Below are positions 1 through 64,000 of a DNA stretch of 64,000 nucleotides, piece after piece. Below the pieces are notes generated by a model. That model ran no database searches, was not told where the DNA came from, and saw nothing but the letters and a program-made list of their open reading frames with translations. The stretch is from Isoetes taiwanensis (lineage: Eukaryota; Streptophyta; Lycopodiopsida; Isoetales; Isoetaceae). The translations under genes and the position numbers were made by a program. How positions within the stretch are numbered: position 1 is the stretch's first letter; every line of letters starts with the position of its first letter. The stretch covers positions 2,213,089-2,277,088 of the forward strand of contig JAJEKV010000101.1 of the NCBI GenBank assembly GCA_021234155.1, given 5' to 3'.

Positions 1-2254
1 CAGCCGCTGTAACTTTGAAGGAGAGAGATTCCTCTTAGCCTCAGAAATCCCACCTCTACCGAGTATCCCTCTCCCTTCACTCTTAATCTCACCAAGGCCT
101 ACAATCCGTGACCAATCATGCACATTAGCCAAAATGCATCTAAATATACTCTTTAAATTTCTTTGAAACAAAGAGGACAACCTTCTATATTTAGACCATG
201 ACAGCGTATCAAAACATTACAGCTACCTTTAAGTTTCTTTGAAATAAGGAGGGCAATCCTCTGTCATCGTCTTGTTCAAATAGGAAGGTGCTTGGTAATA
301 CTTTTATTTAAGTACAATCTTAAACATGGCGTATAAGCATTTACAGAAGTTCCACATCAGTCTCTAGGGACATTACATTAGTAGGAGTTTTGTCATTAGG
401 GCCGATTTGGGATCTCAAAATGGCTCATAACTTGGGTTAAAGAATTCCACGTCATATTTGCCAATTTTACTCAATTAGGTTTGCCTCATGGTTACCAAAG
501 TCAAGATAGTTGGCAAGTAAAAGAATACAGGCTTACTGGCATCCACATGGTGGATTTTCAAGGGGATGTATAGCGCAGATTGCAACAAAGATTAATGGTC
601 TCAGATTTTTCTCGAGAATCATCATACCTGCACTAAAAATAATGGCTACTGTCCCAGCCACTGCCGACGCAAAGAAACCCCTTATCAAATTTTGGTACCA
701 TGCTTCTCTATACATTCACCTCGGGACCTCCTTCATACATCCTCTTTTACTCACTCCTTCATCTAGGAGTCTCCGATTCTGCCTTTATGCAATGAACTCC
801 TGGGCGTGGAAGAAGTGAGAGGTTTTGCCTCCATAGGTCTGGCAGGATGAGCATGCTGCCACCAACGAGGGCAAGCATAGAGTTGCTCTAATAACTGCAG
901 CGCATCTAATCTTTGACCCACTGGATAGGAGCATGCATCTGCTGAACTTGTAGCAACGGAAGTGGAATGTATGACAATACCTATTACGTATACACCCCTT
1001 CCGATATGGGCAAAAGAGCTTTAATCAAAGAAAATAATAGTTTCCCAAAACCACCCTCAAAATGATAACCACCTTAAATGGATCACACAATGAGAAGTCG
1101 ACCGCCGCCTATTTAAGTAAAATACTAATTTCACCAAGGATCTCCTTATCTTCATTTATTTTGCTGTCTTCGCCTTTACAAGCATAATTTTTGTGCGTGC
1201 TTATGCTAATCGACGCCGAGGATGTCGTTCATTTAAAAGCATTACTTAGTATCCTTGTCGCTCACCATATAGACATTGGGTATGTCCTTTCCAAGGTATG
1301 GATGTTGTGGCATTGCTAAGTATGCGATCTCATTTACTTCTGCATGATTACACCGTGAATGTTAGGGAGTAGCTTGAGGCCGCTTGAATTGCCCCTTAAG
1401 TGAACCGTAAGCTATTGCACTCAATCTATGAACAATGTAATTGCAAATGAAGAAATACCTTAACAGGAGGGGTACAACTAGGGATGTCCTTAAAAATGGA
1501 AGTGTGAGAATGAGTTTCAAAATCTTCACAATTCATTTGAGGTATTTGCTAACATATTCCGTAGATGGCCTAGGAAGTTCAAAAGTCTCAAGACATATAC
1601 GCCATTTCAGCCTTTGCCGAAGTTTGTGGATGGCCTATTTTTGGTCCCTCTTGCGGGACGCTCGATTCCAGGAATTATCGGGTCAATTTATTGTGCCGCC
1701 GCGATAGTTAAACTTCTTTAAGTTCGCCAGATACTTTCTTCCAAAATAGTATTTATATGTTAATTGTCAACTAGAACAAAGAAGAAAATGTAGTAAAGAG
1801 AGGCTGCACATCTTATTGGGGTGCCGCTTGAGGACCATAAATAAACAATCTCGGCGCGCTTAGATATTCTGCATGGCTTAGGAGGAAGTCATTTATTTAG
1901 CTAGCTACAATGGAAGTTTAATGGCCATTATCGTAATCCAAGAGTGCTAATGGAGATAGAGGAGATTGCATCTAACTTTCATTATTTCATTGATGGCATT
2001 AGGGTTGGCTATAGGCAAGAGTGTAATGTAAAGTTTGATGAGTTTGCAATCAACAAGAAATTGTCTATTGCTTAACGATTTGAATTTCGTTTATTTTTTC
2101 GTTTGTGTGGAATTTTTCTATAGGGATCCGTACAATTATTTAAAAAAGTTACCAAGGTATTTTACGTTTAACATCCGTTTTTTACTATTTGTCTCTTGTC
2201 AGGTGTCTATTTTTTGCCAGTGTCCGTAGTATAAAGTGCATCCATTGAGAAGCC
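1..2254. other. No recognised gene (AT-rich intergenic)
   Basis: I see no conserved protein, RNA gene or clear repeat here. Open frames such as 510-818 (+) and its antisense partner 533-715 (-) and 1441-1707 (+) are short, show no recognisable motif and have no sign of splice-linked continuation. Treated as intergenic. Confidence 0.5.
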
Positions 2255-3113
2255 ATGGCTAGAACTAAGTAAACTGCAAGGATTCATCCAGGTGGTATAA
2301 GGCCGGGTGATTACATTACTCCGCCTCCTTCACCCGCTTCTGAAGTCTCTAATAGAGATTCTTCTCCTCCGACTCTGACTATGCCTAATAGAAGGAAAAG
2401 AACTTCACATGACAGACGGCGGGGAAAGCAGCTCTAGAGTAACTGGGGAGGTGCATTCTGGTTCGGAGACAGAAGATGAAAATATGACAGATCAGCAAGC
2501 AGAGTATGATGCCGGATTGATTATTGAACATTCGACTCTTCCTGCTCCTCCTGTGAATGCGTCAAAAGCTTCTAATTAAAGAAGGAGAGCTCATCCAAAA
2601 AAGGGGATGACGACCAGAAATGTGAGGAGATGGTCGGAAGAGGCGGCCGACCAGCAGCCTAGAAATGAGATGGGTGAGAGTAGTGGCCAAGGTGCAGGCG
2701 TAGAGCAGCCGCAGTAATAGCCAGCAAAGCAAGGAAGAAGGAAGCGGAAGATGAAGCTTAGCATTAAAGCACTACGCAAGACAAGGAAGTACCAGAAGAG
2801 CATTGACCTGGTTATAACCTGGTTATTCCACATCTCCAATTTGCTAGGTTTGTGAAAGAGTTGTTGCAAGAATGTGGTGCTATACATAATGCCACTTACA
2901 AGATTCAAGCAATTGCCTTGGATGCTCTTCAAATGGTAGCAGAAGCAATTGGTGTTCAAGGATTCCCAACTTGCAGCCATACATGCCAAGCGGGTGACTG
3001 TCATGCCGAAGGACATGCGCCTAGTCTTACACATAAGGGATCCTGAGCAATATGGCCGTAATTTTGAATCTGCATACAACAAGAAGAAAGACATGCCAGA
3101 TCCTAAGGCGTAA
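2255..3113 (+). pseudogene. Long-tailed histone H3 relic, CENH3-like, intron-less and disrupted
   Basis: The sequence starts with a histone H3 N-terminus: ATG then A-R-T-K, a TAA where H3 has Gln5, then T-A-R. A long, charged, Ser/Pro-rich tail (about 150 codons) follows, including a basic stretch K-Q-G-R-R-K-R-K. The histone fold is then recognisable in pieces: ALRKTRKYQKSIDLVI (2768-2815; H3 alphaN region), FVKELLQECG with [14 protein letters not shown] (2850-2960; alpha1/alpha2), and [19 protein letters not shown] (about 2970-3026; matches H3 [18 protein letters not shown]). A C-terminal extension of about 20 residues runs to the stop at 3111. A long divergent tail with a divergent core is typical of the centromeric variant CENH3 and not of canonical H3. 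The frame is broken by TAA 2270, TAG 2435, TAA 2577, TAA-TAG 2715-2720, an 11-bp tandem duplication (2806-2827) and at least two shifts. The absence of introns suggests a processed copy. Other divergent H3 variants are possible. Confidence 0.72.
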
Positions 3114-6100
3114 AGTGCCTGGGTATTTTATTCATATGTTAATATTCCTTATAAATATAATTTGTTTTGTTAGTCGATTTCTTTCTTAGAAGGTTAACTT
3201 CGCATTTTTTTAGGCTAGGATACGTGAGGATCACACGACGTGCCTTTTTTTGCATAGACTAGTTTTCGCATCATGTGATCTGATCCCTCATCCCAACCCT
3301 AACCCAAACCCTAAAATGTACGGACGAATCTCCACAACGGCTCTATGTATCCTTTCAGAATGGACAACGGCTACTTCAATTCTGCAGTTATAGCACCTTA
3401 TCGCTCTTCCACATCTTTTTGCGTTCTGCATCTATTTCGTCGTGGATTGTTATGTCGAGTCTTTGGAATGGCATGCATCTGCCCCATGTGCCAATGAGGA
3501 AGTTGCGTCGAATGAGATTTTTTCTTTCTATTGTAAGGAAATCGACATCATGGAAAACAGTGGCTACTGCGATGTTGCTTTATGTTTCAGCCGGAGTGCG
3601 TTAGCTCAGCGAACATGCTTCGCAAATGTTCCTGGGGTATGGATTCTGAAACCAGCTTTAGAGGAAGCGACTTCGCATTTGCAAGGATCAAAGACTTTCT
3701 TCAAGAATGCGGCGTAGCGGGCTCCACCGGACTGCGTGCTTGTACTTAAGAAGATAACTTATATCTCTTTGTCGTTTGCATTTGCTAGTTATTGCAATTT
3801 GCTCAACCTTCCCATTTCCTATTTCCTCTAAATTCAATTCTTACACATCCACCCATTTACGTTTCCTTTCTGCAATTATCATGATTCCATTTCGTGCCAG
3901 CTAATTCAGCGGGAAGCATACGAGCCGAGATTTGATGTAGGCATTTCTACACAGCCGAGATGTCTTCTCCTTTAGTTATTTTCTCATTCCTTTCAAATGG
4001 CAACAATTATCCAGGAAACGCCCAGATTCTTTTGCATCCAGAAAAGGATCGCCAGATTGTTAGCACCCAACAGGCTGTAGCACCGCATTTGACAATCAGG
4101 TAGGTTTTTTGTTGCATTTAGGATTTGATTCTTGCAGTAGATTAGTGCTTTGCCTTCCTTTAATCTGTGTGCTCTTTCTTCATGCAGGAAACAAAGGATA
4201 CACTTACAGCATACCCCAGCATACCCCTAAGAATTAGACAGGTTACAGGTATCCCGCTGTCCAAAAAGCTCCCTATTTGAGTTAAATTGTGTATGGATGC
4301 AGAGTATTCTATTCCCTTTTAATTTTGCATGTGGTTCCTTCAACTCATCCATTAAGAGTTTCATTTTTTTTGCGAATCTCAGACAATACTTGTGCCAAAT
4401 CTTCAATTTTGATTACAGAATTACTTGGCTTTTCCATTTGAATACCATACCAACTACACTCAAAATTCCTGATGGCATTAATTCCTGGTGGGCGAAATGC
4501 TGTAAAGAGCCATCATGTTGGTGCTCACACTATTGTGATGAGCAAGAGGTTCCACATAAAACTTTTGGCTAATACAACTTTTGGCTGATCTCCACTATTT
4601 TAATATACTTTTAGTTTATGTTGAAGTAAATGCTACGATTTGCTTGAGACGGTCCTTTGGCAAGCAATTGCAATGAATTTTTTTTTACCTCCTGTTTTAC
4701 ATTTGCAAAAAAAAAAAAAAAATCATTAAGGGGATTTAAGCTCTGTTTGCAAAGATTTTGGATAGGTTTGCAAGGATACATAAGCTTGTTTGGAAAGATT
4801 ATGAAGTCTCCCTTTTTCTTTTGTTTTTCTCTTGGATTTTTTTTGAACTTGCTGAACTGTGTGCCCATTCTTTTAAACTTGCTGAAATGAGTTTAGGTGC
4901 TTTGTTTAATCCCTCTGCAAGGCATGCTGGCTAATTTCTGCATGATCTCCATTTCCTTGATTGGCTCTGTACCCAACGATTTTTCAACCAACTGCAAGCA
5001 AACTTTTTCTTTTAGGCAATCAATCCAAGCTATGGTTAATATTACAGACTGTCGGGTGCACTTTTTCTTAACTCCTGTTATACTTCTGCAGAGAAAAGCA
5101 GTGGCTTGGCAATCTTATTTGGGGCTTATTTAAAGGAGGCCTTCATGTAAGTAGCTCTTATCCAATCATATTTTTCCTTAGATGTGCATCTTAGATTTCT
5201 GTTTGTCTTTGCACGGTTTACATCTTAGTCATCTAAGTGTTACATAGATAAAATATACATCAAAATCTGATTAAGTGGGAAAGTACATTTTGTTAGTTCT
5301 GTTTGCCATGAAGACAAAGAAGTACATAGTTGTGGAAAAGGTTCATTTGCTGAGTTTTGTGAAGCATCTATGTTATTATAGGTTTAAATTGTTTAAGCTC
5401 GAATTTTGTTGTTGTGATATTTAATCCTAAGCATGTAATATATAGCTGATAATATGTTCCTTCTCATGTTGTGCAGGCATTTTGCAGAGTTAAGATTGAG
5501 GCAACTTTGCAATTAAAAGAACAAATACAAGGTAAAAAGAAGAGATGACACTAGCAATAAACTAAAATAAAATATGCCATGGAGAAAAACATTTCTAGAA
5601 AGACTAGAAAATTGCCCACCTTCAGTGGGCTTTCTATGTGGTTGTATATGAAGACTGGGACACTAATGAGGTGGTAGGTTCTTGTGATGCCGGAAGTTTG
5701 CCTGAAGGGGATTGCATTTTGAGTAGCCTCAGGGCTCTTGCCGGTTAAGGTCTATACATGATACATTTCTGGCGGCCAGGGTTCACATTCATAACAGATG
5801 CTTGGGCTCAAAACAAAGTGGATCAAGTGATGTGTTGGGTTTTTAATTTGTCACTACATTCATTACTCAGAAGCAAACGCCACTTTCCGTGATAGCCTCA
5901 CTGATCAGTAGTCCCGCCAAAGCCCTAAAATGCGTAAAATGCAAAGAGTTTGATTAAATGGGAGCTCCGTATCGTGCTAGGGGCCATGCTGAAGCTCTTC
6001 GCACAGCCTTCAAATAAAGCTTGAAAAAAAAAAAAGAAGTTATTCCGTGGTTTCAGCTTTGACGTTTTGTATCCTTGCTCCTCCGGGCTCCGTACCAGCC

Positions 6101-6489
6101 ATTTATTTGTGTAGAATGGCAGAGCCATACAAAGGGCTTCCAACGAATCATCAAGCTCTTTTCTTCCCCGCTGTAGAATGCGAGGTATGTCAAAGTGCTT
6201 CAAATCTAATTTGTAACGCTCCTAACCGACATGTCTTCTTTAGCTAATCAAGTAAAACCGCTCTAGACGTTTATGAGTAGTCGCTTCTACCCATGTAGGT
6301 GCCCTGCAATCATATCATAATTCACTTGTCATAATGGAAGGATGGAATCTAACAAATATGTAGAATGAGATTACATACCTACAAATATGTGTATTAAAGT
6401 TACATTAACATATTTAGTGTATTTACATTTCTTTGAAAACTTAAAAGGTAAGATCATAATACTCTCTGTAGTTTAAGTCATGTCTATAA
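3114..6489. other. No assignable gene; open frames and one poly(A)-like tail
   Basis: An open frame at 3442-3717 (+, 91 codons) and another at 4297-4572 (+) show no motif I recognise. Telomere-like CCCTAA units occur at about 3294-3315. At 6013 an AATAAA is followed by a 12-A run (6024-6035), which could be the tail of a retrocopy, but no coding sequence can be assigned upstream. The rest looks like ordinary intergenic DNA. Confidence 0.4.
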
Positions 6490-9150
6490 ATTGACTAAAA
6501 TATGTAAAACATGGTGCACCTTCAAAAGCCTTGAACCGATTGGTTCTTGGCGCTATGACTTAGCGCTTCTTGACTTGGTACCATGTGTAAGGAGAGAATT
6601 CGGGCCCAACATGGGCAATTTGAGGTGGATTTGGGGGACATGTTTAGTGGATAGGGAGACAGGAAAGCATGACGTGAGTCTAGAAAATGGTATTTTGAGA
6701 CAGGAACAACTCATTGGGAACCGGAAAAGGCCAGGACAACAGAGGACAGGAAATTATGAGACTGGGAATCATGGTTCTCGATTTAAACTTGACCTTTGGA
6801 CAGGAAAGTCCTAATTGCTTCAGAAATGCCAAATCACACAAAACAGATCATTGCTTTGCTAAACTTTTGAATGGTAAAATTGTAAAAGAACCAAAACTTC
6901 GGGTTACTTTGCACGTGGAGCATTGGCTGATCCCAACAATGGCTAAGGGAATCAAGAACCAACACAAAACAATGTCGCTCTATTCTCCGATGCATCCCAA
7001 TTGGTTGGTCCAATCTTGGATCAAAATTAATGAAGAGCAAAATATGATTCTGGAAAACAAGAAAGGAGATCAATCCATGAGTTTAGAGGTAGCCCTTAAT
7101 CCGAAAAATCACCACCTGTTCCTTCTAGGACTTAGAGAACTATAATCCCGAAGCCAGTGATTGGTTGTATCCGGCTATGAAGGAGTCGCTTAATCTACCT
7201 AGGTCGAAAATAATGAAGATGGATAAAAACATTGAAATTACAGGAATGTACTAGTTACAATTCCCTTTCTTTGTGGTAGAATGTGGAAATCCAAATACAA
7301 CCCAATATCTTCTTGCTGGCACTATCTATAGAGCCAATACCCAATTTTACTTTCAAAAGTGGAATCCAAATTTGATCGCAACCTAAAATGTTTTATCCTC
7401 GCCTCTTGCACTTTAGCGATTAAATCCTATGTATTGGCATGGAAAGATATTTTTAGAGAACCGATCTCGTGGATAGGTGAGTATATTGGCCGAAGGTATA
7501 CCACAAAGAGCTCCAAAGGTTTGGATCCAAATAGATATTTTTAAAAGAAATACTGCCAAATTCAATATCGATTTCCTTTTGGAGAATTCAAAAATCTACC
7601 TCGACTAAGTGTGACTCCTCCTCCATAATGTTTGTGGCCTTAGATTGCACCTAAGCAAGGGAGGTGTTTGTCATGGAAAAATGGATGAAACATTCCTCCT
7701 CGATCCTAATGTACCAAAAACAAGGAATTTCTAGACACTTATGAGAACCCAAAAATCTGGATTTTTAGTAGCAGTAAACAATTACAGAAAACAAAAATGG
7801 GAGTGCTAATTAGAAAGGCTCGGAAACAGAAAGCCAAAGAAATGAAACAAAACAAAGGAGAAGATCTCGCCAAGGTCAAGATCAGACATGAAAGAATGGA
7901 AGAAAAATGTGAACATGACAGTAATTAATGGATGTGATAAAGGTTTTGGTCAATTCAAGTGGCTATGGAGTAGAGAATTCCCCAAGGAACCTATAAGTCC
8001 TAATGGTCGTAAGTTGAATTATCTATGGTCCCTATAAGTCCCAGCAAAATGTCAAGGTAAAGAAATTATCAAGATAATTCCCGTCTTGATAACCTCCTAA
8101 ATCATTAAAGGATACATCAACCGATATTAAACAGGGCTAATTCACCAACTCAATATGCAAAATGGAAGTTAGTTCATAAGGGAGAAACCCCCAAACTGTA
8201 AGTATATAGGTGATGATGGTCCAGAAAGCAAATGTATGATATTCTTTTGGAACCCATGGAGAAAAGGAAAAATTTGGCTAATGCTAATGGATGAAATTGT
8301 GTTGACATGGTTCTGTAAACACAAGAGGGATTTCATCAAAGATACACCAAAGATAATAATGTAAGTTTAAATTTTTCAATGCAGATCCCCTATGGAAGTA
8401 AATATTTTATGCCGGAAGGTGAGAATCAATCGAAGATCCTATAAGCCCTAATGGCCTGGAATTGGAAACAATAGACCAAATAAGTCCAAAAGGCCGTGGG
8501 ATTTGCTTATTAAATGGTGCCAAGGCCGTGGATTTGATTCCTATAAGTCCTTGTGATAAGCAAATGAAGGGGCTATTTTAGACTCCTAATACTACTAAGA
8601 AAAGGTGAAGGAAGTTCAATTTTTCGTAAAATAGCCCCCGCCTCCAACTCGAGCACAGAAAGGAAGGAATACCCAAACATGAAGATCATCATATGGAATA
8701 TGAGAGGGACTATGATCCTTCCCTCAAAGGAAAAGGGCACTTATTGCCCTAAAGGAAATGAAGGCTCTATATTATTTTGTTGCGGTGAACATAGTCAGCC
8801 TCAATTTGAGACTTCTGCTGCAGACTGGATTTTCCGCTTCTCCCGTGGGGATCTCAAATGGTCACCAAGTGTATGGTACTGTGGGGTGGTATTTGTATGG
8901 CTTGGTGGATATAAATGTATTGAAAATTTAGACACCACTCAGGAAGGTGGACAAAAGAGTGTGAGATACAACTGGGTAAAGAAATATTTGGCATTATAAA
9001 TGTCTATGCCTCAACCGAAAGTAATGAGAGAGAGGAACAATGGACACAAATCTCTCAATGGATTCAACAAAGAGTATAGGAAAATTGGCTGATGCTGTAA
9101 CTTTAATAATACCCCAATTTGGGATCAAAAACTAGGGAAGAAAATTGAAG
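6490..9150 (+). mobile_element. Decayed L1-type LINE (ORF1 DUF4283-like part and endonuclease part)
   Basis: Two plant-L1 signatures occur in the right order on the plus strand. At about 7310-7550 the frames give YRANTQFYFQKWNPN, and further on KDIFREPISWIGEYIG. These match the DUF4283 region of plant LINE ORF1 proteins, where a Trp-Asn-Pro-containing strand precedes the 'edifreiGesig' segment. At 8679 an ATG opens a frame beginning MKIIIWNMRG, the typical N-terminus of the LINE ORF2 apurinic-type endonuclease. In another frame at 8974-9078 it continues as FGIINVYASTESNEREEQW, which corresponds to the endonuclease 'vYAp...er..lW' block. The reverse transcriptase is absent, so the element is truncated as well as frameshifted. 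The stretch 6490-7145 upstream may be more ORF1, but I cannot show it. Confidence 0.65.
8679..9080 (+). pseudogene. LINE ORF2 N-terminal endonuclease fragment
   Basis: The fragment starts with MKIIIWNMRG and ends in VYASTESNEREEQWTQISQW in a shifted frame. This family (exonuclease-endonuclease-phosphatase fold) nicks target DNA for LINE integration. Here the catalytic core beyond the first about 130 residues is missing, so it cannot be functional. See the enclosing LINE entry. Confidence 0.6.
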
Positions 9151-9645
9151 AGGTGAGATCTAAACTTTGGATTTCTATTTCCCTTAGAGAATTAAGTTTT
9201 GTTTGCATTTCTTACCATCTCCTTTACAGATGTGTACATCCCCGGTAATATTTGTTTGAAGTGTTCTTGCTTCGTGAATTGCACCTCAAACCTAATTGAT
9301 CATTTTTCTTCAACTCGTAATGGGATTTGGCAAAGAAATGAATTCTCAAAGATGGGTCATGGCTATGCTATAGACTCGAAGACTTGCCCTTTGGAGCTTG
9401 ATTTTACTTCAAAGTTCTGCTCCGCTCGCTTAGATGCAATCGACCTTCCGCGACGCTTTGTGGCGCAGTTCACATAGTATTTACAAGTAATGGTGCTGTG
9501 GGGTTGCCCAAAACATAAAGGCGAACGGCTTTTAATCAGCTGGAAATGGGCTATCAAAACGTAGTGCTTAATCTTTGCCGAAATGTACAATGGCTTCATT
9601 TGTCAATAGTGGCATGCAACGAAAGCAACATTTAGCGTATATACT

Positions 9646-9881
9646 CTAGATTGTTATCACTAGTTCCATGTCTTCGGCGATAATTGGAGTTGTTTTAATT
9701 GTTTGAAGTGATATAATGCATGATTTGTTGTTCCATGTCGTGGACAATCTACCTACATCACATAAAGCAATGGTCAATCATGCCTTTTTGTTCCCACAAA
9801 GGTGTTTTATGTAACAAATTTTGGCTAATATATCCACTTTGATCTATAGAAGGGCATGCCTCATATCTAGCTTTAATTCTA
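9646..9881 (+). repeat. ~240-bp direct repeat, copy 1
   Basis: This shares long blocks with 10921-11160, for example GTTTGAAGTGATATAATGCA, GGACAATCTACCTAC and AAGGTGTTTTATGTAACAA, with small indels and substitutions. No TG...CA ends were found, so LTR status is not shown. Confidence 0.8.
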
Positions 9882-10920
9882 GGCTCTTTAACGTATGCAA
9901 GTAGGTTAGCTTACTATGAATTTTCTGAGCATTATGTCAGTCTTAACCCTCATAACGACATCAAAATCAAGTAGTTGGTGCATGTAGATTCCAATAAAAA
10001 TAATAGTTTCTTTTTGGCATTTGTTTCTCCTACCAAAGATCAAGCGAAGAATATGTACTAAATTTGTTTGACCTTTTGCAGCTTTGTGGATCATGCACTG
10101 CATTTCCTAAGAGCAACATTTCATCGCTAGCTGTGATTCATTCTTATCTCACATTGTTTTCGTGCTCCAAAGCATGAAACTCTGGATTTGTTTATTGTGG
10201 AATGTCCATGCACTTGAATCAAGTGTAAATGTCATTTTGGGTAGCAAGATTTGTGAATGATCCATGGAATACTCCTAAGGGCTAAACTTAGCTATTTGGC
10301 TTATTTTTTGAGCACATTTCAAAAAAATTTGGCTAAAGTAATGGAAAAATTAAAAATACAATTTTAGCTTTAACTTTTTTCGGGATCAAGGCTAACCTCT
10401 CGGAGCTTCCTTTAGAAGCCAAATGCTAGAAAGTAAGAGAGTGAAATTTTGTATTGTTTAGCTAAACTATAGAAACTTTTTAGAATGAATTTCTAAGTTA
10501 GTTTAGCTAACATCATTCTAGTTTATATATGAAATATAAGATTAGTAGTTTAGTTTCTAGCATTATGAATTTAATTTGAGTTTTAGACTTTGCTAGTTAG
10601 CATAATACTTTAGAATGTTTCTACAAAGACAATGACTAAAAGGCCAAGTGGGAATATATTGAAAAAAAGTATCGTAATTTGCTTAATATTTTCTCTCGTT
10701 GGCTCTACCCATAGAAATGGGATGATGTTTAAGGTTTAGATAAACGTTAGAAAGTATGAGAGGAAAATGTGTATAGTTTAGCTAAATCCATGTAAGGTTT
10801 TGGGATTAATATTTGTGCAAGTTTAGCTAAAGTAATTCTTGGCTAATAAAAAATATGCTTATTAGTAATTTATTCCCCTCGAATGATCAATAATTAGCAA
10901 AAATTCTATATGGTCCGTAG

Positions 10921-11160
10921 ATTTAGATTGTTACTACTACTAGATCCATGTTTAAAGTGATAATGGAGTTGGTTAATTGTTTGAAGTGATATAATGCATA
11001 TGGTTTTGTTGTTCCATGCGCCGGACAATCTACCTACTTAAAGCTATGGTCAATCATGCAGCCTTTTGTTCCCAATAAAGGTGTTTTATGTAACAATTTG
11101 CCAATATATCCACTTTGGATCCATTAGGCTGGGCATGCCTAATATCTAACTTTAATTCTT
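10921..11160 (+). repeat. ~240-bp direct repeat, copy 2
   Basis: Partner of 9646-9881, same orientation, about 1.27 kb downstream. Divergence is moderate, so the duplication is not recent. It could be a small non-autonomous element pair or a segmental duplication. Confidence 0.8.
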
Positions 11161-11260
11161 AAGCCATGTTGTTTGTGTACCCATCTTTAATTTTACAAAG
11201 ATGGTATAGAGCTAATTTTACAAGTTATAGATATTAACACATGCCATGATAAAGTATAAA

Positions 11261-11760
11261 ATATATAAAAGGGAGTTATAAATAGGAATGTGGTAAACAT
11301 TGCAAATGGAAATGGGGATTGTTGCATATGGAAACGGGAACACATTGCATTGTATGTAGAAAAATGTAAAGCACTTTTTGATAGAGGATATATATCACAA
11401 GTGTATTTCGTTGTCTTATTGGGGTATGAACATTGATTGTTTTAACGGCACGCATATATGGAATGGGGTACAAATGAAGAAATTTTCGGAGTAAGGGTAT
11501 ATCAAACTACAAAACTGCCAAAAGGGGATTGTTTAGAAAAAAGGGTAAGGAATAGTGGTCAAAAGAAAATGGGGTATGAATATTGTATATGTAGAAATGG
11601 GGTACAATCAAGAAAGTTTCGGTAAGGGGGATTACATGGAAAGCGGGTATGAATATTAGTTGCAAGAAATGGGTACTAAATATTACATATTGCAATAGGG
11701 GATATAAAACACTTCCACATAAGAGGATACTAATCTACAAAATCACAAAGGGGGGAATGT
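11261..11760 (+). repeat. Degenerate 'GGGGTATGAATATT'-type repeat tract
   Basis: Words of the type GAAATGGGGTA and GGGTATGAATATT recur irregularly (for example about 11415, 11570, 11600, 11645, 11670). The pattern is imperfect and A/G-rich on the plus strand. No coding potential was recognised. Confidence 0.45.
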
Positions 11761-12086
11761 GGGATAAATACCCCATTTCAAAATCATTGCTATTCCAAAT
11801 TTTAAAAAGGGATTTTGAGGGGTTTTGTACGGGATGATGTGGGCATCATTTTGATGTGTTGCAGCGTACGCAGCATGCTGGAATATGCTTACTTATGATA
11901 AACAATTTGTAGATGGTAGCATTTTAGATTTATCTTTCTCTTCCAGCTTTTGTATCTTTTAACCATTTTAATATGTGAATGTTTTCTGACTATGGACAAT
12001 ATGCTTTAACATGGCAGTGCTGACTTTAGAAAAGTACCTAAGAGCAAAGCTTAAATAGTTAGCAAGATTCCTGATCACAGATATAA

Positions 12087-12825
12087 CAATGATGATAGCA
12101 AACGGACGGACCTAAATATGCTCCAAAATTATCTATACTAATACATATACCACGTGAACATTCTTATAATGCCATGCTCGAAGATAATGTGAGGATGCGG
12201 CGGCATAGGATTGTAGCATGCCTGCAAAATCCTTACCTTGGACATCAAGAAGTTGCTGCACAGCAAGCAAAGATAAGAGTTTCTATTCAAGCTATGAATT
12301 AAAAAACATTAGAAACAACCCTGATGTTACTAAGATTCAAAGCTTCGTACCTTTGTAGTGAAGCATTTCGCCCTGGCCTAGATGTCTAATGAATACATGC
12401 CATCATAGTTCTTAAGAAGCATCAATATCACCTGCAGAGAAAGGCACTTATTTATTACAAAATGATGATAGCGGACAGACAGACCTAAACATGCTCCAAA
12501 ATTATCTATAATACATATACCACGTGAACGTTCTTATAATGCCGATGCTCAGCAAGATATAGGAGATGTATACATAGGATTGTAAAATGCATAAGGAAGC
12601 ATGATGTAAGAATCCTTTACCTCGGACAATGAAGAAGCTTGCAGAATAGCAAGCAAAGATAATTCAAGCTATGAATTAAAAAACATTAGAAACAACCCTG
12701 ACGTTACTAAGATTCAGAGCTTCGTACCTTTGTAGCACGGCATTTCGCCTTGGCCTAGATGTCTAATGAATACATGCCATCGTAGTTCTTAATAAGCATC
12801 AATATCACCTGCAGAGAAAGGCACA
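12087..12825 (-). repeat. Tandem duplication of a ~373-bp exon-bearing unit
   Basis: Units 12087-12455 and 12461-12825 are tandem copies with high identity, both containing the same two exon-like segments on the minus strand (separate entry). Divergence by point changes and small indels is visible, for example TTAAGAAGCATC against TTAATAAGCATC. Confidence 0.85.
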
Positions 12826-13170
12826 CTATTAAAACGACATAAACAATAGACAAAACAAAGATTTGCTACAAAAATGCTTGAATATTTGACCTTTTTATGC
12901 ATCTTCTTTTCCAAGAACGGGGGTGGCTGTGAAGCTTTAATACATCATGTTAGGGATTCTCAATGTTAAGAGAAGTAATAGCAAGGAGAGAAGAAAAAAG
13001 ATTTGCTTAAAGTGATGCCATAGATTTGTTTGGATATGCAGCACAAACCGCTTCTAGCCACATCATTCAAACATTCGACCAAGCTGACAACGCGACTAAA
13101 CTCAAAGTAACGCTCGTACTTCAAAAAATGCCCTTCCAAAGGATGCTCTTTCAACACGTTAGGAATGACT
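12087..13170 (-). pseudogene. Minus-strand gene fragment with duplicated exons
   Basis: Read on the minus strand, an 81-nt segment is bounded by a CTCTGCAG acceptor and an AAAG|GTACG donor in both copies (12351-12431 and 12728-12808). It translates as VILMLIKNYDGMYSLDI, a TAG stop, then AKAKC.ATK in each. A second short exon-like piece is bounded by TGCAG and GTAAGG (12237-12255), with a counterpart near 12622-12638. Upstream on the same strand, 12966-13157 is an open frame containing EHPLEGHFLKYERYFEFSRV, which may be another exon. I do not recognise the protein. The shared in-frame TAG argues for a pseudogene that was already broken before duplication, or for a different frame being used. 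Confidence 0.45.
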
Positions 13171-13581
13171 CCATCTTACCTATGTAGTAATATGAAATAC
13201 ATGGCTTATAAATGATTATGCTACATGTGTTTACTGTGTTTGAAAAATCCAGGATCATGGAGGCATTTTTACCAGCTTCTGTTTTCTCTTACATGTTTCA
13301 TCTACCAAATTCGAGATCTCATTCTTTTATGCAGTCGCGTAGCACAAGACATTCATAAGTGCACCCAATTACCGAAATTTACAAAGATCACAGAGTGATA
13401 AATTCTATAATGCTATTGAGCAAGCAATTTAGTAAGAAAAACCATACCTAGACCTATATTGCTTATGGAGATGGATTGTGATACAACCCTCGGTTAGGGA
13501 TTCTCAATGTTAAAGAGAAGTAATAGAAAGGAGAGAAGAAAGAAGATTTCTCGCCTCATTGCTTGAAGAGAAGCCATAGAT
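12949..13581 (+). repeat. Second local duplication (12949-13030 and 13493-13581)
   Basis: The block beginning GTTAGGGATTCTCAATGTTA and continuing through AGAGAAGTAATAG.AAGGAGAGAAGAA to GCCATAGATTTGT occurs twice, about 545 bp apart. Together with the tandem unit just upstream, this shows repeated local duplication at this gene relic. Confidence 0.8.
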
Positions 13582-15394
13582 TTGTCATTGTTTGAAGAGA
13601 AGCCATTGCTTGAAGATAGAGCAGCGAGGCATGTTGCGACATTTCTCAGCAAGGATCGCTTTGTTAAGCAGGAGTGTAAGCTTGATACCCAAAACTACTA
13701 ACAATCTACATTATAAAACATATTGAGTCCTCATCGCCTGCCCTTCTTGTTGCCAGCAATGCTCCTCTCCTATTTTGAAACATGGTCAATTTAAGAACAC
13801 CTATAAAAGTTGAAATCCCTGCTTATTCTTTTAAGGGTCCATAAAATGCATTATCACCACCAAGATATACTTATGTCCTCGTTTCCACACCGCTTATGGT
13901 TTACGCCTAAATGCCATAAGAATAAACCTTTCACCTCTTGCACCATTTCAGGGGCCTCAATTTATAGCACGGGAATGAAGTTATACTTTAAATAAACCTC
14001 TTACTTCTTTCACAATCTTAATGGTCTAGATCTAGGCCATGTGGGCGAATGTGTGTTGATCTAGTGGAGGGACAGACGCCATAGTTTTATAATATAGGAT
14101 CCTTGAACATTTATATCAAATTTGTTCAACTGTCAAATGTGTATCTAACCATCAATCATCAAAATTATATATACTCCCAATACATTTTAAGGTTATACTT
14201 TATAAGATGATTTAAATAGTAGATATGAACTAATGACGCTATTCAACACCAATGCAAAAGTGTAGTGATCAATGCTAGAGTGGGATTCCTACCCAAAGAT
14301 GGTTGCCAAATTCTTGAGATGGGCATGAGGTCCCAAATTACTTCCATGCACGCACCTTGGAAAATATGTTCACCACTTGAATGACTATGAGGACCTTGAG
14401 TAAATTATGTTAGAGATTGAGGTTGAATCCTCAAATATCACTGTACTAAGAGAGAGTTTCCAAATCAAGCCAAAATTAAGGGTTTACTATGGGCCGCAAG
14501 AATTTTTGCAGAATGATATGGAGTTTGGAGTCCTTTGGATTTCCGCTATCTCAAACATCTAAAATTCAATTAGATGTTGATAAGTTCATCAATCTCTTGG
14601 ATAGTGTGTTCCTATAAATACATATATGTCCAGATTCAAAGTTCATAAATGCCATGGATGCTATTTTGTTAACGAGTACATGGTGCAAAATGGTTTAGAT
14701 GTGTAGCATGTTGAAATGCCAAACCTTAGGCATTGTTATAATGAATGTGCTCCTCATCTATGGTACTATACTATCTCCACTAATAAAGATGCGTCACTCA
14801 TAAACATGTATATCTTGGCATGTGATAAGTAATTTGCGTCTATAGACTACAACAATATGCTCGAACCCATGTCCTAATATATATATCCAATATATCCGCT
14901 GCAACTTCAATTTTAAGATTCTACCATATTTAAGGGATTACATGTAAAATTTATCTCTATTGTAATTCCAACTCCATAGCTAGCACTTTATTGTAGTTGT
15001 ATTTTTATGAAGGTAAATATCAAATAATGCTACTGCTTCTACTTTTTGTACAGATAACCTTTTTACTTCCACTTCGTGTGGAGACAACAAAAGTCTCGAG
15101 AACCATTGAAGGTGAGTCATACATGTGCATAAATCATCATAATCTTGCATATACATATAATGCCTAGAATAAAGCTTTAGCTTTATTATTTTAGAAACCT
15201 CCATGTTCTTTCTCTTCTTGAACGCATCTTTATGGCTATACAAGACAATACAAAATTATGACTTCAAACATCTAAATAGGGCTCATATGGGGAGGTCCCA
15301 CCCTAAAATACCACCGATGTGGCTAACCATCCTTTATACATGACACCTATTATCAAACTAAGTCGCTAAAGAAAAAGCCGGTTAGGCATGTGTT
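13582..15394. other. No recognised feature
   Basis: AT-rich. Short frames at 13810-13995 (+) and 14980-15243 (-) show no motif, and no structured repeat was seen. Confidence 0.4.
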
Positions 15395-16492
15395 GTGGCA
15401 GCAAAGACTAAAGCCCTGAGGTTGGAGTACAATATGGAGAATATGGATAAAGTTTACGTTGGCCAAACATCCAATCCACTAGCAATCGAGATTGAACCTG
15501 CTCAAACATTTTCGCGAAGCACGCCAAGATGTTGTGCTGTAAATTTATGCACCCCTCCTTCGTCAAGGGGAGACACAAAATTTTGGCAAGATCGCCGATG
15601 CTTGAATGCCATGGTTGTAGAAAATTCAAATGTATTAAGTGAGCTCAAGAAGTGGAAGGATCTCGCTTGGACACATGAGATGTGCGTTAGAATTCATTCC
15701 AAGATTCCATCACGCCGCATATTGATGAAAGTAGAGTTCAATTATTTCTTCCAACAATGGTGGGCCAGAGTTTTATTGCAGTCTATGGACTTGAATATGC
15801 ATGAATTTGGTACATCATCTCAAAAAAGACCCATTGGAAGATCCTACAAAAGCACTTATCCTGTAGTGGCGAAAGTAACCCTCTTACAAGACACCTGGCC
15901 ATGAAACCAACACTCAGAGAAGGAAATGTTTGAAGCGCAGATGCACGACAAAGATTAGGGCCTTGAGATTACAATATAATGATGTCCATGATGATGTAGA
16001 TTCGACAAATTTTGATCACTTACCTGAGGGCGTACCAAGTGCAGGAGGATGTTAGAATCTTGATGAACAAATAACCAATCAAGTGGTGTGTATGAATGAT
16101 GAAGGGTTTAGTTCACAACCTCCTACAGAGCTCATTGGGATGTTCCCTCAACAAATACCACATATGGCATCATGTAACCCCTCTTATCAGATGTCGAAAT
16201 GGAGAGAAACCTTCGAAGTAGGAAACACTTGCATAATAGAAGGAAGGAAAAGCATATGACTTTGAGATTGGGATTTGACAATGTCTATTGTACTGATGTT
16301 GGTCACCCAACCACTCGAGTAGCAACTGGAGCTGACCAACAAAATCTTGATGAGCATACAAGTAATCAGGTGGTAGCTTCATATGATACCCTAGTAGCTG
16401 AAAGAATGTCGCAGAGAAAAAGATGTCTGAATCATAGAGCAAAGGCAAGAGCTCGAGCTTTAAGACTAGAAGACATAATTGCAGTGTCCTAA
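15395..16492 (+). pseudogene. Unassigned, possibly transposon-derived, broken open frames
   Basis: Frames at 15395-15904 (169 codons) and 16199-16492 (97 codons) lie in the same direction. The first opens with AKTKALRLEYN and the second ends with KARARALRLEDIIAV. A third related stretch (AAGATTAGGGCCTTGAGATTACAATA) lies at about 15951. These basic 'ALRLE' repeats suggest a repetitive charged protein or a duplicated gag/transposase segment, but no catalytic motif was found and the family is unknown. The end overlaps the first bases of the LTR at 16485. Confidence 0.3.
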
Positions 16493-18150
16493 GTAGAATG
16501 ATGACGCCTCCCTAAGCAAAATATAAGTGATGCTCGACCGCACACCCGTAGGAAATCCCCATCCGCCCCGACCGCGACAAAGTTCCTCCTGCCTATCCCA
16601 AGCACTGGGTATCCCTAGCGGAAGGGGACACGGCGTGTTCATGCTTCCTTCCCTAAGGGGCTCCTATCACAAATGAAGCATAAACAACGCCAAACTAGCA
16701 ATAGCAATACATCACACTCACTCAAGGGTAGCACATCCACATATCCATAGCTACAAATGTAGATAAATATATGTCATGTAAAACATGAGAGCTCCTACCC
16801 AAGGCCTTACTCTGGGAGGTAGACCTAATGGGCTAGGCTCCTTCAAGATAGAGCAAGTAATTTCAAGTCATAACAATGTATGTGGTCGCTATAGACAATG
16901 GCTAGGGCTGGGATCACCCATCCTCCCCAGGTATACTTTGCAGCATGGGCTAGATCAAGCTCGCATGACTCTAGGCTCTTTCTGGATATGCAATCCCATA
17001 AGATCACCCACGTGACTACTCCTGTGTTGCACTTCCCTGGTCCGCTGAGGCAGAAGGTTTCATCTCCCGCCCTGTGGTCTAGAGGTTCCACGGTGGCTAG
17101 AGAATCATGGCAGCACACCCATTCATCCCCACTTACTCCCAAACAAGACCCGTGCCAACACCTCGCGAACTCTTGAGAGGCAGTGGCAACACCAAGTAGT
17201 TCTCAGATAAGTCGGACCCATGCCCGGCCCACAATGGGCGACCAGCCATACCTAGCCTAATCATGGGGTCCCCAGTAGCCACGCCAGCAGGACCCCTCCC
17301 CTCCGTGATCTTTCTAGCCCCGCTTGTGTAGTGCTGAGTCACGCCATAGCCCCCTTTAGCCCTATGGGTTCCATGCACGTGCCTAATTATAGAAACCAAA
17401 GGGTCTAACCAGGAGCATTACTTGCTAAGGCTACTTGTGGCCCTACCCCTCCTAATACAAGAGGAGCAAACATGATCAACCATCATCATACAACATCATA
17501 TCATGATAATTTATCATTAACATCTAAATCTAATCATAATGATCTAACTTATAGTTAGGTTCCTTGGATTAGGGTTCAAGATGTTGAATAGGGGTTCTAG
17601 ATGGCTCTATTCTAGATACGAATACCTAATTCATCCGGGAGTGCTAATTTCCGTGATGAACTACTATGAACACTACTCCAAATACCTGCCCAAATGCTCC
17701 CTCCCATTCCCTCGGGCGCTCCATGGTCCTTGAAGTGGTCAAGCCGCTACCACTCCAAGATCGCAGGTACACACTCCGGGCCGGGCCGTGACCAGGCTAT
17801 GCCATAGCAAACGACGCCAAACGGGGTTTCCAAGGCGTGCTAGGCTAGTTCCTGGTGGTTAGGCCTGGTGGTGCTGACTAGGGTTAGGCTTAGGCTAATA
17901 GTAGATTAGGTCCACATGGGATGACACATGGCTCCACGCGGCCCAATGGGACAGGCCATGTGGCTGCTGCCCAATAGGTAAGGTCATGTGAAATGGGCCT
18001 TTTATTCTAAGGTTATCTGCTATATATACATAACTTAGATATGCACCCATGCCACTTCCTAAGGTATAAAGGCCACGAAGTACAATTTTTTGTATAGTGA
18101 TCTTAACTTAAATATAATGCATTTATAGCTTATATTCCCCGAACGCCACA
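16485..18150 (-). repeat. 3' LTR of element C
   Basis: Collinear with 46314-47968. Shared blocks include AACTAGCAATAGCAATACAT, CACATCCACATATCCATAGC, GAGAGCTCCTACCCAAGG, CAACCATCATCATACAACAT and CATGGTCCTTGAAGTGGTC. In plus-strand view it starts TGTCCTAAG and ends GAACGCCACA, so both termini are mutated relative to the other copy. Length is 1666 bp against 1655 bp. Confidence 0.85.
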
Positions 18151-18162
18151 TTCTCTCATGCC
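18151..18162 (-). promoter_or_regulatory. Polypurine tract candidate of element C
   Basis: The reverse complement reads GGCATGAGAGAA directly beside the 3' LTR, the position expected for the plus-strand primer of reverse transcription. Confidence 0.5.
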
Positions 18163-21100
18163 AGTGTGACTAACCTCCACTATCCCCTCGCAAAACAACA
18201 TAAGTATACAACTTCAATTTAACTGAAATGATCAACTTCTTATTAAACAGCTGATGATGTAATATAGGCTATATTTCTACTTATACAAAATTATATATAG
18301 CCTTTAACAAGGTTACTAGTCAAAAACATTATTACAAAAGTTATTAGGTTCATAATTTGCTCCAAATCATGGGCTCCCCATCTCCACGCACACGCCCTCC
18401 TCGAGCAGCGTTCCTTCTCACTTGTCCGCATGAGTAGCACATTACGCTAGTTTAGTTAATAAGTTTGTGGTTTTATGGGACCACCCCACTACCTCCTCTT
18501 TGAGCCAACTACTAGCTCAAGGTTACCTTACTACTTTGGCGCCGATCATGGCCCCATAAAAGGATTTGAGCTAAGGACCATTTAAGATGATCCTATCATT
18601 GCCTATGATCAAGTGCTACCTTGTACTCATTCCCGTGTCGGTAATTCCCAAAGGCTCTTTGCTATGCTTCAGGGTTTAAAGTTAGAACGCTCACGCATCC
18701 CATCATCGACATTACGCGATCACTTATACCTCACCATGACCCCTATGCGGTCAGGGTGCTTGCCCCGCGATCGCGGGCATAGAGATTAACCATTGTGATG
18801 TCCTATCATCGGCCTACACCATGCCTACTTCCCACATGACCTCTCGTCATGCGCACTTTGGTGCGTGTTGCCTAGAGAATGCCTTTGGGGCGTATCCCAT
18901 CATCGCTTACACGCCAAGATCTTGGCACATGCACCTTTATCGCTAGAATGCATGTGCCTTTGCCTGCTTAACTAAGAGCACACTAAGCTAAGCACCTGCA
19001 AGTTGATGTCATTAAGCTCTCGAGACAAGTCAGCCCATCTAACTCCCTATGAAGTCTCTGTGCATTGCTCAAGGCCATTCATCTTCTTGGAGTCGACAAG
19101 CACTACCTCTTCCTTCTGCATGAGGATCAAGCTCGCTACTTTACAGCACTGCCGCCACTAGCTTATCCCTTCTTTGCTTGGATCCGCAGGATAAGGACCA
19201 AAGGTCAAGGGTTAAGCAAGGCTCTTTGAGCTTCTCAAAAGGAGGCTTGGACATTCTTGGAGCCAATGCTTTGTCCAAGCAACTTTACCTTCTTATCTTT
19301 GGTGAAGTCCTATTGCAGGGGACGTTCTTAATTTGGCGAAGTCCTTCACTTAACTCCTCGATAATCGCCAAGTCGAGGAAGCTTCTTACTTCCACATTCC
19401 CAGCCCCAATCCACTATGGCTTCAATCTTGCTCCGATCAAGGATCCCTTCGCATGACACCCGCCATGACACCGCTAAGCGGCGTGGCACTTGGTGTTTGC
19501 CGCATACCCATGCCACCTTAGCTTCTCCAAAACCCTTCTGCGTCAATTTATGCTCTTTCTATGGACTTGTTGTAGACCGTGATGTCATCGAAAAATAATG
19601 ATGACAAATTCATCTAAGAATTTCTAAAGATGTCGCTTATCGTGCGCATGAAGGTTCCCGGGCGTTGATAAGCTAAAAAAGGCATTATCGCGGAACTCAT
19701 AGTGCCCATACCACATATCTCCGGCGTGTTTTATGGATATCTTCTTCCTTGATCCTTATTTGATGGTAGCCCTAATCTTTTGTGTGGTCAATCTTGGAGA
19801 AGACTTTGCTCTCGAGCCGTCAATTCGTTATCCGCTTCTGGCGTAGCATATTTATTCTTTATCATTTGCTTATTAAGTCGACGACATAATCAATGCACAT
19901 CCTCCAACTTCCTCGCCTTTCTTTCGATTTAAAAAGGATGGGTGCTCTAAAAGGAGACACTTGTTTTATGAACTGAAGCTCAAGCAGCTTCTTGCAATCG
20001 CTGAAGCCTCAATTCGCCCGAGTGCTCATCCTATAGGGTGCCTTTTGGTAGGCTTAGTATCCTGAGCTAGTGTGATTTCACACTCTACACCCCTATAAGG
20101 TGGTAGCACCTAATTTCACCCGTGAATACGCCCCAAACTCCTTAATGGCCTTTAAGCATCGGGCCAAGACAATCATTTCCACTTGGTTCACTTCCCTTTG
20201 CTTTACTTGGCCAACCGCTTCTACTCTTCAAGATGTAATCCACCTCTGCTTTCTTATTATTTTCTCAATCAAGCTCATAGAGATACATTGCATAGCTGAA
20301 GTTACCTTCTTACCTTTACTATGCATCGATTGTCAGTCCGTGTCAGCCATATAGAGATTTCGCTAGCCGCAATCTATCATAGCTTTTACCGGCCTTAGGA
20401 ACTCCATTCCTACTATGAGGTCATATTCCCAATGTCCATCACTTTGGCCTACCGGCCACTTGTTTCCACTGCAGATCTATGTCAAAACCCATTCTTCTCC
20501 CCTTAGTGTGGCTGTAATGGCCACTTGTCATGCTAACTGGCCTTGGCTTGGACTTCAAGGTCTTATTCTTCATGAGAGCGAGCAAGCCTTGGAGAGGCAA
20601 AAGTTGTGGGAACTACCAGATCTATCAAGACTATATATGGCTTGCTATCTATAATTCCTTCCGTAGAGATTACCAGACTGATTCTTAACCTCCCCGACTC
20701 AATAGCTGCACAAATTTTACACTCACCTTCTCTATGAAGTCTTGGGGTTCCCCGCGATCACCTTCTTCTTCATCTCCCTCGGGTGTGATTCCTAATCGGC
20801 GAAGTTCAAATAGAGCCGCATGAAGGGACAATTGTGCGCTCGGCTGCCCGGCCGAAGCAATTCGAAACACAATTTTCTCTATGCATTCCTCGCTTTTCTC
20901 CTTTGGGATGCCGTCTAGGAGAAATTTAATTGACTTGCCTCCCTCGATCCTTCCCGTGGCTTGGCGGTCTCCAAAAAGACTTCCCCCCGAGCTTTTCCTG
21001 GTACCGCCTCCCCGGGCCGGGCGAGGCCGCTTTGCCTAGTTTGATACCGCCTGTCTTCCCTTTGAATGGTAGTTGTTTCTGCCTGAGTTACCGTGCCTCC

Positions 21101-21574
21101 TCCAAACTCAAGGCCTTATCCTCAGCCTCCCCCGACTATCCTCGCTGATTTCGTTCAACCAACCTCTTAATGTTGTTGTTCAACCCTTCAATGTATCCAT
21201 CCACCGCCTTTTTCCGCGGATTCTGGGTACACATTGAGTCTCAAAATTTCATGAACTCTTGTATTTCTATTACCTGATAAGTTGCCACGATCCCGACTGT
21301 GGCCCGATGTATCTTCCATCTCGACACGTGGGTAACTTCGCGGAACATGCTTCAATAAAAAGTCCCTGAATCCAATTGTTTCTTCTCAAATTTTGTTGGA
21401 CTTTTCGTATCCTTTTCCACCATATTCTAGCCGGGCTCTATCAAGTTTGCCGTTGCCACTTTACCTATGTCCTTATCCTTCATTCCAGAAGCTTTCAATT
21501 CTTCATCATCCAGCCATGCTTTCACCTCCATATATGACTGTCCATGCCCGTGAACCGCCTGACTTTCTTGTCTT
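18163..21574 (-). pseudogene. Element C pol and gag 3' part (protease, RT, RNase H; integrase not resolved), decayed
   Basis: Minus-strand translation, with many stops and shifts, gives ordered Ty3/gypsy motifs. A retropepsin-linked block IVGMEFLRPVKAMIDC lies at about 20355-20420, with VLID and TFASPRLA just upstream. The RT block GYHQIRIKEEDI lies at about 19720-19765, the RT active-site tail DDITVYNKSIE near 19560-19590, and the connection segment EGILDRSKIEAIVDW near 19405-19460. The stretch 18400-19350 should hold RNase H and integrase but is too eroded to define. 20680-21574 holds gag sequence, cut at 21574 by the insertion of A; its continuation is at 32587 and beyond. No intact product is possible. 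Confidence 0.7.
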
Positions 21575-22161
21575 TGTTAGTCCCAGGCCTCCGGTGCAGA
21601 CTATTCATGACTGGACGGTTAGAAGTCAAGGCCAAAGATCCACAACCAGGGTCGGTCGCCAAAGGCCCGCCCGAGACTGCGGCAAACCACGCCAAAGCTC
21701 AAGTCCCTCAACAACAAGAGGCTGGAACCAAGTGACGTCCCCGCCACCGCCTCAAGACTAGAAGGCGGCCAGTGATTTCAAAGCTTTTCAAGAGGCACCG
21801 CCAAAGATTCCTCAAGAATCATCAGGCCTCCTTCCGTGAGTCGGCACCGAGATCGGGCCGAGTGTCTATATTGGGCCAAAGGCCATTGTACTATACATAT
21901 GAGTAGAGCTAGCACATGAGTTTTAGATGAGTTTTGAGTCTTGTCTCACTTCAGTTTTCTCTATGGCGAGCTCATGCGTCATCATCGCGATATCAAGGAA
22001 GCTTATCATTGTTGTCTCATTGTTCTTTTTTTGTTTTCTTTCCTTCCTTTTGGTTTTCTTTGCAAATCCCACGTGACATAGTCCCCCTATCCTCCCCGTT
22101 AGATCCAAGGGTCCTCACAGAGGGTCGTTTTGTGAGTTCCCCGAACCCGTACCCCCAAACA
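21575..22161 (+). repeat. 5' LTR of element A
   Basis: Starts TGTTAGTCCC and ends CCCCCAAACA. Shares the block GTGTCTATATTGGGCCAAAG and CATGAGTTTTAGATGAG with the 3' LTR and with both LTRs of element B. The transcription start of the element should lie within it. Confidence 0.88.
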
Positions 22162-22309
22162 CCGCCGCCAGCTGGTTCTGATTCGATTTTCCTTTTCTTC
22201 CCGCCGCCATGTCCGGCCCGGAACTTCACGCCATAAGAACTCCCTTTTCCCTGGAGCGCCATCATCGGCTGGAAGCCTCTCGCTGGCTGCATGTGCGGAT
22301 CCGCTTATG

Positions 22310-23780
22310 ACATTGAGGAGGCCACATTCTGGCCTAGGGCTCACGGGCCACCCACCCCTCGTGGTCCGTCCCGCCTCACCAAGCCGCGGTAAACATTGCT
22401 CATGTACCACCACCTCATCACTATCAGAGCCCGGCTGCAAAATTAACCTTCTCAACCTTACTTTCATACCCACCACATGCCTACATCCATCATTCTTCCG
22501 CCATAATGCCTCCCTCGCCTTCACAACCATCATCTCCTACTTCTGCGGACGTCGTGATATCCACTCACCTTCTTTTGCTCCTCCCTCGTGAATTTCTTTC
22601 CTACATTTCTCCTCTCTCCCTCTCACTCGCTTTTTTTACAACCTTACAGACCTCAAAACCAATGATCGGGCACCTCCAGTACCTCCACCTCAAGAACCCC
22701 TTCATCGTGGTCTTTCGGGCACTATGCCCTCTCCAACTCCACCTCAATATATACCTATCCCGCTCCCCGGCCCAGCCAAGCACTTTCACCTCTACCTTTC
22801 AGACCCTTTAAGTGGGATTCTTATCCAACCTTTGGCAACACGGAAGGCAAACCATTAGACCAAAGTGCTCGGCCCACATGGAAGAATTCGAGGCCTCGCT
22901 GCCCTAAATGGTCATGCACAACCTCAACTAAAATTCCATATTTTTCCACCACACCGCTGGGTTTCCTCATCAATGGCTTATGTCCAACAAAAGCCACTGA
23001 AAACAAGATTGGTCCGGCCAAAACCGCTTTTTCTTTCTCACTATGGCACCACGGATGATGATCAACTTCATCTCAAGCAACTCAATGACCTTCAACAAGA
23101 ACCCACGGGAGTCCGCCCAGGATTTTTTGCCGGGACGACTTCACATCCTCGCCAAGAAACTCAAAGAGTACCCGGCACAAAGCCGGATCTTTGGTCTCGT
23201 TTCTTCAAGGACTTCCTCCCGCTATCCGACTCATGATCAATACCCGCCCAAGACTTTGGGGAGGTGCTATCGACCTTGTCAATCACTCGGGCCAATGCCT
23301 CCCCCGCGGGCGCGGCTCTTCAGAGCTCCCTTTATTCCACCAATCATGGTTCCACAGACGGCCGTTCCAACCTCAACACGCCAATCGCTAGCCAAGCAAG
23401 ATCTCGGGTGCCATATCTCAGAAATACCAAGGCCATGGCAAATGAATGCAACTCCACCAATGGCCCGGGCCATTGTAAAAGATGCAACATGTGCAAATAT
23501 GCACTAAGAGTGCACTCGCGACTCATCCTACCCCTTTCCAAAACAAGATGGTTTATCAAGTGCAAACAACACCTCAACACCTATCACAATATCACCGCGA
23601 ACCACAAAGCAGCTCAACCCAATCAACTCTATCAAGAATCGGAGCAACAACGGGACCCAACACACTTTTGATCCTTCTAAAGCCTCGCTGTTAATACACG
23701 TCACGAATGGGGGCATACCACCACATGTCCTCAACTTCCACAAGTTCAAAAGTTCCCCGCACCAATCGTATTCACTCACC
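22310..23780 (+). pseudogene. Element A gag (capsid and zinc-knuckle region), frameshifted
   Basis: This matches the gag frame of element B in shifted pieces. A Pro/Ser-rich N-terminal part (22506-22811) is followed by a capsid-like part with GTTDDDQLHLKQLNDLQQEP (about 23043-23100). A cysteine/histidine cluster MANECNSTNGPGHCKRCNMC (23437-23496) is the relic of CCHC-type knuckles that bind genomic RNA. Several one-base shifts break it. It lies downstream of the 5' LTR with no recognisable primer-binding site between them. Confidence 0.65.
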
Positions 23781-24429
23781 CTCACGGCTTACTAACTCGA
23801 TTGCCAATGGCAAACAAGGCCCGTCGCCCCGCTTCTGAAGCCACCTCACACCCAGAATCACGCTTATCAACCAGCTCCCGCCAATCAACCTCGATGGATC
23901 AACAAGCACAGTGAAGAAAATTTTTCGTGCTCTTAATCCTCCGTCCAAAGAGCCAAATTGGGTTGGTTTGGTTTCACGCTGCACTGTATGGCCACGCCCC
24001 TTAACCATTATTCCTAATGGCACGCAACCCGCCTTTGCAGTCTTGGCACCATTCCTCATGAAGAGGAAAAAAGGTTCACTTTGCACCTGACTTGAGAAAC
24101 TCATGCCGCATGTCATGCCTAAAGTTCGCCAAAGCATTTTGAACCTCATGCAAGTCAAGGCCGCGACGCTATGGCTATGTTCATGCCACCACCAGAGCTC
24201 AACAACGACAAGATACACCTTCCACATCTCAACCTCCACGCCTCGCATATCCAAATATTGCTGCAGAGGTTGACCTACTCAAAGAAGTTTGCGCTTCATT
24301 ACCACGCGCTCCAAAGACCGGTGGATCCCGCAGATCCTTTTTCTCATGTGCCTCCTCGAACTCCAAGAGGAGTTGGCAAAAATCAAAACTCCCCTAAGTC
24401 TAGCAACAATTTTGAAACTATGTCTTGCT

Positions 24430-24960
24430 CTCAAGGACCGCTTACCACTCCCAACAGCTTTGGTTGGGGCTGTTGCAATTTACACCCACGGTCCATGCCA
24501 CGGTAAGCAATCAACAAAGTCAATCATGTTCAAATTGACGGAGGTAGCGTCATTAATCTCATCAATGACAAACTCCGCAAACAAATGGGCATCAAACAAC
24601 TCTATCGTGCCCCCATATGACATCAAATTGGCTAATAGCCATATCACGAGACCTCAAGGCGCCAATGCCTCTTCTTCACATCAACATTGGTGATCTCCGA
24701 TTCCCTTGAATTTGGTGTTTGGAAAGCCGGAGAAGATCCAAATTGATTATGAAATGTTGGTTCGCAGACTTTTCTCTCTCCAAAGCCAAGAGTATCCATT
24801 ATTGGGCCACCTGGACGCTTAGTCATCACAGATGGTCACCTCAATGCCACTATGGACTTGAAACCTGTATAAGATCATTTTCGGCCGACAATACGAACCT
24901 CTCTCCCGGCCACGCATTCCCGGGAGGACGCCGTGCATATCTATGCCCAGGCTCCACCTC
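24430..24960 (+). pseudogene. Element A retropepsin-like aspartic protease region
   Basis: At about 24530-24592 the plus strand encodes QIDGGSVINLINDKLRKQMG, corresponding to QIDGGSAVNLITDKLRKQMG of element B. D-G-G-S replaces the D-T/S-G-A/S active site. This D-G-G-S variant is known from plant Ty3/gypsy proteases of the Tat/Athila side. The enzyme would cut the gag-pol polyprotein. The frame is shifted several times. Confidence 0.7.
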
Positions 24961-25262
24961 CAGGAAATTCCGCTCACCATCCTACCTCGGAATATGCCGA
25001 TCCTTGGGAGAAATAACTTTGATCGACCACCGTCAGGTCGCCTTGTTGACCCCCTACCCGCCCTTGCAATCGCGATCCAACGTGGTTCATCACTTTCAGA
25101 TGTCAAACTTTGATCCCCGCGACATGTCAACGCGTCATGAAGCAACCTCCTGGATGAAACTCAACAACCTCTTTCTTCACCACGCAGAAGCCCACGATCC
25201 CGCCATGCTTCAACCTCCTCGGCCATATTAACCAAGACACTGGTTATCCCACATATTCGTGA

Positions 25263-26010
25263 ATGTCGAGATTGTGGATGTGGGCAAATAATCACCGCCC
25301 ATTGCCGCAAATCTTCCCGCCACCCTATCGTATCAAAGCCGCCACGCCTTCAAAAGTTCAAACACATTTTCGGAGTTACAGAGACCTTCTGGGATCAACA
25401 AAACCTTGGGGAACTCACCATTCCTACCAAATCATGCACGCCCCGCATAGCAACGACATCGCTCAACCCCCACTACCGTGGATCGCTGGGCCAAGGCGTA
25501 AATTGACAAACCCTTGCCGCAGTTTGATCTATGAGGTCAAACATTCAATGGGTGAGCCCCTTTGTGTCATTGCACCTCAAACACAATGGAAAGATCCGGT
25601 TTTATGCGGACTACCGAAACTAAATCAAAGCCAAGCTGAGCGCGATCATTTTCCACTTCCCTTCACGCACTGTGTTCGAAGAGGTTGGTTTGACATGAGA
25701 TGTACTCTTCATGGATGGTTTTTCTTCGGGCTACAATCGATCTCAATCAAAGAATCTGATCAACTCAAGACTACTTTCACCACCCCGGGGGCACTTTTGC
25801 CCCGCAAGGTGGTTCCTTTGATTATCAAACTCTCCATCAACGCTTTCAACGCATCATGCTCTCGATTTTGATTTTATGAAGGAAAACCCTTCTTGCAAAT
25901 TTTCAAGATGACTTCCGGCCCTACATGGTATGGCTGACCATTTGGATAAATTGAACTCGCCTTTCGTGAAATGTGATGAGTCCCACATTAGTCTTAATCC
26001 CCAGAAATGC
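25263..26010 (+). pseudogene. Element A reverse transcriptase region
   Basis: Frames in this stretch carry the RT palm and fingers order seen more clearly in element B. HFPLPFTHCV is followed by the strand with GYNQIS-like remnants, then KESDQLKTTFTTPG (about 25752-25793), then a region corresponding to F-Q-D-D-F as a relic (about 25905). Shifts and missing bases prevent a full domain. Confidence 0.65.
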
Positions 26011-26720
26011 ACCTTTTAAGGCCACTTCAGTGTTCTCATTAGGACACGCTGTACAAGAAAGGCAGGTATCACCACTGATCCTCGCCAAAATCGGGCTTGT
26101 GTGCTCAAAGCTCAAGCACCAATATCAAGGGGACACGCTTCTTTCCCCGGTAAGGTAAATTATTACTCCACCTTCATTCCCGGACTTGCAGCCATTGCCG
26201 ATCCCATTCATAAACTCATCGGTGATGAATCCACCTTGCTTGGAATTCCTCAAAGATGTCGCTTCCAACCGCTTGAAGCTTTTACTTGCTCAGGCCCCGC
26301 TTCTTGTTCCTCCTCAATGGGACAAGCCCTTTCATGTCCATGTAGATGTCTCTGCTGCTCGCTATTGAGATGTTCTTTTCAAGAATATGATGCGCATTAA
26401 TCGACAAAACCAAAACCCATATGCCGCCAGTAAAACTCAATTGGAGCCGTTGAACTACTCGCCACCGGCTGAAGCCTTGGGTTTAATTTTTCGTGTTCAA
26501 CGCCCGCCACTATCTTTAGGCAATGATCAAATTCTTGTTGACCACCAAGCACCTTTATTTGATCAACAAATCCACGCCTACCTGCCGCATTGCTCGTTGG
26601 GTTCTCCTTCCGCAAGAATTTGCACCTTTGAAATTGTTCACAAGGCAGGCAAATCTCATGTTGTCCCGGATACACGCATCCACGTGATGATCCTCCATGG
26701 GAGTCTCGTGATGCCTTTCG
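26011..26720 (+). pseudogene. Element A RT connection and RNase H region
   Basis: The plus strand gives VNYYSTFIPGLAAIADPIHKL (about 26157-26219), the conserved connection segment after RT ('yyr.fi..fa.ia.Pl..Ll'). It is followed by RNase H-type sequence including VDHQA.L (about 26540) and KAGKSHV (about 26642). RNase H removes the RNA strand during reverse transcription. Broken by shifts. Confidence 0.7.
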
Positions 26721-26849
26721 ACGCCAACTCTTTCTCGGGTCACGACCACGCCACATTGGTTCCACAACTTTCGCCAGATCTCCTCACAGCGCCTTTCCAC
26801 CGGAGGACGCCTTCCTCCAGCCAAGCCGCCAATCCCGCCGACACCAATT

Positions 26850-27939
26850 TCTCCGCGAGGTCCGCGGATCACACCCATGGTTGCGCAGCCATCTTTACAA
26901 AAAGGGCAAGGGATACCGCCCTCGATGCCGTGGTTCTCCTCATAAGGTCCCAGATATTGTCCGAGAAGCCCATGAAGGGCTCTGGTGGTGGTCATTTTCA
27001 TGGTGACACCACCAAGACGCAAAAATCCTTCTTGGCAGTTATTTTGGCCCATGCTCTTCAAAAGACGCCACACGCCACGACGCGGTGATGCTTGTCGGGG
27101 TGGGGAAGGCCCACGTCCGGTGATGCTCTTTCTCCTCGACGCCGGCCGCCACGCCACTTCCTTTCAAAGAAATGGAGATGGATTTTGTGGGACCCATTGA
27201 TCCGCTTCAAGCACATATCACACCCGCGTTCGCCACATTCGGGTTTCAATCGACCACGCTTACCAAATGGGCTTTAGCTTGCGCACTTCCGACAACACCA
27301 GCCAAAGCACCGCCAAGGTCATCTATCGAAGAAATCATCACGCTGCTTTGGCTGCCCCACCTGAGTCGGGTCGCTGATCGCTGTCCATTTTATCAATCAT
27401 ATCATCAAGGAGCTAACGGATTATCTATGATCCATCATCACAAGAGCACACCTTACTATCCCCAAGGAACGGATTGGCCGAAAAGCACCAACAAAACTCC
27501 TCGGGTCACAATTCTCAAGAAAATTTGTGATGCTTCTCAAATCGATTGGCAAAACAAGCTTCCTATAGTTCTTTGGGCTTACAATACTTGTTTCAAAAAA
27601 TCGCCATCGGGTCACACTTTCAAATTGGTTTATGGTCAAGAAGCTCTAATGCCCTTTGAATACATTCTTTCAACTCTCCGCTTTTCAACCGCTACAGCCA
27701 TAACTACCACGGCCAAGACTCAAAGAAAGGGTTTATCAATTGGAACAGCTTGGATGAACTTCACAAGGATGCTTATATTTGTGTTCTTCATGGACAATCT
27801 ACGTAAATCATTGCATGACAAAAGACTTAAGACAAAAACATTCAAAGAAGGAGATTTGGTTCTTCTTTATGATTCTCGCTACAAAAACTTTCCTAAGTTA
27901 AAGTTTCATGGCTTGGCCCTTATCAAATTGTTCAAGTAG
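26850..27939 (+). pseudogene. Element A integrase
   Basis: The long frame 27172-27939 contains MEMDFVGPIDPL in pieces at its start (first catalytic Asp strand), then STPYYPQGTDWPKSTNK where functional integrases have 'YhPQtnGqaE..N'. The catalytic Glu region therefore differs (G-T-D-W-P-K-S). It continues with ILKKICDAS, LWAYNTCFKKSPSGHTFKLVYG and the C-terminal FKEGDLVLLYDSRYKNFP block typical of Ty3 integrases. The integrase joins cDNA to target DNA. Upstream zinc-binding sequence is fragmentary. Confidence 0.75.
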
Positions 27940-28203
27940 TGCAACCCGCTGTTTTCAAGTCGGCTGAATTAGATGGAACTCCATTACCTACACTAGTTAA
28001 TGGCTTTCGCCAAACAATTTCATATACACCGTAAAGTGCCAATCATACAAATGATGCCGCTCAAGACAAAGACACAAATGATAGTGACTAACCAAGCAAG
28101 ATATTTATATTATATGGGGGAATTTTTTACAAAATATGGGCAGAGCCCATCTATTTCCTCGCTATGGGCAGGGCCCTATTTACAAAAAATGGCCGAAATA
28201 CCT

Positions 28204-28734
28204 CTATCTACTAAATCCTAAGGAGAAAACTCCTCTACCCCGGTTTGAGCAGAGGTGATACGCAGGATGTGGTAGTAATTCCTTTCCGTGGTCCCAAATA
28301 AGCAGTAGACCACCTCCATCCTCGATTGTATGGGGATCGGGATGCTCACCATCCCCGCGACACCACCCGCATCCATGGCAATGCCACCTGCCAGGCACCG
28401 CTAGAGGTCCAGGCGGTCCATTTTACAAGTGATCCACTGCATGCTTAGACGGCATAGTGCATTTGTCATGCAATCCAAGAGACATATACCGAACGCCATC
28501 GTGTCTCAGCTTCAACCCTCGTTTTATATAGCCAACCGAGGAACTCTTCACGACGTGGACCAATCGTAAAATTCGCCAACGTGGTTGCAATGCAAGGTCG
28601 CTTTCTAAATGGAGCACCGTTTCTCCCCCAAAGATATCTAGCCATGGTACCTTCTCGACATTCGCTTTTAATGATATCCCACTTCGAAGTTGCCGATTAA
28701 ATGATATTCTTTTCTTTTCACGCACGTCGAACAT
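28204..28734 (-). CDS. Antisense ORF region in the 3' part of element A (function unknown)
   Basis: On the minus strand, opposite to gag-pol, 28423-28734 is an open frame of 103 codons starting MFDVREKKR and 28204-28398 is a second one of 64 codons. The sequence between integrase and ORF3 is absent from element B. Some Tat-branch plant elements (for example Grande) are known to carry antisense genes at this position. I cannot show homology, and a nested foreign insertion is an alternative. Confidence 0.3.
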
Positions 28735-28739
28735 TAATA

Positions 28740-31700
28740 TATGTCGTCCTTTAGCCCAAATTGATTCATCTCATCATTCTCTCCGCCTCATCTCCACCGC
28801 CTCATGCTTCTCCCTTTCTTGTTTGGGGACTTAGCCAAAATTTTGCCTTTCAATTGCCTCCTTGATCTCGTTGCCACCGGCATCATCAACGTTTCTTTGT
28901 TTAAGCCCTCATCATGCCCCCCTTCTACACTTTGCGCCCTAAAACCTTTTAAGCCTATCTCGCCTTAGGTCTTCCTCGGCTCTCCGCCTTCTCACGGTTC
29001 TTATGCTAAACGTTCTTCGCCATGATTTGCATTCAAAATTTCCTACACTTCAAGCTTAACCTCCAAGGATGTTTGCTTCGGTCCGGTCACGGTCTTTCGG
29101 CAGCCACCTTCGAGGCCCCCTTGTTGGTCCAGCCTGAAATAGCATTAACGCCACAAACTTTAAATTTTCACAACTTGAGCTCCCTACCCCAAATCCCAAC
29201 AATTGCAGCGGTTCATCGCCACATCACCAACAAGCCCTGGAAGGTTGCTACGTGGTCGACATGCCACCACCATTTTACTTTACTCAAAGATTTAATTTCG
29301 AGGTATTCAAATTATTCCTTTGCAAAACCTTCTGCCTCTTGGGCTGCTTTTACAGACATGGACGCCACTCAGCTTTGGTGCTCCCGCTATCAAGCCAACC
29401 AAAGATCGCCTCACAATATTGCCAAGCCACATGACACTTTTGTGAAGTTTCAGGGCGAAATTGCTTTGGGTATTCCATCAAGAACACCCATATCAATAAG
29501 CCGCTTTTATAATATAGTCATCATCGCCATCCACTCCAATCTCCATGTTGATTGGCCACGCCTATTGTTCTACCGCTTCTTTCAAGAAGTAGACCGCATT
29601 CGGCTACCCCCCCTCTGCCTCTCGAATTTTAGTGGGTGGCCATCTTCGTGCACTCATTCGTCATTATCTTCCCCGTTTCTTGAGCCCTTCCGCTTCACAT
29701 ACCTCCACTCACCGCTCACTCACGTCATTCCCAAAACAAACCCAACAGCCGGACTTTCACGCCAAATTTCACCTCGCCCTGCACCGCACCACGCGTCATC
29801 AGATCCTCTTCCTCCCCCTCAAGCCACGCCTTCCAATTCCCGCCATTCTCAACAATGAGAACAAGGCTGACAGGCCCTCAGACCTCCACATCCTCGGGAT
29901 AGCCCTGCAAATTCCGGCGAGGATGTTCATAGCCCATGCCATGCGCAATGCATCACGGTGAGGCTCTCATGAATGGTGTTCAGCGCCCCTCGAGGCTTCC
30001 CACAGCTCAAAGAGACCTCCAAGCCGCGAATGGCACAAGTTCAAACTTTGGAGGCCCAACTTCAAGAAAAAGCATCGGCTCTCTACGTGCCCATGTAGAT
30101 CTCAAAAAGTGCTCGGGATCGCACACGCCTCCTTGAAGATCACCGATTTCGGTTTCAAAACACAATTCAAGACTTGTTGGAACGAGAACAAGTCAAAAGA
30201 TACCCTCCGGGTGACAAGGAGAAAGCCATTGCTAAGCTAGAAACCTTGTATTCGAGCTTTCTCTAATTAATGCTCAAGTTCATGACCTTTACCGAAGTGA
30301 CGCTAAACTCACCTCCCTCCTCAAGCTCGGCTTTTCCACGGCGACCAATCAGCCTAACGCCCATCCGTGATCGCTTCGGAGGCTCGTAAACGTAAGGTCA
30401 TCGATGACGCCGAGATTGCCACGCTTCACTCCAAACTCCAGTGGCAATCCTCTTCACATGCCACGCTTCCTAGTAAACGGGTCCGTGATCGGTCCCGCCT
30501 TTTGTTAGAAAAGGAGAATCGGATCCGGACCTTGAACATCGGCTCCGCCAGCGGTTCAATCCGGCCAAGAAGCCCAAAACAAACAGAGGGATATATTGAC
30601 ATTGCTACCAACATCCCCGTGGACTTCTCTACTCCTTCCAAATTATCTTGACTATGTGGTGGCCTCCGCACCTTTTCCTTTTGAAGTGGTATCGGCGCCA
30701 ATGGCAATGTTCATCAACAACCACTCAAAAGTGTGGATTTCCTTCGGATCTGGCCGGATCTTTCTATAGAAGACAAGGGTTTATTTTGTGCCCTCTTAGT
30801 CTTTGATCAGCTCACTTCTGAAGATCCTGAATTGGTCATTTTCTGTGTTGTTCAGCCCATGGCTTATGTTTTTCATGACTTCTACCTGGCGGATCGCCAG
30901 GATAAAATTCCGCCCCCATTGTGTTTTCCTCGAGGCAACTCCAATGCCGCTTGGTTGTTATCATCAACCAACCAATATTTCAAGGATCCCCGCTTTCGGT
31001 CCTCGACCTTTGAACAGAGTACATGCTGAACTTGCTCGACTTACCTCCTCTCTGGCGGTGAAACATTGAACAGTAAACAAAAATTTGGCGCATCCTGACG
31101 ATCTTGAGTTCGCCCAAATTTATATGCAGCACTTGTGAGGCTACAATCAACTCCGTGGCCTTCTGGAAAGCAAGACCATCCCAACAGGTTGGGTAAATCC
31201 CCCTGTCTATCAATTACTCTCTACTTCAGAATGGGACCATTGGTGTCGTGCTCTTGATCAAGATCTCGTTCGAGCATTCAGGGACATGGCTCTGCAACCA
31301 ATGCACACAGGCCTGCTTCCCTCTCCATATGCTTCCTTAGGAGTCCCTCCGCATACGGTTCCTCTCTTCCGGTGGCGTCTTCCCTTTTGAACGAAGGTCC
31401 TGGATGGCCACGCTGGGTCGACTCCGCCTCAGATCTCGACGGATCTCCGGTGGGATCCCCGATTTGTTAGCCGCTCCAATTGGGAGGATAATGCCACCTT
31501 GGACACTCCTGAGAATTGGATTTACATCGGTAATGAGCGTGGTTGGCAATGGCCTGTTGATGCTTTGCATGGTCTTGATACCTTCTTGCGAGAATGCACC
31601 ACCTCACCCGACCCTTCCCAGATCAAGCTGGTTTACGTGCTTTGCTCTCAAATGCATCTGCGCTCAGCTCTTTTAAATGGCGCGTCAATCTTTCCATTGC

Positions 31701-31976
31701 AATCCGAATGCCAGCGTCAGTGCCTTCGGTCTCCAGACCTGCCTTCTCATGGAGTGCCAGTTTGTTCCTTCGGACGCTCATGCTGCCTTGGAAGACATGG
31801 TGCGCTCTCACTTCCTCATTGCTGCCGATCCTGCACTTGGGCTAAACACTCCTGACGCTCTTCAAACACGCCAGGACCTCATTGCTCATTACCATAATGG
31901 TGCCCGTCCTCATTCCCGTGAAGATCACTTTTCTTTGGTTTCCGCCCTCGGGCTTACTTCCTCCTTTTCTTGGTGA
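28740..31976 (+). pseudogene. Element A third coding region (ORF3) between integrase and 3' LTR
   Basis: Successive plus-strand frames look coding although shifted. 29022-29858 (278 codons) contains IAIHSNLHVDWPRLLFYRFF, followed by a Pro/Ser-rich linker. About 30030-30360 encodes a coiled-coil-like stretch (AQVQTLEAQLQEKASAL ... RDRTRLLEDHRFRFQNTIQD ... DKEKAIAKLETLYSSFL), and 30367-30651 is Arg/Lys/Glu-rich. 30733-31029 contains MAYVFHDFYLADRQDK, and 31404-31976 continues to just before the PPT. The C-terminal half is also present in element B (MAYIFHDFYLGDTGK), so it belongs to the family and is not random. No membrane segment or envelope signature is seen. Role unknown; an RNA- or chromatin-binding accessory protein is possible but unproven. 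Confidence 0.55.
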
Positions 31977-31983
31977 GTGTCGT

Positions 31984-31996
31984 TTGGTGGGGGAAG
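31984..31996 (+). promoter_or_regulatory. Polypurine tract of element A
   Basis: TTGGTGGGGGAAG directly precedes the 3' LTR TGTTAG. Element B has the equivalent TTGGTGGAAGAG. This primes plus-strand DNA synthesis. Confidence 0.75.
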
Positions 31997-32581
31997 TGTT
32001 AGTCCTGTGCCTCTCCTATGCGAGGACTATTCATGCATTCGGCCGGACCAAGTCAAGGCCAGGATCCACAACCGGTAGCGATTAGTCGTCAAAGGCCCAA
32101 TGAGAAGACCAAGCGGCCGGACCCGCGATCAAAGCTGCGTCCGTCAACAACGGTATTTTCGGACAAGTGGCTGACCCTTCCCGCTCCCGTCTGCGTGATT
32201 CCGGGCTTTTCAAGAGGCACCGCCGTGCATTCCTGCAAATCGGGCCTCCTTCGAGTCGGCGCAGAATCGATCGAGTGTCTATATTGGGCCAAAGGCCATT
32301 GTACTATATATATGAGTAGAGCTAGCACATGAGTTTTAGATGAGTTTTGAGTCTTGTCTCACTTCAGGTTTCTCTCTCGGCTATTTGAGCTCATGTATCA
32401 TCATCATTGATATCAAGGAAGCTTATCATTGTTGTCTCATTGTTCTTTTGTTTTCTTTTCCCCTTCCTTTTGGTTTTCCCGCGGCAAATCCCAAGTGACA
32501 TAATCCCCTGATCCTCCTGTTAGATCCAAGGGTCCTCCAGAGGGCTGTCTTGCGCGGAGTTCCCCAATCGGACCCCAAACA
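31997..32581 (+). repeat. 3' LTR of element A
   Basis: Starts TGTTAGTCCT and ends CCCCAAACA. Collinear with 21575-22161, with point differences and small indels. Followed by ATCTT (target duplication copy). Confidence 0.88.
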
Positions 32582-32586
32582 ATCTT

Positions 32587-33060
32587 CCGGGCGTTGCTCA
32601 TTGCCCGCTTCTACCTTCTTTTTGATAATCGCCCGCCTTTACGTTTCTTGTTTACGCCCGGTGATGTGTCTGATTCATTTGTTGAGCTACCGCCGGATCC
32701 ACTCTCCGAGGTCTCCGACCGCTAGAACTGAAGGTGACCGGACTCCTCCTACCTCTTCTTTTCCTCTTTACTGTTTTCTCGACAACCTAATTTTTCTTCC
32801 CTTTTCCGGAGCTTTCGCCAATACCTCCCACGGTGGTGGAGGTCCATACTCTTGAGCATGCATTAGTGGTGTTGCCCAATCAGTAATTGTCCGTGATCTG
32901 ATTCCTCATCTGAGCCAACATTGCATTCATTGTTTCAACCGTCATGTCTTGTTTGTCGTCATGTTCCCGGCCGAACAAATTCCTAGGTTGCCACTGGTGC
33001 TGCCGGCCTTGGCCTTGAGACCTTGAACCGGTGTTCCTGGCTGCAAGTATTGGTCATTAA
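32587..33060 (-). pseudogene. Element C gag N-terminal part (interrupted by A)
   Basis: The minus strand reads NTGSRSQGQGRQHQWQPRN and then DMTVETMNAMLAQMRNQITD (about 32875-33040). It continues towards 32587 and, after removal of A, into 21574 and below, where a Ty3/gypsy gag-like 'f.GMD' segment (FTGMDSH) occurs. This continuity across A supports the nested-insertion model. Confidence 0.55.
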
Positions 33061-33514
33061 TGTTGTTACTTAGGTTATACATTATTCAACTTTATTTACA
33101 AGTCAATTATTATTAAGTATGAAAGAAATCATGTCAAATTTCAACTTATAAGTTAAAAACAAGTTATGGCAATTAATATACGAGAGTTATACATTACATA
33201 GAATTATATAGTGATACATGGACTGACGACATTTTTATGCATTTTAATAATATTAAAACAAAAGTGTTTATCTTCGAGACCCCTTCATTGATACATATTC
33301 TAAACGAGGTGCACCTTGGACTACCACAGTCGTCGGATCTGTCAATCCTATGGCCCAGACTGTATGTTGGAGCTTCTTGACACCTCTCGTTTCGATTATG
33401 CTCAATTATGATTGGGGACGCCTATGATTTTAAGATGTCGAATACGAGTTTGCCTAAGGTTTTGATGGTATATCGAGCCTCTATACGGTTTGGCTTAAGC
33501 TTTTAGAATATGAA

Positions 33515-33600
33515 ATACGGGGATTCGAACCTCTACCAAAATAACTCAATGTCCTAATACGACTACTTTAACCAATCTAACCAGTGAGCTAATGTGACTA
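33515..33600 (-). repeat. tRNA-derived sequence (SINE head or tRNA pseudogene)
   Basis: On the minus strand, TAGCTCACTGG (A box; plus 33581-33591) is followed about 50 bp later by GGTTCGAATCC (perfect B box; plus 33521-33531), the internal promoter elements of RNA polymerase III. No cloverleaf with paired acceptor ends was found, so a SINE head or degenerate tRNA is more likely than a functional tRNA gene. Confidence 0.45.
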
Positions 33601-33711
33601 TTTTTTATCTTAAATCTATGTTTTTTTTTTATAATAACCCATTGAATTGTTTTAGGGATATGGTTTCAAGAATTATATCTATATCAAATCCCCCTGGAAC
33701 CCCCTGTTATT

Positions 33712-34122
33712 TTGCTACATATTGAAGAAGTTCTTCACGTTCCTAAGTTGAAGGCCTTTGCCGACGTTGCGCAAGATGTTTCTAGAAGATCCACCTTCGA
33801 GGGCTTGAGCCATTTGAGGCGCAAGGAGTTCGGGTGCCGTTGCCGCAACAACCATCAATGGTGCGTCTCTCAAGTGGCCCCTAGCGAAGTCGAGGCTGTG
33901 GAGTACCACAGATCTCTTAAAGAGGATGATGTGATCCGTGTGGCTGCTCAGCTTGGCGTGCTGTCCGAAGCCAGAGAGCACTTTGTGGAGCGCCACGGAC
34001 TCTTCCCCTCGCGGGCTGAACTCCTTGTGAAAAACTGTCATCTGCCCTTGGCTGAGGACTGGAAGGTAGTACCGGTGTGCCTTACCTTTCCTATGATCTT
34101 CGAACCTGTGCCCTTTCTTTGA
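33712..34122 (+). other. Open frame on both strands, unassigned
   Basis: A 136-codon plus-strand frame (containing RVAAQLGVLSEAREHFVERHG) overlaps a 108-codon minus-strand frame (33715-34041, containing EFSPRGEESVALHKVLSGF). Both look protein-like in composition and I cannot decide which is real. It lies inside element C between the B insertion site and gag. Confidence 0.3.
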
Positions 34123-34140
34123 GCTGCTTCTCGTAGACGT

Positions 34141-34520
34141 CTAATGCCAAGAGGTCTTCATGGTCTCTCCACATAGTGGTTGTGCTTTCCAGGTTGATGC
34201 TACTGGATGCCTCCCGCATGCTCCTTGATCGAACCGTTCGGCTAGAGCTTGGGCCCCTCCCCCCCGGTTTGTATAACTTTTGCTTTGGATCTCCCGAAAT
34301 TCTTCCTCGGAATGATCGGGCAGCGTTGACGATACATCTCCCTTTATGTGCTCGTGGGGTGGCGATGTCGACATCATCTCACCGGCGTAGGAGTGCCTTT
34401 CTGCTACTTCTCTTGGAACCTCATGATAAGAGTAGTCGATGAAGTCACTCTGTTGTTCTTTTGCGATCAGGCCTAAGAGCTCGTCGATTCTAAGCCCTTT
34501 TTCTTGGCAGTATGGAAGGT
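34141..34520 (-). pseudogene. Minus-strand coding relic within element C, unassigned
   Basis: An open frame without stops runs LPYCQEKGLRIDELLGLIAK, then QQSDFIDYSYHEVPREVAER and onward through EEEFREIQSKSY to a stop at about 34141. It is hydrophilic and charged, as in gag-like proteins. The direction agrees with element C, but I see no gag signature motif. Confidence 0.35.
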
Positions 34521-34880
34521 TGAGGATGTCATTTTGCCGGAATGTACTCCTCTCCTTGATTACTATCGGGCGCCGATTGGTGGTTCATTAGCCGCCTGAT
34601 GTCATCATCGTTACCTCGCTATCGCCTCTCCATTCTTGTTGTCAGCCTCCCCGCTTTCCCAACACGGTTTTCTTCCCCTAGCTGCTTTCGTAATCTTGCT
34701 CAATTTGGAATGCCCCTATTCTTGTGCCATGGTACTTTTCAGTACTCACGGACTCGATCTCATGTATCCGGCCTCGCTCCATTCTTGTGTTGAGTGGCGC
34801 TAGGTCCAAGGGGCGGATCGAGGGCTCTCCACCTTGTTGCCTCGCCTTCTACTGCATGAATAGAGCGAGGGCCGCATGTG

Positions 34881-35431
34881 TGTTTGGGGTGCGGGTTCTG
34901 GAACTCCTCGAAGACAGCCCTCTGTGGAGGACCCGTGGATCTAACAGAGAGTCCGGGACTATGTCACGCGATTTGCAAGAAAAGAACAAGAAGAAGAAAA
35001 CGTAACAAATATGAGGGAAAATGATAAGCTTCCTTGATATCAATGATGAACATACATGAGCTCTCAATAGAGAGAAAAAACTAAAGGAGACAAGACTCAA
35101 AACTCATCTAGAACTCATGTGCGAAGCTCTAGTCATATATATAGTACAATGGCCTTTGGCCCAATATAGACACTCCCGACCGATCTCGCGTTACGACTCA
35201 CGGAAGGAGGCCTGATTCTGCGTGAATGCTTGGCGGTGCTTCTTGAGGTGCTCTGGGATCACGCCGACGCCGGGGTGATGGCCCGCCACTTGTCCGAAGG
35301 GCCTCTTGGAGTGGTCACGCTGGTCTTCATGGGGCCTTTAGATGATCACCCGCGGTTGATCGCGGGATCCTTGTGCTTGACCTGGTCCGTCAGATGATGA
35401 ATAGTCCCGTACTGTGAGGCACAGACTAACA
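34881..35431 (-). repeat. 3' LTR of element B
   Basis: In plus-strand view it begins TGTTTGGGGTGC and ends ...GACTAACA (reverse of TGTTAGTC). Collinear with 42731-43283. Confidence 0.9.
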
Positions 35432-35445
35432 CTCTTCCACCAAAC
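35432..35445 (-). promoter_or_regulatory. Polypurine tract of element B
   Basis: The reverse complement reads GTTTGGTGGAAGAG, directly before the 3' LTR. Equivalent to the tract at 31984-31996. Confidence 0.7.
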
Positions 35446-36785
35446 GACACACTCGAAAGGAAGAAAAAGGAGGAAGTGTTTCGGGGGGTGGGAAGCCATC
35501 CCCCTCAAAGTGATCCTCACGGGAGTGAGGACGGGCACCATTATGATACACCGGCCAATGAGATCCCCGGGCGTTTTGAAGAGCGTGGAGGTGTGTTGAG
35601 GCCAAGGGCGGATCTGCATCAATAAGAAATGGAGATCGCACCACGTCTTCAAGGGCAAAGATGGGCGTCGGAGGAAACGAACCGACATTCCATGAGGAGG
35701 CGGGTCTAGAGGCCGAAGGCACCGATCGCATTCGGATTGCAGTGAAAAATTAGGCCGCCTATTCAAGGAGCCGAAAGCAAGAGGCATTTGAGAGCGCACA
35801 AAACCCCGCTTGAAGATGAACTCAAGGGTCCGGTGAGGTGGTGGCATTCTCGCATAAAGGTGTCGGAGACCATGAAGCGCGATCGCCGGGCGCTGCCAAC
35901 CACGCCATTAGCAATATAGATCCAATTTGTCGGTGGTATCAAGAGTGGCACCCTCCTCCCAATGGGAACGGGCGAACAAAAACGGGGGATCCCACCGGAG
36001 ATCCGCCGAGATCCGAGGTGGAGTCCATCCAAATGGCCATCCATGATCTTTGTCCAAAAGGGGAGGCTTCAATCGAAGTCGTGAACCCGGGGCATGGAGG
36101 TACTCCCGGGGAAGCATATGGAGAAGGAACCATGCCCGTGGGGGTTCTTGCCGAAATGTCTCCCCGGAATTGATCGACAAGATCCCGGATCAAGAGCTTG
36201 ACACCAACGATCCCAAAGAGAAGCGTAGAGTTGAGAGTTGACAGGAGGGCTATCCCATCCCGTGGGGACCGCCTTGCTATCCAACAGCCCTTAATTGATT
36301 ATAACCCTTGCAAGGTGTTTGCATATAAACTTGTGCATAGGGAAGATCCTCGGGATGTCCTAAACTTCCTTACTGTTCGCCGCCTTAAACGCGAGAGAGG
36401 TAAATGATTGGCAGCTTCGGGCATGTACTCTGATGAAGAGTGTGGGTCCGAGCATGATCGCAAGATATGGATTGTTATCCCGAAGCAACCATTGCACCGT
36501 GGGGTCACCCCCGAAAGAGAGGGCGTGGCCCATCTCCGTTTTCCCCGTATCACCTAGATAGAAATCATGAAATATGTAAGCCATGGGCTGAACAACTCAA
36601 GGGTGATAAAGTCCTGATCGGCCACAGGTATGAGATCAAAGACCAAAAGGGCACAAAGATAACCCCTTTGTCTTCAATGGAGAGTTCTGGCCAAATCAAG
36701 AAAATCGGCAAAGGCGCTAGGAATATCCACGTGTCCATTCGCCGTATGCCACTTCAAAAGGAAGAAGTGGTGTTTGCTTCTTGAA
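35446..36785 (-). pseudogene. Element B ORF3, C-terminal half
   Basis: Minus-strand frames 36584-36360 (MAYIFHDFYLGDTGK) and 35847-35338 and neighbours correspond to the 30680-31976 part of element A. The start joins directly to sequence following the integrase, because the first ~2.6 kb present in A is missing. ORF3 in B therefore lacks the coiled-coil part and its natural start. The parallel preservation of this half in two diverged copies suggests it is a real gene of the family. Function unknown. Confidence 0.55.
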
Positions 36786-36872
36786 TCATCTGTTTGGTGA
36801 TTTTTAAACTTTACGTGTGATGAAATGTTTTGAGGCTAAAACCATTAACCAAGGTAGGTAATGGAGTGCCAT

Positions 36873-37860
36873 CTAACTCTGCCAGGTTGGAAAACGCTGG
36901 TCCGACCACTTGAACAATTTGATAAGGGCCAAGCCAACGAAACTTGAGTTTACCCTAAAAATTTTTGTACACGGAATCATAAAGAAGAACCAAATCGCCT
37001 TCTTTGAATGTTTTTGTCTTCGATGTTTGTCATGTAAAGATTTTTGCAATCGTTGTCCATGAAGAACACGAATATAAGCATCCCTTCGAAGTTCATCCAA
37101 GCTTTCTAATTGATAGACCCGTTCTTTGAGTGCGGCAGTGGGATCATGAGCGGTTGCCGGTTGAAAACGGTGTTGGAAGGATGTATTCAAACGGCATGAG
37201 AGCTTCCCGACCATAAACCAATTTGAAAGGAGTGTGACCCAGTAGCAATCTTGAAACAAGTATTGTAGGCCCAAAGAAACGAGAGGGAAGTTTTGTTTGC
37301 CCACCTGTGCGTGAAGCATCACAAATTTTCTTGAGAATGGTGACGAGTTTTGTTGGTGCTTTCACAAACCATTACCTTGAGGATAGTAAGGTGTGCTCTT
37401 GTGATGATGGATCGAGATAATCCGTCAAATCGACTCCTTTATGGTATGATTGATGAAATGGACACCACGATCACCGACCCGCTCAGGTGGGGCAAATCGC
37501 GTGATGATTTGTTGATAAAGGACCGGCCGTGGCTTTGCCTGCGGTGTTGTGCGGAAGTGCACAAGCTTCCGCCCATTTAGTAGCATAGTCGGTGAGAACC
37601 AGAATGTAACGCACGGTGTGCTGCGCAGAGGGTCGATGGGTCCCACAAAATCCATTCCCCATTTGCCGAAGGGAAGTGGCGCGGCAACCGGGCGTCAAGG
37701 GAAGAGCGTCACGGCCGTCGGCCGCCCCACCACTGGCAAGCATCACACGCGGCTTGGCGCGTGCGAGCGTCTTTGAAGAGCGTGGGCCAAAAATACCCAA
37801 ACTAGAAGGATTTTTGCGTCGCGGTGGTGTCACCATGAAAATGACCACCATCTAGCCCTT
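36873..37860 (-). pseudogene. Element B integrase
   Basis: Minus-strand frames give MGNGFCGTHRPSA (relic of 'WGmDFvGPidp'), then YILVLTDYATKWAEACALP (second strand of the catalytic core) and ILKKICDASRTG with HTPFKLVYGREALMPFEYIL. The C-terminal region KKAIWFFFMIPCTK is a shifted version of the 'GDLVLLYDSR' block in A. Domain order matches Ty3/gypsy integrases. Confidence 0.75.
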
Positions 37861-37964
37861 GATGAGCTTCTCGAACAATATCCGAACTTCATGAGGTAGA
37901 ACACGGGCGTCGAAGGATGGTGTCCTTACCCTTTTGTAGAGATGTCCCGCAAACCATGGTGTAG

Positions 37965-38804
37965 TCACGCGGACCTCGCGGAGAAATTGATGGCGACGGA
38001 TTGCCGCTTGGCGAGAGAGCCGCCTCGCCTTCCGTGGAAGAGCACCGTGAGGAGGTACTGCTGAAAATCATGGAACCAATGTGGTGTTGCCGCGACTAAA
38101 AAGAGTCGAAAGCATCGTGAAAGGCGCCTCGAGACTCCAGTTGAGGGATCATCCGTGTGGATGCGTGAAAGATAATCCGACAACATGAGATTTGCCGCCT
38201 TATGAACGATTTCAAAAGGGCAAATTCTTGGAGAAGAAGGACCCAACGTGCAATGCGTCCGTGGGCGGGACTTGTTGATCAAATAAAGGAGTGCTTGGTG
38301 GTCCACAAAGAACTTGATTTTGACTGCCCAAAAGGTAGTGACTGAGCGTTGGACACGTAAAATGAGACCCAAAGCTTCACGCCTGCGGGCGTAATAGTTG
38401 GGCGCCGCCAGAATTGAGTTTTCTACCGGTGTATCGATTTGGTTTGTCGGGCAAAGATCATACTCTTGGCAAAAGAACAGCTCCAATAGCAAACGCCGAG
38501 ACATCGACATGAACATGAAAGGGCTTGTCCCATTGAGGAGGAACAAGAACCGGGCCTGAGTAAGCAAAAGCTTCAACCGTTGGAAAGCAAAGATCGCCTG
38601 GGAATTCCAAGCCCGTGGATTCGTCACCGTGAGTTTATGAATGGGATCCGCAATGGCCGCTAGTCCAGGAATGAAGGTGGAGTAATAATTGACCTTACCC
38701 GTGAAAGACCGCGGTTCCCCTTGATATTGGCCGGGTGCTTGAGCCTTGAGCACCACAACCCATTTTGGCGGGATCTCGTGGTGATACCGCTTTCTGGTCG
38801 ACAA
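37965..38804 (-). pseudogene. Element B RT connection and RNase H
   Basis: This 279-codon frame contains GKVNYYSTFIPGLAAIADPI (connection), then FFVDHQALLYLINKSRP and FEIVHKAANLMLSDYLSRIH, the C-terminal RNase H signature ('tDhkaL.yl' ... 'kG..N..aDaLSR'). The catalytic Asp positions are partly visible. Downstream is a spacer to the integrase. Confidence 0.8.
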
Positions 38805-38874
38805 CGCGGCTCAACAACACCGAGGGTGGCGCAAAAGGTGCATTTCTCGTGATTGAGACTAATGCCTGGACTCA

Positions 38875-39680
38875 TCACATTTCTCGAAGACGAAGTTCCA
38901 ATTTATCCAAATGGTCAGCCATGGAACCAGAGGCGTAGAAGTCATCTTGAAAAATTTGTAAGAAGGGATTTTCCTTCATGAAATCATGAAAACCGAGAGC
39001 ATGATGCGTTGAAATGTTGATGGAGAGTTTGATAATCCAAAAAGGAACCACCTTGTAGGCAAAAAAGCCCCCTGGTGGTGAAAGTAGTCTTGAGTTGATC
39101 AGTTCTTTGATTGAGATCTCGATTGTAGCCGAAAAACCATCCATGAAGGAGTACATCTCATGTCCAAATACCTCTTCGAAACGATCTGTGAAGGGAAGTG
39201 GAAAAATGATCACGCCCGCGGGGCTGATTGAGTTTTCGGTAGTCCACCGCACGCGGATCTTACCATTGTGTTTGAGAGGCAATGACGATGGGGCTCACCC
39301 ATTCGAAATGTTTGACCTCATAGATCAAACCCGCAAAGGGAGTTTGTCAATTTCCCTTGACGCGATCCGCACGGTAATTAGGGTTGAGCCGGTCTGCATC
39401 GTTGCTAAACCGGTCGCGGCATCGATTTGGTAGGAATGGTGAGTTCCCCAAAGCTTTTGTTGATTCCCGAAGATCTCGTAACTCCAGTGAAAATGTGTTT
39501 GAATTTTTGAACAGCTTGACTACCCCACAATACGATAAGGGGCGGAAGATTTGGCAAAAGAATGCGACGGGTTGATTGTTGCCCACGCCCACGATCTCAA
39601 CCCGAGTCTCAATATGAGGGATCACCGGTGTCTTGGACAATATGAGCGGCGGTTGAAGCATAACAGATGATCGTTGCACT
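38875..39680 (-). pseudogene. Element B reverse transcriptase
   Basis: Frame 38875-39282 shows the RT order: GKIRVRW (fingers), FPLPFTDRFEEV, GHEMYSFMDGFSATIEISIK (D-x-x-S-G-Y-N-Q-I region with small losses), FAYKVVPFWI (relic of 'fayk.mPFGL'), and the active-site strand FLQIFQDDF with D-D (where F/YxDD is expected), then ADHLDKLELRL. The F-x-D-D-F and 'YNQI' type motifs point to the Tat/Athila side. Frame 39347-39679 upstream holds the N-terminal RT part with EILGVGNNQPVA-like sequence. Confidence 0.8.
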
Positions 39681-39851
39681 TTTATGGTGAAAAGAGGGTT
39701 GCCGAAGTTTCATCCAGCCAGAGGTTGCTTCATGACGCCGTGTACATCAACGTGGAGTTGCGGAGGTTCAAAGATCCGAAAAGTGATCAACACGTTGGAT
39801 TCGATTGCAAGGAGCCGTAAGGGTCAAGCAAAGCGCCCATACCGGTCCCGA

Positions 39852-40544
39852 TCAAGAGTCATTTCTCCCCAAGGATCGGATATTCGGGTAGGATGACGAG
39901 GCGCACTCACGTGGAGCCTGAACTTGATAAATATTTTGAGCTTCCTCAGAATCCGTGTCCGAGAGAGAGGGTTCCGCATGTTCAACAGAAATGATCCTGC
40001 CTGTTTGCAAGTCCATGGTGGCATTGAGGTGACCATCAGTGATGACTAACTGGTCCGTGGCCCAGTAATGGATACTCTTGGCCTGGCGGAGAAAAGGTCT
40101 GCCGACCAACATTTCATAGTCACCGGATCTTCGCCCGGCTTTCCAAACTCCAAATTCCATGGGGAAGCGGAGATCACCGATGTTGATGTGAAGAAGAGGC
40201 GTGACGCCTTGAGGTCGCGTGATATGGCCATTAGCCAACTTGATGTCATATGGGGCACGAAAGAGTTGTGTGATGCCCATTTGTTTGCGGAGTTTATCCG
40301 TGATGAGATTGACTGCGCTACCTCCATCTATTTGAACATGGTTGACTTGCTGATTACCCACCGTGGCATGGACCGTGGGTGTAGAGGTAGCCACAGCCCC
40401 AACTAAAACAGTTGGGAGTGGTAACTGGTCCTTGAGAGCGTGACGAGTTTGAGAATGGTTGCCAAGCTTAAAGGAATTTTGATCTTGGCTAGCTCCTCTT
40501 GGAGTTCCGTGAGGCACATGAGAAAAAGGATCTGGCGGTTCCAC
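39852..40544 (-). CDS. Element B aspartic protease region (230-codon open frame)
   Basis: This is the best preserved frame of the family. It carries VNHVQIDGGSAVNLITDKLR (active-site loop D-G-G-S), then IKLANGHITRPQG, then LHINIGDLRFPMEFGVW, then MLVGRPFLRQAKSIHY, corresponding to the second hydrophobic strand and the 'iiGrpwl' motif before the RT of plant Ty3/gypsy elements. The protease matures the polyprotein. The Thr/Ser-to-Gly change at the D-x-G triad position is a lineage feature, not necessarily a loss of function. Upstream sequence of gag is in another frame. Confidence 0.75.
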   Translation of the reverse strand: MEPPDPFSHVPHGTPRGASQDQNSFKLGNHSQTRHALKDQLPLPTVLVGAVATSTPTVHATVGNQQVNHVQIDGGSAVNLITDKLRKQMGITQLFRAPYDIKLANGHITRPQGVTPLLHINIGDLRFPMEFGVWKAGRRSGDYEMLVGRPFLRQAKSIHYWATDQLVITDGHLNATMDLQTGRIISVEHAEPSLSDTDSEEAQNIYQVQAPRECASSSYPNIRSLGRNDS

Positions 40545-40999
40545 GGGTCTTTGGAGTCGCGTGGTAGTGAAGCGGCAACTTCTTTGAGTAAGTCAACCTC
40601 TGCGGCAATATTGGGATACGCCCGAGAGCCGTGGAGGTTGAGATGTGGAAGGTGTATCTTGTCTTTGTTGAGCTCCTCGTGGTGGCATGAACATTCGCTA
40701 GCGCAGCGCCTTCAAAGCAGCCTTTGCATGAGATTTAAAATGCTTTGGCTAACTTTAGGCATGACATGTGGCATGAGTTTCTCCAAGTCGTGCAAAGTGA
40801 ACCTTTTTTTTTTCCCTCATGAGGAATGGTGTCAACCGCAAAGGCGGTTCGCGTGCCATTTGGAATAATGGTCAAGGGCGGATGCCCCGGTGAAATCGTG
40901 TAACCAAACCAACCCAATTGGATGGCTGGACCGGAGGATTAAGTGCCCGAAAAGATTTCCTCCTGTGGCTTGTTGATCCAAATTTTAGGTTGATTTGCC

Positions 41000-42596
41000 G
41001 GAGCTGGTTGATAGCGTGATTGCCGAGGGCGCTCTTGGTGGCTTCTTAAGAACTGGTCACCGCCTTGTTTGCCATTAGCAATCGAGTTGGTAAGCCGAGT
41101 GAGGCGGACCGATGTGGTCCGATTGGTGCCGGGAAGCCGCACGAACTTGTGGAAGTTGAGGGCACCGCCGTGGTGGTATGACCCCATTCTTGATAGTGAT
41201 AACACCGAAGCTTTAGAAGGATCAAAAAGGAGGACGGGTTGGGTCCCCGTTGTTGCCCCCTGCTACCGGAGCAGAGTTGAGTGGTTGCACCGGGGTGGTG
41301 GGGCCGATAGTGCGATTGTTGATGAGGTGTGGTTTGCACTTGATAAACCGGTTTGTTGCGAATCTGTGGGATGAGTGCGAAAGTGCACTCTTCCGTGGCA
41401 TGATTGCACATGTTGCATCTCTTGCAATGAGGCGGGCCATTGGTGGAGTTGCACTCATTTGCCAAGTGGCCTTGGTATTTGCAGATATGGCACCGATCCG
41501 ACCGCTACCGCGGATTTGCGTGTTGAGGGCTGGACATCCGTCTGCGGAACCATAACAGTGGAATGAAAGGGAGCTCTCGGAAGAGCCACGCACGAGAGGA
41601 AACATTGGATCGAAAGTGATTGACAAGATCAATAGCCCGCCCAAGGTCTTGGGACGCAGTATTCCGCCATGAGTCAATAGCCGGAGGAAGTCCTTGGAGA
41701 AACCGCACCAAAAAATCGCTCGTGGTTGATACCCCGGAGTTTACCGAGCGTAATGTGAAGTCGACCGCAAAATCCCCTGCGCACTGCGGGCTCTTGTTGA
41801 AGTTCATTGAGTTGCTTGAGATGAAGTTGATCATCATCCGTGGGTCCCATAATGAGAAAGAAAAGCAGCCGCATTTCACCTCTTGTTTCCAATGGCTTTT
41901 GTTGGACATGAGCCATTGATGAGGAGAGCCACGCAGGTGGTGGAAAAGATGTGGAATTTCAGTTGAGGTTGCGCATGACCATTTAGGGACAGCTAGAGCC
42001 TCAAATTCTTCCATGTGGGCCCGAGCACTTTGGTCTAAGGGTTTGCCTTTAGGTGTTGCCAAAGGTGGGATAAGTCGGTTCCGAGTCCGGAAGGTAGATG
42101 TGAAAGTGCTTGGCCGACGTAAAAACAAAGATAGTGAGGATATTGAGGTTGAGTTGGATGTGGCATGGTGCCTAAGGACCCTCCCCGATGAAGGGGTGAT
42201 CATGGTTGAGGAACCCAAGCTGCTTGAGCATTGGTTTTGAGATCCGTAAGGTTGTAAAACAGAAGGGCAAGGGGAAATGTAGGGGAAAGGATATTCTGGG
42301 TAGGTGCAAAAGAGACTTGTGGATATCCTTGCCCACCCGGGAGATGATGGTTGTGAAGGAAGAGGCGATGGGTCAAGAATGATGGATGTAAAACTGTTCA
42401 GTGTATGAAAGTACCTGTTGAGAAGGTTGAGCCCCTGATAGGGCTCCCCATAGTGATGAGGAGGTGATCGAGGCCGGTGGAGCAATGTTTGCACGCTTGG
42501 GGCGGGAACCGGACGAGACAGACACGAGGGGTGGGTGGCCCGATCGGCCCTAGACCGAAGATGGCCTCCCTCTATGTCATAAGCGCATCCATACAT
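41000..42596 (-). pseudogene. Element B gag
   Basis: The 363-codon frame 41505-42596 opens with MYGCAYDIEGGHLRSR. It has a Pro/Ser-rich N-terminus, then a capsid-like part containing DQSARAHMEEFEALAVPKW and FLVRFLQGLPPAIDSW. A further frame (41046-41465) holds MANECNSTNGPPHCKRCNMC with NHATEEC (CCHC-type double knuckle) and later LRCYHYQEWGHTTT (third knuckle relic). Gag packages the RNA. Two or three single-base shifts separate the parts. Confidence 0.75.
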
Positions 42597-42730
42597 GTCG
42601 CCACAGCTTCAACCGATGGCGCTCAAAGCTGAGATGCCGCCTGAAAGGAGTTCTTCCGGGCGGAAATTTCTAACACATGGGCGCATGTAAGAAAGTATGA
42701 TTGAATCGCACTCCACGGCAGGACATGGGC

Positions 42731-43283
42731 TGTTTGGGGGTCCGGGTTCGAGAACTCTCGAAGACCCTCTCCGCGGAGGACCCGGTGGATCTAACAGAGA
42801 GTCCGGGGACTATGTCACGCCGATTTGTAAGAAAAGAACAAGAAGAAGAAAAAAGGGGGAACAAATATGAGGAAAATGATAAGCTTCCTTGATATCAATG
42901 ATGAACATACATGAGCTCTCGCAATAGAGAGAAAAACCGAAAGGAGACAAGACTCAAAACTCATCTAGAACTCATGTGCGAAGCTCTAGTCATATATATA
43001 GTACAATGGCCTTTGGCCCAATATAGACACTCGACCGGGATCTCTGCCGACTCGAAGGAGGCCCCGACAGGGAATCTTGCCGGGCAGCCTCTTGAGGTGC
43101 TCGGGATCACGCCGACGCTGGCGGTGATGGCCCGCCACTTGTCTGAGCGGCGCTCTCTGAGTGGCCGCCGCTTGGCTTCTCTTGGGCCTTAGATGACCAC
43201 CTGCGGGTTGACTGTGGATCCTTGTGCTTGACCTCGGTCCGTCAGAGCATGAATAGTCCTCGCACGAGGCAATGTGACTAACA
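42731..43283 (-). repeat. 5' LTR of element B
   Basis: Reverse strand runs TGTTAGTCACATTGCC...CCCCAAACA. Same blocks as the other three LTRs of this family, including the strand-reversed GGCCCAATATAGACACTC. Flanked on the right by ATGTG. Confidence 0.9.
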
Positions 43284-43288
43284 ATGTG

Positions 43289-44492
43289 CCGAAACATACC
43301 TGCCTATGGGCTCTACAAGTCATGTAGTCGGGCATGTCCCTCTCCCTCTCCCATAGCTGCCCCTTACCTCGATCCCCCCTCATGGCTCGGCTCAACTAAT
43401 CTAGAGATACCCACTTCCCTCCCTAGGTGGAAGGCTAACTTCCCGGGGTAAGATCTGGCGGTCATCTCGGGCAAAATATGTCGAGTGTAGTAGGGGGTCC
43501 TAGTCGTGGCTTGCATGCAGGTCAAAGAGATGGTCAAAGGCGGAAAGCCTCTCCAGGGAAATCACGGATGTGGTCGCAATCGGTCGTATCATCAACAAAG
43601 TTGGTGGGCCATTGAGCGAGAGATGGATATAAAAAGATGGTTTAGAAGAACCGGATGAGAGCCCGGAAAATCGCCCCTAAGATGGTGAGAGCAATTTAGG
43701 TGAAGGGAAAATGGCAAATGACTTTTATAGACTAGGGTTGCCTCGGCTTAGGTAATGCCTGAGGGTTCTTGATCGAACATACCTTTGTTCTAAGGCTATG
43801 GATCTCCAAATAAGGTACCATGAAGTGCAAATCCCACGAAAACAAGGCAAGAAACACTATATGGCATTTTGTTGGGTCCAATTTGGACAATCTTGGTCAA
43901 CCGGGTCAACTTCGAAAGTGGGCTCGCAGTGAAAGGGTCTCAAGCGCCGAACGCAGAGGCGTTTGGCAGCCCGAGTCACCCGCTTGACCAATTTCTCGAG
44001 AAAACTAAATATTTCTAAGGGTTGTAAGATACTAACATGTCTATTTGGATCAATTCTAACCTAGCTAGTAACTTATTTCATGCTAATTGGACATATAGAA
44101 GTGCTATTTCAAGGCACCCGGGCAAGTTGGCGCTGCTTTAATGACAGAGGGCGCTTACGGACTTACCGATTTAGCCAATTTACGCTACTTTTGGGTATTT
44201 TTGGCCAAAATTAAGTTCTAAACTAGATTCCTACGCAAATTCTAAGCATTCAACTAACTTTTGCACAAAATTTAGATCAATTTTGCCCCAAAATCGATGT
44301 AATTCCGTGGGTTCGCTACAAGCGGATTCAACGTCCCTTGAGCAGGCGCGCTAGTGCGGACTCACCCGTGTCGCCAATTTTGAGCCAAATTTTGATTCTT
44401 ATGCTAAAATTTTATGCTAATTAAACAATCCTAAACATTCTAATTATGATACAAAAAGATTATACTCACAATTAATTCATACAAGAATACTA
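43289..44492. other. Element C interior, nothing recognised
   Basis: No coding motif or repeat boundary was seen between the B insertion and the minus-strand open frames further right. Confidence 0.4.
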
Positions 44493-45770
44493 TTATATCG
44501 TAGAAGAGCTTATTTTTACGCAGAAAAAATTGACTTTTATAGATAGTAAGTACAATATAGAGGGAAAACTTATATTTATAATGTTTACAAAAATTGGAGG
44601 TCTTAAGGGCTTCTCCTTGCGGATCCTCCTCGGCCAGATCGTGAGTCCTTTGGCATCATCGTCACCCGCTTGGCGGATTGCGCACGAGGTTGCCTTCTTC
44701 GAAGAGCTGGACCAGCTCCGCTCTGATGCCTCCTGCCAGGGCCGGACCATCGGGGGTGTCACCCCAGTTTTTGTCCTCAACTCCCCAGAACCTCCCAAAG
44801 GAGCAGCTCGAGCGGCACCTTCGATGAGGAGATTAGTACGCTAGAAGTGCCTAATCTGTGAAACTCCAGTGCAGATTAGGTCCATGATGGACCTTCTTGA
44901 TTAACCGGCCTTGTGGTGGTGTTGGCGGCTGGTTCTTGTGCCCACCCTTAAGCGATACTTTTTATGCGTTCTACTTCTGATACCAATCATTGTACCTCTT
45001 CCCTTGGTGGAGGTACTCTGGTACACTTTCTTGCGGCGGCCGGAATTCCGCGATCTTGCTTTAACATGAATTCCGGCTAAAGCCCTGCTCTATCTTGATG
45101 ACCTTTGGTGGCTTGGGCCACTTGGGATATAGTGGCGTGGGGTTTGAGAGCTCCGTCCTGGTTCCGGGCTCTTCTTACATTTTACTTTGTTGCTTCCACT
45201 TTCCTCCTCTTCTTCCTCCTCATCGGTGGGGGTCCCGGCCCGAGGCTCCTCAATGTGGACCGTCCCCTTGGGTAGTCTTGAGTCCCCGGACCTTTTTCTC
45301 TCTCCTTCTTGCCTCCTTTTCCCCCCTCGCTTTCATCCTCCCCGGCCCGTCTCCTTGGGCCCACCGCCACCTTCTCATTCCCCTTCTTCTTGCTCGAGGG
45401 TACCAACCTGGCGTGCTCTTCTGCCGCACTCCTATTCTTGTTCTTGCTCTTCTTGCCTTCTTTGCTCTTGCTCCTAGCTGCTCACTCTTGCTCCTTTGCT
45501 GGTCCCTCCTGCTGCTCTTCCTCTGGTCCGGACAGAGAACCAAAGTGAGCGGTCGTCCATCTGTTGTGTCTCGACGAAGGAGCTACTCTGGGCCTCCTCC
45601 TGGGAGGCGTGGAAAGTGTCGTCCGTGGAGCTAGACGACTCTTCTTCCCTCCTCGGTTGAAGATGCTCGGGGATCTTCTTGCACACCTGCTGGCTGGCCG
45701 CCGCCATGGAGGGTGTGTGGCAATTGAACTTCCCCGGCGATGCATTTGGTCCCTCGCCATATCTTCACTT
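44493..45770 (-). pseudogene. Minus-strand open frames near the 5' end of element C (gag-like?)
   Basis: The minus strand opens with MARDQMHRRGSS and MAAASQQVCKKIPEHLQPR (45760 and 45707), then a very basic/acidic stretch (SSKKKGNEKVAVGPRRRAGE; GGKGGKKEREKG) and later PPPREEVQWLVSEVERIKSI. Position just after the PBS and direction fit a gag N-terminal region, but composition is low-complexity and no capsid motif is clear. The plus-strand Pro/Leu-rich frames here are shadows. Confidence 0.35.
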
Positions 45771-46300
45771 AAAGCAACCGATTATGTTAAAATTTGGTTA
45801 ACAAAAAGGGGGGAGAAATGGGGTGGCAAGAAAATATTTAAAAAGGAAGATGCTCTAGGAAATAATCTCTTACCATTAATCGCCCTATTAATTAGCCTCC
45901 CCTATTAATTATCTTGGTATACCCCTTTATTAGTATATGATTAATGCTATATTATACCATGAAATTCGAATTTTTCTAATGGTTTGAAGTGTTAATCATG
46001 AATTTGCACCATTTTTCACCCGGGTCTCGGACTGGGATGATTCTTCGACCCATTTTGGGTGAAATCTGATGCTGATGCATAATTTTCACTCCAACTTTAC
46101 TAGAATGTTAATTTGACTCATTCTTTTTTCCCCATCTAACAACTTAGCCTATTCTTACGGATCCACTACCTAGGAGAAAATTTTCCCCTTTTTCGAGGTT
46201 CCATGGTGGGGAATTTTCATTCCACACCCTATTAGGGCCTGTTAGACTACTTACTAGGGACATGGTCGCTTAGCTAGTTCCCCGGTCAACCAAGAACATC

Positions 46301-46312
46301 GCCTCGATACCA
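46301..46312 (-). promoter_or_regulatory. Primer binding site of element C (tRNA-iMet type)
   Basis: The reverse complement reads TGGTATCGAGGC, one base beside the 5' LTR. It resembles TGGTATCAGAGC, the complement of the initiator-tRNA-Met 3' end, with a local base swap. Confidence 0.6.
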
Positions 46313-46313
46313 T

Positions 46314-47968
46314 TGTGACATTCCCTACAAAATATATGACGCCTTTCCGTATTTACACTCCGTGAAAAATCCCCCATCCCACCCCTTCAACCGATTTAAG
46401 GCCTCCGCCTATCCCGCAAGACAGGGGTATCCCTAGTCGGGAAGGGGGACACGAAGCCGCCTTGCGCCCCCTTCCCCTATGGGCTCCTATCACAGCAGAA
46501 GTATAAACAACGTCAGAACTAGCAATAGCAATACATCACACTACCTCGAAGGGTAGCACATCCACATATCCATAGCTACAACAGAGATAACCTATGTCAT
46601 AAAACATGAGAGCTCCTACCCAAGGCTCATACTCTGGGGAGGTAGACCGGCTGGCTAGGCCTCAAGATAGAGCGGCACAGAGTCATAACAATGGCGGGCT
46701 GGCTATAGACAATGGCGAGGTTGACCACTCCATCCGCCCCTCTGTGTGCATACTTTGCAGATGGGCTAGATCGGGCTTTGGCATGACTCTAGCCTTCCAA
46801 ATATACAATCCCATGGTATCACTCTCCACGGACTACTCCAGTTGCATCTCCCTCGCCCGTTGAGGCAGGAAGGGTTTTATCTCCCCTTCACGGTCTAGGA
46901 GGTTCCACGCGGCTAGAGAATCATGGCGCACTAACATTCGCTCCCCCACTTACTTACCCCCAAAACAAGAGCAGGCCAACACCTCGCAACTTGAGAGGCG
47001 AGGGCAACACCATTGCCCCGGGGAGGTGTCGGACCCATGCCCGCCCCACCGCAAGTGACCGCCATAAGCCTAGCCCGCCATGGAGTCCCCAAGAGCCACA
47101 CTCCGCAGGGGCCCTCCCTCCGTATCTCTTCTAGCCCCGTTGTGTAGTGTGAGTCACGCCATAGCCCCTTAGCCTTGCGGTGGGTTCCTATGCAGGCAGC
47201 ATAATAATAGGAACTAAAGGGGTCTAACTAGGAGCATTACTAAGTAAGGCTACTAGGCTTCTCCCCCTTCCCAATACAAGAGGAGCAAACATGATCAACC
47301 ATCATCATACAACATCAGATCATGATAATCATCAGAATAACTTCTAACCTAATCATACATATCTAACTTACAGTTAGGGTTCCTTGATTAGGGTTCAAGA
47401 TGTTGAATAAGGGTTCTAGGATGGCTCTACTCTAGATCTTTAAATCTTGACTCATCCGAGGTGCTAACTTCCGGATGAACTACTATGAACACTAATCCAA
47501 ATACCTGCCCCGAAGTGCTCCCTCCCATTCCCTGGCGTCATGGTCCTTGAAGTGGTCGGCCCAGCCACTCCAAGATTGTGCACACACTCTGAGGGTCACG
47601 AGACTAGGCTATGCCATAGCAAACGCGGCTCGAAATGGGGTTTGAAAAGCGTAAGAAGGTTCCCAAGGTGTTAGGGCCCGAGAAAAGAGGACTAGGGTTA
47701 GGGTTTAGGTTAATATAGGTTAGGGTCCACATGGGATGACACGCGTGGTTCCACGTGGCTCCAATGGGATATGGCCATAATGGCGGTTGCCCAATAGGGT
47801 AAGGTCATGTGAAAATGGGCCTTATCCTAAGGTTATCTAAGTTATATACATAGCTTAGATATGCACCCATGCCACTTCTAAGGTATACAAGGCTACTTAA
47901 GTAGACTTGTATAGTGACGACCAAAAATATCGTGTTTATTTATAGCGTATATTTCCTCGAACGTCACA
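46314..47968 (-). repeat. 5' LTR of element C
   Basis: In plus-strand view it runs TGTGACATTCCC...TCGAACGTCACA, so the ends form the inverted repeat TGTGAC/GTCACA. Collinear with 16485-18150 (1655 against 1666 bp), with many substitutions and small indels. Confidence 0.87.
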
Positions 47969-48038
47969 AAAACGACCTATTGGTAGAAGAGGTTTCAATA
48001 AGATAGCATGGACATGGAGTTTACCTCCCCACTCATGA

Positions 48039-48930
48039 CCTTAGTAACATGGACCATAGATGTTTGTATTGTGGGGCTATGCAATGGAAAGCGTAAGAAG
48101 AAATGTCCCCGCATGTGCAAATGGAAACATTCAACCGCCATTGAATCGAGAACTACCACATGCATTGTTTGTCCTATATAACGAGAACAAATAGTTTGGA
48201 TGATCATTTTTTCGCATCAACATTAGAAAGTATAATAATATATTCTCATTTGCCTCTCGGTGGGGCGTGAAAATTGATGAGGCGCCGGGCAAATGCCGTT
48301 GGTGGGGCCTATACTTTTTTAGGGTCAATGGCCGCATGTGCCATAAGATGGGAACACTATTGCCAATCGCAAGGGCATCAAAACATGCAAAATTTGCACA
48401 TGATATACATCTTGGATGGTGATGACATGCAAGTTGAATGTAGGATGTCTATATTTGATGGATTAAAAGCAAGAAATAGTGGTGCATTTGTAGGCCCTTA
48501 TGACATAATCCATTTGTTAGCATATTCTTGAGTGCGCACAAATTATGCGTATTCATCCAACCATGGATATCTGTTTTTCATATACCTTCTTGAAATGTGC
48601 AGAATCCTGTGAGGAGACAATATAATGCTCCAACTGCAAATGAAGTGGCTATCTTAACGCCTATTGAAGATAAGCCCAAAGATGGTCAGAGGGACATTAT
48701 TGGATGGTGGTGTGAAGTTTATATAGATGCATACCACTCGTCCTACGATCCATTCCACTCTATGTTACTTCTTCCCTACGGTACACATGGGTGGCATCTT
48801 AATGTAATTGATGCCATTTTGCAAATTTTGCACAAAGATTGATTGTCTTAAGCAACCTTAACCAAGTAGAATCCACTGAGATTGATCCAAATGCCAGGTT
48901 TCCGGTCAACACATGGTGATGGACGGGTTT
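48039..48930 (+). pseudogene. Helitron Rep/helicase N-terminal relic
   Basis: The plus strand reads LSNMDHRCLYCGAMQWKA (48039-48092), matching the 'lG.m...C.hCgAlhW' zinc-binding start of plant Helitron proteins. It then continues with many shifts through GGAYTFRVNGRMCHKMGTLLP (about 48300-48360) to YNAPTANEVAILTP and HSSYDPFHSMLLLPYGTHGWH (48615-48810), the Helitron-like N domain before the Rep catalytic region. The HUH endonuclease and the helicase are missing. Starts 70 bp after the LTR of element C. Confidence 0.75.
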
Positions 48931-49169
48931 CCCACCATGGAGTCTTATGGGGTCTGATAGACTTGTTAATCCTCATGGATATTAATGTTCAGTTCAAGTC
49001 AATCCAATTTGGGATCTTCATATGCCTTTGCATTCTAGTTTATTATAAGTATGAGGACATTTTGACACAGGGCATGTAATGACAACATGTTGACTTCATG
49101 CTGAGTCATATGGATGAGAGTAGGGCAATGATTGTATGGTGGTGCTTACAAAATTATCTATAAAGAACC

Positions 49170-49385
49170 TTAAGAAATCACACGACTTTAGAGAGCCATA
49201 CTTCCTAAAAGACACATTCCTTAAAAAACTACACTTATTGATAAATCACACCTCCAAAAACTATACCTTCTTAAAAACACCACCACCTCAAAAAACAAAA
49301 ACTACAGTTCTTTTAAGAAAAAAACATACGTCCTTAAAAAACCACATCTCCTAAAAAGAAAAAACCACAACTTCTTAAAACTGCG
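49170..49385 (+). repeat. A-rich degenerate repeat tract
   Basis: Words of the form AAAAACCACA / CTTCTTAAAA / CCTTAAAAAA recur about every 20-35 bp. Low-complexity tract, no coding signal. From its end to 50180 I see nothing further. Confidence 0.5.
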
Positions 49386-50329
49386 ATTTGTGGCAGTTCT
49401 TGATGAATTGAGAATCAAGAATTGATGGACGAGTTATGGCAATATATTGAAGAATCCGTAATTGTTGGACGGAACCATCTCTTCTTTGTTGGGTCGAGCA
49501 AGATTTATGTGGATCTAGCTATAGCTATGCATAAAATTTGCTATGGATTTCTGTATAAGAATTTCTCGTAGTTTCTATCCGGTATAAATAGAAATAGATT
49601 GGCAATGCCGGCAATGTTTCTCAACTCAGTAGGATTGATAAGCAACACCTAGTACCCAGTGCCCTATAAGGTATGTCTTCTATCTTCTATTTCCTAGATG
49701 TGGAAGGTTTCGTCTGATTTGTGATAAAAGAGTTTAGATAAGATCTACCAGGCAAACATGGAATTGCATGAAGCTTTATCTCATAAAAGAGTCGATCTCG
49801 CTCCAATCAGCTCCAATCTTCCTTCTAAATCACCTAAACCACCTTGAAGCCAGGTACTTGGGCTTTCGTCGTACTACTTTTTCTCTAAACCAATATGGCG
49901 GACCCAGATGGGCCTCATAGTGAGAATACCATGGTCATAGGAAACCCTCTATCTAATGGATGCACGAATACACACAAGACAATACCATAGGTTCAAATCC
50001 TATGCCACAAATATCCCTATGTAGTTACTCACTTCCCCAAATGCAAGGGAGTTGGGGAAAGAGAAATGTTCGCGTCGCGATAAATTTCTTGTAATTATAT
50101 ATATTCTTTGATGTGGTATAGTAGGTTGGCATGTAAAATGAGGAACAATAAAATATAATTGAAGGTATAAAAAAGTAGATAGCATGCATGCAAGCGTTAC
50201 CATAAAAAAATTGAGGCATGGCCAAAATATAAGCGCAGTTTTGGCTACCGGCTATGCCAAATTTTTTATGGTGAACCCGAGGGCGTATGCGTTATCTCCC
50301 TTTAACGCCTTCGTCGGTCCGAGGTTTTG

Positions 50330-50530
50330 CAAGAGAAGCAGGGGCGCCATCGCCAGAATGGAGAAGCATCGCCGGAATGGGGCGCCATCGCCAGAAGCAG
50401 GAAGCATGGAAGCAGGAAGCATGGAAGCATGGAAGCAGGAAGCATGGAGGGTTTGCAACAGAAGCAGGGGCTGCACCATCGCTGGAATGGAGGACTGCCG
50501 CAACTAATCTGCCGGAATGGAGGAGCCCTG
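50330..50530 (+). repeat. Purine-rich minisatellite (AAGCAGGAAGCATGG units)
   Basis: The core 50394-50450 consists of alternating AAGCAGGAAGCATGG and AAGCATGG units, surrounded by repeated CGCCGGAATGG/CATCGCCAGAA words. The many overlapping frames here (both strands) arise from the repeat and are not genes. Confidence 0.75.
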
Positions 50531-50935
50531 CCACAACTAATCTGCGTGAAGCTTCCAATCAGCATTCTTATGGGTCATCAGATCTGGCCCTAATCTTCTA
50601 AACCAGGATTTCTCTGTTTCTCTGCTCCCGCAAATCATGTTCTGGCAATGCTTTTTCTGTCAGACAAAAACAAGAAATCGTATTCTCATATTATTCTAGG
50701 ATTTTATAAGATTTGCATGCTAACACTCTAGGATGTTACAGGAAGTTGCGAGAAACAGAGCATAAAATTTCAGCCACTCAGATGTTATTAGCTGATAACA
50801 GCATTTTGATCAACGGCTGAGATTAAATCTCAGCCTGTAAAACCGAGGACCAGAGCGTTAAGGAAATCTACGTTTTTACCTATCCGTTATATCTATCTAA
50901 TTATTAAGCTGATTGATTTTAGCAAGGGGGAAGTT

Positions 50936-51068
50936 TGTTCGTTAAGAAAGAGTATTTTTAGCGTCCTATGGGTCGAAAATATCCTTGGGGCCGAGAAGGT
51001 TTATCGATGCTAATTTTGTTCGCTAAGGAAAAGTACATTTAGCGTTCTATGGGTCGAAAATATCCTGG
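50936..51068 (+). repeat. Two-copy direct repeat of ~55 bp
   Basis: The block GTTCGTTAAGAAAGAGTA....TTAGCGTCCTATGGGTCG.. is repeated about 78 bp later as GTTCGCTAAGGAAAAGTA....TTAGCGTTCTATGGGTCG.., both followed by AAAATATCCT.GGGG. Confidence 0.75.
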
Positions 51069-51069
51069 G

Positions 51070-52141
51070 GACCCATTTATACTAGTGGGCCAAATAAAGC
51101 AGGAGTGGTTGAGGCTCCAATTATGGAGGAAGTAGACTTGTAACTCATCATACTAAAACGGATCTCTAAATTTAGAATTAGGCGACATAAATAACGAAAA
51201 CGAGCCTTAAAGTACAAAAAAGAACCCGCCTATGACGTGGATAAATCTTGGCAATCTAACCAAACATAGCAACGGCGGAGATTAATTCTCGATGTTAAGA
51301 TCTATCTAATCGTTTGCCTAATCTGAAGCGTTGGGATGAAGGGCTGCGATGAGAGGAAATAGAATATTCTGTTTTTGCTTTTAAGCTTCCCACCTTCCTG
51401 GCCGTTGCCGCTAAGCAAACGCACGGAGGATGGAGGGCTGGGATGTGGGTAAAATGACAGCTCAATATGTGGGGAGGATCTGGGCGGTTGAAGGGGATAG
51501 GAGGGGGAAAGGGACGGCGGGGATTGGAGCTGCGTTGTGGGAGAGGATCTGAGCCGGATGTGACACGTGGAAAGGTGGGAACGTGGTTTGCAAAGAAGCT
51601 CGGCGCCAGGGAAAAGGCAGAGAATAGAGAAGAATGAGGAGGAGGCGCGTCGCCGGAATGGAGCAACAATGGAGGATTTAGGGTTGTGCCGGAGCTCCCT
51701 TTTGCCATAGCTTTTTGCCGGATCTGCCCTTTCTCTTCGGCCCCAGCTCCATTTCTAGCTCCCCTGCTGCCGGATCTGAGCCTGCCTTACATTCGTAAGA
51801 GTTTTTCTCTGTTTCCTTTGCTTCCACAGAATTCCTTTCCCTGTTTCGCGATTTTATTTCAGCTCCTCCTTTTCTGTCATACATACATTGTCCTAAATTC
51901 AGTGGCGGGCTGTAACGATACACGATTGAAAAAACGGATCTTCAATTCTAATTGATTCCGTCGTTTGTAAGTATTGGTTAGTACTTGAGCAATATATGAG
52001 AGCAGCCTTGTGAGTTGAGTTTTTTCCTTGTGACGAAAAACTCATTTTATACAAGGCAATAACAATAGCATTCTGAAGCCGATCGCTTTTCTAACTTGTT
52101 CAGTTTATTCCATCCACACCGACATATCGTAGCAGTTCACA
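51070..52141 (+). other. Upstream region of the membrane-protein gene
   Basis: This should contain the promoter and 5' leader of the gene starting at 52142. No TATA box or intron can be assigned with confidence. The 137-codon minus-strand frame at 51295-51708 has no motif and is probably chance. Confidence 0.35.
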
Positions 52142-54443
52142 ATGTCTAATAATAATACCGGTTTCAACATACCTGTTACGAATTTTCCTTCACATCAGCT
52201 TAGCAATGGACTGTATGTTTCGGGGGCGTCCTGATCAGTATAAAGGAAAGGACGCCCACAATGACGTCCACCGTAATGCCCTACACAGGTGGTGATATTA
52301 AGAAGTCGGGGGAGTTGGGAAAGATGTTTGATATTCCAGTTGAAACAGTAGCAAAGGGAAAAAAATCAGGATCACTTGGAACAACTCCGGCAAAAACTGG
52401 AGGAACAACTGTGTTATCTCGTTCCCACTCCGGGCCCTTACCTTCGGGGGCCCCTCGATCAGCATTCTCTACGTCTGGACCTCTTGCATCCGGTGGATCG
52501 ATTAAGCAGCCCAGCACTACCCAAAGGTGTAATTCTGGCCCACTTACAGGAGCTGGAGTTCCAGGCTCACATGGATCAAAATCTGGGCCAATAACAAGTC
52601 AAGGTCTCAAAACCTCAGGCCCTCTTTCTGGCGGTGCCACACCTAACCCACTCAAGACATCAGGACCTCTTACTCCTAATCTACCAGCAACTGGTCTGAT
52701 CACGTCGGGCCCCCTTTCGTCTACTGGAGCTCCAAGGAAAGGGTTGTCTGGTCCTCTTGAATCTGGTCATTCAGGAAGGTTTGTTCGAGCAGCATCTGTG
52801 CATAGTCAAGCCATTAATAATATGAGCCATGAGACCCATTACTCTTTCAAGGGCAGCTTTCCAAGGATTATCTTGTGGACCGTTGTTCCTCTCTTTGTCA
52901 TGGGGTTCATTGCGGGGGGTTTTATTCTGGCAGCTGTTCAAAACCCTATACTGCTCATTGTTGTGGGGTCACTTTTTGTGGCATTAGTGGTGCTGATTAT
53001 TTGGAATGCCTGCTGGGGAAAAAGAGCAGTTTTTGGATTCATTGCGAACTTCCCAGATGCACAGCTTAGCAATGCAAAAGATGGTCAATACGTGAAGGTC
53101 ACTGGGGTATGTTATGTTTGTTTCTGCTGTTGAGGTATTAACATGCTAGGCTATCTAAAATAGATTTGTGAAACTTACGTCAAGAAAGGCAATTAAGGAA
53201 CTGCTTATACGAATCAACAATTGCATTGTGGAATAAAAAATGTTATGTCAAGCCTTGCACCAGGTTTCTAATATCCCTGACTGCAAAAGCTATCTTATCT
53301 TCCCCTGTATTCTGATGGATGAACACTACATGCTTGGTGTTTGTTAGTCATGCATCTGGGCCTGTTCTTGAGACAATCTTTATAGAAAAATGGTTTGCAT
53401 CACGCTTTTATGTATGGATAAACGGGTCTAGACACACCTTAAACACATGATTGCGCTTCTTGGCTGTTCAATATGGAATCATTCCTGAAATGGCCGCTTA
53501 TGAATTTCTTTTGCCTTTCCTGACTGACAATTATATTTCTGTTTGTATTGCAGGTAGTAACTTGTGGAAGTGTACCACTTGAATCTTCATATCAAAAAGT
53601 GAATCGCTGTATATATACCTCAACTGGACTCCATGAATACAGAGGGCTTGATTCCAAACCTGTCAATGAAACACAACGCCGTTTTAGTTGGGCCACCCGA
53701 CACTTGAGGTTGGTTAAAAACTTCTGACATCTGGGCTTCTGATGTTTTCTACGAACAAGCAATTGCAAAGTAATCATACTATAATGTCCCTAATTGGTGT
53801 TTGCTTATGGCAGAGGCATGTTGTTGATTTCTATATTTCGGATTTCCAATCTGGCTTACGAGCTTTAGTAAAGGCTGGTTATGGTGCTAATGTGACATCC
53901 TATGTGGAAGAAAGTACTGTTGTAGAGATTGCTAGCAAGGAATCAGAACTGCCAGTGGATTTCACCCATTGGTTGGGAATAAGAAACCTTTCAAGAGAGG
54001 ATCGCCGTATGCGGCTCACAGAAGGGTATGTGGCCTTGAACTCAAAGTGTAAATTTATCTGCCTGACATTCTTAGATTTGAAGGAACACACTTGACATGA
54101 ATATCTCAAGCTTATATCGTTTTAAGTATTCTGCTGGATCTGTACATGTGAAATGCTTGTAAAACTTAGTTGATTCAACCTAAATTGGTTTGACTACTGT
54201 TTGTTGTTTTCTTTAACATTTGTCCGGTATTAATGACGGTTAACTTACAGGTATATCAAGGAAGGAAGCACTGTTACTGTATTAGGCGTGGTCCAACGAC
54301 ATGATAACGTTTTGATGATCATTCCTCCACCTGAACCAGTATCAACTGGTTGCCAGTGGACAAAGTCCCTTTTGCCCGCTAACCTTGAAGGAATTGTTAT
54401 CAGATGTGATGAAGTTTCTAAAGTTGATGGCATACCACTATGA
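52142..54443 (+). CDS. At1g16860-family plant membrane protein (4 coding exons, 5' exon with two 1-bp shifts)
   Basis: Exons are 52142-53106, 53554-53708, 53816-54025 and 54251-54443; introns are 447, 107 and 225 nt, all GT-AG. The product is about 505 residues (467 if started at the ATG at 52261; Arabidopsis At1g16860 is about 470). The N-terminus FPSHQLSNGLYVSG is followed, after two corrections, by a GRPDQ.KERTPTMTSTVMPY block and GGDIKKSGELGKMFDIPV. A Ser/Gly/Pro repeat region rich in SGPL units comes next, then two hydrophobic segments (ILWTVVPLFVMGFIAGGFIL and PILLIVVGSLFVALVVLIIW), then DGQYVKVTG|VVTCGSVPLES, HVVDFYISDFQSGLRALVKA and YIKEGSTVTVLGVVQRHDNV. The family is conserved in land plants with unknown biochemical function, and a membrane location is predicted. 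The extra bases are one G in the run 52222-52226 and one A in 52242-52244. Acceptor 3 uses the second AG of CAGAG. Confidence 0.93.
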
Positions 54444-55685
54444 ACCAGCCTCAAGCTATTTTCCTTTTTCAGCCTTTGTTTATGTTTATAATTGCCTCTG
54501 TTGATTGGAGCTTCTTGCTCCAGTTGGTAGCCAAGCTGTGAATGCCTTTTTTCTTTTTCCTTATGGCTGCTGGCGTATAGCCAGGGCTACTGTAAGTCTT
54601 AAGCTTCAAGGTGAACGTCTAAAGTTCCTTCTGCGTTCATCACCATATTTCAGAAACTCTTCCCTATGTGCTTGACCATATGAATTACCTTGCAGTGGGC
54701 TTGCAGCAATTTGAAGCTGACGAGGTTCGTAATAAACATTGTCAAGAGCTTGGGTAGGGTGACCAAGTTGTATTCATGAGATTGGAATTTCAAAGGGTCT
54801 TTCAGCTCAATAAAGCCTTCGAAGGGACATGCCAGTAGGCAGCGAAACATTCTCACCACTAATTTTTTAATGCTTGACCATACATGTACAGTGTGCCAAT
54901 AACATTTTTGTACTTCTCATACTTGACAGTATGTTGAATATGTAGGGCAGCTTGATCTGGGTCAAGCTTTTGTAGTAGGATGTAGATAAAGTGAAATTGA
55001 GTTCTCAGTAGAGTAATGGCAGTTTTGAAGTATATTCATGGCGATGATGTGGAGGATTTAAGACCTGTTTTGCAGAGATCTTTATGTACACAAATTATGA
55101 ATTGATTATTCTGGGCTTTCTACTATAAAATCTCTATGGAACGGACCAGTATGAGTTTTCTTTAGCAACAGCTGTGACTACTTGTACATTTTTTTGATTC
55201 ATGTATGTAACCTCTCTAAAGTTGTATATTGATTGATAGATTGCTTCATGCAGCTGGCTTACCTGTTTACGCGGAATGGCATTCATAAAAAACTCTGGCA
55301 AGCACTTCCCTTGCCTTCTCGTTATGCTGCAGAGAAATTGTTTAATGGCTTGTGCGCGATTACTTAAGTGTAAAGGCGTAAGTTGTCAACTTTGAAACAT
55401 CACCATTGCAGGCTTTTCTTTGGAGACAACAGGTGCAAAGTGTATTATTAAGAAACTGCAAAGTAAGCATGTGATGAGAAAGTGACAAAATGAGGAAGCA
55501 TAAAATAAACTGTCAAAGCATGTTATACGGCATCTAGAGGTTGTGCTGCTTCATCAATATTAATAATCTGGCTCAATCTTGTTACGAAATTGTCATGGAT
55601 CAGGTGGGGACCCAGCTGTACATGTTTTTGCCTTATTAACGTGGAATATTTATTTAGGGCACACGTCCACATCTTCTCATATTTG
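54444..55685 (+). other. 3' flank of the membrane-protein gene, no further gene
   Basis: Probably includes the 3' UTR. No polyadenylation site can be fixed. Short frames do not show motifs. Confidence 0.4.
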
Positions 55686-55953
55686 ATGGCTCAGCAACCT
55701 CTGACAAGGTGTGTATTATCGCTTAAGTGTGTATTATCGCTTCTTAACCGTTAGATTAAGTGTTTTTAAAAAAAAATTCAATGGTGCACAAGTCAAGATG
55801 CTCTCTCCTGCAATCCTGTGCGTCCATTCTGAGTCTTTTACAGGTCAAACTTGGGGTGTTTGACCTGCACCTAAAATACACACAATATACATCAGACCAT
55901 GCTGTATTATGGCAAGAAATACAGTCCTGTGTATTATACATGTTAAAGAGGAC

Positions 55954-56077
55954 CTGGGGAATCGAACCCCAGTTAAACCTGAACCTGAACTCAAATACCT
56001 GTATGTGTCAAAGCAAAAGAGAACCAAATGAATATAAGGAAAACCAGAAACTAGGAGTCTGAGGAATTGAACCTCAG
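55954..56077 (-). repeat. Two tRNA T-arm-like hairpins
   Basis: Plus-strand 55954-55972 is CTGGGG-AATCGAA-CCCCAG and 56059-56077 is CTGAGG-AATTGAA-CCTCAG: 6-bp stems with 7-nt loops. On the minus strand the loops read TTCGATT and TTCAATT, exactly T-loop-like, and contain B-box sequences (GGTTCGATTCC, GGTTCAATTCC). No complete tRNA can be folded around them. Confidence 0.6.
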
Positions 56078-56288
56078 TTACTAGCCATTACTCAACCATG
56101 CATAAAGAGGCTTCACAGTGGAGCCACGTTATCTAAAGGGGCCAAAGCCCTCTAAAGCTGAAAGGTAGCGTCAAGAACAAGATACATTTGAATAAAATCA
56201 AAAAGATGTCAATGTCATTCATTTACCACAAATTGTCAAGAAAGAAGAAACGTAAAAGTTAACATGAAATCGCAAGTCAAGCGGGGTG

Positions 56289-56360
56289 CGCGGGGATCGA
56301 GATCCCACACTCACACCAAAGAGCGACCATCGGTACGCGGGGATGAGGTCCCACGACCCA
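56289..56360 (-). repeat. Two further B-box-like / palindromic repeats
   Basis: CGCGGGGATCGAGATCCCAC (about 56290-56308) and CGCGGGGATGAGGTCCCAC (about 56337-56354) are related copies about 48 bp apart. Each can form a short hairpin resembling a degenerate T-arm. Confidence 0.45.
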
Positions 56361-56517
56361 CTAAAAAAGACCCATAAAACAAGCAGTGGGCTGCCACCAT
56401 AAATGGCAGCCAAGATAAAAGTTATTTTCAGCAGAGTTCAACATGTTTCATTATCGATCAAAACGACCAAAGTTCAACAAGTTTATCAATTTCTAGCCCG
56501 CCCAACCATAGCATCCC

Positions 56518-57148
56518 TCACCAACAAGTCAATTTGCGGATCTCCGAGTCGGTAAAAGCCACGGCAAGGCTCATGTGAGAGCGTAAAGCATGGATATCCG
56601 ATGGCAAAACACCAAGGCGATCCCAACTGACTGCAGATAAGGCAGCATCCATAGCCCCATAGAGGCTGCGAAGCTGCCTCTTAAGTATCCGCAAGGAAGC
56701 AGCTATGCGGTGAGCTTCAAGACCAACCTTGTATCACACAATTTAAAAACTCCTCGGCCAGGTGAATGTCTCTTCTTCTTCCCGAGGATAAGCAAGAGGA
56801 TTTGGATGAGAGTCATCCACCGGCATGACCACAAACCCAGGGCTTATATGCACATCAACAGGAGTCACATGCACAGGAGTTACATGGACTTCAGAAGCTT
56901 CCGTCTCCATAACACGAAATCAACCTGGAAAATTACAAAGCAAACAAACAAACAAGCAAGAATTAGAAACCTGTACATAGCTCGCCCACAAAAATGGATC
57001 TCATCCGATTTGCCATTGTATGATCTCCAAAGATGAATGGGGATGAAATCGGCACCAACATCGGTACATTGGCCCGAGAACCAAAAGACCTTTCATCCGT
57101 GTCCTCAAAGTTCTCGTCCCGCTTTCGTCTGCCCGGGGATGCTATCAT
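56518..57148 (-). CDS. Accessory minus-strand frames of the HUH element
   Basis: Downstream of the Rep gene on the same strand, 56963-57148 is a 61-codon frame (SPGRRKRDENFEDTDERSFG). 56743-56910 is a 55-codon frame (METEASEVHVTPVHVTPVDV) ending in TAA. The same frame resumes after one more stop as GLEAHRIAASLRILKRQLRS ... DRLGVLPSDIHALRSHMSLA to a stop at 56518. This last part is helical, coiled-coil-like and reads as genuine coding sequence. They could be exons of one accessory gene or the degenerated tail of the Rep gene. No family recognised. Confidence 0.35.
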
Positions 57149-57355
57149 CCCAATAGCGGCGCCGCCGGCCCATTCCTCTCAAGCTGGAACATACCCCACC
57201 GGCGACCCAAATATAATAGCCCCGACATCCGATGGCAAACAAGAGGAAGGATTCGTTACACGCCAAGCGACCCTTACTCTATGCTCATTAATATGAGCAG
57301 AATTAGAAGGATGATCCAGAGTCATTTGAGCGTATATTTAGAAGACCTCAACATC

Positions 57356-58150
57356 TTACATACAAAGATAAGTTAGACTAGGTGTATGCCTCCGTCCGCC
57401 ATGGTAAAAAACAAAGTGAGCAGCCTTATTCATCAGATTTCTGTTATCAAGAACACACAATCCTTTAGTATCACCTGCCCCCCATCTAAGGTATAGATCT
57501 TTACCCCTTTCAACCATTCCCTCGGATACATTGTACAGATGACAAGTATAATGCACTTTGCCGATATCCTTCATACAATACCCGACCATGCCCTCAAAAC
57601 AATGGAGCTTGGTGTTTTTTAAGGCCTTGCAGATCAAAACTACGCCCGTGGGCTTGGGCTTCCAGTTAAAAGCAGATTTAATAGCCTCATTCACGCTCTT
57701 TGGATTTCTAAAACGACATCTTAAAACGGCCTGTACATGCAGATGGTCGGCTGAGGACCCTCTTTCTAATGCCACAGCACCAGCCAGGCATTTAGAGTTG
57801 CAGAACAAAACAAGGCCATCATAAAATGATCTTGGCACATCTTGGCCAGAAAGACCCAGCGTGACAGAAACATCAAGCCAATCCAGATTCATATTCAAAT
57901 CCACAAGTGGAACAGACTGGGTTGCCTGGCCTGGGCCAGATGGGAAGGAAGCATCAGCCTGGCTTCTAGCAAGCCGACCACTTCTGGCTGCTCGACGCAG
58001 GGACATGGCAACAAGAACAAGGGACCAAGACAGCAAAAAAACAGAAGAACAGGGATGGCGCAGGCGCTTACCTTCAAGGGCCGATGAAGATATGTGAGCA
58101 AGATCATCGGCTCCATGCCCATCCTCTGCGCCAAATTTAGAATCGCCCAA
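57356..58150 (-). CDS. Rep-type HUH endonuclease, helicase-less (Replitron-like)
   Basis: This is a 264-residue open frame. Residues 136-140 are H-L-H-V-Q, the metal-binding HUH motif (motif II of rolling-circle Rep proteins). Residues 191-195 are Y-C-M-K-D, the nucleophile-tyrosine motif III (YxxKD), about 55 residues downstream as in Rep endonucleases. The region before (YDGLVLFCNSKCLAGAVALE) fits the first strands of the fold. Residues after (HYTCHLYNVSEGMVERGKDL) resemble conserved sequence of eukaryotic helicase-less HUH transposon proteins (Replitrons). Expected activity is nicking one DNA strand with covalent 5' attachment to initiate replication-based transposition. The first ~85 residues are low-complexity, so the true start may be Met49 or Met86. 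The C-terminus stops soon after NLMNKAAHF and may be truncated by a shift. The alternative is an endogenous fragment of a CRESS-DNA-type virus Rep, but no helicase, coat or stem-loop origin is seen. Confidence 0.7.
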   Translation of the reverse strand: MGDSKFGAEDGHGADDLAHISSSALEGKRLRHPCSSVFLLSWSLVLVAMSLRRAARSGRLARSQADASFPSGPGQATQSVPLVDLNMNLDWLDVSVTLGLSGQDVPRSFYDGLVLFCNSKCLAGAVALERGSSADHLHVQAVLRCRFRNPKSVNEAIKSAFNWKPKPTGVVLICKALKNTKLHCFEGMVGYCMKDIGKVHYTCHLYNVSEGMVERGKDLYLRWGAGDTKGLCVLDNRNLMNKAAHFVFYHGGRRHTPSLTYLCM

Positions 58151-58371
58151 TCAAGCGCTCTCCTCCAAAGAAAATAATAGGAAGGCAAGAAAGGAACCAT
58201 CGAAATAAAACTAAACCCTAAAATACCCTTTCTCGGCCAAACTCAGGTATTTTATCAGTATTTATACGGTTTTAATACAAATACATTCCAAAAACCTTTA
58301 TAAATCTTATGTAAGAAACATACGACATTTCAACCAGCAGACATTAATGGCTCAGCAACCTCTGACAAGGT

Positions 58372-58940
58372 TAAGTCTTGGTGGGTGGTCTTTTGCTTCC
58401 AGATTTCGAGGTCTATGTGTTGGGGTCGCTTTTTAAAAATTTCGACTTTTGTCTTGTGCAAACATTTACACTATATCAAACGGTACCAACTATTTCCTAC
58501 ACATGTGCTACTGTTTTAGCGTTTGTTATTTGTTAGCTTGTCATTCAGCGCTAAAGTCTCCCTCCTTCAATATGGTACGAATTCTGTTATTTGGCCAAAT
58601 GGGCCCTTTGCTTAGTATATTCTTTGTCTCCCAAATTCTTTTATTGTTTGACCGTTGCATTTTATATTTGACAAAATGTTATGGAGATTCAAAGAGGACT
58701 TGCTTATAACGGCATCTTTTTATGAACGTGAATTGCTTACAACCCTTTTCTTATCTTAAGGAAAACCATAAAAACCATGGATCTGGTGAAAATAATGATG
58801 TAAGCTCTATTACGTCATGAGGTTGTACATCTACTACTTGCTATACACATGTACTTAGTTGGGAAACTTAATGTTTCCTTATATCACTAATATATATACA
58901 GGTATTATTAGATGTGTGGTTTTGTCATCCCATGGGCGTG
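58372..58940. other. No recognised feature
   Basis: The open frame 58449-58709 (+) is hydrophobic by composition of AT-rich DNA, with no motif. This is the host sequence to the right of the 25-bp repeat. Confidence 0.35.
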
Positions 58941-58943
58941 TTC

Positions 58944-59130
58944 ATAGAGATTCATCCCAGCCGTCCAATCACGAAATGGAAGGCCAAGATAATGCCACAT
59001 CATTGTGGGGTGCGGAGGCATTCATGCGCATGCACCACATAGGGATTCATCCCAACTGTCCAATCACGAAATGGAAGGCCACGATCATGCCACCTCATAG
59101 GGGATGTGGAGGCATGCATGGGCATAGCTG
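58944..59130 (+). repeat. 95-bp tandem duplication
   Basis: TTCATCCCAGCCGTCCAATC at 58951 recurs as TTCATCCCAACTGTCCAATC at 59046, each followed by ACGAAATGGAAGGCCA.GAT, ATGCCAC.TCAT and GGAGGCAT.CATG. The ORF 58859-59206 spans this repeat and is probably not a gene. Confidence 0.85.
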
Positions 59131-59309
59131 TCGGATGCAGGAAGTCTTGCCTCGCGTTCAAACAACCATATCTTGCAATGGGGGCATCGGATCAAGGCGG
59201 GGCTAGTGCCGTTGGATTCCTCTCGTCGAGAGCTTTTTAATTAGTAGGTTAGTATCATTTTGTCGCTAGTTTTGTTGCTAGTGGAGCCAATGTGGTCAAA
59301 TTTTAAGAG

Positions 59310-59960
59310 GTCAAATTTTAAGAATTGTTGTGGAATCTTAGAATTTTAAAATCTATGGTAATTAAGAGAATCTTCATGGGACCTAAGAGAATCTAGGAGA
59401 ATCTCAAAAGAATTTTAAGGAATCTACAAGAACCTTAAAGAGAGTCTTTGGAAATGTAGGGGAATCTAAGGGAATCTTCATAACATCTTTGAGAATCTAT
59501 TAGAATCTTAATGGAATCTCGAAGAATCTAGGGGAATCTTCATAGAATCTAAAGGAATCCAAGGGAACCTATATAGAATCTTGGAGAATCTAGCAGAATC
59601 TAGGAACCTAGGGGAATCTTAAGAGAATCTTCGAGAATCTACTTAGAATCTAAAAGAATCTTCATAAAATATAAGAGAATCTAAGGGAATCCTTATGGAA
59701 TCTTAGGAATTCCAGGGATTCGTCATAGAATTTAAAAGAATCTAGGCGAATTTTCATAAAATATTTGAGAATCTAGGGGAATCTTGATAAAATCTTTGAT
59801 AATCTAGGGTAATCTTTTTATATTATAAATCTATGAGAAGCTAGGGGAATCTTCATATAATCTTACGAAATCTATGAAAAGTTTTATAGAATCTTAGGGA
59901 ATTCAAGACAGCCTTAATGATATCTCAAGGGACCAAGGAAATCTTAGAGAAATCCAAGTA
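59310..59960 (+). repeat. Degenerate GAATCT minisatellite array (~650 bp)
   Basis: The hexamer GAATCT recurs at least 25 times at spacings of mostly 10-14 bp, in phrases such as AGAATCTAGGGGAATCTTCATA. The array is strongly A/G-rich on the plus strand, imperfect, and without an exact period. No coding potential. Confidence 0.85.
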
Positions 59961-62150
59961 AAATTTTGTGCGTCATTTTTTGCAGGCCCTAAACCTAACA
60001 ATTTCTTGTATTCATATACATATATGCATAACCATAGCAATAACAACAACATTATGGCAATATTACTGAATCTGTCACATGATCCACAAATTCTGCTACA
60101 TTGATGGATATAGATTGTGCATGTTCAAGGTTCCACATTTCTTTTAGCGACAAGTATTGAGATAACAAAACACTATTAATGGTGGCAATAAGCAAAATGC
60201 AATAGTAGTTTTTTTTTTCTTGAAAGTCATTTTATTCATTAGCATCTCTTTTACATTAAATGAACCACAAAGAGCAGCTTCATGTGACAGTACAAATGCC
60301 CAACCTTGAACTTGTGATCGTTCTAGATTGATGTTGGCCATACTTGAACCCATGACCTCGAAACTATTGAAAATAGTGGCCCTCTCTTCTTTTTGAAGGC
60401 CCCATCCTCTCCTCTCCCATATGGGAAGCGTATATGGAGGGGGTTTCAAAACCTCAGATGTGCCCATGCCTATTGTGAAAACTCTCCATTATATCTTCCT
60501 TCCTGTCCTGTCATGGTCTTCTACTTTTGAGCTCCCATCTCCTGCCTTATCCTGCTCGAGCCTGTTCTTTTCTCCGACTTGAGATGTTTGAACTACCACT
60601 CTAATTCTCTTCTCAGTTGGCTTTTTGCTGCAATCTTTATGGTATGGCTTCTCTTTGTTCTTCTATAATGATTCGATCTTTTGATGATTCGAGCTTTTTG
60701 GAGATGATTTGATCTTAGTGATAACTGCATATTGCAATTTTTATGTTTTTGTGAGGGAAGATATCTTGGTGAGTTTGCATCTGGAGACTCTGTATGCTTC
60801 AAATCTTATTCGTTTGGTTCCAGATCTTTAATCTCTATGTTTATAGATTACACATGTTTGAGAATCAAGTAGTCTTTTCTATTTTTTATTTTGTCGTTAT
60901 ATATGTTGTTTGATTCTCGTTGATCTCATGAGATGCAAGATCGGGGACATTTTGGCATCACTACATGGTGATCTTAAGCAGAACCCTCCTTTTTTTGAGT
61001 ATTCATCATACAAGGGAGTCTCCACCAATTCTTGATGCTACTCCAGAGCTTGGGGATAGATTTCGACTGCTTTCCTCTTCACCCTTCTCTGGGCTGGCCA
61101 TCATTTTTTTTCTTTCTTGTTCCTTCTTTATTGCTTTGCCATGGATTCCAGATGGTCTTCAGAGATACAATTGTTGGTAGAGATAGATTAAATCCTTCTT
61201 GCAAGCAACTCAAAGAGTCTAAGCTTTGTTCTTTAGATCTTTGCGAGGCCATTTTGGGAGGAGCAATATGCGAGCCGCAGGTCGTTTGAAGCAGCTGGAT
61301 TTGCAATCTGGGGGGGCAGGGTCCAGACATGAAGCAATCCAATGTGTGCAGTTTGCATTGGAATTTTCAGGGCTGAGGCATTCTAAATCTAGAGCTCGAG
61401 TAGTTTTGGCCAGAATCTAACATTTTTCCACTCTTTAATCTTCTTCAACCTTCTGGGCCTCGCAAATTAGATCTTGATTGTTAGGGGTGTGCCCAATTGA
61501 TTTTTTGGGGATCCAGTGGCAGTTGGTCGGATTGTAGCAGCTCAAATATACATCTAGTGCAGGCAATTCAAGGTATGTTAACGATTCTTTGAATTTCTTT
61601 GCAAAAGCAGCTCTGGCATGTGCTTTTCCATTGCATCTGACAGAATTATGTTAAATTCCAAATTCTTCCCAATCGAGAAGTCCGGGACGGATTGCTTCTA
61701 AACCATAGATTTGATTAGGGCATCCGACAGAGGATATCTTTACTCTGGTTTGGGTTGATCCTGCCCTCGGGGATCACTATATGGGATCCCCTCATCCAGG
61801 ATCCGGACACGAGATCCCCTTCTCCAGGATCCCATGGTTAACTGCGCAGCTAATGGCTTACTGCACAGTTTAAGCCAATTTTTTTGCCAGATCGAAGCGA
61901 GGCTATTGCAACGCTGCTCTCTTTATTTCCTCCTCCGCTGCTGCTTGCTCCTCTTGTCCACCCGATTTTGATCAGCCATGACTAATCCCATCCGTTTCCG
62001 TGGCAAATTGAGGGAGAAAACGAAATTTGCTCTGAATTTCCCTATAAAGGCCAAGAATTTTGCGTAGTTACTACGCAGTAAGGTGGGATTCCGTCCTTGA
62101 GGATCGCATCTCTTGGAGATCCTGACTTGAGTCATAGCACGGGGGAGTGG
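59961..62150. other. Intergenic, no recognised gene
   Basis: Small frames at 60144-60467 (-), 60965-61289 (+) and 61079-61342 (-) show no conserved motif. A cluster of GGATCC-containing words lies at 61760-61830 (GGGGATCACTATATGGGATCC, GGATCCGGACACGAGATCCCC, CCAGGATCCCATGG), probably a short degenerate repeat. Confidence 0.4.
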
Positions 62151-62159
62151 TTCACGGCG

Positions 62160-63087
62160 GCAGGGTTATGGGGCATGGCAAAATATGGCAAAGTATGGCA
62201 AACATTTGATGGCAAGAGATAACCATTGGAAATTGGAAGGGGAGATACACATCACTAGGGACCTTTATTACTTGAAATATCAATAAAAGGTGATCACATT
62301 ATAAGATGGGGTCGAGGTGATAAAAAAGGGCATTAACTATTTTACTCAAAAGGGCCAAGGTTTCTAAAGATAAGGGCCTTTTCCTTATAAAAGGGCGTTG
62401 ACCAATATTAGGACAAGGTGCACCTTTTGAAGCAGGGTGGACACTCAAATAAGGAAGATATTATTATGGGCAATTGCCTTTTCAAAAAGGCAATGAAGAT
62501 ATAAGAAGGCATCGACCTGTAACAGCGGATTTACCGAGGGCCGACATCGGGCAGCAAGACAGGGCCATGAATAGTGATTCTTGGACCGTGAATAGGGATT
62601 CATGGGCGAACACCAACACCCAGAAATCGGAGCTGCCCAACAGACCGGCTGTCAGGCAGGAGCCAAAGCCGATCAGATGAATTGTGGGCATCAATGGCAA
62701 GCCGAGATCTGTCCTTCTGAGATAGTGAGGAAGTCTGCCAATCTGAGATGATGCAGAAGCTAGCCGACCTCTGCTCGGAGTTGCAGAACCTTGATTTGGG
62801 CCGAGTTCTGTAAACCAGCTTAACTTTAGAGAAGTGGATTCTTCTTATCTGATAAGTGGATTATCAGTTATTGTTCAAGAGCTACGCGGAGTAGCTACAG
62901 AATGTTTGCTGAGGCTTGTAAGCCAATTGCCATCTGCACTGCCATAACCTTGTGGACCCGGTTGGGTGGTTAAACGTGCTCATCAATGTATTTGTCTGTG
63001 ATATATATGATGTTCCTGGATCTTGTTCTTCAAATAAGATGCTGTTGTTCAGCTGTTTAGTTTTTCCATAAACAATGAATTGTATCA
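62160..63087 (+). repeat. Probable 5' LTR (right-edge retrotransposon), start not resolved
   Basis: Ends ...ATTGTATCA, two bases before a perfect initiator-Met PBS. A TATA box TATAAAAG lies at 62386-62393, fitting an LTR promoter. The left edge is unclear. TGGCAAAATATGGCAAAGTATGGCAA repeats lie at 62175-62200. The second LTR would lie beyond the window. Confidence 0.55.
62386..62393 (+). promoter_or_regulatory. TATA box in the putative LTR
   Basis: TATAAAAG, about 700 bp before the LTR end, in a position suitable for transcription of the element at the right edge. Confidence 0.4.
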
Positions 63088-63089
63088 AG

Positions 63090-63101
63090 TGGTATCAGAG
63101 C
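63090..63101 (+). promoter_or_regulatory. Primer binding site, tRNA-iMet type
   Basis: TGGTATCAGAGC is a perfect complement of the plant initiator tRNA-Met 3' end, two bases after the putative LTR end TATCA. It is typical of Ty1/copia and many Ty3/gypsy elements. Confidence 0.8.
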
Positions 63102-64000
63102 GGAAGTTTGCGATTCTTCTGGGAATCTATGGGCTATGGAAACATCACTGGGATTTGAATTCCTACTTTTGATTTGAATCAAAGAAGATGGAACAAGTGG
63201 TGGTATTATACTCTAAGGCTGCGACACACCGAGAATCTTGCAAGTTTATGCTGCAAGTACAGTTGGGTTGAACTTCGTCAAAAAGTGTGTTGGGGGCCAA
63301 GTATATGAGTGAACTGGCAAATCCTTGGCGAATCTTTGGAGCCTGGCATCCAAGTAAGGAGGATTTGACGACTACTATTGCAAGTGAAGCTGGAGCATCA
63401 GTAGCAGAGAAAAGAAAAGTCCGGTGCTTTCGTGGAGAATGCACGAAGCGTATAGGGACCGACTTGTTGAGAACGAGTTCGCGTTATTGGGGAAATTCCT
63501 ATGATCCTTTGGGGGATTATGGAATAAATAAAAGCATCTTGCTTGGAATTGCAGAGTCAGATCGTGGTGATCTGAGAGGCCGATTGGCCGTGGTATAAAT
63601 ATTTGACTTTGGAAGTCATATTAACACTTGACCTTATTTGCAGGTTTGCCTAGTGTTAAGTATTGGGGAGGACACTTTACCTACAAGCTGTCAAGGACAT
63701 GGATGCAAAAATTTGGATGCGGAATCTCAAATTATTTTCCTATAGAACAGACTTATGGGTAAAGTTCGTAAGTTGATTTTCTTTATGCGGAATAGAGAAT
63801 AAGAATTTTATTTCTTGTGTGTATCCATGGTGGATTAGTATCGTGGAGATACAATCAAGTAGTACCGCGGAGGTACGAAAAATAATAACGTACCGCGGAG
63901 GTACAAGGATATATCGTACTGTGGAAGTACGCGGATATCCATAACTGCTTCTAGAGTTTTGCAGAAATTGAAAGAATGGGGACGTGGAGGTTCCAATGGG
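63102..64000 (+). mobile_element. Interior of right-edge LTR retrotransposon (cut by window)
   Basis: Downstream of the PBS, a frame 63287-63598 (containing ELANPWRIFGAWHPSKED) has no recognised gag motif, so Ty1 or Ty3 cannot be decided. It continues into the hairpin series at 63838-63994 and past the window edge. Confidence 0.45.
63838..63994 (+). repeat. Series of short hairpins with compensatory stems
   Basis: Four 15-nt hairpins with 5-bp stems and GYGGA loops: 63838 GTATC-GTGGA-GATAC, 63862 GTACC-GCGGA-GGTAC, 63890 GTACC-GCGGA-GGTAC, 63916 GTACT-GTGGA-AGTAC. A weaker fifth lies at 63979 (GGGAC-GTGGAG-GTTCC, with one G.U pair in RNA). Stem bases change on both sides together while the loop stays constant. 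Confidence 0.8.

Follow-up and report, generated by a model that had tools for sequence, protein, structure and literature searches.

A very probable Replitron of the lycophyte Isoetes taiwanensis, apparently very young, with a sharp 5' end and a loose 3' end

Replitrons were reportedly described by Craig in 2023, and the other eukaryotic transposons that depend upon an HUH nuclease are the Helitrons, in which a PIF1-type helicase is fused to the HUH domain and two tyrosines are present. An HUH and tyrosine motif is also carried by viral Reps; in the Rep of CRESS viruses, an SF3 helicase follows the HUH domain and a capsid gene lies nearby. Among prokaryotes, the Y1 transposases (IS200/IS605 and RAYT) are single-tyrosine, helicase-less HUH enzymes with a presumed single-strand intermediate. 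In the part of a review that deals with Replitrons (PMC10741241), these elements are given target-site duplications of 2-8 bp, direct terminal repeats of 5-11 bp, and a size of 0.9-4 kb, while their hosts are listed as green algae, liverworts, mosses, lycophytes, and ferns. The same part of the review describes the Replitron enzyme as distantly related to Helitrons and the latter as lacking a target duplication (PMC10741241).

Here, we analyzed a stretch of 64,000 nucleotides of the Isoetes taiwanensis genome (the window), in which an initial annotation had pointed out a minus-strand ORF as a helicase-less, Replitron-like HUH endonuclease gene in a plant genome. The ORF and its landmarks are as follows.

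57356..58150, minus strand: ORF of 264 codons plus stop, ending at a frameshift (codon ~261) relative to its relatives
57491..57868, minus strand: Replitron_HUH domain PF21859, residues 95-220, from Pfam
57737..57745, minus strand: HUH motif H136-L137-H138, invariant in a 19-row alignment
57578..57580, minus strand: presumed catalytic tyrosine Y191 (YCMKD), invariant in the same alignment

The listed start of the ORF is a TTG, and its first ATG is codon 49. A search of the translated ORF against profile HMMs, which had been proposed as a check, matched the full-length Pfam family Replitron_HUH (PF21859; E=6.9e-19, 68.9 bits at a cut-off of 28.5, profile positions 1-127 of 128), and the Replitron-like character of the protein was thereby borne out. 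The two motifs already noticed from the letters, HLHVQ and YCMKD, are indeed separated by 55 residues (H136 to Y191). In an alignment of the ORF with 18 stop-free copies (19 occur among L002-L030, of which L003 was omitted), the columns of H136, H138, and Y191 are invariant. YCMKD contains one tyrosine, Y191, the presumed catalytic residue. A six-frame Pfam scan of 55683-58371 at E values up to 10 returned no family besides PF21859; neither a helicase, a reverse transcriptase, nor a DDE domain was detected there, and no SF3 helicase or capsid was matched in any of the six frames of the element. Together with the alignment, this agrees with the single-tyrosine, helicase-less layout that had been described. 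Searches of the PDB by sequence and by profile yielded no credible chain for the ORF protein, and the structure prediction that had also been proposed, a single-sequence AlphaFold model, was too poor to be informative on the HUH fold (mean pLDDT 39). No relative was found at E<=1 in a protein collection that included plants, nor in one scan of viral contigs. Among copies of the family, dN/dS of the HUH region was 0.03-0.11 in three within-subfamily pairs, while nine between-subfamily pairs had a dN of 0.12-0.22 with saturated dS. Judged from such substitution ratios, the HUH region of the family is evidently under purifying selection.

A search for other copies in the same genome had also been suggested, and among 3756 first-look candidates of a protein search at least 145 places, counting the window, proved related, each with E<=1.5e-80. 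Open frames of ~420-440 codons recur in this genome-wide match list. With the 158 bp at the 5' end as a query, 40 genomic places were matched; the match spans all 158 bp in 31, and it is 100% identical in 20 of these, one of which is the window. Comparison between copies delimited the following features.

55709..58346, minus strand: whole element, very probably a Replitron, 2638 bp; close copies cease to be colinear here or close by, and an empty site is available
55709..55744, minus strand: 3'-terminal array of the element, two 18-bp units in tandem, TTAAGCGATAATACACAC, from copy comparison
55686..55710, plus strand: left copy of the target-site duplication, 23-25 bp, a direct repeat that is single in the empty site
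58347..58371, plus strand: right copy of the target-site duplication, 23-25 bp, likewise single in the empty site

The element starts with TAATGTCTGC at 58346 and finishes with ...TAATACACAC at 55709, the latter with a 2-bp ambiguity. Alignment of the window with five close copies, L031-L035, extends from 58346-58352 to 55709-55722, and colinearity is lost beyond; one of them, L033, is internally deleted. The 5' end is sharp, as TAATGTCTGC is common to the window, L031-L035, and 20/20 further copies, and the flanks all differ in these 20; it should be noted that the 20 were chosen for this comparison by their match to the TAATGTCTGC 5' end. The base that precedes the 5' end is an A or T in all 26 copies. 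The 3' end is loose, since it falls in other copies at variable points within or after an array of the 18-bp TTAAGCGATAATACACAC unit. In subfamilies B and D the start is CATAAT or ATAATG and doubled CATAATAC-like units form the end, while subfamily C has a TAAT start and no such array was found at its end. By eye, direct terminal repeats of 4-6 bp are discernible in three subfamilies (TAAT, CATAAT, and ATAATG). There is no inverted repeat of >=11 bp between the two element ends, folding of the terminal DNA gave nothing convincing (z-scores from -1.98 to 0.83), and searches with Rfam and for tRNAs had no match. In the 3' part of the element (~55940-56080), two stretches resemble a tRNA T-arm by eye (GGTTCGATTCC-like), and Rfam had no match there. 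We also considered 25/28-bp direct repeats as the terminal repeats of the element, but copies lose their homology inside of these repeats and the empty site has one, so this reading was dropped. In a separate observation, two places have a tail-to-tail arrangement, in which the 3' end of one copy abuts the inverted 3' end of another: the 3' end of L035 (after ~5670) and C801:398198-398398 (L076 and L091), the latter with a 5'-end fragment (33 aligned bases) between the two 3' ends. Such copies could have arisen by a fold-back or by insertion into a resident copy.

The 25-bp direct repeat flanking the element occurs only at its two places in the window when up to 3 mismatches are allowed, and was found in 0/100 shuffles. 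To count duplications across the family, we started from 26 of the 31 copies with a full-length 5' end (the window, L031-L035, and the 20 further copies) and left out nine without a 3' end in the stretch read, as well as c75 and L035, because another copy abuts each of these two inverted. Among the remaining 15 subfamily copies, in which both ends were read, a duplication of at least 6 bp abuts the 5' end in six (23, 23, 10, 7, 7, and 7 bp, with the window being one of the 23+) and was not found in nine. Two of the six, c65 and c73, have their duplications 12-13 bp past the last array unit and are therefore weaker. When flanks of different copies were cross-paired, only 7/210 combinations had a duplication of this length (permutation p=0.0001 vs 6/15). 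Eight copies of subfamilies B and D had no duplication longer than 6 bp and a single 6-bp match, while L042, L047, and L048 (subfamily C) along with L038, L040, L041, and L045 were not counted, as their ends are unclear. Joined flanks searched against the genome recovered an empty site for all five copies with search results. For the window it matched at 100% over 150/150 with a duplication of 23-25 bp, for L033 at 95% over 97/97 with ~23 bp, for L031 at 100% over 111/111 with 7 bp, and for L032 at 97% over 120/120 with 0 bp. The empty site of L034 matched at 95% over the query and is 5 bp shorter, with a duplication of ~2 bp that was read by eye.

The region beside the element contains an At1g16860-like conserved plant membrane-protein gene (~52261-54443, plus strand), with its best matches in Selaginella (75%) and Diphasiastrum (72%). 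In a tree of 25 rows it stands beside Selaginella (97/91), within a six-row lycophyte group (100/100). The annotated plant origin of the DNA was thus correct and can be narrowed to a lycophyte. Elsewhere in the window, 21825-28037 and 36808-43063 are inverted 6.2-kb copies of a long repeat, 77% identical, with retrotransposon-like frames by eye and among further repeats, and tandem repeats with units of ~10, 15, 21, and 31 bp occupy 59294-59907, downstream of the element.

The empty site of the window lies in C1055:6109800-6121800 (L093, L092, and L094), which is a near-identical second version of window 48953-59445 apart from several large insertions or deletions. Around the empty site the two are colinear, in pieces that are 96.5-100% identical. 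Between window 51978-55710 and C1055 there are 4 substitutions in 3735 aligned columns, with the remainder being gaps; a MAFFT alignment has 12 differing columns there, 8 of which are one-base gaps. Further away, 7 of the 969 columns are mismatched at window 48953-49917. The version on C1055 is without the Replitron and has the duplicated sequence once; it further differs by ~680 bp extra near window 49917, the loss of window 50170-50859, and ~4.15 kb extra at 58896. The two versions are likeliest a pair of haplotypes kept apart in the assembly, a reading that we favor over a very recent duplication of the locus. Under either one, the insertion is younger than the split of the two versions. 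Because a near-identical, colinear version lacks the element and has the duplicated sequence once, the insertion at 55709-58346 is, as far as such a comparison can tell, real and very young. The initial annotation had also supposed the gene to be recent; this part stood, owing to the near-identical empty site, whereas the open frame that was offered as the reason did not.

The frame had been described as uninterrupted over 264 codons, which proved to be wrong, as it is open only up to a frameshift. Past codon 261, the frame stays open in 17/20 further copies (the exceptions being L032, L033, and L040) and enters a conserved region, and in as many the reading from the last codons of the ORF runs on through ...MLRSSKYTLSSSWIIPSNSAHINEHRVRAAWRVLLNP... 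or its like. The longest such continuation seen was ~120 codons (L035). The window copy is frameshifted at ~codon 261 and then again later, and its 264 codons are therefore a truncated frame. Two further blocks of the gene were located downstream.

56969..57307, minus strand: continuation of the gene (SNSAHINEHR...), broken here; from tblastn to other copies and their translations, with the region of the relatives weakly matching Replitron_C
56461..56910, minus strand: further conserved coding-like block (METEASEV... / ...AHRIAASLRILKRQL...RSHMSLA...), broken; tblastn identity of 36-93% in other copies

Replitron_C (PF21860) was matched at the expected place in 9/9 genomic copies scanned, all below threshold (13.6-16.8 bits vs a cut-off of 27). 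These nine were picked for their open frames, and L043 among them is the same place as L019. Pfam gave no Replitron_C match in the window copy as assembled, which is frameshifted ahead of that region. The block at 56461..56910 is probably a downstream exon. A GTAAG at the end of the ORF was considered as a splice donor and rejected, because 17/20 further copies read straight through it in frame. A scan of codon usage for coding exons gave no signal, and the HUH part itself did not stand out in it.

The suggestion that the gene may still be active is not borne out for the window copy, in which the assembly has a frameshifted gene. Whether the breaks are genuine is a sub-question that leaves the family assignment unaffected. 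A substantial, though still tentative, possibility is that the copy is truly dead and was mobilized in trans, with old and real breaks and a recent move at the hands of an intact relative. The frameshifts and stops after codon 261 would fit this, as would the finding that L031-L035, the five closest copies, all have a break at one point or another. Likewise, the element has 47 private substitutions vs only 4 in the 3735 flanking columns; since the flank differs from its empty version by just those 4 substitutions, the 47 cannot all postdate the insertion. Against it, differences from the nearest copy are clustered in blocks: nt 1-100, 301-900, 1401-1500, and 2301-2638 are free of them, and many lie between. 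In addition, CHG sites account for 11/12 of the private C>T/G>A changes in the window copy and 37/67 in the five copies, vs 255/1170 of the C/G sites. This excess suggests methylation-linked nanopore errors, although two of the five copies have little or none of it (L032 1/6 and L035 6/20). True deamination of methylated CHG may also be a source of private changes, and mosaicism between subfamilies may underlie some of the differences in the element. One-base gaps, for the most part in homopolymers, differ between the two versions of the host gene; frame-shifting ones lie at window 52222 and 52242 and at the C1055 counterparts of 52710 and 53035, and they are probably residual nanopore errors. 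The I. taiwanensis assembly was built from nanopore reads, and both polishing and gap filling were applied (PMC8566536). Because of the one-base gaps in the host gene, the blocked differences, and the CHG excess, we suspect that assembly error may account for a large part of the frame breaks in the window copy.

The family assignment itself has two competitors. Helitrons being the other class of eukaryotic HUH transposons, the element might be a fragment of one, or a non-autonomous Helitron relative with the HUH part only, and the review's description of the Replitron enzyme as a distant relation lends this some plausibility (PMC10741241). Nevertheless, the best and sole Pfam match is Replitron_HUH, the element has no helicase, and a clear target duplication is present here and at some other copies, all of which makes a Helitron origin very improbable. 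Even less credible is a non-transposon origin, with the gene as the Rep of a plasmid or of an endogenous CRESS-DNA virus: the HUH and tyrosine motif does also occur in viral Reps, but the sharp ends, target duplication, empty sites, and high copy number with subfamilies all speak against it, as do the Replitron-specific Pfam family and the one viral-contig scan in which no relative appeared. With high confidence, then, we regard the element as an I. taiwanensis Replitron of 2.64 kb, of autonomous type and frame-broken as assembled, which would combine a single-tyrosine HUH domain with a divergent Replitron C-terminal region and move by a single-strand mechanism.

In the mechanism that we propose for this Replitron, the HUH protein, presumably supplied in active form by some copy of the family, would introduce a single-strand nick precisely at the TAATG of the 5' end and remain covalently joined to the nicked end via Y191. 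The joined strand would be displaced or copied, giving a single-strand intermediate, while the 3' end would be cut loosely within the TAAT-bearing 18-bp tandem array. Joining of this single strand to a target with flanking A/T could follow, and once the opened site is repaired, a duplication of 0 to ~24 bp would remain. The nicking and joining steps are modeled upon the chemistry of the HUH superfamily, as set out in the relevant portion of PMC13231165. We consider the chances evenly balanced for a broader proposal, namely that land-plant Replitrons lack a fixed stagger, with a precise 5' HUH cut, a 3' end anywhere in the TAAT array, and a duplication of 0 to ~24 bp whose length depends upon repair instead of the enzyme, and that the family has been moving within the age of the two near-identical versions of one locus. 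If this is true, live Replitron transposition could be studied in Isoetes as a plant model. Direct data on the ends and integration of a helicase-less HUH transposon in a vascular plant come from this young insertion and its empty site, together with at least 145 genomic places of the family and five filled/empty pairs.

Compared with the known systems, the element resembles the Y1 transposases in its single-tyrosine, helicase-less HUH protein and presumed single-strand intermediate, except that those are prokaryotic, and no such match appeared in the PDB sequence searches. With Helitrons it shares an HUH nuclease, a sharp 5' end, and insertion beside A/T, but it differs from them by the single tyrosine in its motif, its target duplication, its Pfam family, and the lack of any helicase found. 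Its likeness to Replitrons is more extensive, comprising a full-length HUH domain of that family, the lack of a helicase, a length of 2.64 kb that falls inside the 0.9-4 kb range, and a lycophyte as a reported host group. The ends agree in part: inverted repeats, which Replitrons lack, were not found there at >=11 bp, and a short direct terminal repeat is discernible by eye, though it measures only 4-6 bp in the family vs 5-11 bp in the review. The differences from Replitrons are a C-terminal region under the Pfam cut-off, a 3' end that varies within an 18-bp tandem array, and, relative to the 2-8 bp of the review's description, duplications from 0 to ~25 bp. Integration is thus looser than that part of the review describes (PMC10741241), which is the most interesting feature here; otherwise, the element is an expected Replitron member in an expected host group.
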